Positions 1 to 64,000 of a stretch of DNA of 64,000 bases are shown here, one piece after another; position 1 is the stretch's first letter; each line of letters opens with the position of its first letter. The notes beneath the pieces were generated by a model that saw nothing but the letters and a program-made list of their open reading frames with translations, had not been told where the DNA came from and did not search any database. The position numbers and the translations under genes are program-made. The DNA is taken from contig NZ_JABVBB010000022.1 in the NCBI RefSeq assembly GCF_013346665.1, positions 1 through 64,000 on the forward strand, written 5' to 3'. The stretch is from Sulfitobacter maritimus. GTDB taxonomy: Bacteria; Pseudomonadota; Alphaproteobacteria; Rhodobacterales; Rhodobacteraceae.

Positions 1-38
1 TGGACCTGTCCCGCTTTCGTGCCGCCCCAAGTGCTCGT

Positions 39-896
39 TTAAGCCACTTTCCGTTCGAAGGCGACGGGGCTTTTCCAGCCCAGTGCTGAGTGGCGTCGCC
101 GTGGGTTGTAGAAGCCGTTGATGTATTCAAAGATCGCCATCTCAGCTTGCCGCCGTGTTTCCCATGACCTGCGCCAAATGAGTTCAGCTTTGATGGTTTT
201 GAAGAAGGTCTCGACGACAGCATTGTCGTAACAATTGCCCTTGCCAGACATCGACACCTTGAAGCCTTGCTGGCGCAGAAGTTTCTGGTAGTCGTGCGAA
301 CAATATTGCGACCCGCGATCCGTATGGTGGATGCAGCTCTTGGGCGGTGCCCTGAACGCAATTGCCATCTTCAAAGCCCGTATTGCCAAGTCTCGTTTCA
401 TACGGTTGCTGACCGCCCAGCCGATCACGCGCCTTGAATGCAGGTCGAGGATGACAGCCAAATACAGCCATCCCTCACGCGTCCAGACATAGCTGATGTC
501 ACCGGCCCATTTCTGGTTCGGTTGGTCAGCCATAAAATCCCGGTCCAGCAGGTTTGGCGCAATATTGAACTTGTGATCACTGTCTGTCGTCACCTTGTGT
601 TTACGGGTTCGCACCACGGATATGCCGTTCTGGCGCATCAAACGACCCACACGGCGGTGACCGATATTCAGGCCGATCTCCTTCAGTTCTTCTGTCATGC
701 GCGGCCTGCCATAGCTGCCCAGGCTGAGACGGGATTGTTCTTTGATGTGCGCCAAGGTGACCAGATCAGACCGCTGTCTGCGGCTGGCAGGACGGCTTCG
801 GAATGCTCGCAAACCGCGCGAACTGACACCGACAACGTGACACAAGCGGTTCACGGGGAAGTGGCTCCGGTGTTCCTCGACAAACCTAAATCTCAT
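39..896 (-). CDS. IS3-family transposase OrfB (DDE integrase)
   Basis: This 285-residue protein is the catalytic half of an IS3 transposase. It has an HTH_21-like N-terminal part followed by an rve/RNase H-fold integrase core. The DDE triad can be placed: Asp in GDISYVWT, Asp in HHTDRGSQY and Glu in NAVVETFFKTIK. The C-terminal YNPRRRHSALG motif is typical of the family. Its start overlaps the end of orfA by 4 bp. It is normally made as an OrfAB fusion by -1 frameshifting at the A6G run upstream. Full length and intact. Confidence 0.95.
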   Translation of the reverse strand: MRFRFVEEHRSHFPVNRLCHVVGVSSRGLRAFRSRPASRRQRSDLVTLAHIKEQSRLSLGSYGRPRMTEELKEIGLNIGHRRVGRLMRQNGISVVRTRKHKVTTDSDHKFNIAPNLLDRDFMADQPNQKWAGDISYVWTREGWLYLAVILDLHSRRVIGWAVSNRMKRDLAIRALKMAIAFRAPPKSCIHHTDRGSQYCSHDYQKLLRQQGFKVSMSGKGNCYDNAVVETFFKTIKAELIWRRSWETRRQAEMAIFEYINGFYNPRRRHSALGWKSPVAFERKVA

Positions 897-1168
897 TGCT
901 TTAGGCCCGCAAAGAACTGGGTGGCCTTTTTTAGGATTTCCCTCTCCTCCTTGAGAAGACGGTTCTCGCGCCGAAGTCGCTCATTCTCTTGGGCGAGGCT
1001 CAAATCCTCTTTCGACACCACGTCTGTGCCTCGGTGCGCGGTGATCCATTTGTTAAGCGTCGACATGCCAACACCCAGATCGTCAGCCACCTGCTTGCGC
1101 GTCAGCCCACTCGTCAGTGCGATACGCACCGCATCCTGGCGGAATTCGTCCGTCCGTTTCAGTCCCAT
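893..1168 (-). CDS. IS3-family transposase OrfA (helix-turn-helix)
   Basis: A 91-residue DNA-binding partner of the IS3 transposase. It has an N-terminal HTH_Tnp_1 domain (VADDLGVGMSTLNKW around residues 28-42) followed by a leucine-zipper coiled coil (ENERLRRENRLLKEEREILKK), which is the usual OrfA layout. It binds the element ends and limits transposition when made alone. Its last codons contain the slippery run that lets ribosomes enter orfB. Confidence 0.93.
   Translation of the reverse strand: MGLKRTDEFRQDAVRIALTSGLTRKQVADDLGVGMSTLNKWITAHRGTDVVSKEDLSLAQENERLRRENRLLKEEREILKKATQFFAGLKQ
926..932 (-). promoter_or_regulatory. Programmed -1 frameshift site of the IS3 element
   Basis: On the minus strand the orfA frame reads CTA AAA AAG GCC, which contains the slippery heptamer A-AAA-AAG. 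A -1 slip here leads, without a stop, through about ten codons into the ATG of orfB and gives an OrfAB fusion. This is the standard IS3 expression strategy. Confidence 0.75.
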
Positions 1169-1231
1169 AGTTCATCTCCTTTGTTGCAGTAAATGCTATC
1201 AAAGGAGCGGCATCAAACTGCGACAGGTCCA

Positions 1232-1469
1232 AGTCGCGGATTGGGGTCGCGTCGACTTCCAAGAAGCCCAAAACGTAGGAGCGGAGAGAATTCTCGGTTT
1301 CCGCCGTGCTGGCCCCGTAGGTCATGATGAGATCACCGTCGTTGAGCTTGCGTAGATAGGCGTCCCGTGCGTTCTCCTGGGTCCATCCGACGTAACCATC
1401 ATCTTCCGGGCCGAACCCATAGAAGGAGCGAATACGGATACGTTTTCCTTCTGGCAGAAGGGTTTTCAT
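1232..1469 (-). pseudogene. Restriction-associated small gene cut by the IS element
   Basis: The ATG at 1469 begins a frame (MKTLLPEGKRIRIRSFYGF...) that stays open to the right end of the IS3 element at 1231, where it is cut after about 79 codons. The start lies just downstream of the broken DUF6998-like gene and in the same direction, so it was probably the last gene of a type I restriction operon. The fragment is rich in aromatic and charged residues with a segment reading DGDLIMTYGAST. I do not recognise a catalytic motif, so no function is assigned. The rest of the gene should lie to the left of the window, if it survives. Confidence 0.6.
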
Positions 1470-1515
1470 GCCGGTGCTCCAGCTCTGACTGAACGCTCTC
1501 GACTCTGGTTTTCGG

Positions 1516-1987
1516 TCATACGGGTGGTTCCCTGACTTCGGGCAGACGCCCATCTGGAGCTACATCTCGGGAAATCTGCGATAGCCGCGACAACGAGATC
1601 GGCCTTTGTCCGTTTCTTCTGCATCCTGCCCGCAGCTGTCCATGCCAAAACACCGGGACTGTTGAAGACAACCTGGATCGGGCCGCCTATAGGGCGACGC
1701 AGAGCGATTAAGTGTTCAGGTTCGTGGCGGATTGCGACACTGCGGCCTTGGGTCAGTTTGATTTCTACATTCCGCCCGCAAGGGGATCGCGCATCGTGTC
1801 TCATGGTCGAGGCCGGATTGAGATCCAAATCGAAGATGTAGGCCGCTGCGACTTCATCGATGCTACCGACGAGATGGCCATCGAGCGTAAATTTCCGGCC
1901 GGGGAAGACGCGCTCTAAGCCATCGGCTGCGGCATAGAGGTCGTCGAGGAGATCTGCGACATGACCCCAATTAACCTCTTCACTCAT
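1516..1987 (-). pseudogene. DUF6998-like gene, frameshifted near its 3' end
   Basis: The start at 1987 overlaps the hsdS stop by 8 bp, showing an operon. The first 120 codons look like the DUF6998-type proteins that accompany type I restriction genes; this naming is from memory. After MQKKRTK the frame becomes unconvincing. Removing one A from the A-run (plus strand T-run at 1613-1615) restores a continuation KNGQRPISLSRL and a stop at 1516-1518. I therefore read it as a single-base insertion that destroyed the C-terminus. A sequencing homopolymer error would look the same. The role of DUF6998 in restriction is not established. Confidence 0.6.
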
Positions 1988-3660
1988 TCCGCGGCATCCA
2001 GCACTGCGTTGGCGGTTCCAAGGCCTCTTGGAGGAGCGCTTCGAGGACGCGGGTGCGGGTGGTGTCGGCGGTGGTCAGGGCGGCCTCCAGCCGGTTGCAG
2101 AGGGCCATGAGGGCCTCGACTTTGGCCACGATGCGGTGTTGTTCGACGAGCGGTGGCAGCCACAACGACAAATTTCCAAACTCAGTCAAATTTACATTTT
2201 CAGCCCCACTGCCGATCTGATCGGTTTCTCGATCTGATCCCTGATCGGCTGCGAGTTCATCGCCATCCACACGTAGGTGGTGTTCACGTGTTCGATGGCG
2301 GTGCGCAGCCTCACCAAATATCCGGCGAATGCCATGCCATTTGCTTCGGTGGGAACCACGGCAGAACGTCCAACAATACCAAGGCTCCCGTTCGAATGGA
2401 TCATCAACAGATCACCGGAGGCCAAAGCGAGGTCTTCATGCTCTCTCTCGCTCAAGGGACCAAATTTCATGTCGTCCGAGGTCACATAACCTGATGACAC
2501 GTTCGGAATCCGGAGAACCGGGACGAGAGAGGCGTCGGCCCCGCACTTGGTCGAGGTTCCGTAACGCATAGAAATGGCAATGTCCGATAGGCGCACGCTC
2601 TCCCAACCAGTCGGCAACTCTGAAGCCTCGGCATCGGACACCCGTGGTAAGCCGCGCGCTCGTTTGAATTTCCGGCTTGCGTCGGCCTCTCTGGCCTCTG
2701 CTAAGCTTACCAGAGATGCAGAGGCCGGTTCATCCGCCGGGTCTTGTTCCACCAGCCTCCCACGAACGGCGAGGTTGAGGATGGTTTGGCGGAGAGGCTT
2801 GATCTGGTCGGGACGCGTGGTGAGGGCGGGGAGGGCCTCAAGGGCGAAGGCGGCGGGGGCGGGGACGTCCTCTGCCGTGGTCTCGGGGGCGGTCAGGCGG
2901 GCGAGGCTGGCGGCGGTTAGCTTGTCGCGCGTCTCCTCCCGCGCCTTGTGGACCTCCTCCAGCCGATCACAGAGCGCCATGAGCTCATTGACCTTGGAGA
3001 CGATCCGGTGCTGCTCGGCGAGAGGTGGGATGGGGACACGCGCACCAGAAATTCGCTTTAGTGCCAACTTCGGTTGCCATTTGCTTCGTTTTTTCGGTGA
3101 ACTGGAGTTGCACATCAGCCGAACTCAACGCCAGGAGTAAGAAGTCACCGTTAATCTCTCTGAAAACGATTTTTGCAGCGTTTTCGGTCAAGTTTTGCCC
3201 ATGGCAGAAATCCGGAACCTTACCGACTTCTCCTATGGTGCCAGCGATTGTTATATATAAGTCTTCTCTATCGATCGTATACTTTAAGATCTTATTTTGA
3301 TCTGGCGCAGGAACGTATTTGAGCTTATCTCGCAATATCGTGCCGGCCTTCATATCGGTAACACGGATGTAGATTTTTCCGGTGTCCTCAGTGACAAGAG
3401 ACGATCCCGTAGGGAGCCTTTTGCCACCGAGCACCAGAGCAAAATCATGGAGATGCGCCCAGACCCAATGCCCCGGCGAAAATGCTTCGCCGTTTGAGGG
3501 AGACAGCTCCGGTTTGCTATCTCGGCGGAGTCGGCGTCCAAGCATTTGCTGTGCTTTGGCCAATTGAGCTCGCTCAAGGAGATCTGACGCCGACTCGTCC
3601 GAGGCGTCTCTTTCAACTAATTTTCAGCGCATAGCCAGGTCCAAAGATCGACATCAAGCG
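1980..3660 (-). pseudogene. hsdS: Type I restriction specificity subunit, degraded
   Basis: HsdS chooses the target DNA sequence of a type I restriction-modification enzyme through two target-recognition domains joined by helical spacers. Both spacer repeats are visible: PLAEQHRIVSKVNELMALCDRLEE and PLVEQHRIVAKVEALMALCNRLEA. Paired RLVE-D-P/S-DE-AS segments precede each recognition domain. The gene is spread over three frames. One extra A near 3050-3053 and one missing A in the run at 2197-2200 explain both shifts. Further upstream the frame can be followed to LDLAMR, stop, KLVERD, with a TGA at 3624-3626 where HsdS proteins usually have Gly. The 5' end merges into IS110 sequence. No hsdM or hsdR is in the window. 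Non-functional as read. Confidence 0.85.
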
Positions 3661-4392
3661 CGGTCGCCAGTTGAAGTAGGACACAGCTGTCACGAAGGCG
3701 ATCGCCGTAAGACTGCCGACACCGGGGGCCCTTGAGACAATCTGGCAGGCCTCATCTTCTTGTGCGAAGCGCGCGAGTTGGCGGTCAAATGCCCGGCGCT
3801 GGTCTTTGAGACCGGACGGCACCGACAGAAGGCTTTCAAACAGATCGCGCAAAACGGCATCGTCTGGCAATGCCCGACGGACCGACTGCTCGAAGACTTG
3901 CCCTTTGCCCGCTGCCAACTGTAATCTGAAAGTCTTGGCCAAGCCTCGGATCTGGTTGATCATCATAGTGCACATGCGCACGATACGCTCCCGCGCCGCC
4001 AGAACGGCACGCATTCGGTAACGGTCAAAGGACTTGATCGCCACCGGTTCATACCAGCCACTGTGCACCAAACGCGCAAGCCCGAAGGCATCGTTGCGAT
4101 CCGTTTTGTTGGCTTGCAGCTCTAATGCGGCAGCAGCACGCCGTGCGTGAATACAATCGACTGCGATCTCTTTCTCCCGCAGGGCATGCCAAAGCCAGAC
4201 AGCTTGAGGACCTGTCTCCATACCTGCCCGCACCAGGTCCGGGGCCTTCTCACGCATGATCGTTGCTATTGCGTCGGCCGAACTGGGCACACTGCCTTCC
4301 CAAACACGTTGCCCGGAATCGTCCACAACGCAAACGGCCGTTTCTTTCATAGAAAAGTCGAGTCCCACAAAATGCTTCATCTTCTTCTCCAT
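3613..4392 (-). pseudogene. IS110-family transposase, C-terminally truncated
   Basis: The first ~235 residues are a normal IS110 transposase. The DEDD RuvC-like N-domain shows Asp in VGLDFSMKE, Glu in METGPQAVWLW and Asp residues in NKTDRNDAFGLARL. The start of the Transposase_20 domain follows (SRAPGVGSLTAIAFVTAV). Family members continue for about 100 more residues carrying the serine nucleophile. Here similarity stops near 3688 and the frame runs about 22 codons into hsdS-derived sequence before a stop at 3613. It therefore lacks the catalytic serine half and should be inactive. Only about 50 bp separate its ATG from the next IS remnant. Confidence 0.8.
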
Positions 4393-4444
4393 GCTGATGA
4401 AAGCGATAGAGTAACACGAGAGCTATCCCTCGGATTTCGCCATG

Positions 4445-4721
4445 TGGTTCCAGCCGTGGCCCTGGACATCGCGCAGGTAGAGAAAGCACAGGCCGAAGCC
4501 CCAGATCTTCTTCGCCTTCGTCAGCCTAAGCAGCAGGTCTGCGACCTGCTCGTTCTCATCGTCCAGCTTCGGGTTGTACCGATAACACGTCTCACTGACA
4601 TCAAATGCCCGGCACGGTGAGACCATTTCCGCCATTGGTCCGAGGACAATGGTCGAACGCGATGCTGACGCCTTCATCGCCACCGCTTTCACGGCCAACT
4701 CTCGGCGTTGAGCTGGACGCT
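4445..4721 (-). pseudogene. IS3-family orfB fragment with internal insertion
   Basis: Segments typical of IS407-group OrfB are readable: QRRELAVKAVAMK, then CRAFDVSETCYRYNPKLDDE and WGFGLCFLYLRDVQGHGWNH. Family members have about 6 bp between a GVSIA segment and the CRAF segment. Here there are 43 bp, with short inverted repeats (ACCATT / AATGGT), which also shift the frame. The DDE core is missing because the gene ends at about 4445. Confidence 0.7.
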
Positions 4722-4985
4722 TCATTTTTTTCCAAGCGCCTCCTTCAGCAGATCGTTTTGCATGCTGACATCGGCAAACATGCGCTTCAGGCGGCGGTTC
4801 TCCTCGGCCGTCGCCTTCATCTCGCTGATGAGGCTGGCGTCCATTCCGCCATATTTCGCCCGCCAATTGTACAGCGTGGCGCTGCTCATCCCGTGTTCGC
4901 GGCACAGCTCGGCGGCGGGCACACCGCCCTCCATCTGCCGCAGCACGCCCATGATCTGGGCCTCAGTGAATCGTGGCTTCTTCAT
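4722..4985 (-). CDS. IS3-family transposase OrfA of the remnant
   Basis: An 87-residue HTH_Tnp_1 protein (MKKPRFTEAQIMGVLRQ...) with helix-turn-helix AAELCREHGMSSATLYNW and a C-terminal coiled-coil segment ending LLKEALGKK. It has the usual OrfA length and is intact, but its orfB partner is truncated, so it is probably not useful for transposition. The start at 4985 fits the family better than the upstream ATG at 5003. Confidence 0.8.
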   Translation of the reverse strand: MKKPRFTEAQIMGVLRQMEGGVPAAELCREHGMSSATLYNWRAKYGGMDASLISEMKATAEENRRLKRMFADVSMQNDLLKEALGKK

Positions 4986-5181
4986 CGGAATCTCTTCGTT
5001 CATCCTGCCGAGAAAATTCTACTTCCGCTTCACCTTAAGAACCGGGGGGATTACCATTCCGTTGGACCAGATCGCAAAAGAACCATGAGCGATTTTGCGA
5101 AAGGTTCCAATGCCGGGCGCGATCACCCCTCCGCCTGGTCGGTCGATTTCCGCCATCGCATCGTCAGGGAGCAGCTTTCTC

Positions 5182-5207
5182 GGAACACCGGCCGCGACCC
5201 TCGCGTT
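5182..5207 (+). promoter_or_regulatory. EcfG-type general-stress promoter candidate
   Basis: GGAAC at 5182-5186 and CGTT at 5204-5207 with a 17-bp spacer match the alphaproteobacterial EcfG consensus GGAAC-N16/17-CGTT. It lies 48 bp upstream of the SRPBCC start codon and probably drives 5256-7319. Confidence 0.65.
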
Positions 5208-5255
5208 CGAGTTGAAACACTCGTCTGCCAGTTTTCAGCTACAGGAGGTTTCACG

Positions 5256-5951
5256 ATGACATACCATTCTTACGATCATCGCACCGGCGCCGAAGGTGCC
5301 CGCGATGCGCTGACAGAAAGGCAAAGCTCGCTTTTCTGGGGGCTCGGCATCGGGGCGCTTGCGGGGGCTTCTGCCTATGCGCTCTATGCTGCGCGGCGAG
5401 ACCGGGACCGGTTGAGCCATCGGCCTGCGGACTCCGCGCCTGGCCGCAGTGCAAAACAGGCACGGTTCGGAGATTACGCCGTCGTAGGCCGTACGGTGAC
5501 TATCGACCGCCCGCGTGACGAGCTTTACCGCCACTGGCGCGACTTCACGAAGCTCTCGGAATTCATGGAGAACGTGAAGGCAGTCGAACCAATCGACGCT
5601 GCCAAGGATCAGTTCCGCTGGATGATCGCGGGCCCCGCGGGCACGGATCTGCGGGTTGAGACCGAGGTGGTCAGCGACAAACCTGGAGAAGAGATCGCAT
5701 GGCGCGCGCTTGATAGCTCGCAGATCGATACGGAAGGTAAAGTCTCTTTCCGCGACGCGCCGGGCAACCGGGGTACCGAGGTGGAGGCGATTATCGCCTA
5801 TAACCCGCCTGCAGGGGAATTGGGGCGCTGGATCGCCAAGCTGTTTCAGGCCGAACCCGCGCTACAGGGCCGGCGGGATCTGAAACGGTTCAAGATGCTG
5901 ATGGAGACGGGCGAAATCGCCACCTCCGCCAATCGTAAATCGGACAAGTGA
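5256..5951 (+). CDS. SRPBCC-family membrane-anchored protein
   Basis: A 231-residue protein. The start at 5256 is set by AGGAGG at 5243-5248. A hydrophobic segment ([19 protein letters not shown], about residues 28-46) suggests an N-terminal membrane anchor. It is followed by an SRPBCC / polyketide-cyclase-dehydrase fold from about residue 75, beginning [18 protein letters not shown], a pattern shared with stress-induced YtfJ/cyclase-dehydrase proteins. The family binds hydrophobic ligands; no ligand can be named. The next gene starts 10 bp downstream, so the two are probably cotranscribed from the EcfG-type promoter at 5182. General-stress control is an inference from that motif. Confidence 0.8.
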
Positions 5952-5961
5952 GGAGAAAGAC

Positions 5962-7149
5962 ATGCGCGCACTGACATGGCAAGGCAAGCACGACGTGCGG
6001 GTCGATACAGTCCCGGACCCGGAAATCGTCAACCCCCGCGACGCCATCATCGAGGTCACCTCGACCGCGATTTGTGGTTCTGACCTGCACCTATATGACG
6101 GCGTGATCCCCGGCGTTTTGGCGGGCGATATTCTGGGCCATGAGTTCATGGGCCGAGTGGTCGAGACAGGTTCGAAAAGTACGCTCAAGAAAGACCAGCG
6201 GGTGGTGGTGCCCTTCACCATTTCCTGCGGCTCCTGCTTTCACTGCAAGAAAACCCAGTATTCCGCCTGCGACAACTCCAACCCGGCGGACAAACAGGAT
6301 TTGACCGAAAAGCAGTTCGGTCACGCGGTCGGCGGGCTGTTTGGTTATTCACATCTGACCGGCGGCTATCCCGGCGGGCAGGCGGAATATGTCCGTGTGC
6401 CATTCTCCGATGTGGGGCCGATTGTCATTCCCGAAGGGTTCGACGATGACGACGTGCTCTTCCTGTCGGACATCTTGCCGACCGGCTGGATGGCTGCCGA
6501 AAACGCCGACATCGAAGAAGGCGATACCGTCGCCGTTTGGGGCTGCGGGCCGGTAGGGCTTTTCGCCGTTCAAAGCGCGCTGAAGATGGGCGCGGCACAG
6601 GTCATCGCGATCGACCATTACCCAAACCGCCTGAACCTCGCGCGGCAGATGGGGGCAAAGGTGATCGACTATACTCAAACTCATGTGTTGGAGGCGCTGA
6701 TGGAGATGTCAGGCGGCCACGGCCCTGATGCCGTGATTGATGCCGTCGGCATGGAAAGCCACGGTTTCGCCCCCGATACGATGATGGACAACGTCAAACA
6801 GGCCGTCGGCGTCGGCGCCGATGGGGGCCATGTGCTGCGCGAAGCGATCATGGCCTGCCGCAAGGGTGGCCGCGTCTCTGTTCCGGGCGTTTACGGCGGT
6901 TTCCTCGATAAGTTCCCTTTGGGCGCGATGATGGAGAAAGGCCTGCAAATCCGCACCGGCCAGACCCATGTGCAGCGCTATACTAAGGAGTTGTTGCACC
7001 GTATCGCCGAGGGCGAGATCGACACCCGCTTTATGATCAGCCACCGCCTGCCGCTAGAGCAAGCCGCCAAGGGCTATCACAACTTCCGTTTCGAGCAGAA
7101 CGACTGGACCAAAGTGGTTCTGAAGCCCGGAATGCAGGACGCAGCATAG
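5962..7149 (+). CDS. Zinc-dependent alcohol dehydrogenase family protein
   Basis: A 395-residue medium-chain dehydrogenase. Catalytic zinc ligands are visible at Cys38 (ICGSD) and His60-Glu61 (GHEFMG). The structural zinc cysteines are Cys89, Cys92, Cys95 and Cys103. A Rossmann nucleotide-binding motif GCGPVG lies at 194-199. The extra loop after the zinc lobe and the overall length resemble the glutathione-independent formaldehyde dehydrogenase-like branch rather than classical ADH. Likely NAD-dependent and cytoplasmic; the substrate is unknown. It follows the SRPBCC gene by 10 bp and precedes the 48-residue protein by 23 bp, so it is probably the middle gene of a stress operon. Confidence 0.88.
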
Positions 7150-7172
7150 GTGAAACCCGAAAGGAGAGTGTC

Positions 7173-7319
7173 ATGCCAAACGAGCCAGATCACGCCAAGG
7201 AAAAACGCCCGCCCCATCGCGAGCGCCATAATGCGCAGGATGACCATGAGGGCGCGGCGCACAGCCCTGAGGAGTTCGATCCGAAGAACCCCCAGAAGGT
7301 GGTGAAGAAAGAGAAATGA
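7173..7319 (+). CDS. Small highly charged 48-residue protein (copy 1)
   Basis: The ATG at 7173 follows AAAGGAGAG (7160-7167) and encodes MPNEPDHAKEKRPPHRERHN..., a short protein of mostly Lys, Arg, His, Glu, Asp and Pro with no hydrophobic core or cysteine. It is followed at once by a strong terminator, so it is the last gene of the SRPBCC-ADH operon. A second, frameshifted copy lies at 47262 and keeps MPNEPEHAKEKRPPHRERHNA and an NPQK motif near the end, which supports this being a real gene. Likely intrinsically disordered; function unknown. Confidence 0.8.
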   Translation: MPNEPDHAKEKRPPHRERHNAQDDHEGAAHSPEEFDPKNPQKVVKKEK

Positions 7320-7326
7320 ACCGGAA

Positions 7327-7355
7327 AGCAGCGCGAGCCATTCGCGCTGCTTTTT
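7327..7355 (+). terminator. Rho-independent terminator
   Basis: A perfect 10-bp inverted repeat (AGCAGCGCGA / TCGCGCTGCT, 7327-7351) with a 5-nt loop and a run of five T directly after. It closes the 5256-7319 operon. Confidence 0.9.
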
Positions 7356-7458
7356 CGTATCGCGCGGCATTTGTTCGGCGCGATTACTGCGACGATACCA
7401 CAGCGGGGGCGGATTAGACCCCCTTTGACGAAACCACATTCAAGAAAGGCAGAAAAGG

Positions 7459-8175
7459 ATGCCAAGACAGTTTCATAAAGCGATATCAATCATTTGCCTG
7501 CTGGCCCCCGGCGGGGTCTTTGCCCAAACGGCAGAGCAAACCACCACGGCCCCGCGTGTGATGGCCCAGAATACCTCGGCTTCGGAATGGAGCGTCGAGG
7601 TCGGCATCTCTCCAAAATTCTACTACCGTCTCAACGATGGCCCGGGGTCTGCCGAAAGCGCGGAATTCGAAGCATTCGCGGAAATAGCCTATGGTCCGGC
7701 CTACTTCCACGCCCTTGCCCTGTCGCTGGACGATCCGCGAGATGATGCCCAGTTCGAGCTGACGCTCGGCCACCGCGGCGATCTTACGGACAAGTTGGCC
7801 TATGATGCCTATTACACCCGCTTTCTACGCGATGAGACCGGCGATGTGCGCGGTGAATTGCATGGCAGGTTCGACTATAGCGTCAGCGATCCGTGGCGGG
7901 CCACCGTCGATCTTGGGGTCGAACCGGAAAGGGGCGATTGGGTCTACAAGCTTGAAGCCGGATACACATTTAACGACCGGCTCGACGCCTATGCCTTCGT
8001 CGAGCAGGACGATATTCCGGATTACACGGGCTATGAAATCGGGGCGAATTACGACCTCGACGAGGGCAACGCGCCCCTCGATGCCTCTTTGCTCAGCTAT
8101 GTAAACCACACCGAAGGCGGCGACACGATCTTTGCCGTCGAGATCACGCTATCGCGGTTTCTGTTGGGCGACTGA
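7459..8175 (+). CDS. Exported beta-rich protein, putative porin-like
   Basis: A 238-residue protein with a Sec signal peptide (hydrophobic ISIICLLAPGGVFAQ, cleavage after about residue 22). The mature part alternates polar and aromatic residues in short strands (VEVGISPKFYYRLND, AEIAYGPAYFHALALSL, KLEAGYTFNDRLDAYAF) and ends in an aromatic-containing strand (EITLSRFLLGD). This suggests an outer-membrane beta-barrel of the TorF-like type, though the final residue is not the usual Phe. The gene stands behind the terminator at 7355 and about 30 bp before the oxidoreductase gene. Substrate unknown. Confidence 0.65.
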   Translation: MPRQFHKAISIICLLAPGGVFAQTAEQTTTAPRVMAQNTSASEWSVEVGISPKFYYRLNDGPGSAESAEFEAFAEIAYGPAYFHALALSLDDPRDDAQFELTLGHRGDLTDKLAYDAYYTRFLRDETGDVRGELHGRFDYSVSDPWRATVDLGVEPERGDWVYKLEAGYTFNDRLDAYAFVEQDDIPDYTGYEIGANYDLDEGNAPLDASLLSYVNHTEGGDTIFAVEITLSRFLLGD

Positions 8176-8204
8176 TGCGCGGATGAGTGAGAGGAGTGAA
8201 GCCA

Positions 8205-9167
8205 ATGTCATCTGATAAAAACTTGGTCCTGCTCGGCGGGGCGCATGTGCATCTGTCCGACCATCTGACGCATATCGAACAACGCGGCTGGCGTATCGCG
8301 GCGGTCTTTGATCGGGATGTTGCGCGCGAAAAGGCTCTCTGCGCGCAGCTTGATGCAGAGCCTGCCCAGTTGTCCGACCTTGCCGCTCTAAATGTCCAAG
8401 GCGCGATCATTTGCAGCGAAACGGCGTTTCATGAGGACGACATCACCGCCGCGCTGACCGCCGGTCTGCCGGTCTTAGTCAAAAAGCCCATGGCGGGCAG
8501 CGCCGAGGCGGCCCGACGCTGCGCTGACTTGGCCACTGAGAAGGGGTTGATCTTGGCGACGGGGTATTTCCTGCGCAGGACCGAAGCGCTGAACCATCTG
8601 CGCGACCGTATCAACGACGGTGCATTGGGCAAAGTGATCGAGGCGCGTGGCCGTTTTTCTCATGACGGTGGCTATGCGGATTGGCTCGATCTCGACAGTT
8701 GGATGACCAACCCTGAACTCGCCTGCTATGGCGGCTTTGTCGATGAGGCGGTGCATGTCATTGATCTGCTGCAATGGCTTGTCGGCCCGATCAACTCGGG
8801 GCAGGCGATCACGGGCAATGCGCTTGGCTGGCCCGTAGATGATCACGGCGCGGCTGTGATTAATTTCGCGTCACACCCCGCCACCGGCGTGGTCGAGGCG
8901 GGTTGGACCGACAGTGAGATGCGGCTTGAATTGGATATCGTCGGCGATGTCGGTTGGGCGCGGCTGTGGGCGGGCGTGCTGGAACTCGGCCTGCGCGGCC
9001 AAGAGCAGCCGGTTGAGACCATCCAGCTTCCCCCGCTTGATGCGGGCAAGGGGGTGGAGCCGTTCTTGGATGCCTTGGAAGGCAAAGATGCGACAGGTCT
9101 CGTGCCGCCGCAAGAGGCCGCGCGGGTCAATATTCTGCTCGATCAGATGAAGCTCAAGTGCGGCTGA
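8205..9167 (+). CDS. Gfo/Idh/MocA-family oxidoreductase
   Basis: A 320-residue NAD(P)-dependent dehydrogenase-like protein. The ATG at 8205 is preferred because GAGGAG (8191-8196) sits at the right distance; an upstream GTG at 8187 has no such site. The N-terminal Rossmann half contains the family's VKKPMAG segment, the counterpart of the usual EKP motif. The C-terminal half is a GFO_IDH_MocA_C alpha/beta domain (residues ~130-315). The first dinucleotide loop reads LGGAHVHLSDHL, not a clean GxGxxG, so the cofactor is uncertain. It probably acts on a sugar or inositol-like substrate. It lies just upstream of the redox island but before that island's own promoter. Confidence 0.78.
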   Translation: MSSDKNLVLLGGAHVHLSDHLTHIEQRGWRIAAVFDRDVAREKALCAQLDAEPAQLSDLAALNVQGAIICSETAFHEDDITAALTAGLPVLVKKPMAGSAEAARRCADLATEKGLILATGYFLRRTEALNHLRDRINDGALGKVIEARGRFSHDGGYADWLDLDSWMTNPELACYGGFVDEAVHVIDLLQWLVGPINSGQAITGNALGWPVDDHGAAVINFASHPATGVVEAGWTDSEMRLELDIVGDVGWARLWAGVLELGLRGQEQPVETIQLPPLDAGKGVEPFLDALEGKDATGLVPPQEAARVNILLDQMKLKCG

Positions 9168-9189
9168 CCGTGATTTTTCCACCTCCGCT

Positions 9190-9214
9190 GGAACAATGCC
9201 CTATGGCATGCGTT
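9190..9214 (+). promoter_or_regulatory. EcfG-type general-stress promoter candidate
   Basis: GGAAC at 9190-9194 and CGTT at 9211-9214 with a 16-bp spacer. It lies 47 bp upstream of the start codon of the exported flavin oxidase, heading the five-gene plus-strand operon to 14161. The spacer also holds a small palindrome (ATGCC-CTAT-GGCAT). Confidence 0.65.
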
Positions 9215-9261
9215 GCTTCCCTAATTGGTCAAAAAATATACCTGAAATAGGAGCGGTCTAT

Positions 9262-10866
9262 ATGTCCCACCCCTCCAACGTCCGGCCCCCCTCACGGCGC
9301 GATCTATTGAAAATGATCGGTCTGGCCGCTGGTTCCTCCACCATGTTGCATGCCATGTCCTCACTCGGACATGCCCGACAAAGCCCTTACAAAGGCCCGA
9401 TTGAGCTTTCCGGCGCGCCGCAGGGCCGCAAAGTGGTCGTGCTGGGGGCGGGTCTTGCCGGCATGTGTGCCGCGCTGGAGTTGCGCAACGCGGGCTATGA
9501 AGTCAGCATCCTAGAGTATCAAAAACGCTCCGGGGGCCGTTGTTGGACCCTCAAGGGCGGCGATGAGTTTGAAGAGTTGGGCGGCTATAAGCAGAAAGTC
9601 GAATTCTCCAAAGGGCAATACATCAACATCGGCCCCTGGCGCATTCCGCATCACCATCTGGCGCTTTTGGACTATTGCCACCGGTTGAACGTGCCGCTCG
9701 AAGTTTTCGTTCAGGAAAATCAGAACGCCTATCTCCATTCGCAAACGGCATTCGACGGGAAGCCAATTCGCTATGGCCATGCTTGGGCGGATTACGTCGG
9801 CCACATCACAGAACTGTTGGCTAAATCGGTAGATAAAGGGCGGCTCGATAGTGCGCTGACCAAGGAAGATACCGAAATCCTTTTGGAATCCCTGAAATCC
9901 TTCGGCATCCTGAACAATGATTACAGCTATGAGGCCAGCCTCGATACCGCTGAATACCGCGGCTATCCTGAGAATGGCGCACCGGGTGGCGGGCTTTATA
10001 ACGCCGCGCCGGAACCGTCCGAGCCGATTGCGCTGGAGGACCTACTGAAATCCCGCTTCTGGGAGAAGATGCGCAACCACACGACCTACCGCCACCACGC
10101 GCCGATGTTCCAGCCCGTCGGCGGTATGGAGGAGATCGCCCATGCCTTCGCCCGCGAGGTCGAAGATACGATCACCTACAACGCCAAGGTTGACCGCATC
10201 AAACAGACTGAAAGTGGCGTGGAGGTGGAGTATTCCAGCGCCGATGGCGAGGGCGAGGGCGGTGTGGAAACGGCGGATTACTGCATCTGCACCATCCCCT
10301 TCACGGTGCTCAGCCAGCTTGATGTCGACGTCTCTGCCGATATGCGCCGCGTCATGCGGGCACTGCATTATCATGAGGCAGTGAAGGCCGGGCTGGAGAT
10401 GAAGCGCCGCTTTTGGGAGCGAGACGAGCAGATCTACGGGGGCATAACCCTGACCGACCTGCCGATTGCCGAAATCAGTTACCCTTCGGCTGAGATGCAT
10501 TCCAACGGGCCGGGGGTACTGCTGGGCGCCTATGTCTATGGGCCTCATGCATACGCCTTCAATTCCATGTCCCCGAAGGAACGGTTGGAGACCGTGCTGG
10601 AGCAGGGCGCCCAAATTCACCCACAATACCGGGACGAATTCAGCAATGGCGTGGTCCTGAGCTGGCACCGGGTGCCGTGGATGCTGGGCTGCTACTCCGA
10701 CTGGGACGACCGGGGCCGCGACTATGAGATCGCGGCGACGATGGATAACCGTTTTGTCTGCGCGGGGGAGCATATCAGCTATCTGCCGGGCTGGCAGGAA
10801 GGGTCGCTGCTGTCGGCGCTGGATGCGGTGCGACAGGTCCATGACCGCGCGGTGAAGGAGGGTTGA
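9262..10866 (+). CDS. Tat-exported flavin amine oxidase-like protein
   Basis: A 534-residue flavoprotein of the monoamine oxidase / L-amino-acid oxidase superfamily. The start at 9262 follows AGGAG and places a twin-arginine signal (SRRDLLKMIGLAAGS, residues 11-25) at the N-terminus, so the folded, FAD-loaded enzyme should be exported. The FAD-binding GAGLAGM motif follows at about residue 62, then the SGGRCWTLKGGDEFEELGG segment. The C-terminal AGEHISYLPGWQEGSLLSAL is the conserved flavin-contact region. Cytochrome c genes start 3 bp and then 3 bp downstream, which suggests it is a dehydrogenase passing electrons to cytochrome c rather than to oxygen. Substrate unknown. Confidence 0.85.
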   Translation: MSHPSNVRPPSRRDLLKMIGLAAGSSTMLHAMSSLGHARQSPYKGPIELSGAPQGRKVVVLGAGLAGMCAALELRNAGYEVSILEYQKRSGGRCWTLKGGDEFEELGGYKQKVEFSKGQYINIGPWRIPHHHLALLDYCHRLNVPLEVFVQENQNAYLHSQTAFDGKPIRYGHAWADYVGHITELLAKSVDKGRLDSALTKEDTEILLESLKSFGILNNDYSYEASLDTAEYRGYPENGAPGGGLYNAAPEPSEPIALEDLLKSRFWEKMRNHTTYRHHAPMFQPVGGMEEIAHAFAREVEDTITYNAKVDRIKQTESGVEVEYSSADGEGEGGVETADYCICTIPFTVLSQLDVDVSADMRRVMRALHYHEAVKAGLEMKRRFWERDEQIYGGITLTDLPIAEISYPSAEMHSNGPGVLLGAYVYGPHAYAFNSMSPKERLETVLEQGAQIHPQYRDEFSNGVVLSWHRVPWMLGCYSDWDDRGRDYEIAATMDNRFVCAGEHISYLPGWQEGSLLSALDAVRQVHDRAVKEG

Positions 10867-10869
10867 ACC

Positions 10870-11304
10870 ATGCGTTATCTGATCTTTCCCCTGCTTATAA
10901 CGCTCGCCACACCGAGCTTTGCGCAGGAGGAGAATTCACAGGTCGATGCCGGACGGCGTGACCTAGGCTCCACCACCGAGAAGTTTACCGATAGCGACGG
11001 GTCCGAGCTTTACCGCCGCGCTTGTTCGGGCTGTCATGGGCCGGAGGGCGAAGGGGCCTATGGGGCCGGGAAATACCCCGCTTTGGCCGACAACCCACGG
11101 CTTGGACACAAGCGCTATCCGGTGAACCTGATCCTTGAAGGGAATGGGGCAATGCCTTCCTTCGCTGATTGGTTCGATGATGAACAGGTCGCCGCCGTGG
11201 TCTCCTATATCCAGACCAACATGGGCAATGACTACGAGGGCGATGTCACCGCCGAAGAGGTCAAGCGCATGCGGGCCGAGTTCGCCGATCTGGAGGAGGG
11301 GTAG
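10870..11304 (+). CDS. Periplasmic monoheme cytochrome c
   Basis: A 144-residue protein with a Sec signal peptide (MRYLIFPLLITLATPSFAQ) and one heme-c site, Cys52-Ser-Gly-Cys55-His56. A probable axial Met lies in NGAMPSFADWFDDEQVAAVVSYI, as in class I cytochromes c. It starts 3 bp after the flavin oxidase stop and ends 3 bp before a diheme cytochrome. It most likely receives electrons from the flavoprotein, and the convergent oxidase operon is the obvious next acceptor. Confidence 0.9.
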   Translation: MRYLIFPLLITLATPSFAQEENSQVDAGRRDLGSTTEKFTDSDGSELYRRACSGCHGPEGEGAYGAGKYPALADNPRLGHKRYPVNLILEGNGAMPSFADWFDDEQVAAVVSYIQTNMGNDYEGDVTAEEVKRMRAEFADLEEG

Positions 11305-11307
11305 ACC

Positions 11308-12003
11308 ATGCGACTTTCCATTCTTGTTCCCTTTGCCACTTTCCTCGCCTGTGCCGCTGCGGCGCAGTCCCCGCCACCGCTATTTGACGACGCCGATGAT
11401 GAGGGCGTTGACCGCGCGCCGGATACCGCGTTGGGCCGCACCGTTGCCTCTGGTGGCGCGCGGCAGGGTGGTGTCGGCATGAAGTGCATGGCCTGCCACG
11501 GGCTGGATGATGCGGGCGCGGGCTTGGGCGAAATGCCGGGTCTTGCTGGGTTGCCTGCCGACTATATCGAAGAGCAGCTACAGGCCTTCATGGCAGGCGA
11601 ACGAATTTCGGCAATCATGGTACCCATCGCCACACAGCTTACCGAAAAGGAGCGTTTGGCGGTCGCGAATTACTACGCCTCCGTCGCGCCGAAACTGTCC
11701 AAGTTCGACCATGATGCGCCGACCGAAATAGTGCAGCAAGGCGGCGCGCTTGCGGCCTCCGGCAACGATAGCGTTCCGGCGTGCAACCAGTGCCACGGTG
11801 GCAGCGACACCAGCGGCGCGGCGATCCCGCGTTTGGCGGGGCAATCGGCGCAGTATATCGCGGATCAACTTGTGGCTTGGCGGAACGGCGACCGGGCTAA
11901 CGGGCCGCTCAACGTCATGGAAGACATCGCCAAATCGCTGAGCGAAGAGGAAATCCGTGCCGTCGCGCTCTACTACCAACAGACACCGCCTGATGCGCAG
12001 TAG
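11308..12003 (+). CDS. Diheme cytochrome c (c4-like)
   Basis: A 231-residue exported protein with two similar cytochrome domains, as in cytochrome c4. The heme sites are Cys60-x2-Cys63-His64 and Cys159-x2-Cys162-His163. Each is followed by a GLPADYI/GQSAQYI and a Met-bearing I-x-TQLTEKE / IAKSLSEEE segment. The signal peptide is MRLSILVPFATFLACAAAAQ. c4-type proteins shuttle electrons to terminal oxidases. A related diheme protein (19208-20026) sits in the facing operon. Confidence 0.9.
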   Translation: MRLSILVPFATFLACAAAAQSPPPLFDDADDEGVDRAPDTALGRTVASGGARQGGVGMKCMACHGLDDAGAGLGEMPGLAGLPADYIEEQLQAFMAGERISAIMVPIATQLTEKERLAVANYYASVAPKLSKFDHDAPTEIVQQGGALAASGNDSVPACNQCHGGSDTSGAAIPRLAGQSAQYIADQLVAWRNGDRANGPLNVMEDIAKSLSEEEIRAVALYYQQTPPDAQ

Positions 12004-12039
12004 ACCTGCACCACCACGGATACTGACGGCTCCAAGCTG

Positions 12040-13509
12040 ATGGCTATTCGCCCGGCCTCCTTCTTCCGGTCGGGGGCTTCGACCGTGATGACAGTCGCGC
12101 GGCTGCGTGTGATCGCGCTGACCCTTGGCAAGCACGCCCCGATCTTCGGCGCGCTTTGCCTGCCGCCCGGCGCTTGGGCCTTGGCGGAGGGGGATTTTCT
12201 GCTGGCGCTGGTCCTGCTCACCCCGGTGGCCCTGTCGGGGGCGGTGTATTTCGCGGTACGGTCTCACCCCTTGCCCGATGATTTGCGCGGGCTTGAGGCA
12301 ATGATGACCGTAGCCTTAGTTTTCCTCATTGCAGCGCTCCTAACGATGCCCGCCTTCGTCGCCCTTGGAATGCCGCCGATCGATGCGTTCTTCGAGGCGG
12401 TGAGCGGCATCACCACCACCGGGCTTACTGTCGCGCGGGAGGCGGAAAGCTGGCCCTTCGCGGGCCATGTCCTGCGCGGTTGGATGCAGTGGTGCGGCGG
12501 TTTGGTGATCGCCACGGCGGTGCTCGCTCTGCTGCTGCCGCGTGGTCGCCCCGCACGGCGTTTGGGACGGGTCGATATCCAACAGGGGGATCGTATTTCC
12601 TCAACCCGAGACCAGGCGCGTCAGCTTCTAACTGTCTATAGCGCGCTGACTATAGTGATGGTCCTACTGACCATGCTCGTGATCCCCGATTGGCGGGAGG
12701 CACTGGTGCTGACCCTCGCCGCGATCTCGACCGCCGGGTTTTCGCCCCGCGCTGACAGTCTCGCGAGCTACTCGCCCCTGGGGCAGGGCATGGTCATCCT
12801 GTCCTGCGTCTTAGGGGCGATATCGCTGTTGGTCTTTGTCTATGTCGGCCAAGGACGCCACCGCGAAGCGTGGAGGCTCGGGTCGGCGCAGCGTGTGCTG
12901 GTGGCGATTGCCGTGGCCTTGGTCGTCTATCTCGCCGCCGTGCTCACGACATCGCAAGACCGGGACCTAACCCTCTACGCCCATGCACTGAACTTGATCT
13001 CAGGGCTCACAACGGCAGGATTTTCCACGGGGCCGGTCTATGACGCCGGTCCCGCATTGCTGATCCTGCTGCTAGCGATGCTCTGGGGCGGTGATGCCGG
13101 ATCGACGGCGGGCGGGCTGAAGCTCAGCCGCTTGCATGTCTGCATCGGCGCGGTGGTCCATGCGGTGCAGCATGTGCGGCTGACCGAACATGCCATCGCG
13201 CCCCTGCGCCACAATGGCCAGCCCGTTTCGACTGAAGCGGTCGTGTCTCTCTTGGCGCTCGTGCTGATTTATTTCAGCTTTGCGGGTCTGTTGTGGTTTC
13301 ATTTCGTGGCTCACGGCTATCCCCCTTTGCCCGCCTTGTTCGACACGATTTCTGCTCTCTCGACCGTGGGCCTGTCGACGGGCGCGGTCGGGGCGGACAT
13401 GCCGGCGGATCTGAAGCTGTCCGTCGCCTTTGCCATGTGGCTGGGACGGCTGGAATTCATCGCGGTGCTGGCGCTTTTGCTGCCGCGCAGTTGGACCCGA
13501 CCAAGTTAG
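12040..13509 (+). CDS. trkH: TrkH-type potassium transporter membrane subunit
   Basis: A 489-residue polytopic membrane protein with the four pore-loop repeats of the Trk/Ktr/HKT superfamily, each holding the selectivity-filter glycine: ITTTGLT, ISTAGFS, LTTAGFS and LSTVGLS. It forms the K+ pathway and needs a TrkA-type RCK protein, which is encoded 10 bp downstream. The ATG at 12040 is used; a second in-frame ATG at 12088 is also possible because neither has a strong ribosome site. It is unusual to find this pair directly after two cytochrome c genes in one operon. Confidence 0.9.
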   Translation: MAIRPASFFRSGASTVMTVARLRVIALTLGKHAPIFGALCLPPGAWALAEGDFLLALVLLTPVALSGAVYFAVRSHPLPDDLRGLEAMMTVALVFLIAALLTMPAFVALGMPPIDAFFEAVSGITTTGLTVAREAESWPFAGHVLRGWMQWCGGLVIATAVLALLLPRGRPARRLGRVDIQQGDRISSTRDQARQLLTVYSALTIVMVLLTMLVIPDWREALVLTLAAISTAGFSPRADSLASYSPLGQGMVILSCVLGAISLLVFVYVGQGRHREAWRLGSAQRVLVAIAVALVVYLAAVLTTSQDRDLTLYAHALNLISGLTTAGFSTGPVYDAGPALLILLLAMLWGGDAGSTAGGLKLSRLHVCIGAVVHAVQHVRLTEHAIAPLRHNGQPVSTEAVVSLLALVLIYFSFAGLLWFHFVAHGYPPLPALFDTISALSTVGLSTGAVGADMPADLKLSVAFAMWLGRLEFIAVLALLLPRSWTRPS

Positions 13510-13519
13510 GAGATTACCC

Positions 13520-14161
13520 ATGCGTATCGTCATCATCGGCGCGTCGAGCTTTGGCATCGCCATTGCGGAAGAACTGATCGAGACCGACCGCGAGGTCGTG
13601 TTGATCGACAAGTCGCGCGAGTTGCTGGAACAGGCGGCGGAACGTATCGACTGCGGCATGATAGAAGGTGACGGCAGCAACCCAGATGTCCTGCGCGAGG
13701 CGTTCCGCGACGAAGATGACGTTTGCATCGCCGTGACCAATGCCTCCGAGATCAATATTCTGGCGGCGCTCATTGGCCGGTCCATCGGCTATGGCCGCGT
13801 GATCCCGCAGATTACGTCGAACGGGCTGCTGCGGGTTTGTTGCGAACTTGGACTGGATGACGTGATCAACCCACATGCGAAGGTCGCCGAAGATATCGTC
13901 GACATGCTGACAGGCGATGACGATGCGATGCAAGAGCCGCTGCTACAGGGCGAGCTGCTGCTGACCCGCGTCACCGTGCCTGACCGCTTGGCTGGGGAGC
14001 GGATGGACCTGCCGGGCCAAGGCCGTCTTGTGGCGCTGATCCGCGACGGGGAAGAGCAGTTGCCCGGGCCGGATGTCACCCTGCAAGAGGGCGACGTGCT
14101 GATCGTGGTGCTGCCGCGAGAGATGCAGGAAGACCTAGCCGAAGCCTTCGCAGCAGACTGA
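13520..14161 (+). CDS. trkA: TrkA-type RCK regulatory subunit
   Basis: A 213-residue cytoplasmic protein with a TrkA-N Rossmann domain (IVIIGASSFGIAIAEEL, nucleotide-binding loop at residues 7-12) and a TrkA-C domain (residues ~140-210, ending GDVLIVVLPREM). It is a single RCK unit, half the length of E. coli TrkA, like KtrA-type gating rings. TAGGAG at 13507-13512 supports the ATG at 13520. It is the last gene of the plus operon and stops 5 bp from the end of the convergent operon. Confidence 0.9.
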   Translation: MRIVIIGASSFGIAIAEELIETDREVVLIDKSRELLEQAAERIDCGMIEGDGSNPDVLREAFRDEDDVCIAVTNASEINILAALIGRSIGYGRVIPQITSNGLLRVCCELGLDDVINPHAKVAEDIVDMLTGDDDAMQEPLLQGELLLTRVTVPDRLAGERMDLPGQGRLVALIRDGEEQLPGPDVTLQEGDVLIVVLPREMQEDLAEAFAAD

Positions 14162-14166
14162 CCCGC

Positions 14167-14883
14167 TCAGCCTGCGCTCTGCGCCAGCGTATCCTGCCGC
14201 AACAGTTGCCGCACCTGAAGCGCAACTAACACCATAAAAAGCCCGCCACCCGCGACCCACATGAGTGCGCCGGCAAGTTGCTGATCGGCCAAGGCGGAAA
14301 GCCCGTAGGGCAGGGCGGTCAGCTCGTGCCAGCCATGCCACGCGGTGGGCGCAAGGGTCAGGGTCACTGCAAAGGCGGTCAACTGTGCCGCGCTGAAGAC
14401 CGCAGGCACTGCCGCCTGCGCCCCGGCACCCCGGAACCCCATGAACAGCGCAATCGCGCAGCCTGTCAGCGACAGATGCATCGCCCAATAGACAAGGTCA
14501 GACTGCAAGGTCGCCGCATAGGGCGCCGGGCTGTGCCATCCCCAAAACAGCAGGGCAAAGAGCAGCGCAAGGGGCCAGAGCGGCAGTCGCAGCTTCGGCA
14601 GTGCCGCCGCGATCAGCGGCGCGGCGATGAGCGTAAGCAGGATATGCTGCCCCACCCGCGCCGAGAACAGCGCCATCGAGGCCGCGCAGAGCGGAGAGAT
14701 GAACAGGACCGCCACCAGCGCCGCGCCCGTGAGCGCTTGGCCCCGCCGCTCGGCTTGCCACCAGAGCAGGGCCGCGAATACCACCAGCCCGACTAGCAAA
14801 AAGGGGTCCAAGGTCCAGCGGGTCAAAAGCTCACCGGGGAGGGGCGGTGTGCCGCAGAATGGCGTATAGGCGTCCTGTTGCAT
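14167..14883 (-). CDS. CtaG-type cytochrome c oxidase assembly membrane protein
   Basis: A 238-residue protein with about seven predicted membrane helices. It matches the caa3_CtaG family: an N-terminal WTLDP segment, histidines in VGQHILL and WAMHLSL, and a conserved WHGW / LADQQLAGALMWVAGG region near the end. These proteins help assemble caa3/ba3-type oxidases, probably through copper handling. It is the last gene of the eight-gene oxidase operon, 16 bp after the small membrane protein. It is unrelated to Cox11, which is also called CtaG. Confidence 0.82.
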   Translation of the reverse strand: MQQDAYTPFCGTPPLPGELLTRWTLDPFLLVGLVVFAALLWWQAERRGQALTGAALVAVLFISPLCAASMALFSARVGQHILLTLIAAPLIAAALPKLRLPLWPLALLFALLFWGWHSPAPYAATLQSDLVYWAMHLSLTGCAIALFMGFRGAGAQAAVPAVFSAAQLTAFAVTLTLAPTAWHGWHELTALPYGLSALADQQLAGALMWVAGGGLFMVLVALQVRQLLRQDTLAQSAG

Positions 14884-14899
14884 GATGGGTCCTCTCTCT

Positions 14900-15229
14900 C
14901 TATCCGTGGCAGCCGGGCAGGATCAGCACGGGGGTAAGATTGGCGAGCGTAGCAATGAGCGAGATCAGCCCGGTCCACCATCCCGCGCGCAGGAGGGCGG
15001 CTTCATCTCGGTTCAGGTCCGACCGTCGTCCGGTATGCGCGGCACCCCACATCCAGAAAATTTGCGCTATGGCCATGACAAGGGTCAGCACCACGGCGGT
15101 GATCAGCAGATGGTTCTGCCCCAAAAGCGCACGCGGCGCACAGGCGGCGGAGATCAGCGCGTAGATCAGCGTGAAATGCAGCGCCCAAAGCAGGACAGGT
15201 TTCGCGATACCTTTGGTCAAACCTCTCAT
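14900..15229 (-). CDS. Small membrane protein of the oxidase operon
   Basis: A 109-residue protein with three predicted membrane helices (LLWALHFTLIYALISAAC, HLLITAVVLTLVMAIAQIFW, WWTGLISLIATLANLTPVLIL). Its start overlaps the subunit I-III stop by 4 bp, so it is translationally coupled to it. Position and size suggest a minor subunit or assembly partner of the oxidase. I recognise no specific family. Confidence 0.7.
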   Translation of the reverse strand: MRGLTKGIAKPVLLWALHFTLIYALISAACAPRALLGQNHLLITAVVLTLVMAIAQIFWMWGAAHTGRRSDLNRDEAALLRAGWWTGLISLIATLANLTPVLILPGCHG

Positions 15230-17763
15230 ATCGCGCCTCCTGCCAGCAGATAGGCCGCCGCTGTCATGCCGCCCATAATGGCCACGACCTTGGCGAATGT
15301 AGCGATCAGCAGGTTGGGCAGCATCTGACCCGGCTTGACCGCGCCCACGGCCTTGCGCAGCGCGTTGATCAGCGACCAGTAAAGCACCACGGCAAGATAT
15401 CCCGCTACAAATGCAAACAGCGCCCAGCCCACGGCGGCATAAGCCGAAGCATAGGGATCGACCGGCTGGATCGACAGGAACAGCAACGCGCCCAAGCCAA
15501 TGGCGCCCACCGCAAGCCCGAGATCAACCGCGATCACCGGCGTGACCTTGGCCCCAAAGGCTGCCCGCCGACTGGCCCAGCTGAACAGCAGCAGACTCAA
15601 AGCGGCGAGCGCTGCCAGACCTGCCATCAGCGGATCAGCGGCAGGGGTCGTTTCGGCCCAATGGGGCTGCGTATTCCACAGGTACAGCCCGGCAAAAAGC
15701 AGCGAGGCAAAGAGCGCGAAAGAGATCAGCATCGTTCCCACCACCGCGATATGCAGATGGCTGCGCGGATCGACGACATTGACCGGCAGGCGCAATCCGC
15801 GCAAACCGCTGTCCCGGCGCACGCCGCTGTCCGACGGTTCCCAAATCCACGCGGTAATGCCAATGAGTGCGATGGCAAAGCCGACTGCCACCAGCCAATA
15901 GGCCGAAGCCAGCGTCGCGGCAAAGCCAAGCGCCAAGCCAAAGGCCGAGATCAGCGGCGTCCATGTGGGATGCGGCAGCCGCACGATCTGCATCGGCGCG
16001 CCGGTGATTGGATCATTGCCCATGGTCTCGCGCCGGTGGTCGGTGCAGGGTCGCAAGGCACCCTCGACCTGCGGTGCCGGACGGTCCAACAGTTCAGGTT
16101 GATCCCACAGCGGCTCGCGCGAGCGGACTTCAGGGATGGCATGAAAGTTAAACCCCGGCGGGATCGGCGTATAGAGCCATTCCAGCGTGCCAGCGCCCCA
16201 AGGATTGCGTCGCGCCCGCAGCCCGTGACGTTGGTGCCAGAAGAAGTCAAAGACGAAAAGCATCACCCCGGCGGCCAAAATGTAAGACCCGATCGAGGAC
16301 AGCATGTTGAGCCGGTCCCAGCCCAGCCCTTCGGGGTAGCTGGCAATGCGCCGGGGCATCCCGCGCAGGCCGGTCAGATGCATCATGAAAAAGGCGATGT
16401 TAAAGCCGATAAACATCAGCCAGAACACCCACCGCCCGATGGTCTCGGACATCATGCGCCCGGTAAATTGCGGCATCCAATAGTAGAGCGCGCCGAACAT
16501 CGGAAAGATAAATCCGCCGATCAGGACATAGTGCAGATGCGCGACGATAAAGTAGCTGTCATGGGCTTGAAGGTTGAAGGGTACAGCAGCGATCATCACG
16601 CCGGTGAAGCCCCCGATGACAAAGATGAACAGAAAGCCCAAGATAAAGAGCATCGGCACATCCATACGCGGCCTGCCCTGTGCCAGCGTGGCAAGGAAGC
16701 AGAAAATCTGCACGCCCGTGGGGATCGCCACCATGGTCGAGGCTGCCGAAAATAGCGTCAGTGACATCACAGGCAGACCCGTGGCAAACATATGGTGGGC
16801 CCAGAGCCCGAAGCTGAGGAATCCCATTGTCACCACTGCCGCCACGGCGAAACCATAGCCAAAGAGCGGCTTGCCCACAAAGGTCGGCAGCATCGTCGCC
16901 ACCATCCCGGCAGCGGGCAGGAAGATGATATAGACCTCCGGGTGGCCAAAGAGCCAGAACAGGTGCTGCCAGAGCAATGGGTCGCCGCCGAGCGCGATGT
17001 CAAAGAAGGGCAGGCCGAGCAGCCGTTCCGCCTCTAAAAGGATCGAGCCGATGATCAGCGGCGGAAAGCCCACGGCGATCATGAAGGCGGTTACCAACAG
17101 ATACCACATGAAGATCGGCATCTTGGTCAGGCTCATCCCCGGCGCGCGGGTGCAAAGGATGGCGGCGATGATCTCGACCGCGGCGGTGACGGAGGCGATC
17201 TCGGCAAAGGTGATCCCGATGAGCCAGAAATCCGCCGAAAGGTCTTGCGTATAGGCGCTGGTCGAGAGCGGGACATACATGAACCAGCCGCCAGCGGGTG
17301 CCGCATCAAAGATAAAGGACGACAGCACGATGATGCCGCCGAAGAGATAGCAGTAGTAGCCAAAAGCCCCCAATCGCGGAAACACCAGATCGCGCGCGCC
17401 GACCATAAGCGGAATAAGATGCACCGCGAACCCTTCCAGCATGGGGATCGCAAAAAGGAACATCATGATCGTGCCATGCATGGTGAAGACCTGATTATAG
17501 GTCTCAGAGTCGAGGAAGGTATTGTCCGGCACGATAAGCTGCGTGCGGACCAGCAGCGCAAGGAAGCCAGCGATCAGGAAAAAGATGAAGCCGGTGACGA
17601 GGAAACGCTTGCCCACAACCCGGTGGCTGACCGAGGACAGATAGCGGATGCCCGGCGGGGCGTCCCAGATCCGCTCGAACCCCTTGTCCGGCTCGCCCTT
17701 GGCACTGCCGGAGTAGCTCTGATCCTCGGGCAGATCCACGACATATGCGGTACGATCAGTCAT
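15226..17763 (-). CDS. Cytochrome c oxidase subunit I-III fusion
   Basis: An 845-residue fused heme-copper oxidase. Residues ~40-560 are subunit I. His96 and His411 ligate low-spin heme, His409 ligates the high-spin heme, and His274, His323 and His324 ligate CuB. GHPEVY holds Glu276 and the cross-linked Tyr278. Asp125 marks the D-channel entry. The K-channel lysine position is Gln352 (IPTGVQIF), and the position matching R. sphaeroides Asn139 is Gly132. Residues ~600-845 form a subunit III-like membrane domain with seven or so helices. The flanking subunit II gene overlaps by 4 bp. The enzyme reduces O2 with cytochrome c electrons; pumping efficiency cannot be inferred. Confidence 0.92.
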   Translation of the reverse strand: MTDRTAYVVDLPEDQSYSGSAKGEPDKGFERIWDAPPGIRYLSSVSHRVVGKRFLVTGFIFFLIAGFLALLVRTQLIVPDNTFLDSETYNQVFTMHGTIMMFLFAIPMLEGFAVHLIPLMVGARDLVFPRLGAFGYYCYLFGGIIVLSSFIFDAAPAGGWFMYVPLSTSAYTQDLSADFWLIGITFAEIASVTAAVEIIAAILCTRAPGMSLTKMPIFMWYLLVTAFMIAVGFPPLIIGSILLEAERLLGLPFFDIALGGDPLLWQHLFWLFGHPEVYIIFLPAAGMVATMLPTFVGKPLFGYGFAVAAVVTMGFLSFGLWAHHMFATGLPVMSLTLFSAASTMVAIPTGVQIFCFLATLAQGRPRMDVPMLFILGFLFIFVIGGFTGVMIAAVPFNLQAHDSYFIVAHLHYVLIGGFIFPMFGALYYWMPQFTGRMMSETIGRWVFWLMFIGFNIAFFMMHLTGLRGMPRRIASYPEGLGWDRLNMLSSIGSYILAAGVMLFVFDFFWHQRHGLRARRNPWGAGTLEWLYTPIPPGFNFHAIPEVRSREPLWDQPELLDRPAPQVEGALRPCTDHRRETMGNDPITGAPMQIVRLPHPTWTPLISAFGLALGFAATLASAYWLVAVGFAIALIGITAWIWEPSDSGVRRDSGLRGLRLPVNVVDPRSHLHIAVVGTMLISFALFASLLFAGLYLWNTQPHWAETTPAADPLMAGLAALAALSLLLFSWASRRAAFGAKVTPVIAVDLGLAVGAIGLGALLFLSIQPVDPYASAYAAVGWALFAFVAGYLAVVLYWSLINALRKAVGAVKPGQMLPNLLIATFAKVVAIMGGMTAAAYLLAGGAI

Positions 17764-18701
17764 TTAAGGCTCGCCAGATAGGCCGAGAGCGCGCGCAGGT
17801 CCGGCCCCGGCAGATGGTTGTAAGAAGGCATTTTGGCGCCCGGTTTCATCGCGGTCGGGTCTGCGATCCAACCTGCTAGCGTGCCTTGGTTCATGCGGTA
17901 CATCCCTGCCGCAAGGCTACCGCGCCCACCGACGCGGGTCAGGTCAGGTCCAAGCGTTCCGGTTTCCGCCACGCCGCGAATGGTGTGACAGGCGGGGCAG
18001 CCGGCTTCGACGAAGACTTCGCGCCCGCGTGTCAGTTCCGTGGTGACCGCGTCACGGGCTTCGCCGCTGCTGCGCTCTATCCAAGCATCAAACTCTTCGG
18101 GCTCCAGCACAACCACCTCAAAGGCCATTTTAGGGTGCGACAGCCCGCAAAACTCAGCACACTGCCCGCGAAAGCGCCCGGTCTCGGTGGCCATGACAGG
18201 CAAGCTGTTCACCCGGCCTGGGATCATGTCCATCTTGCCGGTAAGCTTTGGCACCCAGAAGGAATGGATCACATCGCTGGATTTCAGACGAAATGTGACG
18301 GGGCGGTCTTTGGGAATGACGATCTCATTGGCGCCGCGCATGGCCCAGCCTTCGGGGTCATAGACCACGTCCCACCAGAACTGCTTGCCGGTCACCTCAA
18401 TAACCAGCGCTTCGGGGTCTTCCGAGGTGATGCGTTGCAGGATGACGGTGGAAAAGCCCATGAGGATCAGCACCGAGACCAGCGGCAAAGCGATCCCGCC
18501 GGTCCATATCCACCAATGGCGCGGGGCGAGCTTGCCCGACACCACCGCCCAGATAAAGATCAAGAGCAGGACGAAAAGCACCCCGAAAGCCACGGTCATG
18601 CCGATGGTCAGCCCGTTGATCGCGCTGGCACCGACGCCTTCCGGCGACAGCGCCGATTGCACGCCATATTCGCCAAGAGTGGACTTTGCCGGATCACTCA
18701 T
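17760..18701 (-). CDS. Cytochrome c oxidase subunit II with heme-c tail
   Basis: A 313-residue protein. Two N-terminal membrane helices (~30-55 and ~66-88) lead to a periplasmic CuA domain with His146, Cys181, Glu183, Cys185, His189 and Met192 (motif GQCAEFCGLSHPKM). A C-terminal cytochrome c domain follows (Cys235-x2-Cys238-His239, Met in GAKMPSYNHL). This caa3-like layout lets the oxidase take electrons through its own heme. It overlaps both neighbours by 4 bp. No lipobox is visible. Confidence 0.93.
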   Translation of the reverse strand: MSDPAKSTLGEYGVQSALSPEGVGASAINGLTIGMTVAFGVLFVLLLIFIWAVVSGKLAPRHWWIWTGGIALPLVSVLILMGFSTVILQRITSEDPEALVIEVTGKQFWWDVVYDPEGWAMRGANEIVIPKDRPVTFRLKSSDVIHSFWVPKLTGKMDMIPGRVNSLPVMATETGRFRGQCAEFCGLSHPKMAFEVVVLEPEEFDAWIERSSGEARDAVTTELTRGREVFVEAGCPACHTIRGVAETGTLGPDLTRVGGRGSLAAGMYRMNQGTLAGWIADPTAMKPGAKMPSYNHLPGPDLRALSAYLASLK

Positions 18702-19198
18702 TCCCGCGCCTCCGATCCGAGCAGATAGGCCGCAATGTCCCGCGCTTCCTCGCGTTTAAGGCCGAGGTTCGGCATCGCGGTCGCAGGGCTATGGGCCGGT
18801 GGGTTCATCAGCCAGCGGGTCAGATCACCGGGGCGGTTGGGCAGCACGCCCGCGACATAGGACTGCCGCGCGAAACCATGCAGATCGGGGCCAACGGTGC
18901 CCTGCGCATCGCGCAGACCCGGCACGCGGTGGCAGGCACCGCAACCGTTCGATCTGATCAAATCAACCCCACGCTGCGGGTCGGCATCGAGAAACCGGCG
19001 CGCGGCTGCTTCATAGTCAGGCGTCTTTTCCACCAACCCTTGCCGGATATTGATCCGGTACCAATCCGAGACCTGCTGTGAGGCCTCTCGAACCGGCTCG
19101 GCCACGGCGGCAGCAAGGCTGCTCTGCGGCGGCAGGGCCGACCAGACCATCGCCAGGGCTGAGAGCAGCACAACCGATATGACGGTGAAAAGGCGCAT
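18698..19198 (-). CDS. Membrane-anchored monoheme cytochrome c
   Basis: A 166-residue protein with an N-terminal hydrophobic segment (FTVISVVLLSALAMVWSAL) that is either a signal peptide or an anchor. It has one heme site GCGACH and a methionine in TAMPNLGLKREEARDIAAYL near the C-terminus. The cytochrome domain resembles those attached to oxidase subunit II. It is coupled to the subunit II gene by a 4-bp overlap, so it is probably a dedicated electron donor or an extra oxidase subunit. Confidence 0.85.
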   Translation of the reverse strand: MRLFTVISVVLLSALAMVWSALPPQSSLAAAVAEPVREASQQVSDWYRINIRQGLVEKTPDYEAAARRFLDADPQRGVDLIRSNGCGACHRVPGLRDAQGTVGPDLHGFARQSYVAGVLPNRPGDLTRWLMNPPAHSPATAMPNLGLKREEARDIAAYLLGSEARE

Positions 19199-19207
19199 CC
19201 CGTCAGC

Positions 19208-20026
19208 TCACTGCGTCGGCGCCGTTGAAGGCTCCAACAGCGGGGAGGTTTCAGGGGGCAGCGGTTGAGTTGGGCGGACGCGGTTGTAATAGGCGCTGAC
19301 GGCTTCGATGTCATGCTGGGTCATCTTCTTGGCGATGGCGGACATGACATTGTCCACATCATTGTCGCGTTTGCCTTCCTTCCACATCTGCAATTGGTGT
19401 TCCATGTAGCTGGCATATTGCCCGGCGAGATAGGGGACAGAGGGCGGATTGCCGAGGCCACTTGGGCCGTGACAGTTCACGCAGGCCGGCACGCCGCGTT
19501 CGGCAGAACCCACCGCGCCCAATTGCCCGCCCCATTGCAGGGTCATCCCATCCACATCGCCCAAGGGCGGCGTATAGGGGGCTGAAATCGTGGCGTAATA
19601 GGCAGCGACCGCTTCCATCTCTTCCTCGGTCAGTTTCTTGGCGATGCCTGACATCACGCGGTTCTGCCGATCACCAGAGGCGTAGTCTTTCAACTGTTTG
19701 TAGGTGTACCAGCCGGCTTGCCCTGCAAGCCTTGGGAAGGCGCCCGACCCGTCGCCGGTGCCATCGCCGCCGTGGCACGTGATACAGGCCATGCCGCTGT
19801 CGCCCGCCTCAGATCCGCCCATTGCGACGAGCCGCCCAAGCTCTAGCACATCGTCGTCGACTTCGGTGTTCACCGTCGCATTGAAACGCAGAACATCGTC
19901 TTGCAGGCGCTGCTCCATCGCGGGAATCCCCGGCGCGGCTTCGTAGTTCTGCGCCCGGATGAAGCCGGCAGAAATGCCAAGTACGGCGAGTGCGCTACAG
20001 GTCGTCAGAACGGTGCGGAATGTCAT
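19208..20026 (-). CDS. Diheme cytochrome c (c4-like) of the GMC-oxidase operon
   Basis: A 272-residue exported protein with two cytochrome domains: CITCHGGDG and CVNCHGPSG, each followed by a conserved FPRLAGQ / VPYLAGQYASY stretch and a Met-Ser-x-IAKK segment (VMSGIAKKLTEEE, VMSAIAKKMTQHD). The signal peptide runs to about residue 25. It lies 22 bp after the GMC flavoprotein and 9 bp before the monoheme cytochrome. It therefore likely takes the place of the triheme subunit found in classic FAD-dependent glucose or gluconate dehydrogenases. Confidence 0.9.
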   Translation of the reverse strand: MTFRTVLTTCSALAVLGISAGFIRAQNYEAAPGIPAMEQRLQDDVLRFNATVNTEVDDDVLELGRLVAMGGSEAGDSGMACITCHGGDGTGDGSGAFPRLAGQAGWYTYKQLKDYASGDRQNRVMSGIAKKLTEEEMEAVAAYYATISAPYTPPLGDVDGMTLQWGGQLGAVGSAERGVPACVNCHGPSGLGNPPSVPYLAGQYASYMEHQLQMWKEGKRDNDVDNVMSAIAKKMTQHDIEAVSAYYNRVRPTQPLPPETSPLLEPSTAPTQ

Positions 20027-20048
20027 GGGTCGGTCCTTTCGATCTGTC

Positions 20049-21836
20049 TTAGGCGTCCATCAAGGGGGCGGGGTTGGGCAGGTAGTCGCGTTTCATATGT
20101 TCCAGCGTCCAATAGGCGAGGCCCATCAGCGGCCCGGTCGGGTTGTAGCCAAGGTTTTGCGGGAAGAGACATGCGCCAAAGACGAAGACGTTGTGATGGT
20201 CCCACATCTGGCCATAGCGGTTGACCACGCTGGTCTCAGGGTCCGTGCCAATGACCGCACCGCCGACGTTATGGGTGGTTTGATAGGGGACGATGTCATA
20301 GTGCTTATCGACTGCGGCATTATTGGTGCCGCTGACGGAGGTCACATTGTCCATCTCCCGCGCGACATCCATCGCGCGTTGCATGACGTAGTCCGACATC
20401 TTGCGGTCGTTTTCGGGGAAGTCAAAGGTCATCCGCAGCAGCGGGCGGCCAAAGCTGTCGGTCCATGTGGGGTCGAGGTCGAGGTAGTTCTCAGGCGTCG
20501 AGACCGAGGAGCCATGCACCACCAGATCAGCATGGTGGTTGTAGTTCTCGCGCACCGCTTGCTTCCATTCCGCGCCCCATTTCGGCGTGCCTTCGGGGAC
20601 CGGTTGATAGCCGATGGGGCGGCCATGGTACTGCTTGCAGGCGATATAGCCGCCGCCGACGAAGCCCAGATCGCTATGATCGAAATTGTCGCCATTGTAA
20701 TCGTCGATTACCACGCCAAGCGCACCCGCGCCCATATAGGGGTCTGTCTCCACGCTCTTGTCGAAAAAGGCATCAACCCCGGCGACGGTCTGATAGCTGT
20801 AGTTGCGGCCCACTACGCCGGTGCGGGTTTCGGGATCATAAGGTTTGCCCAAGCCGGAAACGAGCATCAGATGCACGTTCCAGAGAGCATAGGCGTTCAT
20901 GCAGATCGTGTCAGCGGGCTGGAACACTTCCTCGCCGTTCGCATCCAGATAGATCGCGCCTGTGGCGGTCTTGCCGTCTTCGCTCTTCTCGATCCGCAGC
21001 ACTTGGGCATCGAAGCGGATTTCAAAGTTCTCATGGTCTTTGATCTGGTCATAGACACAGATGATCGGGTCGGCCTTGGCGTAATAGCCGCAGCCAAAAC
21101 GCTCGCAAAAACCGCAATAGGTGCAAGGGTGTAGCTGCGCTCCATAGGGGTTTTCATAGGCTTTCGTCACATTGGCGGAGGGCATGGGGAATGGGTTCAG
21201 ACCCATGCGCGCGGCGGCTTCGCCAAAGAGCGTGTTGGATATTGGCTGGCGCATCGGCGGGTTGGGGTAATCCGCGCTACGCGGCCCTTCAAAGACATTA
21301 CCACCGGCGCGGGCTTCACCGCCAAGGTTGCCCGCAAAACCGGCAGCGCCACAAATGCGCTCAAAAAAATCGAGATGCGGTTCAAGCTCTTCATAGGTCA
21401 CGCCCCAGTCCTGCACGCTAAGCTCTGGGCCGATAAAATCTTTGCCATAGCGGTCTTCGTAATGGCTGCGCATTTGCAGGTCTGAGGGCAGAGGCCGCCA
21501 GATTTGCCCGTTCCAATGAATGCCCGCACCTCCAAGGCCAGAGCCGGGGAGAAACGACCCCAATCGCCGCATCGGCAGCGCCTGCTGGTCCCGGTTGTTG
21601 CGGATGGTGAGGGTCTCTTTCTTGACGTCCATCATATGCGAATACCGATGGGCGTATTTTAACTCGTCATGTTCCTCGGGCGCGCCAAAGGAGGTTGCCG
21701 TGTGCCGTTTCTTGCCGCGTTCCAGCACCACGCAGCGTTGTCCGGCATGGGTCAACTCATAGGCAGCGGTCAGGCCCGTCCAGCCGCCGCCAATGATCAA
21801 AACATCGGTCTTGGGGAGCTTTCTTGGCGCCATCAA
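20049..21836 (-). CDS. GMC-family FAD oxidoreductase, catalytic subunit
   Basis: A 595-residue flavoprotein. It has an FAD-binding GGGWTG motif at residues 16-21, a GMC N-domain with GSGLGGAGIHWNGQ (98-111) and a GMC C-domain with the catalytic His near residue 521 (TTHNVGG) and NPTGPLMG. A cysteine cluster at Cys238, Cys241, Cys244 and Cys249 resembles the iron-sulfur site of FAD-dependent glucose/gluconate/fructose dehydrogenases. It has no signal peptide. The upstream overlapping gene encodes a Tat-bearing Gluc3 subunit that should carry it across the membrane. It oxidises an alcohol or sugar in the periplasm; the substrate is unknown. Confidence 0.9.
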   Translation of the reverse strand: MMAPRKLPKTDVLIIGGGWTGLTAAYELTHAGQRCVVLERGKKRHTATSFGAPEEHDELKYAHRYSHMMDVKKETLTIRNNRDQQALPMRRLGSFLPGSGLGGAGIHWNGQIWRPLPSDLQMRSHYEDRYGKDFIGPELSVQDWGVTYEELEPHLDFFERICGAAGFAGNLGGEARAGGNVFEGPRSADYPNPPMRQPISNTLFGEAAARMGLNPFPMPSANVTKAYENPYGAQLHPCTYCGFCERFGCGYYAKADPIICVYDQIKDHENFEIRFDAQVLRIEKSEDGKTATGAIYLDANGEEVFQPADTICMNAYALWNVHLMLVSGLGKPYDPETRTGVVGRNYSYQTVAGVDAFFDKSVETDPYMGAGALGVVIDDYNGDNFDHSDLGFVGGGYIACKQYHGRPIGYQPVPEGTPKWGAEWKQAVRENYNHHADLVVHGSSVSTPENYLDLDPTWTDSFGRPLLRMTFDFPENDRKMSDYVMQRAMDVAREMDNVTSVSGTNNAAVDKHYDIVPYQTTHNVGGAVIGTDPETSVVNRYGQMWDHHNVFVFGACLFPQNLGYNPTGPLMGLAYWTLEHMKRDYLPNPAPLMDA

Positions 21837-22522
21837 TCAGACCCTCCGCCAATCGCACGGGGCGGGTAGGGCGTACCGCCTCTGTCATGGGCGATGCCGC
21901 GCGGGGGCGGCGTGACAGAGCGTTTGTCTGCGTCAACACGCTCGGTATAGTAGGCGTGCGCACCCGGAAAGCCGACCATGCGCCAACCCGCGTAGTCGTG
22001 ATTGCCCAAGTAGATTGGATCGGCGAAATACCCCTGTTTCGTCAGCTTCCACAGTTCCGCGATCAACGTGCCGACGATATCGTCGCGTTCTGACATCTGC
22101 TCAACGTGATCCGCCCGCGCCGTGGCGTCCATAGTGGCGATGTCACCCAACTGACCTGCCTGCTCGATCCCCTGCCGCAAAAGCTGTGCGGGGGTGAACT
22201 TAAGCTGATAGCCCTGTTCTGGGACGGCACCGGAGGGGAAGGGCGGGTCAAGGTACAGACCTTCGCCTGCGCCGTAAGCTGTGGCCATCTGAAAATCGAT
22301 GAAATCCACGACACCTGCTTGCGAGGCGGACGGGAAGTCGTCCTGCGGGATGAACACATCTGCGACGGCGGCGATCCACTGGGCTTCGGCATCGGTAAAG
22401 AAGGACCACGGCCTATCGTCTTGGGCAGCAAAGGCGTGGGAGACGGGAAGTCCGGCACCTGCAACACCGGCACCAAGTGCGATTTGGGCTAAAATAGCTC
22501 GTCGAGAATAGAGCTTTGCCAT
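21833..22522 (-). CDS. Gluconate 2-dehydrogenase subunit 3-like, Tat-exported
   Basis: A 229-residue small subunit of a GMC dehydrogenase. The twin-arginine signal is at residues 6-11 (SRRAIL) followed by a hydrophobic AQIALGAGVAGAGLPVSHAFA stretch; the Gluc_2DH_3 domain follows (~40-200). In related enzymes this subunit is needed to export and stabilise the FAD subunit. It is the first gene of the minus operon and overlaps the GMC gene by 4 bp. The start lies about 40 bp downstream of an EcfG-type promoter. Confidence 0.88.
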   Translation of the reverse strand: MAKLYSRRAILAQIALGAGVAGAGLPVSHAFAAQDDRPWSFFTDAEAQWIAAVADVFIPQDDFPSASQAGVVDFIDFQMATAYGAGEGLYLDPPFPSGAVPEQGYQLKFTPAQLLRQGIEQAGQLGDIATMDATARADHVEQMSERDDIVGTLIAELWKLTKQGYFADPIYLGNHDYAGWRMVGFPGAHAYYTERVDADKRSVTPPPRGIAHDRGGTPYPPRAIGGGSD

Positions 22523-22562
22523 GAAATAAGGCTCCGCTTGAAAATAGGTCTATCATCACCCC

Positions 22563-22587
22563 AACGGTAAACTTCCTGTGTGGTTCC
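22563..22587 (-). promoter_or_regulatory. EcfG-type promoter candidate for the GMC-oxidase operon
   Basis: On the minus strand GGAAC (22587-22583) and CGTT (22566-22563) are separated by 16 bp. The start codon of the first gene is about 40 bp downstream at 22522. The -35 is half of a perfect palindrome GTTCCGGAAC (22583-22592) that also presents GGAAC toward the divergent exchanger gene. Confidence 0.65.
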
Positions 22588-22652
22588 GGAACTTTTTAAA
22601 TCTTTTGGCCTGCTTGCGTGAACGTATTAAGCCGGCCGCGCGTTGGCTGATC

Positions 22653-23669
22653 ATGTTTGCAAGCCTTTCTACCCCGATCCTTTTCGCGCTTGGCGGTCTT
22701 GCCGGGCTCATCATTCTTGTGACCGGCTACCGTATGACGGGGCTGAGCGACCAGATTGCGGACCGCACCGGCTGGGGCGAGGCACTGGTCGGCGCGGCGC
22801 TGCTGGGGGCGGCGACCTCCATGTCCGGCACGGTCGTTTCACTGACCTCGGCGTTGGATGGGCGGGCGTCATTGGCCTTTTCGAATGGCATCGGTGGCAT
22901 CGCGGCGCAGACAGCGTTTCTGGCCTTGGCCGATATGATCTATCGACGCGCCAATCTGGAACATGCGGCAGCCGATCTGGCGAATGTCTTTCAGGCGGGG
23001 CTTTTGCTGCTGCTGCTGACAGTGCCGCTGATGGCCTTCACCGCGCCGGAAGTTGCCTTTTTGGGCATCCATCCGGCCAGCATCGCGCTGTTTGCGCTTT
23101 ACGCCTACGGGATGCGCGCGACGGCCCGATTGCGCGAAGAGCCGATGTGGCACCCGGTATCCACCCCTGACACCCGCGCGGATGAGCCTGAAGATGACGA
23201 AGAGGCCGCAAAACCCGTCGGCGCTTTGGTCGTGCCGTTTCTGATCTTGCTGGTGTTGATGGGCCTCTCCGGTTTCGCCGTGGCACGGATTGCGGCGGAA
23301 ATCTCGGACCGGTTTAACCTTTCCGATACCGTGGTGGGTGCGACGATGACGGCGGTGCTTACGTCTCTGCCAGAGCTTGTCACCACATTGGTCGCGGTAC
23401 GGCGCGGGGCGCTGCAATTGGCCGTGGGCGGGATCATCGGCGGTAATACGTTCGACACGCTGTTTCTCACCTTGTCGGATATCGGCTATCGCAACGGCTC
23501 GCTCTATCACGCGATCACTGCGGATGACCTGTTCTGGCTTACCGTGGCAATGATGATGACGGCGATTCTGATCCTCGGGCTGATATTCCGGCAGCGCAAA
23601 GGGATCGGTTGGGAGAGTATTGGTCTCTTGGTGATCTACGCAGGCGCGCTTGCGGTGCAGGTTTTGTAA
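22653..23669 (+). CDS. CaCA-family cation exchanger
   Basis: A membrane protein of about 338 residues with two inverted halves of roughly five helices, separated by an acidic cytoplasmic loop (EPEDDEEAAKP). The second alpha repeat is canonical (LTSLPELVTTLVAVRRG, then GGIIGGNTFDTLFL). The first repeat reads ATSMSGTVVSLTSALDG and lacks the usual Pro-Glu, so one of the two ion-binding acids is missing. The cation may therefore not be Ca2+. The ATG at 22653 is preferred because it starts the first helix; an in-frame GTG at 22578 would overlap the divergent promoter region. Confidence 0.78.
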   Translation: MFASLSTPILFALGGLAGLIILVTGYRMTGLSDQIADRTGWGEALVGAALLGAATSMSGTVVSLTSALDGRASLAFSNGIGGIAAQTAFLALADMIYRRANLEHAAADLANVFQAGLLLLLLTVPLMAFTAPEVAFLGIHPASIALFALYAYGMRATARLREEPMWHPVSTPDTRADEPEDDEEAAKPVGALVVPFLILLVLMGLSGFAVARIAAEISDRFNLSDTVVGATMTAVLTSLPELVTTLVAVRRGALQLAVGGIIGGNTFDTLFLTLSDIGYRNGSLYHAITADDLFWLTVAMMMTAILILGLIFRQRKGIGWESIGLLVIYAGALAVQVL

Positions 23670-23683
23670 ATTCAAATAACAAG

Positions 23684-23708
23684 GGAACCATCTCATCAAA
23701 ATCCCGTT
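23684..23708 (+). promoter_or_regulatory. EcfG-type general-stress promoter candidate
   Basis: GGAAC at 23684-23688 and CGTT at 23705-23708 with a 16-bp spacer. The start codon of the PRC-barrel gene is 53 bp downstream. It may also serve the following symporter and channel genes. Confidence 0.65.
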
Positions 23709-23761
23709 ACTCCTGTGATGCTACCGGCTTTGCCCGACCGAATTTTCAGCAGGAGACAGTC

Positions 23762-24529
23762 ATGAGAAACGCGCCGCTTCTAGCAATTACGCTGATTGGC
23801 AGCCTCGCCGCCACGGCACTGCGATCCGAGACTGAAACACCGATGTTCATTCCCCAAGACACGATGATCGCCTTGTCGAGCCTGAATGGTCACAAGCTGT
23901 TCTTGCCCGCAAAGGATGAGCCGATGGGCGAGATCGACCTCGAAGAATTGAAAGAGCCCATGGAAGGCTGGACCATGGCCGGGCAAATCTCCGAAGTGGT
24001 CATCAGCCGCGATGGGACATTGCGCGGCATCATCGTCGATGCGGGCGGGTTTCTGGGCAAGGGGGCCACGCGGGTGCTGTCTCTCGACGACTTGCGTTTC
24101 CTGCCGGACGCGGATGAAGAGAACGAGTTCTTCCTGCTCTATACCGGGCAGAAAGAAGACCTGAAGGCCGCCCCGGAATACAACGAAGACGACGTGCGTC
24201 TGCGCGCCGCCGATATGCGCGAAGGCGGCGAAAAGATCGAGATCGTTAAATTGAGCGATCTGGATTCCGAAGAATTCTTCGGGCTCGCGGCCTTTGGCCA
24301 GAACGACAACTGGATTGGTGAGATTTCGCAGGTCACCTTTAGCGAAGATGGCCAGATCAAAATGGTGATCCTCGACATCGGCGGCTTCCTTGGCTTGGGC
24401 GAAACACAGGTCGCCGTGCCGCTGGATATGATCGAAATGCGCCGTTTGGGCGGGGACGACCTGCGGGCCTATGTCTCTGCGACCGAGAAGGAATTGCAGG
24501 AAATGGAACCTTGGGAAGAGGAAGACTGA
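23762..24529 (+). CDS. Exported double PRC-barrel protein
   Basis: A 255-residue protein with a signal peptide (MRNAPLLAITLIGSLAATALRS) and two PRC-barrel domains (~60-110 and ~175-225). Each carries a GGFLG motif (DAGGFLGKGATRVLSLDDL and DIGGFLGLGETQVAVPLDM). PRC barrels bind small ligands, metals or partner proteins. The protein is very acidic (EEED end). AGGAGA at 23750-23755 sets the start. EcfG control of exported PRC proteins fits envelope stress; no activity can be assigned. Confidence 0.8.
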   Translation: MRNAPLLAITLIGSLAATALRSETETPMFIPQDTMIALSSLNGHKLFLPAKDEPMGEIDLEELKEPMEGWTMAGQISEVVISRDGTLRGIIVDAGGFLGKGATRVLSLDDLRFLPDADEENEFFLLYTGQKEDLKAAPEYNEDDVRLRAADMREGGEKIEIVKLSDLDSEEFFGLAAFGQNDNWIGEISQVTFSEDGQIKMVILDIGGFLGLGETQVAVPLDMIEMRRLGGDDLRAYVSATEKELQEMEPWEEED

Positions 24530-24586
24530 GCCACTGGCCGTGCGGGCCAATCTCGGAATTAGGCGCAAAGAATATTTTAGGAGAGC

Positions 24587-26191
24587 ATGATGGAGAGCGC
24601 GAAATTTGATCTACACCTGATCGACTATGCGATTGTGGTGGCTTATTTTATCGGTGTCGTCGCCCATGGCATTTACGTTTCGCGCAAACAATCCGGCGGG
24701 TCCGAGGATTACTTCCTCGCCGGTCGGTCACTGCCTTGGTATCTGATCGGTTTCTCGCTTTTCGCCTCCAACATGTCCGGCTCCAGCTTTGTGGGGTTGA
24801 TGGGCGGGGCCTATGCGAATGGCGTCGTGATTTTCAACTATGAATGGACCGCCGCGCTGGTCTTGATCCTATTCGCGATCTTCATTCTGCCGTCCTACCT
24901 GCGGGCGAAAATCTCGACCGTGCCGGGCTTTTTGGAAGAACGCTATGACGTTCGTTCACGCCGGGCGTTTTCGCTTTTCACCATCCTCGCCATCATGTTC
25001 ATCGACACCGCCGGGGCGCTTTATGCGGGCGGCTTGGTGATTTCGAACGTCACCGGCTATCTGAACCTTTGGACCGCCGTTGCGATGCTGGCCTTGGTCG
25101 CGGGCATCTACACCATTCTGGGCGGGCTTTCGGCGGTGGTTGTCACCGACACGGTGCAGGCGATCTTGCTCATCATCGGGGCCGCGGCCCTGTTCTGGAT
25201 TGGGCTTGATGAGATCGGCGGCTGGAAAGAACTGTTCACCGGCACGCCCGAAGAGATGACCCATATGATCCTGCCGGCGGATGATGATTTCCTACCGTGG
25301 ACGGGGCTGTTGGGCGTTATCCTGCTGGGCTTTTACTATTGGACGATCAACCAGTTCGTCGTTCAGAGAACATTAGGCGCAAAGGACCTGAAGGAAGGGC
25401 AGATCGGTGCCATTTTCGCCGGTTTTCTGAAGCTGCCGAACATCTTTCTGATGGTCCTGCCGGGGGTGATCGCGCTCAAGCTCTACCCCGACCTTGAAAC
25501 ACCTGACCTTGCCTTTCCCACGCTGGCGTTCGAGCTGATGCCCATCGGCGTGCGCGGGTTGATCATGGCGGCGCTGATCGCGGCGATCATGTCCTCGCTC
25601 GACTCCGCGTTGAACTCCGCTTCAACCTTGGTAGTGAAAGACTTTGCCGAACCGATATTCAACGTGAGTGAGGACCGTCAGGTTTGGATGGGCAAGCTGG
25701 TCACTGCGGCCGTCATGGTTTTTGGCGCGATCTATGCGCCAATGATTGCCGGGTTTGAAAGCTTGTTCAGCTATTTCCAATCCTCGCTGTCCTATATCGT
25801 GCCAACCATCGTGGTGGTCTATATCCTTGGCCTGATGTTCAAGCGGTTGAACGGCAATGGCGCGTTCTGGACGATCATGTTCGGCCTGATCATCGGCATT
25901 CCGCTTTTCGTCCTGAAGGAAGTGACGAATTACTGGGTCTATATGGGGCTGCCGGAAATTCACTATACAGTGATGTCGTCGATCATGATGACCATCGGGA
26001 TCATCCTGCATTTCGGTATTTCCTACGCCACCTCGCCGAAGGAAAAAGAGAATATCGAAGACCTTGTGTGGCAGGGCGAAGAGGCCAAGGAGATCTTCAC
26101 CCAGTGGGAGAAACCGCTTTGGCAGGACCGCACCCTTTGGGCCGGACTGCTTGTCGTGGCCACCTTGGCGATGGTGGTTTGGTGGGCCTGA
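24587..26191 (+). CDS. Sodium:solute symporter (SSS family)
   Basis: A 534-residue protein with about 14 membrane helices of the SLC5/SGLT-like family. Visible marks are the GRSLPWYLIGFSLFASNMSGSSFVG segment of helix 1-2, GGLSAVVVTDTVQ in helix 5-6, and the sodium-site region IMSSLDSALNSASTLVVKDF. The sequence is closer to the glucose/galactose-type branch than to proline symporters, but the solute is not certain. GGAG at 24581 supports the start. The MscS gene follows by 3 bp. Confidence 0.88.
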   Translation: MMESAKFDLHLIDYAIVVAYFIGVVAHGIYVSRKQSGGSEDYFLAGRSLPWYLIGFSLFASNMSGSSFVGLMGGAYANGVVIFNYEWTAALVLILFAIFILPSYLRAKISTVPGFLEERYDVRSRRAFSLFTILAIMFIDTAGALYAGGLVISNVTGYLNLWTAVAMLALVAGIYTILGGLSAVVVTDTVQAILLIIGAAALFWIGLDEIGGWKELFTGTPEEMTHMILPADDDFLPWTGLLGVILLGFYYWTINQFVVQRTLGAKDLKEGQIGAIFAGFLKLPNIFLMVLPGVIALKLYPDLETPDLAFPTLAFELMPIGVRGLIMAALIAAIMSSLDSALNSASTLVVKDFAEPIFNVSEDRQVWMGKLVTAAVMVFGAIYAPMIAGFESLFSYFQSSLSYIVPTIVVVYILGLMFKRLNGNGAFWTIMFGLIIGIPLFVLKEVTNYWVYMGLPEIHYTVMSSIMMTIGIILHFGISYATSPKEKENIEDLVWQGEEAKEIFTQWEKPLWQDRTLWAGLLVVATLAMVVWWA

Positions 26192-26194
26192 ACC

Positions 26195-27280
26195 ATGGAG
26201 ACGCTGGACCGAATAGCATCGGATGTTTTAGCGCGACTTGATGCCGCGCCGGAGTTCGTCAGTCCCTTGCTTGCAGTGCTTCTGGCCTGCGCGGCGGGGC
26301 TGGCGGTCCATTGGATCGGATACCGCATTCTCGACCGCGTAATCTCGGAAAAGAACATCACCGGGCGGTCCCTCCTGCGTCGCGCGCGCAGGCCGCTGCG
26401 CCTTGCCGCCGTGGTCGCGGCGCTGGCTTGGGTCTTGCCGAATGTGCGGCTCTACGGCTGGCAAGACGGCGCGGCGCATCTGTTTCTCGTCCTACTGATT
26501 ATTCTTGTCGGTTGGACGCTGATCCTTCTGACCAATCATTTCGCAGAACGGTCCGTGCGTCGGCATCGGCTGGATGTCGAAGACAACCTCTCGGCGCGAA
26601 AATTCGTGACCCAAGCGCGGGTGTTGCGCCGAACCGTGACCATCATATTGGGTATCTTCACGGCAGCGGGGGTCTTGTTGACCTTTGAAAGCGTGCAGAA
26701 ATACGGCGCGGGGCTGTTTGCCTCGGCCGGGGCGGCAGGTCTGGTCGTTGGGCTCGCGGCGCGTCCGGTGCTGACCAACCTGATCGCGGGGCTACAGATC
26801 GCCATCACCCAGCCGATCAGGCTCGAAGACGTCGTAATCGTCGAGGATGAATGGGGCTGGATCGAAGAGATTTTCGCCACCTATGTCGTCGTGCGTCTGT
26901 GGGATTGGCGGCGGATGGTGGTGCCGCTGTCCTATTTCATAGAGAAACCGTTCCAGAATTGGACCCGCGAAAGCGCGTCGATCATCGGCACGGTGTTTTG
27001 GTATCTCGATTATACGGTGCCAATCGACAAGATGCGCACCAAGCTTGAGGAATTGGCCAAAGCTTCGCCCCTTTGGGACGGGCAGGTGGTCAACCTTCAG
27101 GTCTCTGAGACCGAGAAAGACAGTATTGCGGTGCGCGGTCTGGTTAGTGCCCGGACCTCTCCGCAGGCATGGGATCTGCGCTGTGAGATCCGTGAGAAAA
27201 TGATCGACTGGCTGCAAAAAGAGCATCCTCAAGCGCTGCCGCGTCTGCGCGGGAATATGGAGGTCCGCAGCAGTGGTTGA
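26195..27280 (+). CDS. MscS-family mechanosensitive channel
   Basis: A 361-residue protein with four N-terminal helices and the MscS pore and beta domains. The pore helix is GAGLFASAGAAGLVVGLAARPVLTNLIAGLQI with the usual Gly/Ala packing, followed by PIRLEDVVIVEDEWGWIEEI of the beta domain and a C-terminal vestibule part. It releases solutes during osmotic downshock. Start 3 bp after the symporter stop suggests co-expression of a solute uptake system and a safety valve. Confidence 0.9.
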   Translation: METLDRIASDVLARLDAAPEFVSPLLAVLLACAAGLAVHWIGYRILDRVISEKNITGRSLLRRARRPLRLAAVVAALAWVLPNVRLYGWQDGAAHLFLVLLIILVGWTLILLTNHFAERSVRRHRLDVEDNLSARKFVTQARVLRRTVTIILGIFTAAGVLLTFESVQKYGAGLFASAGAAGLVVGLAARPVLTNLIAGLQIAITQPIRLEDVVIVEDEWGWIEEIFATYVVVRLWDWRRMVVPLSYFIEKPFQNWTRESASIIGTVFWYLDYTVPIDKMRTKLEELAKASPLWDGQVVNLQVSETEKDSIAVRGLVSARTSPQAWDLRCEIREKMIDWLQKEHPQALPRLRGNMEVRSSG

Positions 27281-27426
27281 GGGGAGCGGAGGTTCTTACT
27301 GCGTGCGTCGAAAGCCAGAGTACCCTCGTTTTATCTAAAAACACCCGCGCTGTCGAATGCCCACTGGCATGATGTTGAAAAGCGACTTTTTGCCCCCAAG
27401 ACGCTGCATGGTTGCCCGTCACCTTC

Positions 27427-28125
27427 TTAAGACCGATTAAGACCCGCCACCACTCGATCTGCCATGCCTGCGCAGCGGGCGCCATCGAACGGGAAAATCG
27501 CATCGAACCCGCCGTGGATACGTTCTTCGAGCGTCGTGCGTAGTCGGCGTCGCGCACGAAACAGCCGCGTTTTTACAGTGATCGGATTGAGCGACAGATG
27601 GCGGGCGATGGCGCGTACGCTCATGTTCTCGGCCTCTCGCATCAGAAAGGGCAGTCGCAGATCAGACGGCAGTTGTGCGACCGTGCTTTCCAAAAGAGCG
27701 CGGATCTGTGTGCGTCCAAGCGCGGCTTCGGGCATGTTGGTCTCTTGCCCCGGAAAGGCGAGGACGGACTCGGTCGCGTTTCTGGGTTCGGTCACGGTAT
27801 CATATTCCTCTTGCGGTCGGGCGGAGCGCAGTCTCATCCGCGCGGTGTTGATCGCGATGCGAATGATCCACGTCGAAAAACGCGCCTCGGCTCGGAAGGT
27901 GTCCAAATGGGTGAAGGCTTTGAGATAGCTTTCCTGCACGACCTCTTCCGCATCTGCATCGGTAAACACAATGCCTCGCGCGATCCGGAATAGGCGCGGG
28001 TTCATGCGCCGGATCAACTCACGGATGGCGGCTTCCTCACCAAGTTTGGCACGGGTCACAAGCTCTGCTTCTGCTGTGGTTGGCTCTGGCGTAGCAACGG
28101 TCTTATATCCCGGCTGAGCAGTCAC
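27427..28125 (-). CDS. ECF sigma-70 family RNA polymerase sigma factor
   Basis: A 232-residue sigma factor with region 2 (DADAEEVVQESYLKAFTHLDTFRAEARFSTWIIRIA, ~57-92) and region 4 (LPSDLRLPFLMREAENMSVRAIARHLSLNPITVKTRLFRARRRL, ~145-190). A C-terminal tail of about 25 residues contains FPFDGARCAGM, a feature I recall from one ECF subgroup. The start overlaps the cupredoxin stop by 4 bp. No anti-sigma gene is adjacent. A strong ECF-type promoter precedes the operon, which suggests it activates itself. Confidence 0.92.
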   Translation of the reverse strand: MTAQPGYKTVATPEPTTAEAELVTRAKLGEEAAIRELIRRMNPRLFRIARGIVFTDADAEEVVQESYLKAFTHLDTFRAEARFSTWIIRIAINTARMRLRSARPQEEYDTVTEPRNATESVLAFPGQETNMPEAALGRTQIRALLESTVAQLPSDLRLPFLMREAENMSVRAIARHLSLNPITVKTRLFRARRRLRTTLEERIHGGFDAIFPFDGARCAGMADRVVAGLNRS

Positions 28126-28652
28126 ATCGCATCCTCCCGGCTGATCTGTCCTTGGTTCAAGATATCTTCGACGGAGGGCAGCGCACCCAAGACCGCTTCG
28201 CTTACATCACTGGTGTCGCGGCTCGGTCCTTCCCAACCGGGGTCTCTGGGCGTTCCAACGACGATGCGCCCGACCATACCGGCCATTTCATGCGGGATGC
28301 AAAAATAGTCGTAGACGCCCGGCTCCGACAACACGACCTCATAACTATCGTTAGGCAGCAGGAAGTCGCTATCCCATGCCGTGGCGGTCTTCGGTATTCG
28401 GCGGGCGCGGTCAAAATTATCGGGGTGATAGGCCGTGGCGGTGTGGCTGTTGCCCCGATCACGGTTGATAAACCGAACCGTCGTGCCGCGTGCGACCGCA
28501 AGGCCATGAGGGCGGAACCAAACCTGCTCACCTCGGCCAGTCCCGCGCATTTCAACCTCCCTTAACGGTGCGGCACAAAGGATCGCAGGCTGCATAAGGG
28601 TGACCAAGGCGCCACCCCCCATTTGCAGCAGCTGTCGGCGCAGATAGGTCAT
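28122..28652 (-). CDS. Cupredoxin (type I copper protein)
   Basis: A 176-residue exported protein. The N-terminus YLRRQLLQMGGGALV looks like a Tat signal. The copper ligands can be placed: His in NSHTATAYH and Cys-x2-His-x-Met in YFCIPHEMAGM, as in plastocyanin/pseudoazurin-like folds. A C-terminal tail of about 35 residues follows the fold. It overlaps both neighbours by 4 bp. Its place between a TTHB210-like gene and an ECF sigma gene suggests copper or redox stress sensing or response. Confidence 0.85.
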   Translation of the reverse strand: MTYLRRQLLQMGGGALVTLMQPAILCAAPLREVEMRGTGRGEQVWFRPHGLAVARGTTVRFINRDRGNSHTATAYHPDNFDRARRIPKTATAWDSDFLLPNDSYEVVLSEPGVYDYFCIPHEMAGMVGRIVVGTPRDPGWEGPSRDTSDVSEAVLGALPSVEDILNQGQISREDAM

Positions 28653-29068
28653 TGCGCCAACCGCCCTTTGGCCTCTTCATCGTGATAGAGCACAACATGC
28701 GCATGCGGCACCTCCACACCTGGATGACCAGCATTGTAGTAAACATCGACCGAAGTGACCTCATGCATCCCAAGGTGCAGGTCATTATACGCCGTTCCCT
28801 CGGCAAGCGCGTCGAGCGGTGTCATATAGACTGTCGCAGAGAGGCGGCCATCGTGATCATAGGCCAGGAATGGTCCGGCGGGCAATGTTTCTGGGTCCAC
28901 GAAGAGTGTGCCGAGACCGGGCAGGAACTCAGGCAGAGGCAGGACGTCGCTGACCTGTACATAGGGCTCATTCGGAGGTGATTGTTTGACAGCCTCGGTG
29001 TCGTGGGCAAAGGCGAGGCTGGCGGACATGGCGGTCAGGGCTGCAGGGAGCAATAAGGATCTTAACAT
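28649..29068 (-). CDS. TTHB210-like (DUF5602-type) exported protein
   Basis: A 139-residue protein with a signal peptide (LLLPAALTAMSASLAFA). The mature part reads PYVQVSDVLPLPEFLPGLGTLFVDPETLPAGPFLAYDHDG and ends NAGHPGVEVPHAHVVLYHDE. From memory this is the TTHB210-like family, whose founding member in Thermus is controlled by an ECF sigma / anti-sigma pair. The start at 29068 fits AAAGGA six bases upstream; an upstream ATG at 29089 is less likely. Histidines near the C-terminus could bind metal. Confidence 0.72.
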   Translation of the reverse strand: MLRSLLLPAALTAMSASLAFAHDTEAVKQSPPNEPYVQVSDVLPLPEFLPGLGTLFVDPETLPAGPFLAYDHDGRLSATVYMTPLDALAEGTAYNDLHLGMHEVTSVDVYYNAGHPGVEVPHAHVVLYHDEEAKGRLAQ

Positions 29069-29093
29069 CTCATTTCCTTTCGGTGTCATGAAC

Positions 29094-29112
29094 AGCGCCT
29101 TTTGGCGGCGCT
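29094..29112 (-). promoter_or_regulatory. Leader hairpin upstream of the sigma-factor operon
   Basis: A 6-bp perfect stem (AGCGCC / GGCGCT) with a 7-nt loop lies between the predicted ECF promoter and the first start codon. It could stabilise or regulate the leader transcript. Confidence 0.4.
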
Positions 29113-29119
29113 CAGATCC

Positions 29120-29147
29120 TTAGATGCAGCTTACAGAGAAAGGTTCC
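29120..29147 (-). promoter_or_regulatory. ECF sigma promoter of the sigma-cupredoxin operon
   Basis: On the minus strand GGAACC (29147-29142) and TCTAA (29124-29120) with a 17-bp spacer resemble RpoE-type ECF promoters. The -10 differs from the EcfG type (CGTT) seen elsewhere in the window, so a different sigma factor is implied, most simply the one encoded by the operon itself. Confidence 0.7.
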
Positions 29148-29461
29148 CGCGAATTTGAGTTTTGGGCCGATCGCCTTTGGTGCATCGGGTGGTTGTGATG
29201 CAGTGGCGCGGGATTTGCGATGTTGCGCATCGGCCTCACGGGGTAGGGCAGCAGCGCAATCGGGGGTTGGTAAGGCTTTAAGCGCGCAAAAGAGGGCAGG
29301 AGCCCTCCCTTTGACTACGATTAAGCTGCAGGAGCTCTCCCTTTGGCCACGATTAAGCCGCAGGCGCGGAAGGTTGGCGAAATGAGCACGGATCATGTAA
29401 GGCCATAGCCCGCGTCCGTGCTCAGATCGCGCAAACCTACCCGCCCTTCAACCGCTAAACC
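29148..29461. other. Intergenic stretch with a tandem repeat
   Basis: No convincing gene is seen. Two 32-bp tandem copies occupy 29297-29328 and 29329-29360. They differ at four positions, all transitions. The rest shows no terminator with a T-tract and no RNA gene that I can recognise. Confidence 0.6.
29297..29360. repeat. 32-bp tandem duplication (two copies)
   Basis: Both units start CAGGAGC, contain CTCCCTTTG and ACGATTAAG, and match at 28 of 32 positions. The four differences are all transitions. A third copy begins with CAGG at 29361 but then diverges. Confidence 0.8.
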
Positions 29462-32400
29462 CTATTTCGCCCGAATGCGAAACAAGAGCGCATAAAGCAC
29501 CGGAACGGCAAGCAGGGTGAGCACTGACGCATAGGCCAGCCCGCCCATGATCGTCACCGCCATAGATGCGAAAAACGCATCCGGCAGAAGGGGGATCATC
29601 CCAAAGATTGTCGTGCCAGCGGCAAGGACCACAGGCCGCAAACGGCTGACCGAACCGTCCACGATGGCCTTGTAATCCGGCACACCGTCCGCGCGTTGCT
29701 GGTCGATTTCCTCCACCAGAACGATCGCGTTTTTCATCAGCATACCGGAGAGCGAGAGGAAGCCCAGCAGCGCGGTAAAGGTGAACGGCAACCCAGTGAA
29801 CAAGAGCCCCAGAACCATGCCCGTGACAGACATCGGCACAACAAGCCAAAGTATCAGGGGCTGACGGATTTTGTTGAACATCAAGATCGAGATTGTCAGC
29901 ATCACGAGGAAACCAAGCGGCAGCTGTTTGCCAAGACTTGCTTGCGCGTCTTTTGCGCTTTCAAACTCACCGCCCCATTCCATCGCATAACCGTCGGGCA
30001 GTGTGATCGCCTCGACCTGCGACCGCACACTGCGGAAGGCCTCATCCGCGGTCAGGTCATCGCGCGCGCCGCCAAGGACAGAGATCGTCCGCTCCCGGTT
30101 TCGCCTGTGGATCAGCGCTTCGACCAGACGGGTCTCAAACCGCTCAACCAAATTGGTAATCGGAACATAGGCACCAGCCCCGTCAGACCAGACGGACAGG
30201 TCGCGCAATCGGTCAACCCCATCACGCTCGGCTTCAGGCAGGCGCAGCCGGATCGGTATGACTTCGTCATCTTCCCGCAGATCACCGACCTGCAGACCCG
30301 AGGTGCCATATTTCACGGTATCTGCAATTGCGCTTCGCGTTGTACCGGCCAGCCGCATCCGGGATTCGTCGACCACGGGTTCGACAAGGATTTCCCGCTG
30401 GCGCCAGTCTGTACGCGGGTTGGTGATGGTGCCTGCTTGCGCGTAGACCTCCATCGCCTCATCCGCAAGCTGTCGCAGGACCACCGGATCAGGCCCCGAG
30501 AACCGCACTGCGACATCAGCCCCCGAGGGAGGGCCGAAAACGATCTGCTCAACCCGAACGAGCGCGTGTGGGAACTGCGCTGGCAGAACCCCGTTAAGCC
30601 GGTCCGCGATGGAAGGGATCACTTCGGCATCGTCCACCCGAACAATGAGTTGCCCATAGCTGGAGTCCGCCTGCTCTGGGTTATAGGTCAGCATGAAACG
30701 GCTCGCGCCGCGCCCGACCAGTGTGGTCAGACCGGTCACGTTTTCCTCGGCCAGAAGGATCTTTTCAAGCCGCGCCATCTCGGCGTCTGTGACGTTGATA
30801 TCGGTGCCTTGCGGCATCTGGACTTGGACGTAGAAAAGCGGCGTGTTCGACGCGGGAAAGAACGCCTGTTTGACCTGCCCAAAGGCCATGACGGACCAGA
30901 CCGTGATCCCCAAGATCGCCACCACGACAAGCACCCGCATCCGCAGCGCCAGCCAAAGGAACCCGCGGTAGGCACCGTAAAGCGCCCCACCGTAGGGGTC
31001 GTCTGACGCGTTTTTCGGCGCTTTGAGCAACAACCGCCCCAAATAGGGCGTGACCGAGACAGCAAGCGCCCAGCTGAGCAGCAAAGAGATCGCGATCACC
31101 GCAAAAAGCGAGAACAGGAATTCACCGGTCGCATCCGGCGACAAGCCGATGCCGGAAAACGCCATGATCCCAATGACCGTGGCCCCCAGCAGAGGGACAG
31201 AGGTGGCCGTTTCGGTTTCTGCAGCGGCGTCTTCCGCGCTCTTGCCGCGTGCCATGCCGATGACCATGCCTTCGGTGATGACGATGGCATTGTCGACCAG
31301 CATCCCCATGGCAATGATCAAAGCGCCAAGGCTGATGCGTTCCATCGCGATGCCGAAAGCGGACATGAAAAACAGCGTTGAGAAAACCGTCAGACCCAGG
31401 GTCGCGCCCACCACCAGACCGGCGCGCCAGCCCATGGTGAGCATCAAGGCTGCAACAACGATGCCCACAGACTGCGCGAGGCTGACGAGAAAGCTCGACA
31501 CCGCTTGATCGACAACGCGATGTTGCTCGTAGACCGGGATGACCTCCACCCCGACAGGCAGTTGCGCTTTCAACCCCTCCAGCCGGGCCGAGACCGCGTC
31601 TCCGACCTCGACCACGTTGCGATCCGTGAGGGCGGACACACCAAGGGTAAAGGCGCTTACACCGTTCTGCCGGATGATCTGGCTGGGCTGTTCGGCTTCT
31701 TCGCGCGTGACGCGGGCGATGTCGGAGATGGCGATCTGCCCCACCTGTCCTGCAAGCCCGATGCGCAGTTCTTCAATCCCCTCTGGACTGACATAGCCCG
31801 GAGGCACCGACAGGCCGATCCGCGCTGGCCCTTCGGTGATTTCGCCATTGGTGAAAACTTGGTTTTCGTCCGCAAGAATGCCCAAAATCTGGTTTGGCGG
31901 CAGGCCCAGTTCCGTGAGGCGCGACGATGACACGGAGATGTCGATCACCTCCTCGGTAAGCCCTTGGACCTCCACCTTGGCCACCCCATCGACGGTGACC
32001 AGCCCAAGCCGCAAGGTCTTGGCCAAATCACGCTGTTCGGTAGGGCTGAGCCCCTCTGTCGTGACGGCGTAGAACATGCCGTAGACATCGCCAAAATCGT
32101 CATTAATGATCGGCGGGCGTGCGCCGGCGGGGAGCTTGCCCTGCACGTCTCTGATCCGTCTGCGCATCTCGTCCCAGACCTGCGGAATTTCATCCGGGCC
32201 ATAGGTCATCTCAATTTCGACGGTGATCTGCGCCATACCGGGCATGGACTTGGATTCCACCCGGTCGAGTTGCTTCATCTGCTGAAGCGCGTTCTCAACA
32301 ACATCGGACACTTCCTCCTCGACCTCGACCGCAGTCGCGCCGGGGTAGGGCACAAAGACCAGTGCCGTTTTTAGGGTGAAATTGGGGTCTTCGAGCCGAC

Positions 32401-32503
32401 CGACCGTATTCAAACCCCAGTAGCCGCCCAACAGGCAGAAGATAATCGCGAGCCAAACCGCGACAGGACGTTTGATGCTCGCGCGTGAGATGCTGATTGC
32501 CAT
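29462..32503 (-). CDS. RND-family efflux transporter permease
   Basis: A 1013-residue inner-membrane pump of the AcrB/HAE1 superfamily. It starts with the standard SRASIKRPVAVWLAI first helix. It shows the proton-relay aspartate region GMLVDNAIVITEGM in TM4, two large periplasmic loops (~40-330 and ~550-840), and a second-half counterpart GMLMKNAIVLVEE. It works as a trimer with the adaptor encoded just upstream and an outer-membrane channel that is not in the window. The ATG at 32503 is chosen over an in-frame TTG. Substrates are unknown. Confidence 0.92.
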   Translation of the reverse strand: MAISISRASIKRPVAVWLAIIFCLLGGYWGLNTVGRLEDPNFTLKTALVFVPYPGATAVEVEEEVSDVVENALQQMKQLDRVESKSMPGMAQITVEIEMTYGPDEIPQVWDEMRRRIRDVQGKLPAGARPPIINDDFGDVYGMFYAVTTEGLSPTEQRDLAKTLRLGLVTVDGVAKVEVQGLTEEVIDISVSSSRLTELGLPPNQILGILADENQVFTNGEITEGPARIGLSVPPGYVSPEGIEELRIGLAGQVGQIAISDIARVTREEAEQPSQIIRQNGVSAFTLGVSALTDRNVVEVGDAVSARLEGLKAQLPVGVEVIPVYEQHRVVDQAVSSFLVSLAQSVGIVVAALMLTMGWRAGLVVGATLGLTVFSTLFFMSAFGIAMERISLGALIIAMGMLVDNAIVITEGMVIGMARGKSAEDAAAETETATSVPLLGATVIGIMAFSGIGLSPDATGEFLFSLFAVIAISLLLSWALAVSVTPYLGRLLLKAPKNASDDPYGGALYGAYRGFLWLALRMRVLVVVAILGITVWSVMAFGQVKQAFFPASNTPLFYVQVQMPQGTDINVTDAEMARLEKILLAEENVTGLTTLVGRGASRFMLTYNPEQADSSYGQLIVRVDDAEVIPSIADRLNGVLPAQFPHALVRVEQIVFGPPSGADVAVRFSGPDPVVLRQLADEAMEVYAQAGTITNPRTDWRQREILVEPVVDESRMRLAGTTRSAIADTVKYGTSGLQVGDLREDDEVIPIRLRLPEAERDGVDRLRDLSVWSDGAGAYVPITNLVERFETRLVEALIHRRNRERTISVLGGARDDLTADEAFRSVRSQVEAITLPDGYAMEWGGEFESAKDAQASLGKQLPLGFLVMLTISILMFNKIRQPLILWLVVPMSVTGMVLGLLFTGLPFTFTALLGFLSLSGMLMKNAIVLVEEIDQQRADGVPDYKAIVDGSVSRLRPVVLAAGTTIFGMIPLLPDAFFASMAVTIMGGLAYASVLTLLAVPVLYALLFRIRAK

Positions 32504-32536
32504 AGGTCTATCCAAGTCCCGCTAAATATTACGGGA

Positions 32537-33685
32537 TCAACGCCCCGAGGCTGTCACAGTCTGATTGTCGCTCAACCGCCACCAGCCGCCAGAAACGACC
32601 AGTTCGCCCGCCTCAAGACCGTCCAGAACGATAAAGTTGTCGCCAACGGGCAGGCCAAGTCGGATCGTTCTGCGTGTGACTTTTCCTGACGCCTCATCAT
32701 AGACCCATGCAGACGGATCAGTTCGGCTTGTCGTATCCACCGCCGAGACGGGGATAATGACGGAGAGTTCCGGGTTATCGACAGAGGTGGTTGAGATGCG
32801 CACATCCGCTGTCATTCCGGGTAGGATGCGCGGGTCGACCTCGCCCGAAATCGCAAACTCCACGTCATAGGTCTGCGCGGTTGGGTCAGCGTCCGTCGCG
32901 AAAGACCGCAGGACGAGCGGCGCGGTATAGCCCGGCACCGCAGGAAAGGACGCGACAATTTCAAAGGCGTCAGGCGTCGAGCGCCCGACGGCGGCGAGTT
33001 CTTCGGACATGGAGGTCAAAACCCGCATCTCGCTAACGTCCTGCAAGCGCGCCACGGGCGCGGCAGAGGTCACGTTGACGTATTCCTCAACAAAGGTTCG
33101 CGCGACGATCGCGTCGAAAGGCGCGATAATCTGGGTCTGGTCATAGCGCCGCTTGGCCTCGCGGCGTGACACATCGGCCTGTGCGAACTGCGCGCGTGCC
33201 GCGTCGAGCCGTGCGTCCGCAGCAACCCCCCGTTCGGCAAGGCTCGTCGCCCGCTTCATTTCCGAATTGGCCAGGTCGTAAGACGCCTGCGCCCGGTCGA
33301 CTGCCAATTCGAAATCGGTCTGGTCTAGCTGGGCAATCAAATCGCCCTTTGCCACCTTCGAGCCCGGCTTCACCTGAATAGAAATGATCTGCCCTGGCAC
33401 CTGAAAGGCAATATCGACAGTCCGGAGGGGTTTGACACGCCCCGCCATGGACCGGGACTGGGTGACCCTGCGGCTGACCACTTCGGTCACTTCGACAGTC
33501 ACGGGCTGGCTGAATTGCGCGCTGTTCGCGTCTGCCGCGTTCTCCGGTGCGGCGGAGGTGTCCGTCTGCGCCCAAAGGCCGCCCAACGGCCCCGGCAAAA
33601 CGCCTGCGGCAAGGGTCATCGCGGTGGCAAGCGCGGTTGCAGTCGCCAGTCGTTTCCAGCGTCGGTTCGTTTTATTCAAGTTCAT
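32537..33685 (-). CDS. RND efflux periplasmic adaptor subunit
   Basis: A 382-residue membrane-fusion protein with an N-terminal export signal (LATATALATAMTLAAGVL). Further domains are a biotinyl-lipoyl-like half (GRVKPLRTVDIAFQVPGQI...VAKGDLIAQLD), a coiled-coil hairpin (~125-200), the second lipoyl half (APFDAIVARTFVEEYVNV), a beta-barrel and a membrane-proximal domain. It bridges the permease and the outer-membrane channel. It overlaps the TetR gene by 14 bp and is 33 bp from the permease gene, forming one operon. Confidence 0.92.
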   Translation of the reverse strand: MNLNKTNRRWKRLATATALATAMTLAAGVLPGPLGGLWAQTDTSAAPENAADANSAQFSQPVTVEVTEVVSRRVTQSRSMAGRVKPLRTVDIAFQVPGQIISIQVKPGSKVAKGDLIAQLDQTDFELAVDRAQASYDLANSEMKRATSLAERGVAADARLDAARAQFAQADVSRREAKRRYDQTQIIAPFDAIVARTFVEEYVNVTSAAPVARLQDVSEMRVLTSMSEELAAVGRSTPDAFEIVASFPAVPGYTAPLVLRSFATDADPTAQTYDVEFAISGEVDPRILPGMTADVRISTTSVDNPELSVIIPVSAVDTTSRTDPSAWVYDEASGKVTRRTIRLGLPVGDNFIVLDGLEAGELVVSGGWWRLSDNQTVTASGR

Positions 33686-34259
33686 CAATCATTGTCCTTA
33701 GCCGCTCGACCACGCGTTCTCGTACCTGTGCGCCACCGTCTGGCAGTTTTAGTAAGTCTTGGAACCGCAGACCTTGCAGAGCAAGGACAACGATCATCGC
33801 GGTTGCAGGGTCCTGTGTCTCTGAAAGGATGAGGTCTATCTGATCCGATAGCTCGGCACGCAGCGGATCGAGCAACTGGGGGTCTGATGCCGCCGCTGCG
33901 AGGATCGCCATGGCCAGGTCCACATCGGCTTTCTGCATCTGAAGCATCGTTTCCAACTGCCCCCGCAAGATACGCGAGGGCAGGTCATGGGGCAGTGTTT
34001 CACTTAACGCGCGATGGGAGGTCAGCATTTGATCCAACAACCCAGAGAGCAGCGCTTTCTTGCTTGGAAAGTTGTAAAGCACGCCGCCTTTGCTGAGCCC
34101 GGATTCACGGGCCACCGCATCAATTGTTATCTTCCCCGCCCCGTCACGCGCCGCAATTGCGCGCGCGGCCTCAAGTATTCTCAGGGACGCGTTTTGAGAC
34201 CCGGCTGATGGCTTGACGTTTTTCACACTGTACCGTCTGGTCGGTTTAGATTCTGGCAT
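33672..34259 (-). CDS. TetR/AcrR-family transcriptional regulator
   Basis: A 195-residue repressor-type protein with an N-terminal TetR HTH (residues ~25-70: ITIDAVARESGLSKGGVLYNFPSKKALL) and an all-helical ligand domain. It is the first gene of the efflux operon and probably controls its own transcription from the 34260-34396 region, releasing DNA on binding a pump substrate. The overlapping order regulator-adaptor-pump supports autoregulation. Confidence 0.9.
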   Translation of the reverse strand: MPESKPTRRYSVKNVKPSAGSQNASLRILEAARAIAARDGAGKITIDAVARESGLSKGGVLYNFPSKKALLSGLLDQMLTSHRALSETLPHDLPSRILRGQLETMLQMQKADVDLAMAILAAAASDPQLLDPLRAELSDQIDLILSETQDPATAMIVVLALQGLRFQDLLKLPDGGAQVRERVVERLRTMIDELE

Positions 34260-34290
34260 CTCTTAGGTCGCCACACTGTTTGGGTCAAGT

Positions 34291-34318
34291 GCGTGTTATC
34301 TGGCGCGGGCCAGCACGC
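34291..34318. repeat. Bulged inverted repeat in the TetR-GntR divergent region
   Basis: GCGTG-TTAT-CTGGC faces GCCAG-CACGC around a 4-nt loop. It lies between divergent regulator genes and may be an operator for either, or a leader hairpin. Confidence 0.35.
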
Positions 34319-34396
34319 TGTCTTGCGCATGGGGCAACATTGTAGTTTCGCCGCCCAGCGGATAGATCTTGAGGGTCTAGTTCCCAAGGGTTTCAC

Positions 34397-35095
34397 ATGA
34401 GCAGCAAAGCAAAATCATCAGAGCGCAAGCGGGGCTCTGGGGCGCAATATGTCTATTCGGTCTTGCGCGATGATATCCTTGATCTGACCTTGGCGCCCGG
34501 CAGTCCGATCGACGAAATTCGTCTGTCTGAGCGGCTGTCCATGTCGCGCACGCCGATCCGGGAGGCTTTGGTGCGGCTGGCGAGTGAAGGGCTGGTGACG
34601 ACCTTGCCCAATCGCTCGACCGTCGTGTCCAACATCGACTTTATTAACCTTCACACCTTCTTTGACGCGATGACCTTGATGTACCGCGTCACCACACGGC
34701 TGGCCGCACAGTTTCACACGCAAGCGGATCTGGCGGCGATCCGGCTGCGGCAGCAGGATTTCGCAGCAGCGGTGGAGGCGCAGGACGCCTTGGCGATGAT
34801 TGCCACCAACCGCGAGTTCCACGCAGAAGTGGCGCGGGCTGGCCGGAACCCTTACTACGAGTCGCTTTGCCTGCGGCTATTAGACGAAGGGCGGCGGTTG
34901 CTGCGGTTGTACTATCAGTCCTTCGATGACCAACTGCCGCGCGAATATGTTGAGGAACATGAGCACCTTATCGCGACGCTAGAAGCTCGCGACGTTGAGA
35001 AGGCGGATGCGCTGGCCAAGACCCATGCGGACCAGATTGTTCACCAGATACAGGCGCTTATCGCGCAGGATCGACGCCAGCATATCGACCTTTAA
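34397..35095 (+). CDS. GntR-family regulator (FCD type)
   Basis: A 232-residue regulator with a winged HTH (residues ~15-80: LAPGSPIDEIRLSERLSMSRTPIREALVRLASEGLV) and an FCD ligand domain of helices with histidines (REFHAEVARAGRNPYYESL and a later EEHEHLIATLEARD). FCD proteins bind carboxylic acids, often with a metal. It heads the hydroxyproline cluster and is the natural candidate regulator of it. An ATACA-N3-TGTAT site in the divergent 37363-37467 region fits this family. Confidence 0.9.
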   Translation: MSSKAKSSERKRGSGAQYVYSVLRDDILDLTLAPGSPIDEIRLSERLSMSRTPIREALVRLASEGLVTTLPNRSTVVSNIDFINLHTFFDAMTLMYRVTTRLAAQFHTQADLAAIRLRQQDFAAAVEAQDALAMIATNREFHAEVARAGRNPYYESLCLRLLDEGRRLLRLYYQSFDDQLPREYVEEHEHLIATLEARDVEKADALAKTHADQIVHQIQALIAQDRRQHIDL

Positions 35096-35308
35096 GCATT
35101 GCCTAACGGCCCATGAGGGTGCAACCCGGCGGTGGCTCAGAGAGGTCTGAGTTGGACTCGCAAGCGCAGGGCGTGCTCTTGGTCGTTGAGGGCGGTGGGA
35201 ATTTTCACGGCTTATTTTTTTGTCGACAAGTAAAATACAATGAGTAAGATAAGCTCAACGCCGAAGCACAAACTCCTGCTGCGTTCGGTTTCTATGATGG
35301 AGCACCCT

Positions 35309-36271
35309 ATGACCTCGACGATCTTTTCCGGCTGTATTCCAGCCTTGATGACCCCCTGCACCGCCGACCGTAAGCCTGACTTTGACGCGCTGGTGCGTAT
35401 GGGCAAAAAGCTTATCTCCGACGGGATGAGCGCGGTGGTTTATTGCGGCTCGATGGGCGATTGGCCGCTTTTGACCGATGCGGAGCGAATGGAAGGCGTT
35501 GAGCGTCTGGTTGAAGCAGGCGTGCCGGTCGTTGTCGGCACCGGCGCGGTGAACACCAAACTGGCGGCCGAACACGCAGCACATGCGCAAAAGGTTGGCG
35601 CAAAGGGGCTGATGCTGATCCCGCGCATCCTGTCGCGCGGCTCTTCGGTGGCGGCTCAGAAAGACCATTTTAAAACGGTACTGTCCGCCGCGCCTGACCT
35701 GCCTGCGGTGATCTACAACAGCCCCTATTACGGCTTTGCCACCCGCGCGGATCTGTTCTTTGCCCTGCGCGCGGAACATTCGAACCTTGTCGGGTTCAAG
35801 GAATTCGGCGGCGCGGAAGATCTGCGCTACGCGGCGGAGAACATCACCAGCCAAGACGACGACATCACATTGATGATCGGCGTGGACACGACCGTGTACT
35901 ACGGTTTCGTCAATTGCGGGGCCACGGGCGCGATCACCGGGATCGGCAATGTGCTGCCGCGCGAAGTGCTGCATCTCGTGGCCTTGAGCCAAGCAGCAGC
36001 AGCGGGTGATGCGGAAGCACGCCAGCGGGCGCAAGAGCTTGACGCGGCGCTTGGGGTTCTGTCCTCCTTCGATGAGGGGCCGGATCTGGTGCTCTATTAT
36101 AAGCATCTGATGGTGCTGGAAGGCCATGCGGAATATGGGCTGCATTTTAACGAAACCGATGCGCTCTCCGACAGCCAGCGCGGCTATGCCGAAGCGCAGT
36201 ACAAGCTGTTCCGCAGCTGGTACGCGGATTGGTCCAAGCAGGGCGGCGCGGTGGCCAAATACGCGGCCTGA
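35309..36271 (+). CDS. DHDPS-family aldolase/deaminase of hydroxyproline catabolism
   Basis: A 320-residue (beta/alpha)8 enzyme of the dihydrodipicolinate synthase family. The Schiff-base lysine is in GFKEFGG and the conserved tyrosine in YNSPYYG; the N-terminal GSMGDWPLLTDAER matches the family's pyruvate-type carboxylate site. In hydroxyproline clusters this family acts as delta-1-pyrroline-4-hydroxy-2-carboxylate deaminase, giving alpha-ketoglutaric semialdehyde. GGAG at 35299 sets the ATG at 35309. The role is inferred from the neighbours. Confidence 0.8.
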   Translation: MTSTIFSGCIPALMTPCTADRKPDFDALVRMGKKLISDGMSAVVYCGSMGDWPLLTDAERMEGVERLVEAGVPVVVGTGAVNTKLAAEHAAHAQKVGAKGLMLIPRILSRGSSVAAQKDHFKTVLSAAPDLPAVIYNSPYYGFATRADLFFALRAEHSNLVGFKEFGGAEDLRYAAENITSQDDDITLMIGVDTTVYYGFVNCGATGAITGIGNVLPREVLHLVALSQAAAAGDAEARQRAQELDAALGVLSSFDEGPDLVLYYKHLMVLEGHAEYGLHFNETDALSDSQRGYAEAQYKLFRSWYADWSKQGGAVAKYAA

Positions 36272-36300
36272 TTGACCCTTCGACGTCTCCCCGTCGGACC

Positions 36301-36328
36301 GGCCCACCGCTGATGCGGTGGGCCTTTT
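36301..36328. terminator. Bidirectional terminator
   Basis: A perfect 10-bp stem (GGCCCACCGC / GCGGTGGGCC) with a TGAT loop and a TTTT run. It separates the convergent deaminase and Ldh-family genes. Confidence 0.9.
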
Positions 36329-36333
36329 CTTTG

Positions 36334-37362
36334 TCAGACCGCTTCGAGCCCTTGGGCCAGCAGCCGGTCAAGGCTTTCCTTTTCCGCCGTGGTGAGCGGA
36401 ATACCCTCTGCGCGGGTCTCGGCGCGGGCCTTAAAGCGGCGTTGCGAGGGCAGTCTTGCGCCTTGGCCGAGGATCGCTTCGAAAAGCTGTTCGGCGCGGG
36501 CCATCGGATCACCGGGGCGACCAGCGGCGAAACGGGCGGGATCAAAGGCGATGATTAACTCGCCATGGGCAGGCGCGAGGCTGAGCGTGCCAAGCGCGTC
36601 GCGGGCCTCTGGGCTGGTCAGGTCGCCGATCATCACCGCTGCCAGCAGTTCGATCATCGTTGATATGGCCGAGCCCTTATGGCTGCCGAAGGGCAACATC
36701 GCCCCGGCAAGCGCGGCTTCGGGATCGGTGGTTGGGGTCCCATCGGGTGCAATCGCCCAGCCTTCGGGCAGGAGGGTGCCAGCGCGGCGGTGCAATTCAA
36801 TCTCGCCCCGCGCTGCAACGCTGGTGGCGAAGTCAAAGACGTACGGGTTAGCGTCCCCGCGTGGCCAGCCAAAGGCAAAGGGGTTGGTCCCCATTAGCGG
36901 CTCGGTCCCGCCAGACGGCGCAACGCTGGCATAGCTAGGACACATGGCCATTGCCGCCAGCCCCATGTCGGTCAGGGTTTCGATCTCGGGCCAGAGCGCG
37001 GCGAAATGGGTGCAATCGTTGATCACCATCGCCGCGATCCCAGTGGCACGGCAGCGCTCGGCCAGCACAGGCGCGCCCGCCTCGAACGCCGCGTTGGAGA
37101 ACCCGCTGCCCGCGTTGACCCGCACGATGGCGCTGTCGTCAGAGGTCACTTGCGGCACCGCGTCAGGCACCACTTTGCCCGCCTTGATGGTGCGCAGGCA
37201 GCCTTCGATCCGGTAAATGCCGTGCGATTTGCAGGCGTCACCTTCGCCCGCCACGATCACCCGAGCCAGCGCTCCCGCATGCAATGGGGTGAGGCCGCCA
37301 GTCTCGAAAATACGCCTGACAATGTCTTGAAGTTCTTCATGGGTGAATGTTGTATCTGCCAT
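36334..37362 (-). CDS. Ldh-family reductase (pyrroline-2-carboxylate reductase-like)
   Basis: A 342-residue member of the malate/L-lactate dehydrogenase (type 2) family, which uses its own NAD(P)-binding fold. Visible family marks are DACKSHGIYRIEGCL, the AMVINDCTHFAALWPEIE region, GTEPLMGTNPFAFGWPRG and LLPFGSHKGSA-like MLPFGSHKGSAIS. In hydroxyproline loci such proteins reduce delta-1-pyrroline-2-carboxylate to L-proline, which fits the AcnX dehydratase nearby. The frame stays open far upstream, but 37362 is the first start with the family N-terminus. Confidence 0.83.
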   Translation of the reverse strand: MADTTFTHEELQDIVRRIFETGGLTPLHAGALARVIVAGEGDACKSHGIYRIEGCLRTIKAGKVVPDAVPQVTSDDSAIVRVNAGSGFSNAAFEAGAPVLAERCRATGIAAMVINDCTHFAALWPEIETLTDMGLAAMAMCPSYASVAPSGGTEPLMGTNPFAFGWPRGDANPYVFDFATSVAARGEIELHRRAGTLLPEGWAIAPDGTPTTDPEAALAGAMLPFGSHKGSAISTMIELLAAVMIGDLTSPEARDALGTLSLAPAHGELIIAFDPARFAAGRPGDPMARAEQLFEAILGQGARLPSQRRFKARAETRAEGIPLTTAEKESLDRLLAQGLEAV

Positions 37363-37391
37363 CTGGTTCCTCGTCAGCTTGGGTTGTAATT

Positions 37392-37412
37392 TTGCATACA
37401 TACTGTATCCAA
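37392..37412. promoter_or_regulatory. Candidate GntR/FCD operator
   Basis: An inverted repeat TTG-x-ATACA-TAC-TGTAT-x-CAA lies between the divergent Ldh-family and aldehyde dehydrogenase genes. The shape matches FCD-type GntR operators, and the likely regulator is encoded at 34397. Confidence 0.6.
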
Positions 37413-37467
37413 TGACCCAAGGACGCAAGCTGGCACCATGCCGCACTCTCACACGAAAGGATTCCCT

Positions 37468-38985
37468 ATGGCCTTCACCCCCCACGGCAAACATCTGATC
37501 GCTGGCGACTGGATCGCTACAGACGACCGCTTTAACTCCAGCCCTGCGCACGGCCCGGCGCATGAGTTCTCGGTCGGCACCGTCGATCTGGTGGATCAAG
37601 CCTGTGAAGCGGCAGAGGCGGCCTTTTGGGACTATGGCTATTCCAGCCGCGCGACGCGGGCGAAATTCCTTAACACCATCGCGGATGAGATCGACGCCCG
37701 CGGAGCAGAGATCACCGAGATCGGCAGTCAGGAAAGCGGCCTGCCGGAAGCGCGGCTTGAAGGGGAGCGGGGCCGGACCGTGGGGCAGCTTCGCCTGTTT
37801 GCTGCGCATATCGAAAAGGGTGATTACCTCGACCGCCGTTTCGATGCGGCGATGCCCGAGCGTCAGCCCGCCCCACGTCCGGCGATCACGATGGTGCAAC
37901 GCCCCATCGGCCCTGTGGCCGTCTTTGGCGCGTCGAACTTCCCGCTCGCCTTTTCCGTTGCAGGGGGCGATACGGCAGCGGCGCTGGCGGCAGGTTGCCC
38001 GGTGGTGGTCAAAGGTCACTCCGCCCATCCCGGCACCGGAGAGATCGTCGCCGAAGCGATCCATGCAGCGGTTAAAAGCTGCGGCATGCCGCGCGGAGTG
38101 TTTTCGCTGATCCAAGGCGGCAACCGCGCTGTCGGACAGGCCGTGGTGCAACACCCGCTGATCAAAGCCGTGGGCTTCACGGGGTCTCTCGCCGGGGGCC
38201 GGGCGCTCTTTGACCTCTGCGCGGCACGGCCAGAGCCGATCCCTTTCTTTGGCGAATTGGGCTCGGTCAACCCGATGTTCATGCTGCCCGCCGCAATGGA
38301 AGCCCGCGCCGAGGAGCTGGGCAAAGGCTGGGCCGCGTCGCTGACCATGGGGGCGGGGCAGTTCTGCACCAATCCCGGCATCGCGGTGGTGATCGATGGC
38401 GCAAGTGCCGACAGTTTCGTACAAAGCGCCGCCACGGCGCTCAAGGACGTGGCCGAACAGGTCATGCTGACAGATGGCATCGCGCAGGCCTATTGCTCTG
38501 GCCGCGACAAGTTCAAAGCCGATCCGAGCCTGCGCCAGGTGCATGTGGCAGACAGCACAGGCCGCACCGCCGCACCGGCCTTGTTCGAGACAACCGGGGC
38601 GGAATTCAAAGCCAACCCGGCGCTGCATGAAGAGGTCTTTGGCCCGCTAGGATTGGTGGTGCGTGTGGCTTCGGTCGACGAGATGCGCGCGCTGGCGGTT
38701 GAGCTTGATGGGCAGTTGACCATCACCTTGCACATGGACGACGCGGATCTTGAGGCTGCGCAGACGTTGTTGCCAGTGCTAGAGCGCAAGGCAGGGCGTT
38801 TGCTGGCCAATGGGTTCCCGACAGGCGTTGAGGTGGTGGATTCGATGGTCCACGGCGGGCCTTACCCGGCCAGCACCAACTTCGGCGCGACAAGCGTTGG
38901 CACCCTGTCGATCCGGCGTTTCCTGCGGCCTGTGGCCTATCAGAACCTGCCAGAGGCATTGCTGCCAGAAGACGCAAGCAAGTAA
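37468..38985 (+). CDS. Alpha-ketoglutaric semialdehyde dehydrogenase-like ALDH
   Basis: A 505-residue NAD(P)-dependent aldehyde dehydrogenase. The catalytic Cys lies in GAGQFCTNPG, the general-base Glu in FFGELGSVNPMF, and the cofactor loop in FGASNFPLAFSVAGGDTAAALAAGCPVVVKGH. The sequence matches the KGSADH branch that converts alpha-ketoglutaric semialdehyde to alpha-ketoglutarate, the last step of hydroxyproline degradation. GAAAGGA at 37455 supports the ATG at 37468. It is divergent from the Ldh-family gene across the candidate operator. Confidence 0.87.
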   Translation: MAFTPHGKHLIAGDWIATDDRFNSSPAHGPAHEFSVGTVDLVDQACEAAEAAFWDYGYSSRATRAKFLNTIADEIDARGAEITEIGSQESGLPEARLEGERGRTVGQLRLFAAHIEKGDYLDRRFDAAMPERQPAPRPAITMVQRPIGPVAVFGASNFPLAFSVAGGDTAAALAAGCPVVVKGHSAHPGTGEIVAEAIHAAVKSCGMPRGVFSLIQGGNRAVGQAVVQHPLIKAVGFTGSLAGGRALFDLCAARPEPIPFFGELGSVNPMFMLPAAMEARAEELGKGWAASLTMGAGQFCTNPGIAVVIDGASADSFVQSAATALKDVAEQVMLTDGIAQAYCSGRDKFKADPSLRQVHVADSTGRTAAPALFETTGAEFKANPALHEEVFGPLGLVVRVASVDEMRALAVELDGQLTITLHMDDADLEAAQTLLPVLERKAGRLLANGFPTGVEVVDSMVHGGPYPASTNFGATSVGTLSIRRFLRPVAYQNLPEALLPEDASK

Positions 38986-38995
38986 AGCGATCTGA

Positions 38996-39026
38996 GGTAG
39001 AGCCGGGCTGCGCGCTCGGCTCTACC
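38996..39026 (+). terminator. Stem-loop after the ALDH gene
   Basis: A perfect 10-bp stem (GGTAGAGCCG / CGGCTCTACC) with an 11-nt loop lies just after the stop codon. No T-run follows, so it may be a weak terminator or a processing signal. Confidence 0.5.
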
Positions 39027-39208
39027 TGCTCAACACCGCCGCAGATGCGGCGAATTCTCATTGTATTCTATCACGATCCGCTGTTCTTTTCCCCCAAACT
39101 GGAGCCGGGTTCAGGACCGGGGAAAAGGGGCCAAAAGGGGATGTCTATGCATTTGTTAAGCCTTCAGGCACCAGCCATAGCCCACCATCTTTCTTCGGGT
39201 TTCCGCTG

Positions 39209-40432
39209 ATGCAGCAGTCTCCGGTCACGGTGGTCGGCGCAGGTGTGGTGGGGCTGTCCATCGCGCTGGCGCTTCAGGCGCGCGGGCTGGCCGTGCAGGT
39301 GATCGACCGCGAAGGTCCAGCGGCAGGGGCGTCGGCGGGCAATGCGGGCGCTTTTGCCTTTTCTGAGATTTTGCCGCTCGCCTCGCCACGCATGATCCGG
39401 CAGGCGCCGAAGTGGCTCCTTGATCCCTTGGGGCCGTTGACGGTGCCGCCGCGTTATGCTGCCCGCATCGCGCCGTGGATGTGGCGCTTTTGGAAAGCCA
39501 GTTGGCCTGCACAGGTCCGCGCCTCAACCGTGGCACAGACCGCGCTGATGAAGCTATCGCAGGCCGCACTTGATCCGCATCTCGCGCAAAATGGCCTGAC
39601 CCATATGTTGCGCCATGACGGGCAGTTGCAGGTCTATGAAAGTGAGGCCGAGTTCCGTGCGTCCTTGCCCGGCTGGCAGGCGCGGGAAGAGGCGGGGATC
39701 GCGTTTACGCATTTGAAGGGCGATGAGATCGCGGCCTATCAACCCGGCCTTGCGCCTACGTTCACCCATGCGACCTTCACACCTGAATGGCAGTCCATAT
39801 CCGACCCACGCGACTATGTGCTGGCGATGGCCGAACGCTTCCGCGCAGGAGGTGGTGAGATCATCATCGCCCGCGCTGACCGTCTGGTCGCAGGCGGGGT
39901 TGAGACCTCAACGGGCATGATACCGGGGCGTGTGGTGCTGGCCGCGGGCGCACATTCGCACCATCTGGCGAGGACCGCGGGCGTGAAAATTCCGTTGGAG
40001 ACCGAGCGGGGCTATAATACCACGCTGCCCGTAAGTGCCTTTGACCTGCACCGCCAAGTCACTTTCGGCGGCCATGGGTTCGTCATCAGTAAGATCGGCA
40101 ACGGCCTGCGCATTGGCGGCGCGGTGGAACTGGGCGGGCTCGACTTGCCGCCGAACTTTGCCCGCGCCGATGCGATGCTGAAAAAGGCCAAACGTTTCCT
40201 GCCGGGGCTCGACACTTCGGGCGGCACACAGTGGATGGGCTTCCGCCCCTCGCTGCCTGACAGCCTGCCTGCTATCGGCGCATTGCCGGGCCGTCCCGAT
40301 ATCATCTGCGCCTTTGGGCATGGGCATCTGGGCCTGACCCAATCCGCGGGCACCGCCGCCATTATCGCTGATTTGATGACCGGCCAAGACCCCGGCATCG
40401 ACCTCACCCCCTTCTCCCCTGCGCGCTTTTAG
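39209..40432 (+). CDS. D-amino-acid dehydrogenase family (D-hydroxyproline dehydrogenase-like)
   Basis: A 407-residue DAO-family flavoprotein with an N-terminal FAD motif GAGVVGLSIALAL and a C-terminal GHGHLGLTQSAGTAAIIADLMTG that contacts the flavin. Within this cluster it should oxidise cis-4-hydroxy-D-proline, the epimerase product, to delta-1-pyrroline-4-hydroxy-2-carboxylate, passing electrons to the respiratory chain. The epimerase gene follows by 8 bp, which supports the assignment. Confidence 0.83.
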   Translation: MQQSPVTVVGAGVVGLSIALALQARGLAVQVIDREGPAAGASAGNAGAFAFSEILPLASPRMIRQAPKWLLDPLGPLTVPPRYAARIAPWMWRFWKASWPAQVRASTVAQTALMKLSQAALDPHLAQNGLTHMLRHDGQLQVYESEAEFRASLPGWQAREEAGIAFTHLKGDEIAAYQPGLAPTFTHATFTPEWQSISDPRDYVLAMAERFRAGGGEIIIARADRLVAGGVETSTGMIPGRVVLAAGAHSHHLARTAGVKIPLETERGYNTTLPVSAFDLHRQVTFGGHGFVISKIGNGLRIGGAVELGGLDLPPNFARADAMLKKAKRFLPGLDTSGGTQWMGFRPSLPDSLPAIGALPGRPDIICAFGHGHLGLTQSAGTAAIIADLMTGQDPGIDLTPFSPARF

Positions 40433-40440
40433 AGGCTGAC

Positions 40441-41442
40441 ATGACGCAACACACATTTCCCTGTATCGATGGCCATACCTGCGGCAACCCGGTGCGGCTC
40501 GTCACCGGCGGCGCGCCCCTGTTGAAAGGGGCCAATATGCTGGAGAAACGGGCGCATTTTCTGGCCGAATACGATTGGATCCGCACCGGTCTGATGTTTG
40601 AGCCGCGTGGCCATGACCAGATGTCTGGCGCGATCCTCTATCCTCCAACGCGCGATGACTGCGACATTGCGGTGCTGTTTATCGAGACTTCGGGCTGCCT
40701 GCCGATGTGCGGCCATGGCACCATCGGCACCGTCACCATCGCGCTGGAAAACGGGCTGGTTACCCCCGCCACCCCCGGCCAGTTGCGGTTAGAGACCCCC
40801 GCCGGGCGGGTCGATGTGACCTACCGCCAAGAGGGACGTTTCGTTGAAGAAGTGCGCCTGACCAATGTGCCGGCCTTCCTTCATGCCGAAGGGATGACAG
40901 CGGAGGTCGAAGGTTTGGGCGAAGTGGTCGTCGACGTGGCCTATGGTGGGAACTTCTATGCCATTGTCGAGCCGCAGAAGACCTTCCGCGATATGGCAGA
41001 TTTCTCGGTTTCAGAGCTGGTTGGGCTGAGCCCGAAACTCCGCGCCGCACTCAACGCGAAATACGAGTTCATTCACCCCGACCACCCCGCAATCAATGGG
41101 CTGAGCCACATCCTCTGGACCGGTGCCGCGCAAGCTCCCGAAGCTCATGCCCGCAACGCAGTGTTCTATGGCGATAAGGCGATTGACCGTTCGCCCTGCG
41201 GCACCGGCACCTCGGCACGGATGGCGCAACTTGCGGCCAAGGGGAAGCTGGAGGTCGGCGCCGACTTCGTCCATGAATCCATCATCGGCTCGATGTTCAA
41301 AGGCCGCGTCGAAGCGGCAGCAGAGGTGGCGGGCAAGCCTGCGATCATCCCCTCTATCGCCGGTTGGGCGCGGGTGACGGGCTTCAATACGATCTTCATT
41401 GATGAGCGTGACCCCTTTGCCCATGGTTTTGTCGTCACCTGA
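40441..41442 (+). CDS. 4-hydroxyproline 2-epimerase (proline racemase family)
   Basis: A 333-residue enzyme with the two catalytic cysteines of epimerases: Cys90 in LPMCGHGTIG and Cys253 in RSPCGTGTSARMA. A threonine in the second place would mean a trans-3-hydroxyproline dehydratase; here it is Cys, so epimerase activity is expected. It converts trans-4-hydroxy-L-proline to cis-4-hydroxy-D-proline, the substrate of the dehydrogenase just upstream. AcnX follows by 16 bp. Confidence 0.9.
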   Translation: MTQHTFPCIDGHTCGNPVRLVTGGAPLLKGANMLEKRAHFLAEYDWIRTGLMFEPRGHDQMSGAILYPPTRDDCDIAVLFIETSGCLPMCGHGTIGTVTIALENGLVTPATPGQLRLETPAGRVDVTYRQEGRFVEEVRLTNVPAFLHAEGMTAEVEGLGEVVVDVAYGGNFYAIVEPQKTFRDMADFSVSELVGLSPKLRAALNAKYEFIHPDHPAINGLSHILWTGAAQAPEAHARNAVFYGDKAIDRSPCGTGTSARMAQLAAKGKLEVGADFVHESIIGSMFKGRVEAAAEVAGKPAIIPSIAGWARVTGFNTIFIDERDPFAHGFVVT

Positions 41443-41458
41443 CTGAAAAGGGCCGCCC

Positions 41459-43153
41459 ATGGCGCAGATCATCGTCCCTGCTGAAGCGCATGGCCCTGTG
41501 CTGGCCTCGCCCGAAGGGGTGAGCTTTTGGGGCGGTGTCGATCCGGCCAGTGGCAAGGTCATTGACGCGCATCACCCGCTCTGCGGTCAGTCGCTGGCGG
41601 GGAAGGTCGTGCTGATGCCCACCAGCCGCGGCTCTTGTACCGGCAGTGGCGTCTTGCTGGAACTGGCGCTGAACGGTCATGCCCCTGCCGCCTTGGTTTT
41701 TCGTGAGGCTGAGGACATCCTAACCTTGGGGGCTTTGATCGCGGGCGAGATGTTTGACAAGCCGCTGGCGGTGCTGCGGCTTGGGGCAAAGGACTACGAC
41801 CGGCTTGCCAAGGCGCGCAGCGCACGGATCATGCCAAAGATGATCAGCACCGATGCCTGGGACTTGCCCCTTTCCGATAGGCCCGCCCGCGAGTTGCATC
41901 TCACCGCCGAGGATCAGGCCATGCTTGATGGCGCCGAAGGACCGGCAGTGCAACTGGCGATGGAGATCATTTGCACCATGGCGGGCGGGCAGGGGGCCGA
42001 GAGGCTGGTCGACGTGACGCGCGTGCATATCGACGGGTGCATCTACGCGAGCCCCGCCAACCTGGTTCTTGCCCAGACCATGGCCGACATGGGGTCGCAG
42101 GTGCGGGTGCCGACCACGATGAACGCGATCTCGGTCGATCACGGCAACTGGCGCGCACAGGGCGTGCCGCCTGACTTCGGTCTGCCAGCGAGCCGTTTGG
42201 CCGATGCTTATGTCACCATGGGGGCAGAGCCCAGTTTCACCTGCGCGCCCTACCAACTGCCTGCGCCGCCCAAGCGTGGTGAGGTCATCGCCTGGTCTGA
42301 ATCCAACGCGGTGATCTATGCCAATAGCGTGCTTGGCGCACGCACGGTGAAACATCCTGATTTCTTTGACCTGTGCGTTGCGCTGACTGGACGGGCACCG
42401 CTGTCGGGGGTTTACCTTGACGCCCACCGTGCCCCGCGCCGGGTGATCGAGGTGGTCCTCCCCGCGCAATATGACGAGGCGATCTGGCCGATGCTGGGTT
42501 GGCTCGCAGGACAGGCAGCCCCCGACCGGATACCGGTGCTGCACGGGTTGGAGAATACCGCGCCGAGCGAGGACGATCTGAAAGGGCTTTGCGCCGCCTT
42601 TGGCACCACCTCCGCTGCGCCGATGTTACATGTGGCCGGGATCACCCCTGAAACCGATCTCGCGCCTGTGGCAGAGGCCGACACGCTGCGCATCACGCCT
42701 GACGATCTGGCCCGTGTCTGGCGGCAGTTCAACGCTGGGGTGGCAAAGGTTGATCTCATCGCCTTTGGCAGTCCGCATTTTTCGCACGCTGAATGTCGCG
42801 CCTTGGATGCCGCTCTGGCCGGGCGGCGGTGTCATCCTGATACGGCGGTTATTGTGACGCTCGGGCGCGATACACTGAAAGCTGCCCGCGCAGACGGCAC
42901 AGTGGCGCGGCTTGAGGCATCAGGGGTGCGGGTCGTGCCTGACATTTGCTGGTGTTCGATCTCGGAGCCGGTCTTTCCGCCCGCGGCAAAGGTGCTGATG
43001 ACCAACTCCGGCAAATACGCCCATTACGCGCCCGGCCTATCCGGCCGTGCGGTGCGGTTTGGCAGCATTGCAGACTGCGTGGAGGCCGCTGTGACCGGGC
43101 AGGCAGCGGGGGATTTGCCTGCATGGCTGGCTGAAGAAACTTCGCGGCCTTGA
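41459..43153 (+). CDS. Aconitase X, cis-3-hydroxy-L-proline dehydratase-like
   Basis: A 564-residue fused AcnX protein. The swivel small domain is N-terminal ([20 protein letters not shown], ~54-73) and the large aconitase-like domain follows, with probable iron-sulfur cysteines in [14 protein letters not shown] and VPDICWCS. Fused (type I) AcnX proteins dehydrate cis-3-hydroxy-L-proline to delta-1-pyrroline-2-carboxylate. The Ldh-family reductase at 36334 would then make proline. It is the last gene of the 39209-43153 operon. Confidence 0.88.
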
Positions 43154-43373
43154 ATGGGGGTAGGGCTGCAGGACCGTCTGCGCTCCGTGGTCCCATTGAC
43201 ATGAAGGGGCCAGCTAAGAATTCGCTGCACGAGACTTAGGCAAAGCCACGTTGAATCTGCGGTCTCCCTATCGCGGGACGCAAAACCTGACGTGCTAGAG
43301 ACGACGATTGCGAGCGAAGTAGGCGCGCCCAAGACCGCCCTCACAGGGCAGGTCCGGGCGCGGCAAGTTCCCG

Positions 43374-45563
43374 TCACATCCCGGCGATGACTTTATCCAG
43401 GGTCGCAGGGTAATCGCGCACTCGCACGCCGGTGGCATTGTAGATCGCGTTCAAAATCGCGGCTCCAGCCCCGCAGATGCCCAACTCACCAATCCCCTTG
43501 GCCTGCATAGGGTTGGCCCAGTCGTCCCGTTCTTCAAGCAGTTCGACCGTTAGTTGCGGCACATCGGCGTTCACCGGGATATGGTATTCGGCCAAGTTGT
43601 GGTTCGCCACATGACCGTCGCGGGGATCAAAGGCCAGTTCTTCGGTCAGCGCCATGCCGATGCCAAAGGTCATGCCGCCCAGACATTGCGACCGGGCTGT
43701 TTTAGCGTTCAAGATGCGGCCCGCAGCAAAGGTGCCATGCATCCGTCGCACGCGGGTCTCCCCTGTGGCGGCGTGGACGGCAACTTCGGCGAAATAAGCA
43801 CCGAATGTGGCCTGACGCACGGCCTCGGAGGTTTCGCCTGCTTCGACATGACCCAGCTTTACGATTTCATCGTTCTGAAGGATGTCTGCAAGGCCGCGCG
43901 TCTGGTTGTCAAAGGTCGCGCGCCCGTCCTTCAAGGTCAGGTCATTCTCGCTCACCTCCAACCGCTCGGCCAACTGCTGTCGGATTGCTTGGCAGGCGAG
44001 GTAGACCGATGTGCCGCTGGAGGAAGCGCCCCACGATCCGCCAGAACCCGCAGCGGGCGGCAGGGAGGTATCGCCCAAGACGACCTCAACCGCATCGCGT
44101 GGCAGGCCCAGCATGTCACCGGCGATCTGGCCGAGGATCGCATAGGTGCCGGTGCCGATATCGGTCATATCCGTCTCGACCCGTGCCGTGCCTTGCGGCG
44201 TCAACGTCACCCGCGCTTGGGATTCCATCAGCACATTCACCCGCGCCGCTGAGGCCATGCCGTAGCCGATCAGCCATTCCCCCTCGCGGCGTTCTTTGAC
44301 ACCGGGACGGTCGGCCCAGCCGAAGATTTTGGCTCCGCTGTCCAACGCGTCCTCAAACCGGCGCGAGGAGAAGGGCTTGCCGCTTTCGGGGTCTTTGTCG
44401 GGGATGTTACGACGGCGCAGTTCCACCGGGTCCATGCCGATCTGTTGCGCCAATTCGTCCATCGCGCTTTCGAACACGGTGACGCCCACGGCTTCGCCCG
44501 GCGCACGGACCGACCCGCAGCAGAGCCGATGCACCCGTGCCAAATCCATCGACATCTTCCGGTTCGCCCCGGCATAAAGGAAATGCGACGCCTGCAAGAC
44601 CGGCTCGGCAAAGGTCTCTCCGGGGAGGTTGGACACCAGCGCGTCATGGCCCAGACCGATCAAGCGGCCCTCCGCATCGGCGGCAAGCCTGATGCGTTGG
44701 CGTGTATCCGAACGCCGCATGGTCGCCTCATAGACCTGCTGTCGGTGCAAAGCGACCGACACCGGGCGTCCGACCTCTCTGGCCGCGATGGCGGCCGCCA
44801 CAGCTTCGGGCGCGATCCCAAGCTTGGAGCCAAAGCCACCCCCAACATAGGGCGCAAGCATCCGCACCCGGTCTGGATGAATCCCCAAGGAATCCGCCAG
44901 TTCATTACGGTTGTATTTTAGCATCTGATAGCTGCCGCGCAGGATCAGATCCTCGCCCTCCCATGTGGCGATAGAGGCATGGGGCTCCATCGGTGTGCTG
45001 GAATGGGACGGGGTGGTATAGGTCGCGTCCACCGTATGCGCCGCCTCGCGCATTGCGGTTTCAAGATCGCCTTGGTCGAGGGTTTTGCTCTCCTGCGGCT
45101 CAACGGCGGCGGTGTCGGAAGTGACGGCCACGACCTCGGCATTCTCAAGCGTGACTTTAACCGACTGCGCCGCGTGGCGTGCCTGCTCGAAAGTTTCGGC
45201 CACCACGACCGCGATCAACTGGCCCATATAGGCCGCGTGATGCGGTCCCTGCACCGGGGCTTCGTTCGCTTTGCCCTGCGCCGGGTTCCGCAGCAGGCGT
45301 TCGTCTTGGATCACCGCCAGCACGCCGGGCATGGCGGCGACGTCATCGCGGTTGGACAGAACGACACGGCCGCTCGGCCCCGGTGCGCGGACCATCACAC
45401 CATGCGCCATGTTCTCAACCTGCCATTCGTTGGCATAGGTCGCCTGGCCGGTCACTTTAAGCGGCCCTTCTGGCCGGTCAAGCGGTGCGCCGACAAGACC
45501 TTGCACCATGTCATCAAGCCGCCGATCCGTTGCCGGGGCATCCATCTTGAAAACCTCGGTCAT
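43374..45563 (-). CDS. Xanthine dehydrogenase-family molybdenum subunit (PaoC-like)
   Basis: A 729-residue molybdopterin-cytosine-dinucleotide-binding subunit. It shows family motifs for cofactor contact (GGGFGSKLG near 245-253, [20 protein letters not shown] around 355-375) and the active-site Glu near residue 693 in [15 protein letters not shown]. Size and layout match PaoC/YagR, the catalytic subunit of periplasmic aldehyde oxidoreductase. It overlaps the FAD subunit gene by 4 bp. The likely role is oxidation of aromatic aldehydes to acids; the substrate is inferred from family only. Confidence 0.87.
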
Positions 45564-46549
45564 GCGCTTGCCTCCTTGGTCAATTCGTTAAGCACCGACA
45601 CCAGCGTCCTGCGGGCGAGGGGGATTTTGAAGTCATTCGCGCCATAGCCTTGTGCTTCGGCCAAAAGGATATCAGCGGCCTTGTCGAACAAGGTCTCGGA
45701 AGGGGTCTCACCGATCAGCAGTTCCTCAACCTCAGCATTGCGCCAAGGTTTGGGGGCAAGCCCCCCGAACGCCAGATCGGCATGGCTGATGCGCCCGTCT
45801 TTGAGGCCCACGATCCCCGCCACGGACACCAGAGCGAAGGCGTAAGACGCCCGGTCTCGCACCTTGCGGTAGGTCTGCTGCGCGTCTTTGATGGGGGCGG
45901 GGAGGACGACCGCCGTGATCAACTCGCCGGGTTCCAAAACGGTCTCCCGCTCGGGGTGATCGCCGGGCAGCAGATAGAGCGCGTCCAGCGTCAAGCGGCG
46001 GGTTTCACCGTCTTGCTTCAACGTCTCCACCTCAGCGTCCAGCACCCGCATGGCCACCGCCATATCGCTGGGATGCGTGGCGATGCAGTGTTCCGATGTG
46101 CCAAGCACGGCGAGGATGCGGTTAAACCCCTCCCGCGCCGCACAGCCACTGCCGGGGTCGCGTTTGTTGCAGGGCGTGGCGCGGTCGTAGAAATACAGAC
46201 AGCGCGTGCGTTGCAGCAGGTTGCCGCCGGTGGTCGCCTTGTTGCGTAGCTGACCGCTGGCCCCGGCCAAAAGCGCACGGCTCAGCACTGGCCAATCGCG
46301 ACGCACGCGGGTGTCATTGGCCAGATCGCTATTGCTCACCAACGCCCCGATGCGCAGCCCACCGTCGGAGGTCTCTTCGATCTGCGACAGGTCGAGCCGG
46401 TTGATATCGATCAGCTTGTCGGGGGCCATAACCTCAAGCTTCATCAGGTCCAGCAGGTTGGTGCCACCGGCGATAAAGGTGCCGCCACCTGCGGCTTGCT
46501 GGGCGGCGTCAGCCGTGCTACTGGCGCGGGAATAATCGAAAGGTCTCAT
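45560..46549 (-). CDS. FAD-binding subunit with extra iron-sulfur insert (PaoB-like)
   Basis: A 329-residue FAD_binding_5 / CO dehydrogenase flavoprotein-type subunit with the FAD loop [15 protein letters not shown] near residue 30. A segment with four cysteines ([31 protein letters not shown]) matches the [4Fe-4S] insertion known in PaoB/YagS and some hydroxybenzoyl-CoA reductases. The start at 46549 gives the normal [10 protein letters not shown]-terminus. It overlaps both neighbouring genes by 4 bp. Confidence 0.87.
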
Positions 46550-47052
46550 GCGCTTTCCTCCGCTGTTTTGCGGATCGCCTCGACGATATTGGGGTAGGCG
46601 GCACAACGGCAGAGGTTGCCGCTCATCCGCTCCGCGATCTCGTCAACGGTCAGCGATGGTCTGTCGTTGATGTCTTCTGTGGCATGGCTCGGCCAACCTT
46701 CTGCGATCTCTTCCAGCATCGCGGTGGCAGAGCAGATTTGTCCGGGCGTGCAATAGCCACATTGAAAGCCGTCCTGAGAAATGAAGGCCTGTTGCAGTGG
46801 GCTTAGATTGTCCGGCTGGCCGATGCCTTCGATGGTGGTGATTTCATCCCCGTCGTGCATACAGGCCAACGTCAGGCAGGAATTGATCCGCCGCCCGTTC
46901 ACCATGACCGTGCAGGCCCCGCATTGCCCATGATCGCAGCCTTTCTTGCTGCCAGTCAGCCCCAGATGATGGCGCAGCGCGTCGAGCAAGGTTGTCCTCG
47001 GATCAAGCTCCAGCTTGTGTTGTGTGCCGTTAATGGTCAGTTCCGTTTTCAC
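46546..47052 (-). CDS. [2Fe-2S] subunit of the molybdenum aldehyde oxidoreductase
   Basis: A 168-residue protein with a plant-type [2Fe-2S] site ([10 protein letters not shown] and a later NSC) and a second C-terminal site (QCGYCTPGQ and [11 protein letters not shown]). A GTG start at 47052 is preferred because GGAAGGA lies seven bases upstream and the protein then begins [10 protein letters not shown]. An upstream ATG at 47091 is possible. Neither start gives a Tat signal, unlike E. coli PaoA, so the enzyme is probably cytoplasmic. No PaoD/XdhC maturation gene is seen nearby. Confidence 0.85.
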
Positions 47053-47177
47053 GTTGAATCCTTCCCGCCAAATAAGCGCCGGACGCGACATCCAGCTTGG
47101 TCATTGGATTGAGAGGTAAAACGGGGAAGGCGCACAGCAAGTTATTTTGGTCCGAAATCCCGTTCGGGCCGCTTGCA

Positions 47178-47203
47178 GGAACATCCCACAGACGCCTTGC
47201 GTT
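47178..47203 (+). promoter_or_regulatory. EcfG-type promoter candidate before small-protein copy 2
   Basis: GGAAC at 47178-47182 and CGTT at 47200-47203 with a 17-bp spacer, 58 bp upstream of the start of the 48-residue protein copy. Confidence 0.65.
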
Positions 47204-47261
47204 TGCACCAATAGGCCAAGCGTGAGCCAGCAAAGCCCATCCGTGAAAGGAAACACCCCCC

Positions 47262-47412
47262 ATGCCCAATGAACCAGAACATGCCAAGGAAAAGCGCCCG
47301 CCCCACCGCGAGCGGCACAATGCCCCAAGACGATCACGAGGGCGCGGCACATCGGCCCGAGGAATTCGACTCTAAGAACCCGCAGAAGCAGGTCGATAAA
47401 AAGGACCGTTGA
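47262..47412 (+). pseudogene. Second copy of the 48-residue charged protein, frameshifted
   Basis: The ATG follows GAAAGGAAAC and encodes MPNEPEHAKEKRPPHRERHNA, nearly the same as the protein at 7173. One extra C in the CCCC run just after the NA codons (around 47324-47327) shifts the frame. Removing it restores QDDHEGAAHRPEEFDSKNPQK and a stop at 47410-47412, matching copy 1 through to its end. It is recently broken or a sequencing error, because the rest is well conserved. Its own EcfG-type promoter is intact. Confidence 0.75.
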
Positions 47413-47524
47413 AAGGACGGGTTCGCTTCGGCGGATTCGGTAAGCTTGCGGATTTTGGGGCTATCGCCAATGTCCGATGTTTTTCCCTGTCTAGCGTTGC
47501 CCTGACGCGCGTGCCTATGTGATG

Positions 47525-47543
47525 CTCCCCACGAATAGGGGAG
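47525..47543 (+). promoter_or_regulatory. Hairpin covering the pobA ribosome-binding site
   Basis: A perfect 6-bp stem (CTCCCC / GGGGAG, loop ACGAATA) hides the only good Shine-Dalgarno sequence, GGGGAGG, 7 bases before the pobA ATG. This could hold down translation. Confidence 0.5.
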
Positions 47544-47550
47544 GGCGCGG

Positions 47551-48720
47551 ATGAAAACCCAAGTGGCAATTATTGGCGGAGGGCCATCCGGCCTGTTGTT
47601 GGCACAGTTGCTCGGCACCATTGGCGTCGAAAGCATCGTGCTAGAACGGCAGACCAAAGACTATGTCTTGGCCCGCATCCGCGCGGGCGTGTTGGAACAA
47701 GGCCTCGTCCGTATGCTGGAAGAGGCAGGCTGCGCTGACCGGCTTCACGCCGAAGGTCACGTGCATGATGGGGCGCTGATCTCATATGGGGAAGAAGATT
47801 TTCGGATCGACTTTAAGCAGTTGGCACAGGCGTCGGTTGTGGTCTACGGCCAGACAGAGGTGACACGCGACCTCTATACCGCGCGCGAAAAGGCCGGCGG
47901 GCAGATCGTGTTTAACGTGGAACACGTCCAAATCCATCGGGCCGATTGCGATAACCCGCATGTGACCTATGAGGTCGATGGGCAGGCGCATCGGATCGAC
48001 TGCGATTTCATCGCGGGCTGCGATGGTTTCCATGGTGTCAGCCGTCAGGCGATCCCCCTGACAGTGCGGCGCGAGTATGAAAAGATCTATCCATTTGGCT
48101 GGCTGGGTGTCTTAAGCGAAACGCCCCCCGTGCATGACGAGTTGATCTATGCGAACTCAAAACGCGGCTTTGCCCTATGCTCGATGCGCAGCGACCATCT
48201 GAGCCGCTACTACATCCAATGTTCGCTCAGCGAGAGCCCAGCAGATTGGACAGATGCGGCTTTTTGGGAGGAGCTTAAACGCCGCATCCCCACGGATATG
48301 GCCGAGAAGCTGGTCACCGGCCCCTCAATCGAAAAGAGCATCGCGCCGCTGCGCTCATTCGTAACCGAACCGATGCGGTGGGGGCGGTTGTTTCTTTGCG
48401 GGGATGCCGCGCATATCGTGCCACCCACCGGTGCCAAGGGGCTGAACACCGCAGCCTCAGACGTGCACTATCTGTTCCAGGGGCTCAAAGCGTTCTATCT
48501 AGAAGGAACTGAGGCGGGTATCGACAGCTATTCAGCCAAGGCACTGCGCCGGGTGTGGAAGGTTGAGCGGTTCTCGTGGTGGTTTTCATCGCTGCTGCAC
48601 CGCTATCCGGACCAATCGGAATTTGATCTAAAGATGCAATTGGCCGAGCTGGATTTTCTCCGCTCAAACAAAGCCGCGCAGTTAGCAATGGCGCAGAATT
48701 ACGTCGGATTGCCCTACTAG
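47551..48720 (+). CDS. pobA: 4-hydroxybenzoate 3-monooxygenase
   Basis: A 389-residue FAD monooxygenase with an N-terminal GGGPSG motif (IIGGGPSGLLLAQLL), the family's DG motif (AGCDGFHGVSRQAIP) and the GD motif (LCGDAAHIVPPTGAKGLN). The length and the C-terminal NYVGLPY tail, which carries a functional tyrosine in PobA, fit 4-hydroxybenzoate hydroxylase. It turns 4-hydroxybenzoate plus NADPH and O2 into protocatechuate. No pca genes or pobR regulator are in the window, so the next steps are encoded elsewhere. Confidence 0.93.
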   Translation: MKTQVAIIGGGPSGLLLAQLLGTIGVESIVLERQTKDYVLARIRAGVLEQGLVRMLEEAGCADRLHAEGHVHDGALISYGEEDFRIDFKQLAQASVVVYGQTEVTRDLYTAREKAGGQIVFNVEHVQIHRADCDNPHVTYEVDGQAHRIDCDFIAGCDGFHGVSRQAIPLTVRREYEKIYPFGWLGVLSETPPVHDELIYANSKRGFALCSMRSDHLSRYYIQCSLSESPADWTDAAFWEELKRRIPTDMAEKLVTGPSIEKSIAPLRSFVTEPMRWGRLFLCGDAAHIVPPTGAKGLNTAASDVHYLFQGLKAFYLEGTEAGIDSYSAKALRRVWKVERFSWWFSSLLHRYPDQSEFDLKMQLAELDFLRSNKAAQLAMAQNYVGLPY

Positions 48721-48724
48721 CGGC

Positions 48725-48755
48725 GCGGGCAGCCTCATCTAAGAGTGCCGCCCGC
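48725..48755. terminator. Weak stem-loop between convergent genes
   Basis: GCGGGC pairs with GCCCGC across about 19 bases. It lies between the convergent pobA and oxidoreductase genes and lacks a T-run. Confidence 0.35.
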
Positions 48756-48762
48756 TAAGACC

Positions 48763-50073
48763 TCAGATGCCCAGCCGGTCACGCAGGCCATACCACCAAG
48801 AGCCCGCCACCGAATATGGCACACGCAGCATCCGCCCACCGGGGAAAGGGTACCAAGGGACATCGGCGAAGACGTCAAAGCGGGTGAGGTCACCGTCAAT
48901 CGCCTCAGAAAGAATACGCCCGAAGGTATGCGACCCCGTCACACCATGGCCGCTGTAGCCATGCGCGAAATAAGTGTTATCCCCGATCCGCCCCATCTGC
49001 GGCACGCGGCTAAAGGAAAGGGCAAAATTGCCACTCCATGCATGTGTGATCTTAATGCCTTTTAACTGCGGAAAGACCTTATCCATATTGCGCCGCAGCT
49101 TGGCCTCGATGTCGCGCGGGTCGGCGCCGCCATAGACAGTGCCACCGCCGAACAACATGCGTTTGTCACCCGACAGGCGGTAGTAATCGAGAATATACCG
49201 AATATCCTCAACACAGGCGTCCGTGGGCAGCAACTCATGCGCGAGGTCTTCGCCCAGTGGCTCGGTGGCCATGACCTGGGTCGAGACAGGCATGACCCGC
49301 GGCGCAAGTTCGGGGACAACATGACCCAGATAGGCATTGCCACAGAGCACCAGCGTCTTGCAGGTCATCGACCCTTGATCGGTTTTCACGACAGGTCGCG
49401 CGGCGCTGTGGTCCACGCTCGTCACCGGCGACATCTCATAGATAGTACCGCCGTTTTGCTCGAAAGCAGCCGCCTCACCGAGGGCGAGGTTCAGCGGATG
49501 CATATGGCCACCGGAATGGTCGATCATCCCCCCAGCATAGAGGTCAGAGTTCACATGGGCGCGCAGTTGCACCTTATCTAGCATCTCTTGGTTCTTGATG
49601 CCGTAGCTTTCCCAAAGCTTCATCCGCTCTTCCAACTCGCGCATATGTGCTGCGGTCAGGCCGGTGAAGATGTTTTTATCCTTCAGATCACATTTGATAT
49701 CATAGGTCCGAACCCGCTCGCGAATGATCTCGCCACCCTCCTGCACCAATCCGGCCACAAAGGTCGCTGTATCTTGGCCATAGCGGCGTTTGATCGTTTG
49801 CAGACTGGCGTTCAGCCCGTTGACGATCTGCCCGCCATTGCGCCCCGAAGCTCCCCAGCCGACCCGCGCGCCTTCCATAATGGCGACTTTATAGCCCTTT
49901 TCAGCCAGATGCAGACCGGTCGACAAACCGCTATAGCCCGCGCCTACGATGCAGATGTCGATCTCCTGATCGCCCTGCAGGGTCGGACGCTCTGGCGCCG
50001 GATTAGCCGACGCCGCGTAATAGCTGGTGGTATGGCTGCCGTCGCCGGCGTAGGGGTGGCTGGGCCGAGACAT
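48763..50073 (-). CDS. FAD-dependent amine oxidoreductase (PuuB-like)
   Basis: A 436-residue DAO-family flavoprotein with an N-terminal FAD motif GAGYSGLSTGLHLAEKG preceded by RPTLQGDQEIDICIV, and a C-terminal FAHGYSGHGVTGSHTFGRIL. It is closest in layout to gamma-glutamylputrescine oxidase (PuuB/OrdL), which oxidises secondary or primary amines. No glutamylputrescine pathway genes sit beside it, so the substrate is open. A perfect palindrome about 65 bp upstream of its start could be an operator. Confidence 0.82.
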   Translation of the reverse strand: MSRPSHPYAGDGSHTTSYYAASANPAPERPTLQGDQEIDICIVGAGYSGLSTGLHLAEKGYKVAIMEGARVGWGASGRNGGQIVNGLNASLQTIKRRYGQDTATFVAGLVQEGGEIIRERVRTYDIKCDLKDKNIFTGLTAAHMRELEERMKLWESYGIKNQEMLDKVQLRAHVNSDLYAGGMIDHSGGHMHPLNLALGEAAAFEQNGGTIYEMSPVTSVDHSAARPVVKTDQGSMTCKTLVLCGNAYLGHVVPELAPRVMPVSTQVMATEPLGEDLAHELLPTDACVEDIRYILDYYRLSGDKRMLFGGGTVYGGADPRDIEAKLRRNMDKVFPQLKGIKITHAWSGNFALSFSRVPQMGRIGDNTYFAHGYSGHGVTGSHTFGRILSEAIDGDLTRFDVFADVPWYPFPGGRMLRVPYSVAGSWWYGLRDRLGI

Positions 50074-50137
50074 CAGGTGTACTCCGGTTGCTGGTGAAAT
50101 GAGTTCGCCGTGGTCACGTGAATCGGCGTGTCGTTGG

Positions 50138-50149
50138 ATTTGATCAAAT
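50138..50149. promoter_or_regulatory. Perfect palindrome ATTTGATCAAAT
   Basis: A 12-bp perfect palindrome about 65 bp upstream of the PuuB-like start codon, flanked by TTGG and TACA. Its place suggests a repressor-binding site, perhaps for a GntR-type regulator; no such gene is adjacent. Confidence 0.45.
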
Positions 50150-50305
50150 TACATATCACCGCGAGCCGGGCTGTCAATCAAGCACGCGCAAGCTGGCTGC
50201 ATAGATCGCACAACTGCTTTCGCGTCATCGTCGCTGACGTCCTCAGACGCCTTCGGCAAAACGTTGCGTTCCAGAATGCTAACCGCCTGTTTGTGGAACT
50301 GTTGT

Positions 50306-50469
50306 GCAGCGGTATTTGAAAAAGGATGAAGAAGGTAAAGGGTCTTTGTCTGTTCGCACGTTGCAGACTGCGGAACCGGCCGTGAAAGGTGAAGGCAGGG
50401 TTACTAACGGCCCGTAATCCGTTCACAGAGCGCGCTTTTCACTCTTCATCCTTTCTCAAATACCTCTGC
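50306..50469. repeat. Inverted-repeat pair, possible MITE-like element
   Basis: The left arm (50306-50332, core GGTATTTGAAAAAGGATGAA) matches the reverse complement of the right arm (50443-50469, core GGTATTTGAGAAAGGATGAA) at 25 of 27 positions. The roughly 110-bp interior has no open gene. Size and shape fit a small non-autonomous element. Confidence 0.55.
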
Positions 50470-50682
50470 GCGTCCTCACCACGCGCATGACGCTGGTTGT
50501 CAGCATGTTCAGGTCAGCAGTAGTTGCGCATAAAGGCATTAGAATTTCTATTTGCCTTGAATATGCCGTTCGCTATGGGGCTGTGCCGTTCATTGCTTGA
50601 ACCTTGGCGTGACCTCACGGTAACTGCCCTTGGGTCGTCATTTTATATCTAGGCCCAGTTCAGCCCCAGCGAGGCCCGGCCC

Positions 50683-51609
50683 ATGAGCGTTACCCATCTT
50701 ATCACCCATTCCGGAGGCTTTCACGCGGATGAGCTGCTGTCCTCGGTCATTCTGACGCAGTTGTTTCCCAAGGCCACGTTGCTGCGCTCGCGCGATGTCG
50801 CCTGGACCAGTCCGGGTGAGGGCAAGATCATTTACGACGTTGGACGAGACTATGATGCCGCAGCGGGGATTTTCGATCACCACCAGCGACCCAACCCTCT
50901 ACGCGACGATGGCCAACCCTATAGTTCCTTTGGGTTGATCTGGCGGCATTTTGGCAAGGACTATTTGCGCAGCTTGGATGTGCCTGAGGGTGATGTTGAG
51001 GAGATACACGCTAGTATCGACAGCGGCTTTGTGCTGCCAATAGATCTGCTCGACAACGGCGCGCTCGAGCCTTCTGTTGCCGGACCTCTTGCAGGGCTGA
51101 CGTTGCCGGTGTTGCTGGAATCGTTGAAACCCGCTTTTGACGCACGCGATCCGCAGGCAGATGACGCAGCGTTTATGGCCGCCTTGCCAGTGGCGCGGGC
51201 CTTTGTAGAGGCTGCGGTGCGTGGCAAAGCGGCCAAACGTCGGGCGGAGGCAGTGGTGCTGCAAGCCATCGCGGCAGCAGGTGATGGCCGCGTTTTGGAC
51301 TTGCCCCAAGGTATGCCCTTTCGCGCTGCTGTGGAAAAGGCCGGGGCCGATCATTTGCTGTTCGTGGTCCACCCGCGCGGTACCGATTGGGCGCTGACCA
51401 CGATCCGCAAAAGTGGCGATAGTTTTGAGGCGCGCGCGGACCTGCCAGAGGCGTGGGCCGGATTGACGGATGCTGCCTTGGAAGAGGCAAGTGGTGTGAC
51501 GGGGGCGACTTTCTGTCACAATGCGCGTTTCATCGCAGTGGCGCAGAGCCGCGAGGCGATTTTGCAGATGGCGGACATAGCTGTGGCTGAGGCGATTAGC
51601 GCCGTTTAG
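50683..51609 (+). CDS. MYG1-family protein (DHH-like phosphoesterase)
   Basis: A 308-residue UPF0160/MYG1 protein. The metal-binding motifs are clear: THSGGFHADELLSSVIL near the N-terminus, DVGRDYDAAAGIFDHHQR around residue 50-68, and a central ASIDSGF. The C-terminal HPRGTDWALTTIR segment is also typical. Eukaryotic MYG1 is a 3'-5' RNA exonuclease; bacterial members are little studied. A monocistronic unit convergent with the flagellar FliJ-like gene. Confidence 0.88.
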   Translation: MSVTHLITHSGGFHADELLSSVILTQLFPKATLLRSRDVAWTSPGEGKIIYDVGRDYDAAAGIFDHHQRPNPLRDDGQPYSSFGLIWRHFGKDYLRSLDVPEGDVEEIHASIDSGFVLPIDLLDNGALEPSVAGPLAGLTLPVLLESLKPAFDARDPQADDAAFMAALPVARAFVEAAVRGKAAKRRAEAVVLQAIAAAGDGRVLDLPQGMPFRAAVEKAGADHLLFVVHPRGTDWALTTIRKSGDSFEARADLPEAWAGLTDAALEEASGVTGATFCHNARFIAVAQSREAILQMADIAVAEAISAV

Positions 51610-51630
51610 TGAACCGATGTGGCTCGGCGG

Positions 51631-52056
51631 CTATCTCTGATCTTCGAGCCAGATAGACAGGAAACCTTCGGCCTGCGCTGCGGTTTCGGCGGCATCAATC
51701 GCTTGGCGCCGGGCATCGGCACGACGGCGGCGGATCAGGTCAATGCGTTTGGCTTCGGCAAAAAGACCATTGAGCTGGTCATGGATGCCCGCGCTATCGG
51801 CCCGCAGGCGTTCAGCTTCAACCTCTTTGCGGTGAATGGTTTCGGACACATTGCGAATAAAGGCCGAGACAACGCGGGTGGCCTCTACTGCGTCTGGGTC
51901 GCCGCGGTCATTTAGCTGTGTCATCAGGGCGTGACGCTCGTTTTCGATTTCGGACAGGGCGCGGTTCACCTCGGCCATCTCTTGCGCCACGTTTTCCATC
52001 TCGTAGCGCTTTAGGCGCGATAGCACCGCCAGACCGTCGCCGCGTTTGGGTTTCAC
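51631..52056 (-). CDS. FliJ-like coiled-coil protein
   Basis: A 141-residue, almost wholly helical protein with heptad-like leucine and alanine spacing (VLSRLKRYEMENVAQEMAEVNRALSEIENERHAL) and many Arg/Lys near the end. Length and composition suit a flagellar export chaperone of the FliJ type, but the sequence has no unique motif. It overlaps the 84-residue gene by 4 bp, in an operon starting with motA. Confidence 0.55.
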   Translation of the reverse strand: MKPKRGDGLAVLSRLKRYEMENVAQEMAEVNRALSEIENERHALMTQLNDRGDPDAVEATRVVSAFIRNVSETIHRKEVEAERLRADSAGIHDQLNGLFAEAKRIDLIRRRRADARRQAIDAAETAAQAEGFLSIWLEDQR

Positions 52057-52307
52057 TTGTCAGCCCCTTGAGACTGGACAATGAGCCGTTCGCGCATCCG
52101 GGCGAGGATCTCAGGGTCGAGCAGCGGCAGGCCCTTCATAGGCGGCACATGCCCGATGACCCCATGTAGTTGCATCGAGGCGGGCAGGGCGGGCTCTGCC
52201 GGTTGAGCCTTCTTTGTATCTTCAGCGTCATCTTTCGCCGCCGGCGCTGTCAATGCTGGCCCAGAGAGGAGGGCCAGCAGGAGCGATATGATGAGTTGCA
52301 GGCGCAT
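52053..52307 (-). CDS. Small exported protein in the motA operon
   Basis: An 84-residue protein with a signal peptide (LIISLLLALLSGPALTAPA), an acidic and Pro/Ala linker (KDDAEDTKKAQPAEPALPA) and a short C-terminal part (HVPPMKGLPLLDPEILARMRERLIVQSQ). Its ATG shares one base with the motA stop, so translation is coupled. Possibly a periplasmic motor accessory; no family recognised. Confidence 0.6.
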   Translation of the reverse strand: MRLQLIISLLLALLSGPALTAPAAKDDAEDTKKAQPAEPALPASMQLHGVIGHVPPMKGLPLLDPEILARMRERLIVQSQGADK

Positions 52308-53173
52308 CAGACAGAGGGCAGTTCACGCTGCGATGCTTCCACCGCGGAAAAACCGGGCTGTTTGGTCGTTGGAATATTGCCACGGCCCAATTCGATGCAG
52401 ATGCTCGGCGGGTGGCCCGCGACGATTGCTACGATCACGTCACGGATAACCGTGTAGATCGCGCTGTCTTCTTCTTCGATCTGCTCCAGACGACCTGCGA
52501 TGGGCTGCACCATGCAATAGGCCAAGAACACCCCGAGGAAGGTGCCGACCAAAGCGCCGCCGATCATCGCGCCTAGGATCTCTGGCGGTTTGTCGATGGA
52601 GGACATTGTTTTGATCACACCCAAAACCGCCGCGACGATGCCGATCGCGGGCAATCCGTCGGCCATGCTTTGGATCGCGCTGGCCGAGACCAAGGATTCA
52701 TGGTGGTGCTTTTTGATCTTGCGGTTGATGACGTCTTCCATCTGGAAGCGGTCATCGAATTGCATGGACATCATGCGGAAACTGTCCGCGATGAGGTCGG
52801 TGATGAAGTGATCCTTCATCAGCTTGGGGTAGCGCTGAAAGATCGCGCTGCTTTCGGGGTTCTCAATATGCTCGTCCATCGCGACGATGCCCTTGGTCTT
52901 ATACAGACGGGCGAGTTCGAACATGAGATCGAGCATGTCATTGTAGTCTTCCGCTTTCCAGCGCGGCCCTTTTATGACCCGCACCACCCCGGCAAGTGAC
53001 GATTTTACCACAGTGAACGAGTTCGCAATGACGAAGGCACCGAGAGAGGCGCCGCCGATCATCATGCCTTCGTAAGGCAAGGCATGCAGAACGATATCCA
53101 TGTTCCCGCCTGACAGCATGAAGCCGCCAAAGACCAGACCAAAGACCATTACTAGACCAAGCAAGAGTGTCAT
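52307..53173 (-). CDS. motA: Flagellar motor stator protein MotA
   Basis: A 288-residue membrane protein with four helices and a large cytoplasmic loop between helices 2 and 3 (~60-160) rich in charged residues that push on FliG. The conserved SMADGLPAIGIVAAVLGVIKTM of helix 3 and LVGTFLGVFLAYCMVQPI of helix 4 are typical. MotA forms the proton-driven stator with MotB, here encoded on the other strand at 55065. The ATG at 53173 follows GGAGG. Confidence 0.93.
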   Translation of the reverse strand: MTLLLGLVMVFGLVFGGFMLSGGNMDIVLHALPYEGMMIGGASLGAFVIANSFTVVKSSLAGVVRVIKGPRWKAEDYNDMLDLMFELARLYKTKGIVAMDEHIENPESSAIFQRYPKLMKDHFITDLIADSFRMMSMQFDDRFQMEDVINRKIKKHHHESLVSASAIQSMADGLPAIGIVAAVLGVIKTMSSIDKPPEILGAMIGGALVGTFLGVFLAYCMVQPIAGRLEQIEEEDSAIYTVIRDVIVAIVAGHPPSICIELGRGNIPTTKQPGFSAVEASQRELPSV

Positions 53174-53266
53174 TGATGCACACGCCTCCAAAACAAAACT
53201 ATTCTTACTTTATCCTTGAGTGGTAGCGGTTAGACAAGTATTATGTAGGAAAGAACTTGGGTTTTC

Positions 53267-54376
53267 ATGATGAATAGTGGTTTTTCTGTCAAAGAAGAGT
53301 TGAGCGAAAATGGACCGGGTTCGGCAGAGCCTGATGCCTTCGCCTATTTCGTCGATCCGACTGAGCTTGCGCAGTTGGTGCAGGGCTGGCCCGAAGAGAT
53401 GCGCCTGCTGCTTTGTATGGATGCAGCGGGGCTTTGCGAGTTCGTTGTCTTTCACAATGACGAGGAAAGCGCGGTTTTTGATCGGGTTGCCGATATTCTT
53501 GACCGCCCCGTCGGCAGCTTTGCCGTAAGCCCCGAAGTCGAAGGTCATCCAACGCGCCGCCTGCTCTTTTCCGAAGAGAACGCCTTGCTGAAGGCAATCC
53601 AAGACAGCAAGACTCTCGAAGAAACTGCCGCAGATTACCTCATCAACTATAACTTCGCGCAGGAAGAGGGGCTGGATTTTGACGAGTTGATGCGCCCGCG
53701 TTTTGCGTTTGACGAAGGGCCGCGCGTTACCACCGACAAGATTTTTCCCCTGGGGTCGCGCAATGGGCGGAAGCGCCGCAAGCTGCGCTCAGGTCCGCCG
53801 GAGGGCTATGTGCCGTCTGCTGAGGTCACCTCTGGCGAATGTTATTACGTAAGCCTGCAAATGTGGCTGACGGGTGGGCGGATGCGGATCGCCAGCGATG
53901 CCGATCAGCCGTTGCCGATGGTGCCCACATTGGCCCGCGATATTGCGTTTCGAGACGACTTTGCCTCGGTCTATATTCCGCGCAATACGCTTGCGTCGGA
54001 CTGGCGGCCCAAGGATAACATGGTCATCGACATTCCTGCGGAACTGTTCCCGGCTGGGTTCAGCGACAGTTGTCAGCGTCGTCACGTCAAAGTGGCGGTC
54101 ATGCCGCGTGGTATTTTTGTCGAGTTTGGCGCTGCAATCGAAGTGCCGGAGCGCCCCGAGCCGGAGTTGCTTGACCCCTCGGCGCTGGCGCCGCAGGCCG
54201 CGACACCGCGCAAGAGCTTGTGGAAGAGTCTGCATATCCCGCTGATCGCGGTCGCGGGTCTGGGCATCACCGGGCTGTTCAGCACGATTATCGCGCAGAC
54301 CACCGGCAATGATCCCGCCCCCCGCGTGACCGCAACGCCAGCAGTTTTTGAAACTGTCGCGCAAATGGAGCCATGA
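53267..54376 (+). CDS. Unknown protein with C-terminal membrane helix, motA-mucR interval
   Basis: A 369-residue protein. Residues ~1-150 are acidic and probably globular (FAYFVDPTELAQLVQGWPEEMRLLLCMD). A basic stretch RNGRKRRKLRSGPP lies near 166-179, then a second globular part (~190-290). A single membrane helix (HIPLIAVAGLGITGLFSTIIAQ, ~323-344) and a short tail close it. The long N-terminal part would be cytoplasmic. It is divergent from motA and upstream of mucR. I do not recognise a family; a motility or surface-sensing role is only inferred from position. Confidence 0.7.
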   Translation: MMNSGFSVKEELSENGPGSAEPDAFAYFVDPTELAQLVQGWPEEMRLLLCMDAAGLCEFVVFHNDEESAVFDRVADILDRPVGSFAVSPEVEGHPTRRLLFSEENALLKAIQDSKTLEETAADYLINYNFAQEEGLDFDELMRPRFAFDEGPRVTTDKIFPLGSRNGRKRRKLRSGPPEGYVPSAEVTSGECYYVSLQMWLTGGRMRIASDADQPLPMVPTLARDIAFRDDFASVYIPRNTLASDWRPKDNMVIDIPAELFPAGFSDSCQRRHVKVAVMPRGIFVEFGAAIEVPERPEPELLDPSALAPQAATPRKSLWKSLHIPLIAVAGLGITGLFSTIIAQTTGNDPAPRVTATPAVFETVAQMEP

Positions 54377-54496
54377 CCTGCTTTTGCGAAAGTGGCGAAA
54401 AAGTGCTTGTCAATGCTTGGGCGGGTTCCAAACACAGTTCGAATCGTGGTAAGAATAAACAGCAAAGAAAAATCTATCTTTGCACCATAGAGTTTG

Positions 54497-54516
54497 AAGC
54501 CCTTCACTGGGCTTTT
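54497..54516 (+). promoter_or_regulatory. Hairpin in the mucR leader
   Basis: AAGCCC-TTCACT-GGGCTT followed by TT. It resembles a weak terminator or attenuator between the unknown gene and mucR. Confidence 0.45.
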
Positions 54517-54563
54517 GTGGACCTTGCAGAAGGCAAGATTAACTTAACGAAGGAAGTTTCTTC

Positions 54564-55022
54564 ATGCCTAATGTCACCCACAAGCAGACCTTAAGCGACA
54601 CCGCCATTGCTACCATCGTATCAGGCTTTGCAAGTCGAAGCGATGTCACGATTGATGACATTTTAACCTTGGTTGACCGTCTGCGGGCCACCGCACCGGC
54701 TCAGACGCAGTCAGAAACCGTGATCCCTGGCTTGGCTGTGGCCCCCAAAGCGCGGGCGATCCCCGCAGCGGCGGTTGAGCAGACCATGACCGAGGATACA
54801 ATCTTTTGTCTGTGCTGCGGCAAAGGGTTCAAGATGCTCAAGCGCCACATTGGTGCAGAGCATGGGCTGACCGAGGCGGAATACCGCGTCATGTTCAACC
54901 TGCCTGCCGATGCACCGCTGGTCGCGCCGAGCTACTCCAAGCGCAAGGCAGAATACGCCAAACGCGCCGGTCTGGGTAAATACACCCGCGACAAGTCTGA
55001 CCGCAACGCAGAGCTTTCCTAA
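54564..55022 (+). CDS. MucR/Ros-family zinc-finger regulator
   Basis: A 152-residue DNA-binding protein with the prokaryotic zinc finger Cys82-x2-Cys85-x9-His95-x4-His100 (LCCGKGFKMLKRHIGAEHG) and the family continuation LTEAEYRVMFNLPADAPLVAP. MucR proteins are global, H-NS-like regulators of motility, exopolysaccharide and cell-cycle genes in alphaproteobacteria. AAGGAAG at 54550 sets the start. Its place between motA and motB suggests direct control of flagellar genes. Confidence 0.92.
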   Translation: MPNVTHKQTLSDTAIATIVSGFASRSDVTIDDILTLVDRLRATAPAQTQSETVIPGLAVAPKARAIPAAAVEQTMTEDTIFCLCCGKGFKMLKRHIGAEHGLTEAEYRVMFNLPADAPLVAPSYSKRKAEYAKRAGLGKYTRDKSDRNAELS

Positions 55023-55064
55023 TCCGGGCCAGCGCCCGATTGCGACACGCCGGGAGGCTCTGTT

Positions 55065-56003
55065 ATGGCCGATAAAAAGAACGCGATGATCATCATCAAG
55101 CGCTATGACGCGGAGGGCGGCCACGCCCACCACGGTGGCGGTTGGAAGGTGGCCTATGCCGACTTTATGACCGCGATGATGGCGTTTTTCCTGCTGTTGT
55201 GGATCCTCGCGGCTTCGGACGAAGAAAAGCTGCGCGGGCTGGCTAATTACTTCACTCCTACGGTATCTGACGGCGGCTCATCTTCGGATGCCGCGGCAGA
55301 CCTGCGGCCTTTGATGGCGGCGGGGGTGATGACTGGAGCAGTGGACAATACCGGCAACGTGCAAAAGCCGACGTTCGGGCGCGACAATCCGATGATGGTG
55401 TTCGACAGCCGCTTGCGAGACAAAGCGCCTGCGGTGGTCGTTGAATATGCCGATACCACCGACCCAGCCCAAGCCGACCAGACGGCAGACCCCGCCACTG
55501 TCGCCGCGGCACAAGAAGCCGAGCGCCGCCAGTCTGAGATCGACCGCATGGCCGAGGACATTGCCGAGCGCATCACGTCGGATGCTGAACTCAGCGACTT
55601 GGCGCGTAATGTGCGGCTGGAGAAGTCCGACGGGGCGCTGACGGTACAGGTGCTTGATCAAGACGAGCAGTCCCTCTTTGAGCGCGGCAGTGCGGACATC
55701 TCTGAGAAGACCCGCGAATTGCTCTTGGCCATTGGCGATGTCATTGCCGAGCAGAACCAGCCGGTGGAGATTGTGGGTCATACTGACGCCGCCGCTTTTG
55801 GCGCGAGTACTGGCTATGGCAACTGGGAGTTGTCTGCCGACCGCGCCAACGCGACGCGCCGCACATTAATGGATGCGGGCATCGCCGGGGCGCGGTTCCT
55901 GCGGGTCTCGGGCGTGGCCGACACGCAACCAATTAACACGATTGACCCGCTCGCCCCTGAGAATCGCCGCATTTCGATTCGACTCGTTTATCAGGCTGGC
56001 TGA
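55065..56003 (+). CDS. motB: Flagellar motor stator protein MotB
   Basis: A 312-residue stator subunit. A short basic N-terminus with GGWKVAYADFMTAMMAFFLLLWIL carries the proton-binding Asp33 in the single membrane helix. A plug/linker (~60-170) follows, then an OmpA-type peptidoglycan-binding domain (VEIVGHTDAAAFGAS, WELSADRANATRRTL, ENRRISIRLVY; ~180-308). It is transcribed opposite to motA, an unusual split of the pair. Confidence 0.94.
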   Translation: MADKKNAMIIIKRYDAEGGHAHHGGGWKVAYADFMTAMMAFFLLLWILAASDEEKLRGLANYFTPTVSDGGSSSDAAADLRPLMAAGVMTGAVDNTGNVQKPTFGRDNPMMVFDSRLRDKAPAVVVEYADTTDPAQADQTADPATVAAAQEAERRQSEIDRMAEDIAERITSDAELSDLARNVRLEKSDGALTVQVLDQDEQSLFERGSADISEKTRELLLAIGDVIAEQNQPVEIVGHTDAAAFGASTGYGNWELSADRANATRRTLMDAGIAGARFLRVSGVADTQPINTIDPLAPENRRISIRLVYQAG

Positions 56004-56219
56004 TCCCTTATTTCCAAGACGATCAGAGCCGATTTGGCCTGTGCGAAAAATGCGACAACCTTGCCGCGAGTGCGTTAAAAAGTAGTACCGCCGCGTAAAA
56101 TTGTTGACGGTCAAGGTCTTGCGATCTAGACCTAAAGCAATAATCGAGCACCAGGCACCCAAAAACTATTAAAAATAGCCTGGATAAACCATGGACAGAA
56201 TGTCCTGAACGAGGCGGAA

Positions 56220-56897
56220 ATGCAGGTAAATTCACTAATCGGTGGCATCTGGAAGGGTGCCTGCCACAAAGATTCATCGGCCGATGGCCGTCACTTTAAC
56301 ATGCTGATCCGGGCCTTGATCCCGGTGCAGGCCTCGGTCTTTGAAATGCAGGATTGGACCGGTCATCCGGTTGCAATGCCAGATTGTATCGAACCGATCC
56401 CCGGTATCTGTCTCGGCGATATCCTTGCCGAAGAACTCGACGCCGATGTGCCTTTCGGGTCGCTCGTCGTCATTCGCAAAAGCGACAATTTCCAGAACAT
56501 CTCGCAGGCGGCTGGTGCCTTGGTCGGTGAAGTGCTGATCGGCATTATCGGGCGTGGCTTGTTCCCACTGATGGACGAAGACAGCGTGCTGCACAGCCTT
56601 GGGCAGGCCTATTACCATGCCGCCGAGGCGGATGATCTGCTCCGTTTGGGGCTTGAGCCAGCGGCCTTTCGCGCCGGGCTGAACGCGGTTCTGGCGCAAT
56701 ATTGGGGCCGCCCGGTGGACAGTATGCCGGTATTCTCTTCTGACTGCGGCGTAACCCAGCCTTCGCTTCAGGCTTTGACGGGCGGTGCAACACATCTGAC
56801 GCTCAACCAATGGACGCTTGCGCTTAAGGCGCTGGTCAACGGCTGCCCTGCCGAACCCGTTCATGAGGGACAACGCGGCAACGTCAGAATTTCCTAA
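56220..56897 (+). CDS. Unknown protein upstream of fliK
   Basis: A 225-residue protein with no signal peptide or clear membrane helix; it starts after GAGGCGG. Features are an N-terminal ALIPVQASVFEMQDWTGHPV, an acidic middle (DILAEELDADVPFGSL) and a Gly-rich hydrophobic stretch VGEVLIGIIGRGLFPLM. Transcribed 23 bp ahead of fliK and in the same direction, so probably flagellar. No family recognised. An in-frame ATG at 56299 is an alternative start. Confidence 0.6.
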   Translation: MQVNSLIGGIWKGACHKDSSADGRHFNMLIRALIPVQASVFEMQDWTGHPVAMPDCIEPIPGICLGDILAEELDADVPFGSLVVIRKSDNFQNISQAAGALVGEVLIGIIGRGLFPLMDEDSVLHSLGQAYYHAAEADDLLRLGLEPAAFRAGLNAVLAQYWGRPVDSMPVFSSDCGVTQPSLQALTGGATHLTLNQWTLALKALVNGCPAEPVHEGQRGNVRIS

Positions 56898-56920
56898 GCC
56901 GCTCAGGCGGGGGACGCCAG

Positions 56921-58261
56921 ATGATAGCGCAGATCTCAACCACCAGTACAGCGACCCCGACAGCGCTAGCGGCACCCCCGAGCGAACCCGGCGCGGCAGA
57001 AGGCTTTGCCGCCCTCGTGCAAGGGGGAGAAGCAGGGCCGGCCATGCCCAAAGGCCTGACGCCGCAGGCGGAGGCTGTAGCGGACGCGCAAGCCGAGACC
57101 GACGCGCCCCCCACGCCTGAGACTGCTGAAGATTTGATGGCGCTTTTGGACGACACGATAGCCGGATTGCATGAGGGCTCAGCCCCGGTGACCCCGAAAA
57201 GCGCATTGGCCAGTTTTGCCAAGGCGCTCGGCGAAGGACCGGTCGAGACGGTTGGAGACCTGTCAGCGGTGGCGCAACTAGCGGACCCCGAGGTTGAAGC
57301 GGCCGTGCAAGACAAAATCAACGGCGCGTTGCGCGTGGTGTCTGGTGCCGGGCAGCTCAGCGTTGCCTCAGCCGGGGTCCCGATGGTGGGTCGCAATATG
57401 ACGACCGCTGCCGCGCAACCCTCCGATGCCTCTACGGCTCCGACACCGGGCGCACAGATTGTTATCGCGGCGGGTCTTTCTGCTACGAAATCCGCTGTGC
57501 CACAGGGGCTTCAGACGGGTGCAGGCTCGGCTGTAACGCCCGCGTCCGGGGGAGGGGGCGGAGCAAGCGTAAGTCTCCGCCACGACGGGGCCGCATCGTC
57601 CACTGTGGAAGCAGATGCGATCCTGAACAGTGCGGCCCCCCGCAGCGCCGTGTCAGAGCAATTCGCCGAGGCGGTGAAGGTGCTGCAAACGGCGGTTCCG
57701 GGCAACGGTGCTGATGCGGTGCTGCGCGAGGCCACGACAGCGTCCCAGAGCGGGCCTGCGGGTGAGCCTGTTCGGCTCTCGCCGCCGCCTCCGGCTGCGA
57801 CAACACCGTCTGCGCCGAACCCCACAGCCGCGCCCGAAGAACAGCTTCGTCACCATGTCGCTCAGCAGATCCGCAGCTTTGAGGCCACCGACAACAGGAT
57901 GCGCTTTTCTCTGTCGCCCTATGGCATGGGCGACATTGAGATCGAAGTCGTTCGTGGCGAAGGCGGGCGTATGCAGATTGCCATGACCACCGAAAGCGCA
58001 TCGGTACTGCAAATGCTGCGCCATGACCGCGAACAACTGCTTGATGCGCTCAATGCCCGCGGCATCAGCGCCGACAGTTCGGATCTGGATTTCCAGACCT
58101 TTGGCGAGCGCGGCCGCCAAGACGGGCGCGAGCCGCAGGCCGCATCGCATAGCAATGCAGAAGGGGCAGGCCAGTCGGAGAACCTGTCTGACAGCGACGC
58201 CAGCGCCCCTCCGGCCCCACGCAACGCCAGCGGCCCCGGCCAGTTGGACATCCTCACCTGA
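56921..58261 (+). CDS. fliK: Flagellar hook-length control protein FliK
   Basis: A 446-residue protein with a long low-complexity Ala/Pro/Gly/Ser region (1-300), which acts as the molecular ruler, and a C-terminal Flg_hook domain (~315-410: RMRFSLSPYGMGDIEIEVVRGEGGRMQIAMTTE is the recognisable core, followed by LRHDREQLLDAL). It is secreted during hook growth and switches export specificity at FlhB. flgD follows by 11 bp, a common pairing. Confidence 0.87.
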   Translation: MIAQISTTSTATPTALAAPPSEPGAAEGFAALVQGGEAGPAMPKGLTPQAEAVADAQAETDAPPTPETAEDLMALLDDTIAGLHEGSAPVTPKSALASFAKALGEGPVETVGDLSAVAQLADPEVEAAVQDKINGALRVVSGAGQLSVASAGVPMVGRNMTTAAAQPSDASTAPTPGAQIVIAAGLSATKSAVPQGLQTGAGSAVTPASGGGGGASVSLRHDGAASSTVEADAILNSAAPRSAVSEQFAEAVKVLQTAVPGNGADAVLREATTASQSGPAGEPVRLSPPPPAATTPSAPNPTAAPEEQLRHHVAQQIRSFEATDNRMRFSLSPYGMGDIEIEVVRGEGGRMQIAMTTESASVLQMLRHDREQLLDALNARGISADSSDLDFQTFGERGRQDGREPQAASHSNAEGAGQSENLSDSDASAPPAPRNASGPGQLDILT

Positions 58262-58272
58262 AAGGCGAGACC

Positions 58273-58944
58273 ATGATTGATGGAATGATTTCAAACTCTT
58301 TGGCGACCAGCAGCAACACCGGTGCGGCGGCCACCTCGGCGGGCGAGCTGCAAGAAAGCTACAACAGTTTCCTGACCCTGCTCACGGCACAGATTTCGAA
58401 CCAAGACCCGCTAAAGCCGGTCGATTCAACGCAGTTCGTCTCACAGCTTGCCCAGTTGACGCAGGTCGAGCAGAGCATCGCGACCAATTCAAACCTTGAA
58501 CAGATCAGTTCGATGTTGGCCTCGGTTGGGGCGATGTCTGATATGCAGTTGATCGGGCGGGATGTTTTGGTGCCGTCTAGCCAAGTCCGCATGACGGAGA
58601 CCGAATTTCCGCTCAGCTACGAAGTGGCGCCGGGCGCCGAAAATGTGAACATCCGCATCTATTCGCAAGACGGCAATCTGCTGCGCGAATTGCCCGGCAG
58701 CTCAACTGTCTCGGGCGAGGTCATTGATGTAGACTGGGACCGGCGCGACATGCAGGGGCTACCGGTGCCGCCTGATACCTTCCGGGTGGAGATGTCGGCC
58801 ACGGATTCGGCTGGTAATGAGGTCCGCGTCACGCCGCTGACCCGCGCCGAAGTCGGGCGGGTGAACTTTACCGCGAATGGCGCGGAACTGGTGCTTGATA
58901 ACGGCGAAGCGGTGCTGTCTCAGACCATTCGCTCGGTTCTGTAA
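58273..58944 (+). CDS. flgD: Flagellar hook assembly protein FlgD
   Basis: A 223-residue hook cap protein. The N-terminal export and assembly part has the family's YNSFLTLLTAQISNQDPLKP and QFVSQLAQLTQVEQS motifs (~32-65). The C-terminal FlgD Ig-like / tudor-like domains hold VDWDRRDMQGLPVPPDTFRV. It caps the growing hook and is lost when the hook is finished. Confidence 0.93.
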   Translation: MIDGMISNSLATSSNTGAAATSAGELQESYNSFLTLLTAQISNQDPLKPVDSTQFVSQLAQLTQVEQSIATNSNLEQISSMLASVGAMSDMQLIGRDVLVPSSQVRMTETEFPLSYEVAPGAENVNIRIYSQDGNLLRELPGSSTVSGEVIDVDWDRRDMQGLPVPPDTFRVEMSATDSAGNEVRVTPLTRAEVGRVNFTANGAELVLDNGEAVLSQTIRSVL

Positions 58945-58966
58945 GGGGCCGAGTGGCTGCCTTAGC

Positions 58967-59548
58967 TTAAAGACGCGCCACGTCTTGCTTGTAGAGCGAC
59001 ACAAACAGCACGTCGTCAATGCCGCTATGATCGCGACTGATGAGATCACGCAAAAGCTGCGAGAGGGCGTCGCTGTCGATCGCCACCCCGCGTAGCACGG
59101 CGCTTTCAGCCGCGAGGTTCATCGCCTGCAAAAGTGAATCGCGCAACCGGGTGGCATCTTCGACACGGCGGTAGCGTTCGGCCAATTCCAAGGATTCAAG
59201 TTTGAGCGCGAAATCCGCGACCACGTAAGAGATGCTGTTTGTCTTTTCGACCGGGATCGTCATCTGGCCCACGCGGACGATCTTGCGGTCCTGCGCCAGC
59301 ATGTAGCGGTCCAACTCAGCGGGGGGAGCATCTTGGGCGGCGTGCTCCTCTGCCACAGCATCTTTGCTGGCGGCGCCATCCTCGGGACCATGCGCGGCCT
59401 TGTCTGATTGCGCCTTATCGGCTTCTGGGGGGGACTTTTCTGCCAAATCCTCAGGTGCTGGGGCAGGGGCCAGAGCCAGACCAGCCCCATAGCCCGCACC
59501 CATGCAGAGCAGGGGGAGTGCTACGAATGCGATTGCTGCCTTTTTCAT
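58967..59548 (-). CDS. FliL-like flagellar basal-body protein
   Basis: A 193-residue protein with a short N-terminal hydrophobic segment (AIAFVALPLLCMGAGYGAGLALA), an Ala/Glu/Lys-rich linker (~30-75) and a periplasmic domain (YMLAQDRKIVRVGQMTIPVEK... through VEDATRLRDSLLQAMNLAAE). Layout suggests a FliL-type stator-associated protein. The similarity is weak by eye, so other flagellar membrane proteins are possible. Confidence 0.55.
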   Translation of the reverse strand: MKKAAIAFVALPLLCMGAGYGAGLALAPAPAPEDLAEKSPPEADKAQSDKAAHGPEDGAASKDAVAEEHAAQDAPPAELDRYMLAQDRKIVRVGQMTIPVEKTNSISYVVADFALKLESLELAERYRRVEDATRLRDSLLQAMNLAAESAVLRGVAIDSDALSQLLRDLISRDHSGIDDVLFVSLYKQDVARL

Positions 59549-59628
59549 GTTCGACCTTTCCTGAGCTTTCGTCAGGTTTAACGGTCGATTGCGACGGCAA
59601 TGGTCTCACATTGTGACCAAGTCGCGAA

Positions 59629-60399
59629 TTAATAGGGCAGGATCACATCCATCGCGTCTTCGCCATAGCTGCGCTCCTGAGCGCGCGAAAGCGTGCCGCG
59701 GCCACCGTAGGCGATGCGGGCCTCTGCGATCTTGTCATAGGAAATCGTGTTGTCATCGCGGATGTCGGCAGGGCGCACGATCCCGGCCATGCGCAGCTCG
59801 CGCAGCTCTTGATTCACCATGATTTCTTGACGTCCCGCGACCACCAGCGTGCCATTGGGCAGCTTGTCGATCACCAGTGCAGCGACTTTTAACTCGATCC
59901 GCTCGTTGCGTGAAATCGCGCCAGAACCGCTCGCTTCCGAGGACGAGCCGATCTCGACCACGTCGCCACTGGGCAGGTCGGCGGCACTGATTCCGGGCAG
60001 AATTGCGGCAATTTTCGCGCCATAGCCAAAGAAGGTCGGGAAACCGATCGAACTTGCGCCTTCGCGCTCGCGGTCGGTGGTATTGCGCAATTGGGCGCGG
60101 TCGTCGATGGAAATGACAACTGTCACGATATCGCCAATGTCATCGGCGCGTTGGTCGGAAAACAGCGCCTCATGTTTGGCCGAAAAGAGTGAGGCCCGCG
60201 CACTGCCGCTGCGGGGCGGCTCCATCGCGGCGGCGGGCATTGGCACCTGAACGCGGGCAACCTCGGGGATCGTTTGACTGTCCACTACAAGCGGGGAGGG
60301 CTGGGGATCGCGGTCAAAATGGGGGTTGGCGGCACAGCCTGCGAGGAAAAGGGACGCTCCCAAGGCCAGAACACCGGGGCGGGTAAAAACGGCTGTCAT
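59629..60399 (-). CDS. flgH: Flagellar L-ring protein FlgH
   Basis: A 256-residue lipoprotein with a lipobox LFLAGC (Cys22). The L-ring domain follows with family motifs SLFSAKHEALFSDQRADDIGDIVTVVISI and the C-terminal NGTLVVAGRQEIMVNQELRELRMAGIVRP. It forms the outer-membrane bushing around the rod. It overlaps flgA by 4 bp in the flgF-flgG-flgA-flgH operon. Confidence 0.94.
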   Translation of the reverse strand: MTAVFTRPGVLALGASLFLAGCAANPHFDRDPQPSPLVVDSQTIPEVARVQVPMPAAAMEPPRSGSARASLFSAKHEALFSDQRADDIGDIVTVVISIDDRAQLRNTTDREREGASSIGFPTFFGYGAKIAAILPGISAADLPSGDVVEIGSSSEASGSGAISRNERIELKVAALVIDKLPNGTLVVAGRQEIMVNQELRELRMAGIVRPADIRDDNTISYDKIAEARIAYGGRGTLSRAQERSYGEDAMDVILPY

Positions 60400-61055
60400 T
60401 GCACGATCTCCACGGTCCCTTCGCCGGTGGCGATGCCGGTGACCGTCTTGTTGCTGATAAGGTTCACGATACGGACTTCCTGCCCCTCATGCGCGTCGCT
60501 GAGCGCACGACCGGGAGAGCGTAAGTCGAGCAGACCATCGCTGAAGCTGATCTCTACCCGGTCGCCCCGGCTGATGACCAGCGGATGAATGATCGACTGC
60601 GTCTGAATGGGGCGCCCCGGCGTGAGCACCCGGCGCACCTGTTTGCCGATGACCTCATCGATCTCGGTCTCGACATAGGCGCCCACGCGGCCCACGGGCA
60701 GGCGCATGACGGTCAGATCGTCTTCCGTGATGATATCATCGGGCAACAGCCGTCGGGTCGGCACAGGCACCGGCAGGGTGATCAGCGCCAGCCCCCCAAT
60801 GCGCTGCACGTCGCCGGTCTCAAGCACGGCATTGGCCAGAAACTTGCCACTGCGCGGATCCATCCAGAACTCTGCCAGCGTGACGACCTCGCCCTTCGGC
60901 GCGTCCTTAACCGTGACTTCAAACTCGCCCTCGGGCGGCAGGCTGTCGGCGTAATCCGAGCGGGCGCGTTCTTCGACAAGCACGCCGACAGGGGCCGCCA
61001 AAGATGGCTCTGCAAGTAGCATCACGCCAAGAAGGATCGCGCCGAGCCGTTTCAT
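60396..61055 (-). CDS. flgA: Flagella basal-body P-ring formation protein FlgA
   Basis: A 219-residue periplasmic chaperone with a signal peptide (MKRLGAILLGVMLLAEPSLAAP). A SAF domain (~115-215) shows the family's RRLLPDDIITEDDL and GRPIQTQSI. It helps FlgI assemble into the P-ring. Its start shares one base with the flgG stop and its stop overlaps flgH. Confidence 0.87.
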   Translation of the reverse strand: MKRLGAILLGVMLLAEPSLAAPVGVLVEERARSDYADSLPPEGEFEVTVKDAPKGEVVTLAEFWMDPRSGKFLANAVLETGDVQRIGGLALITLPVPVPTRRLLPDDIITEDDLTVMRLPVGRVGAYVETEIDEVIGKQVRRVLTPGRPIQTQSIIHPLVISRGDRVEISFSDGLLDLRSPGRALSDAHEGQEVRIVNLISNKTVTGIATGEGTVEIVQ

Positions 61056-61840
61056 TAGCGGATCTGGTTCGCCGCCGACAGCATCTGGTCTGCGGTTTCG
61101 ATCGATTTGGAGTTCATCTCATAGGCGCGCTGCGCCGAGATCAGATCGGTGATCTGTTGAATGACATTCACGTTCGACGCTTCCAGATAGCCCTGACGCA
61201 ACAGCCCGGTGCCCGGGGAGCCGGGGGTGACGACCTGGGCCTCGCCAGAGGCTTCGGTGGCAAGCAAGAAGTTATTGCCTACGGGACGCATCCCCGGCTC
61301 GTTGACAAAGGTGGTCAGGCTGAACTGGCCCAGTTCCACCGGGATCGGGTCATTCTCAACATAGGCCATGACAACGCCTTGCTCGTTGATCTCTACCGAA
61401 GTGGTGTTTGGTGGCACGACAAGGCCGGGATCGACGCGGTAGCCCTGCATGGTGACGATCTCGCCTTCTGCCGACAGTTGGAAAGAGCCGTCGCGGGTGA
61501 AAGCCTGATTGCCATCGGGCATCAGGACCGAGAAATAGCCGCGCCCGTCAATGGCCACGTTCAACTGGTTCTCGGTAGCAACCATGCCGCCTTGGGTGTT
61601 GAGCCGTACGGTCCCAGCGGTCTGCACCCCCATGCCGATGTCGATGCCCACAGGCCGTGTCGATCCCGCCTCAGAGGTCAGCGCCCCTTCACGTTGCATA
61701 GATTGGTAGATCAAATCCTGAAAGGCGGCGCGGCTGGCCTTGAAGCCCGTCGTATTGGCGTTGGCGATGTTGTTGGAGATCACATCGACATTGGTCTGCT
61801 GCGCCATCATGCCGGTTGCGGCGATGCTGAGTGCCTTCAT
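61055..61840 (-). CDS. flgG: Flagellar distal rod protein FlgG
   Basis: A 261-residue rod protein with the N-terminal flg_bb_rod motif (SNNIANANTTGFK, ~22-34), a central D1 core with the GYFSVLMPDGNQAFTRDGSF segment, and a C-terminal helix (ASNVNVIQQITDLISAQRAYEMNSK) for packing. The length is normal for FlgG. It follows flgF by 40 bp. Confidence 0.95.
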   Translation of the reverse strand: MKALSIAATGMMAQQTNVDVISNNIANANTTGFKASRAAFQDLIYQSMQREGALTSEAGSTRPVGIDIGMGVQTAGTVRLNTQGGMVATENQLNVAIDGRGYFSVLMPDGNQAFTRDGSFQLSAEGEIVTMQGYRVDPGLVVPPNTTSVEINEQGVVMAYVENDPIPVELGQFSLTTFVNEPGMRPVGNNFLLATEASGEAQVVTPGSPGTGLLRQGYLEASNVNVIQQITDLISAQRAYEMNSKSIETADQMLSAANQIR

Positions 61841-61880
61841 TGGTTCGTTCCTTCCGTTCTACGGATGCCCCCTTTTGGGG

Positions 61881-62624
61881 TCAGACTGCCTGCATGATGC
61901 GTTTAAGCGAGTCGCGGCGCAGGTCGTCCGCATTGCCCATCAGGGAATTGGTGCGCTCATAGGCGCGCTGCACGTCGATCAGCCGGGTCATCTCGCGCAC
62001 CGGGTTCACGTTGCTGAGCTCCAGCGCGCCTTGGCGCACGGCGGTGCCTTCAGCCGGGCCGGGTTTGGCCGAGCCTTCGGGGGCAATCAACATGCCCCCA
62101 CCAAGGCGTTTGTAGCTTTGAATTTCAGGGATATCGAAGACGCCGATTTTGCGCAGTGGGCCGGTCTCGCTGCCGGAAATCGTGCCGTCCTCAGAAATGT
62201 TGATCTCGCCCAATCCTTGGGTTGGCAGTTGGATCGGCGCACCGCCGGCGTCCAGCAATTTCGCACCGGACAGGAGCGTCAGATTGCCCTGCGTATCAAT
62301 GACAAAACTGCCGTCGCGGCCATAGGCCTGCTGGCCCTCTGGCGTCTGATAGCTAAACCACCCTCCGCCATGCAGCGCCACGTCCAGCGGGTTGCCAGTC
62401 TGGGACAGAGCGCCGGGGCGTGTGTCGATATATGAACCGGTGTCACTGACAAAAGCCGACTGATCGTCAGCGGACATGCTGGTGTCCTGCAACAAGCTTT
62501 CAAACACCACATGCTCGCCCTTGTAACCGGCAGTGCTGGCATTCGCGATGTTGTTTGCGGTGATGTCCAACTGGCGCTGCAACGAGGTCGCCAGCGACAT
62601 GCTGATATGAGTGGATTCTGTCAT
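61881..62624 (-). CDS. flgF: Flagellar proximal rod protein FlgF
   Basis: A 247-residue rod protein with the motif ANNIANASTAGYKGEHV near the N-terminus, GGWFSYQTPEGQQAYGRDGSF in the core and SNVNPVREMTRLIDVQRAYER at the C-terminus. The ATG at 62624 gives MTESTHISMSLATSL, the family start. First gene of the minus rod/ring operon, divergent from the exported helical protein. Confidence 0.93.
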   Translation of the reverse strand: MTESTHISMSLATSLQRQLDITANNIANASTAGYKGEHVVFESLLQDTSMSADDQSAFVSDTGSYIDTRPGALSQTGNPLDVALHGGGWFSYQTPEGQQAYGRDGSFVIDTQGNLTLLSGAKLLDAGGAPIQLPTQGLGEINISEDGTISGSETGPLRKIGVFDIPEIQSYKRLGGGMLIAPEGSAKPGPAEGTAVRQGALELSNVNPVREMTRLIDVQRAYERTNSLMGNADDLRRDSLKRIMQAV

Positions 62625-62723
62625 GGCGCACCTCAAGGGTTGCAAGGATGAAGTGACTTTTTCAAGGTCACTGTGAAATAATTAATGGATTTTTACAAGA
62701 ATAAAGTGCATCTATCCATTGAG

Positions 62724-64000
62724 ATGACGCATTTGCACAACATTGTTCTTGGTCTTTCCTTAGTGATTGCAGCACCAGTGATGGCGCAGGAGACCCCTAT
62801 TTTCGCGCCGTTGCGTCTGGTCGAACAAGGGCAGCGCGATTTCCTCACCGCGCGGCAGGACCTTTCTGAACAGATGATTCAGCTCAGCGCGGCAGACGAG
62901 GCTGAGGCTGGTAAGACACTGAACGCAAACCTCCTATTGGATATGGCCGAACTGCACCTCGCATGGATGTTGCGCAGGGAGGCCGGCGGCTATCTTGCGG
63001 CGCTGGACCCGGAAAGTCTGACCCCGGCCGCGCAGCGGCGGTACCGGACGCTGGACCTTGCGTTGGCGCTGTTGGATCAACAGAACTCTGCGGGCGGGCT
63101 CGGACAGGCCGTGTCGCGCTCGGTTGGTTGGGGGCAGGGGCAGGCCCTGCGTGCCGCAGCCTTTGCCCGCCTTGGCGCGACGGATGAGGCCGCGCGTTTG
63201 CTGCCCGATATTATTGCAAGCCTTAAGGCGCTGTCTCCCGCGATCGAAGCCGCGCTTTTGCCAGACCTGCTGGAAGCTGCGCTAGCGGCGGAGGACTGGG
63301 AGGCCGGGCGGGCGTTGGCTGAGCGTTTTGCCAGCCATGCGGCCCTGCGCGATGGGCCAGCCTATCGCTACCTTCTGGCGCGGGCTTCGGAGCTTTCGGG
63401 CGACTATCTGATGGCCTTTGACGGCTATGCCGAAGCCGCACAGGGCCGTGATGTCTATGCCCACCGTGCGCGGCTGGCGCTGGTGCGCATGGGGCGCGAG
63501 ACGGACAGTCTGCCGCTGGCGGATGCCGTGGCGCTGCTCAAATCTGCGCGGTGGCTGTGGAGCGGGGATGACGCGGCGCGTGAGGGTGTCATGCTTCTGG
63601 CGTCACTCGCCGAAGAAGCCGGAGACCTTGAAGCCGCGCTTTGGGCCTTGGGGCATCTGCTCCGAGACGCGTCTGACAACGAGGCAGAAGCACTCCGCGC
63701 GCGGGCGCAGGCGGTCTATGGCAGTTTTTACAGCGCTGGTGCGGCTGGTGAGATCGACCTGTCGGCTTTTCTTGAGGGCCATGCCCGGATCGCGCACCGG
63801 TGGCGCTTTGATGCGGGGTTTGCTGCGCATGCCATGGCGGTCCCGCAACGGCTGCTCGACACTGGAATGACAGCGCTTGCCGCGCGGGAGTTCCGTGCGT
63901 TGCGGGAGCTTGCCGAAGCGGGCGGGCGTTCGGGTGTGGCAGCGGCAGACCCGGACCTGATCGCGGATCTGCGGACCAAGGAAGCCCGCGCCCTGTTGGC
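62724..64000 (+). CDS. Exported helical-repeat protein, cut by the window end
   Basis: The frame is open from 62724 (or 62685) to the end of the window, giving at least 425 residues. A signal peptide (NIVLGLSLVIAAPVMAQ) is followed by an Ala/Leu-rich series of helix pairs, in the style of TPR repeats (AAAFARLGATDEAARLLP, LLASLAEEAGDLEAALWALGHLL). No catalytic motif is seen. Divergent from flgF, it is likely a periplasmic flagellar accessory. The C-terminus and real length are unknown. Confidence 0.75.
   Translation, partial: MTHLHNIVLGLSLVIAAPVMAQETPIFAPLRLVEQGQRDFLTARQDLSEQMIQLSAADEAEAGKTLNANLLLDMAELHLAWMLRREAGGYLAALDPESLTPAAQRRYRTLDLALALLDQQNSAGGLGQAVSRSVGWGQGQALRAAAFARLGATDEAARLLPDIIASLKALSPAIEAALLPDLLEAALAAEDWEAGRALAERFASHAALRDGPAYRYLLARASELSGDYLMAFDGYAEAAQGRDVYAHRARLALVRMGRETDSLPLADAVALLKSARWLWSGDDAAREGVMLLASLAEEAGDLEAALWALGHLLRDASDNEAEALRARAQAVYGSFYSAGAAGEIDLSAFLEGHARIAHRWRFDAGFAAHAMAVPQRLLDTGMTALAAREFRALRELAEAGGRSGVAAADPDLIADLRTKEARALL

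Follow-up and report, generated by a model that had tools for sequence, protein, structure and literature searches.

Three-component FAD sugar dehydrogenases combine a GMC subunit, a small Tat-type subunit and a cytochrome c partner, the latter being a triheme subunit. Dehydrogenases that use cytochrome c (CytC) carry two published flags, a Tat signal and an adjacent CytC gene (PMC12224317). COX operons of type a, with fused COX1-3 and Caa3_CtaG, have been described (Degli Esposti 2014, PMC4013037; 2019, PMC6431628), and those of type a-II often contain PQQ dehydrogenases (PMC4013037). Oxidases of starvation and stationary phase are also reported, namely the RpoS-dependent caa3 of P. aeruginosa (PMC5436846) and the (p)ppGpp-dependent coxPONM of R. 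etli (PMC3188799).

The window (the whole 64,000-nucleotide stretch analysed) harbored two facing operons whose stop codons, at 14161 and 14167, lay 5 bp apart, as the preliminary description had it (Table 1). The minus-strand arm ran from Gluc3 and GMC through diheme c4, monoheme c3, CoxII with its heme c, CoxI/III and a small membrane protein to CtaG, and the plus-strand arm from AO through c1 and c2 to TrkH and TrkA, with no oxidase gene. The earlier gene assignments were borne out for the Tat-exported amine oxidase-like protein (Tat-type signal, Pfam Amino_oxidase), for Gluc3-GMC, the oxidase and its assembly factor (Pfam Gluconate_2-dh3, GMC_oxred_C, COX1, COX2, Caa3_CtaG) and for the cytochromes of both arms (one heme motif in c1, c3 and CoxII, two in c2 and c4), while TrkH and TrkA had been omitted from the plus arm. 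The proposed mirrored order of flavoprotein, cytochromes and oxidase was partial: both arms displayed the flavoprotein and cytochromes, and only the minus arm the oxidase, the plus arm ending in this K+ uptake pair. The reading preferred here, at a probability of about 0.58, is that the locus encodes a stress-induced periplasmic 'short-circuit' respiratory cassette.

Table 1. Features of the two arms and of their neighbourhood, with the basis of each assignment.
Feature	Position	Strand	Basis
EcfG-type motif GGAAC-N16-CGTT before AO arm	9190..9214	+	motif match
AO, Tat-signal flavin amine oxidase / L-amino-acid-oxidase-like dehydrogenase	9262..10866	+	Pfam Amino_oxidase 8.7e-60
c1, exported monoheme cytochrome c	10870..11304	+	one CXXCH; Cytochrome_CBB3 2.5e-14
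c2, exported diheme cytochrome c	11308..12003	+	two CXXCH
TrkH-type K+ transporter	12040..13509	+	Pfam TrkH 2.2e-34
TrkA-type regulatory subunit, last gene of plus arm	13520..14161	+	Pfam TrkA_N 4.7e-19
CtaG, caa3 oxidase assembly factor	14167..14883	-	Pfam Caa3_CtaG 4.4e-18
109-aa membrane-like protein, conserved in cluster	14900..15229	-	no Pfam match
CoxI+III fusion, A-family oxidase subunit	15226..17763	-	TIGR02891 CtaD 3.9e-208
CoxII, CuA-type ligand sequence and fused heme c	17760..18701	-	COX2 7.8e-19; Cytochrom_C 5.4e-10
c3, monoheme cytochrome c	18698..19198	-	one CXXCH
c4, diheme cytochrome c	19208..20026	-	two CXXCH
GMC, FAD dehydrogenase large subunit, four invariant Cys	20049..21836	-	Pfam GMC_oxred_C; fold comparison
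Gluc3, small subunit, Tat-like signal (SRRAIL)	21833..22522	-	Pfam Gluconate_2-dh3 8.6e-19; signal read from translation
EcfG-type motif GGAAC-N16-CGTT before oxidase arm	22563..22587	-	motif match
Na/Ca exchanger family protein, neighbour	22578..23669	+	Pfam Na_Ca_ex 2.4e-26
EcfG-type motif before PRC-barrel gene	23684..23708	+	motif match
PRC-barrel protein, neighbour	23780..24529	+	Pfam PRC 1.5e-11
Sodium:solute symporter, neighbour	24587..26191	+	Pfam SSF 4.3e-67
MscS-type mechanosensitive channel, neighbour	26195..27280	+	Pfam MS_channel_2nd 1.6e-11

The Gluc3-GMC and CoxI/III oxidase arm is a real conserved unit, kept as a block in other genera more than by chance. In all 22 loci examined with a GMC of the same subfamily (at least 70% identity), the cluster included a fused CoxI/III, orthologous (at least 67%) in 19 of them and a different, 46% identical one in L142, L143 and L179. 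Of 292 genomes of the order, six had a CoxI at least 68% identical, and the GMC gene was adjacent to it in all six. By tblastn, a homologue of the 109-aa protein, which is encoded after the single 845-aa gene in which CoxI and CoxIII are fused, was present in 17 of the 18 other loci whose CoxI was at least 67% identical, L013 being the exception. Downstream of CtaG, the ORFs of 15 loci displayed no common pattern of other dehydrogenases replacing the AO arm; cytochromes were encoded there in L016 (diheme) and in L142 (three hemes). A second GMC-like protein, 23% identical, was found in L009. Genes of ion transport and osmotic balance (Trk, MscS, Na+/solute symporter) recurred around the oxidase unit, the symporter and the MscS-type channel each being near it in 13 of 21 related loci.

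The flavoproteins could also be ordinary periplasmic catabolic dehydrogenases feeding a common cytochrome c pool, with CoxI/III as a further general oxidase and co-regulation as the sole reason for the clustering. Such a pool would agree with the bc1-type cytochrome b gene of the host genome and its four other genes of the COX1 family, with AO-CytC pairs lacking an oxidase, found in the host genome too, and with the ~50% GMC class, in which 55 of 64 loci, many of them short, had no CoxI nearby (any CoxI match in 9/64). Oxidase clustering throughout the GMC subfamily (three of the 22 being of another type), the own heme c of CoxII and the two clustered cytochromes speak against it, and the odds appear to be against this otherwise possible reading.

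The structure model of GMC (mean pLDDT 84) had fructose and FAD-glucose dehydrogenases (FDH, GDH) as its closest solved folds (Foldseek E 1e-37 and TM 0.7-0.8 to FDH), sequence identity with the solved chains being only 19-21%. Residues C238, C241, C244, C249, H522 and N565 were invariant across 22 rows. The four cysteines we take to be Fe-S ligands, by the FDH and GDH structures, and GMC probably holds FAD plus an Fe-S cluster. It is probably carried across the membrane by Gluc3, via the Tat-like signal of the latter. As for the substrate, fold and family lead us to guess at a sugar or a sugar-like polyol or acid.

The AO arm is accessory to the oxidase arm, and elsewhere is a free-standing flavoprotein-cytochrome pair. 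AO most likely starts at ATG 9262, corrected from 9196, since the latter falls within the promoter motif. A Tat-type signal (PPSRRDLLKMIG, judged by motif alone) follows this ATG, and the RR motif was found in 16 of 17 other AO rows, the remaining row being cut at the N-terminus. The best PDB match was an L-amino acid oxidase (2jae, 1.6e-90). With c1 only 3 bases away, AO displayed both a Tat-type signal and a neighbouring cytochrome c gene, by which it would be a candidate cytochrome c-linked dehydrogenase.

The AO module was linked to the oxidase arm in 5 of the 22 loci. AO homologues occupied 13 places in the 292 genomes, two of them beside the oxidase; the other 11 had one cytochrome and no CoxI within the fetched stretch, and a c1 homologue adjoined AO at all 11. 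In G229, the oxidase arm and the amine oxidase were both present, far apart on one contig. Of the preliminary description, self-containment was supported for the oxidase arm with its dedicated oxidase (6/6 beside GMC). The arms were found to occur independently, which that description had named as grounds for its refutation, and the twin operon as one obligate unit was rejected (11 unlinked AO places, 5/22 linked). Hitch-hiking, in which a single ancestral insertion would have brought functionally unrelated arms together by chance, would accommodate the few linked loci, the single clade formed by linked AOs (support 100/100) and the separation in G229. It appears unlikely against two orientations of linkage (convergent in the window and in L007, L008 and L020; tandem in Dinoroseobacter shibae DFL 12, which carries the unit on plasmid pDSHI02, locus tags DSHI_RS19600 to DSHI_RS19645) and a strict EcfG-type motif before AO in three of the four convergent cases. 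The single clade and the two orientations together speak for a partnership that is real but optional.

CoxII kept the C-x3-C-x3-H-x2-M run (GQCAEFCGLSHPKM) and a heme c domain, that is, the CuA and heme c on subunit II of A1-type caa3 oxidases. For A1-type caa3 oxidases, the residues of interest are E278, Y280, Lys354 of the K-channel and Asn131 of the D-channel. CoxI retained the active-site H276, E278 and Y280 (the last two in 48/48 rows), and displayed Gln for K354 and Gly for N131, thus departing from the canonical channel pattern. Both channel residues were absent in 47/47 fused CoxI/III rows examined and in 4 further fused rows with readable motifs, and both were present in the host genome's own aa3. 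The K354 to Gln change was rejected as special to the GMC-linked unit, being common to the whole fused clade examined. L033, L041 and L042 carried a different COX1 type, and L023 is a cut sequence. The missing channel residues, the intact active site and the stress-type promoter might suggest redox or O2-scavenging protection: the oxidase would lower periplasmic O2 or drain electrons while pumping few protons, and its benefit under stress would be the avoidance of reactive oxygen and not energy conservation. Fused CoxI/III oxidases outside the cluster have lost these residues too, which makes the loss a trait of the oxidase clade rather than of the unit, and such a role seems decidedly unlikely.

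The EcfG consensus reads GGAAC-N17-20-GTT (PMC6599016). A similar promoter on both arms, as first proposed, was recovered as GGAAC-N16-CGTT starting at 9190 (+) and 22587 (-), and at the level of sequence it fits the alphaproteobacterial general-stress (EcfG) consensus. The strict motif (N16-17 spacer, CGTT) lay directly before Gluc3 in only 10/22 loci; the loose form (GTT, per the published consensus), adopted after misses had been seen, was ahead of the oxidase arm, before Gluc3 or a leading TrkH, in 22/22. In 19 loci, GGAAC-N17-18-GTT lay 54-77 bases before Gluc3, and in the remaining three a strict site lay 44-46 bases before TrkH, first gene of TrkH-TrkA-Gluc3. For a single search interval of this kind the background came to about 0.007 per locus, and the spacer was only 29% identical between loci. 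Genome-wide, the strict motif was not enriched in the host (65 matches, 118 for the reversed pattern), and the case for EcfG therefore rests on position conservation in related, non-independent loci. A sigma-70 promoter scan showed no excess over shuffles (3 found, 3.9 expected), hence the shared promoter is not of sigma-70 type; a terminator scan showed none either (12 found, 11.0 expected).

The strict motif was also found upstream of AO in L007 and in L208 (Hoeflea), while the AO of L020 had no full motif and that of D. shibae none of its own. Some form of it preceded 4 of 13 free AOs (three GGTT, one strict but at -157). The ~50% GMC class displayed the EcfG motif in 10 of 63 loci, one of the 64 being left out as near the stretch end or for lack of a matching Gluc3. 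That CtaG-led CoxI/III clusters carry the motif in general was unsupported (3/20, after 8 of 28 loci were dropped for want of a tblastn CtaG match). Nor was there support, in the portions of the literature available, for the pSymB oxidase of S. meliloti being an established target of EcfG/RpoE2, and the stretch around that oxidase had no strict motif. The host genome encodes an HWE-type kinase, an ECF sigma factor, NepR and PhyR together, and thus all of EcfG-NepR-PhyR. The PhyR of Rhodobacter sphaeroides has no major general-stress role (PMC5830050), which counts against EcfG control.

In the proposed cassette, the general-stress sigma factor EcfG would drive transcription of both arms under stress. 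Tat-exported Gluc3-GMC would then oxidise its presumed sugar-like substrate in the periplasm, and electrons would travel by way of diheme c4 and monoheme c3 to CoxII, which carries heme c and CuA, in the dedicated fused CoxI/III oxidase, assembled with the help of CtaG, which would reduce O2. In the window strain and a few others, the L-amino-acid-oxidase-like AO could serve as a second donor to the same oxidase through its own cytochromes. In this proposal, the cytochromes would hand electrons directly to the oxidase and bypass bc1, in a genome where a bc1-type cytochrome b and further oxidases are encoded as well. The cell would gain membrane potential from substrates outside the cytoplasm, and would need neither their uptake nor NADH, quinone or bc1. 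More tentatively, and with odds well below even, the island might be emergency power for ion homeostasis, an EcfG-induced quinone-independent chain from extracellular sugars and amino acids to a dedicated oxidase sustaining membrane potential for Trk K+ uptake under osmotic or envelope stress, next to MscS and the Na+/solute symporter, with an oxidase clade that may use rewired proton channels.

If true, the alphaproteobacterial general stress response would be tied to respiration in a way that can be tested, through a terminal oxidase supplied by a donor of its own in place of the quinone pool. A candidate function would also follow for an island that marine Roseobacter-group bacteria carry on plasmids and chromosomes. 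In the large fused CoxI/III clade, lacking the canonical K-channel Lys and D-channel Asn, proton handling is testable.

The enzyme classes have precedents, while limited searches of the open-licence literature found no description of the assembled unit. Like the fructose dehydrogenase of Gluconobacter and the FAD-glucose dehydrogenase of Burkholderia, to which its GMC fold is closest, the oxidase arm has a Cys-rich Fe-S-type motif, a small Tat-type subunit and a cytochrome c partner; it differs by separate diheme c4 and monoheme c3 in place of the triheme subunit, and by an oxidase in the same cluster. AO has a Tat signal, the flavin amine oxidase fold family and an adjacent cytochrome c gene in common with NicA2 and Pnao, CytC-using flavoprotein amine oxidoreductases (Akram et al. 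2025, PMC12224317), whereas its own closest solved relative is the L-amino acid oxidase, and the window AO is additionally linked to a second, diheme cytochrome and to a terminal oxidase. Fused COX1-3 and Caa3_CtaG are common to COX operons of type a (PMC4013037; PMC6431628), and type a-II operons with PQQ dehydrogenases (PMC4013037) are a precedent for clusters of dehydrogenase and oxidase; here, the dehydrogenase is an FAD-GMC protein with Gluc3, and the promoter is of EcfG type. P. aeruginosa caa3 and R. etli coxPONM are, as proposed here, secondary A-type oxidases under stress-type control, which for the window unit is read from the motif; no dehydrogenase is described within those oxidase clusters in the available parts of the sources, whereas the window unit has one.

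The two facing operons end with 5 bp between their stop codons, as the preliminary description had proposed, on contig C15 of the 3.79 Mb host genome. The order had also been described as mirrored through to the oxidase, but the oxidase was found in one arm only, and the potassium-uptake genes TrkH and TrkA of the other arm had been missed. Compared by the GMC gene, the nearest named relatives of the window were Sulfitobacter delicatus, at 95%, and Hoeflea halophila, at 94%.

Features of the two arms and of their surroundings, in window coordinates
Feature	Position	Strand	Remarks
Transposase-like ORFs	39-896 and 3613-4392		Left end; translation judged by eye; as expected for a mobile or plasmid-like region
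GFO/IDH/MocA oxidoreductase gene	8187-9167		Directly before AO, as in related locus L020 (20606)
AO arm	9190-14161	+	AO (Tat-signal flavin amine oxidase/L-amino-acid-oxidase-like protein, likely start 9262), cytochromes c1 and c2, TrkH, TrkA
Oxidase arm	14167-22587	-	5' to 3': Gluc3 (small subunit), GMC (FAD dehydrogenase large subunit), c4 (diheme), c3 (monoheme), CoxII-c, CoxI/III, 109-aa protein, CtaG
CoxI/III fusion	15226-17763	-	
Second sigma-70-family (ECF-like) sigma factor gene	27427-28125		Adjoins the MscS gene, opposite strand; separate from the EcfG locus
Colinear with Hoeflea (another order)	10057-27251		78% DNA identity
Colinear with S. delicatus	9223-12002 and 14162-27262		80-83% identity; TrkH-TrkA absent there

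The oxidase arm formed a conserved unit. The GMC protein was searched against genome contigs, 80 of 275 loci were kept, and window genes were placed in them by tblastn; order-level searches and two plasmids supplied further stretches. GMC reached at least 70% identity in 22 distinct examined loci, window included (six plasmids at 77%, H5-H10, were left out), and orthologous CoxI/III (at least 67%) was present in 19 of these. Three Sulfitobacter loci (L142, L143 and L179) carried a GMC at 76-77% but a CoxI/III of 46% identity about 4 kb away; their oxidase is therefore another one, not absent, and is exchanged inside a conserved dehydrogenase context. DedA and APC permease genes are annotated between the GMC cluster and the different CoxI/III of L179, a S. 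pontiacus plasmid. Across the order, 292 genomes were searched, with scoring limited to the top few candidates in each; CoxI at 68% or more occurred in six, within 3 kb of GMC in all six. The other 64 of the 80 kept loci, many of them short, belong to a wider GMC class with about 45-57% identity, and any CoxI match was nearby in 9 of these 64.

The predicted GMC model (mean pLDDT 84) had fructose dehydrogenase and FAD-glucose dehydrogenase as nearest folds, and four cysteines and the His/Asn pair H522/N565 were invariant in 22 aligned sequences. The window CoxI retained H276, E278 and Y280, while K354 was replaced by Gln and N131 by Gly; positions were mapped via the host's own aa3, which retains both K354 and N131. 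The K-channel lysine and D-channel asparagine were both lost in 47/47 fused CoxI/III rows (window and 46 related), with four more readable rows in agreement. Since passages of PMC8239418 already discuss K-channel loss inside family A, it is not claimed as new here.

Conservation of the two arms together, a check the preliminary description had called for, was not borne out. The AO arm was linked to the oxidase arm in 5 of the 22 loci: convergently in the window, L007, L008 and L020, and in tandem on D. shibae plasmid pDSHI02, where AO lies behind CtaG in the same direction with one cytochrome. AO matches at E 1e-60 or better occupied 13 places in 12 of the 292 genomes, two of them linked to the oxidase arm; the other 11, including one in the host (C13), held AO and a c1 homologue with no CoxI within the fetched stretch. 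Genome G229 possessed both the oxidase arm and AO, about 350 kb apart. In a tree of 18 AO rows, the five linked AOs formed one clade (support 100/100; L008 half covered). A gene of the RidA family, its product starting with a signal-like stretch, followed the AO-cytochrome pair at 8/13 free AOs (L129-L134, L136, L205) and adjoined 0/5 linked ones. RidA proteins hydrolyze imines, which suggests that imine products of the free AO-cytochrome pairs are dealt with in the periplasm. The best solved relative of AO was the L-amino acid oxidase 2jae, and the arginine of NVGATRIP, which binds the substrate carboxylate in 2jae, is matched by an Arg in AO. A Tat signal and an adjacent CytC are described as marks of a CytC-using dehydrogenase in part of Akram et al. 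(PMC12224317), and AO shows both.

A similar promoter on both arms had been claimed, and GGAAC-N16-CGTT indeed heads each, with four matches in the window against 0.5 expected (0/100 shuffles reached four). The EcfG motif published for Sphingomonas, in a section of PMC6599016, is GGAAC-N17-20-GTT. The strict motif (N16-17, CGTT) stood directly before Gluc3 in 10/22 loci. After misses had been seen, the CGTT end was relaxed to the GTT of the Sphingomonas motif, and the loose motif GGAAC-N17-18-GTT was detected 54-77 bases before Gluc3 in 19/22 loci, against about 0.007 expected per locus from its background rate in the same loci; a binomial figure would treat related loci as independent, which they are not. 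In the remaining three (L014, L015, L019), where the order was TrkH-TrkA-Gluc3, a strict site lay 44-46 bases before TrkH, the first gene. Compared pairwise over 17 loci, the motif spacers were 29% identical, close to chance; in 18 loci the last box was CGTT in nine, TGTT in seven and GGTT in two. Over a wider upstream range, the loose site preceded TrkH in 7/10, PRC (PRC-barrel) in 3/8, SSF (sodium:solute symporter) in 4/13 and MscS (mechanosensitive channel) in 1/14 loci holding each gene, and was found before none of the NaCaX (Na/Ca exchanger, 0/7), GFO (0/7) or TrkA (0/10) genes. The strict motif preceded AO in the window, L007 and L008 (read from L208); no complete form preceded AO of L020. 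Two results count against an EcfG role: among free AOs, the GGTT version was upstream in 3/13, and a fourth had the strict motif at -157; and genome-wide, the strict pattern was not enriched, with 65 matches where the reversed control gave 118. Genes for an HWE-type kinase, an ECF sigma factor, NepR and PhyR lie together in the host genome, and EcfG would control both arms. As the R. sphaeroides PhyR cascade is tied to membrane stress, not general stress, in portions of PMC5830050, 'general stress' may mean envelope stress for this unit.

Ion and osmotic genes recurred near the unit. By tblastn, SSF and MscS were each near it in 13/21 related loci (window left out) vs 1/85 controls (other GMC and other CoxI/III loci), TrkH/TrkA in 9/21 vs 0/85, PRC in 7/21 (some at 31-38% identity) vs 0/85, NaCaX in 6/21 vs 2/85 and GFO in 6/21 vs 1/85, a contrast that may partly reflect relatedness because controls came from broader bacteria and some were short. 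These counts are too low, since a TrkG-TrkA pair is annotated close to the oxidase of control L203 (Roseomonas mucosa); controls L201 and L202 have an annotated Na/Ca exchanger within the oxidase cluster.

Genes, conservation, motif position, residues and neighbours were observed; the purpose of the unit is inferred. Its substrates would be sugar-type and amino-acid-type, and electrons would pass from flavin through Fe-S and the cytochromes to CoxII, independently of bc1. Electrons may also take a mixed path, because a bc1-type cytochrome b gene and four additional genes of the COX1 family occur in the host.

A D. shibae transcriptome paper mentions a cbb3 and an aa3 oxidase, and pDSHI02 does not appear in its text (PMC5398030). 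Our limited literature search did not retrieve the combination of GMC-Gluc3 and a dedicated fused oxidase behind an EcfG-type promoter, accompanied by ion transport genes and, optionally, an amino-acid arm. Its components have precedents in the sections consulted of earlier work: type a-II COX operons often hold PQQ dehydrogenases, so that dehydrogenases beside COX operons are known (PMC4013037), as are stress-regulated A-type oxidases in P. aeruginosa (PMC5436846) and R. etli (PMC3188799) and CytC-using amine dehydrogenases (PMC12224317).
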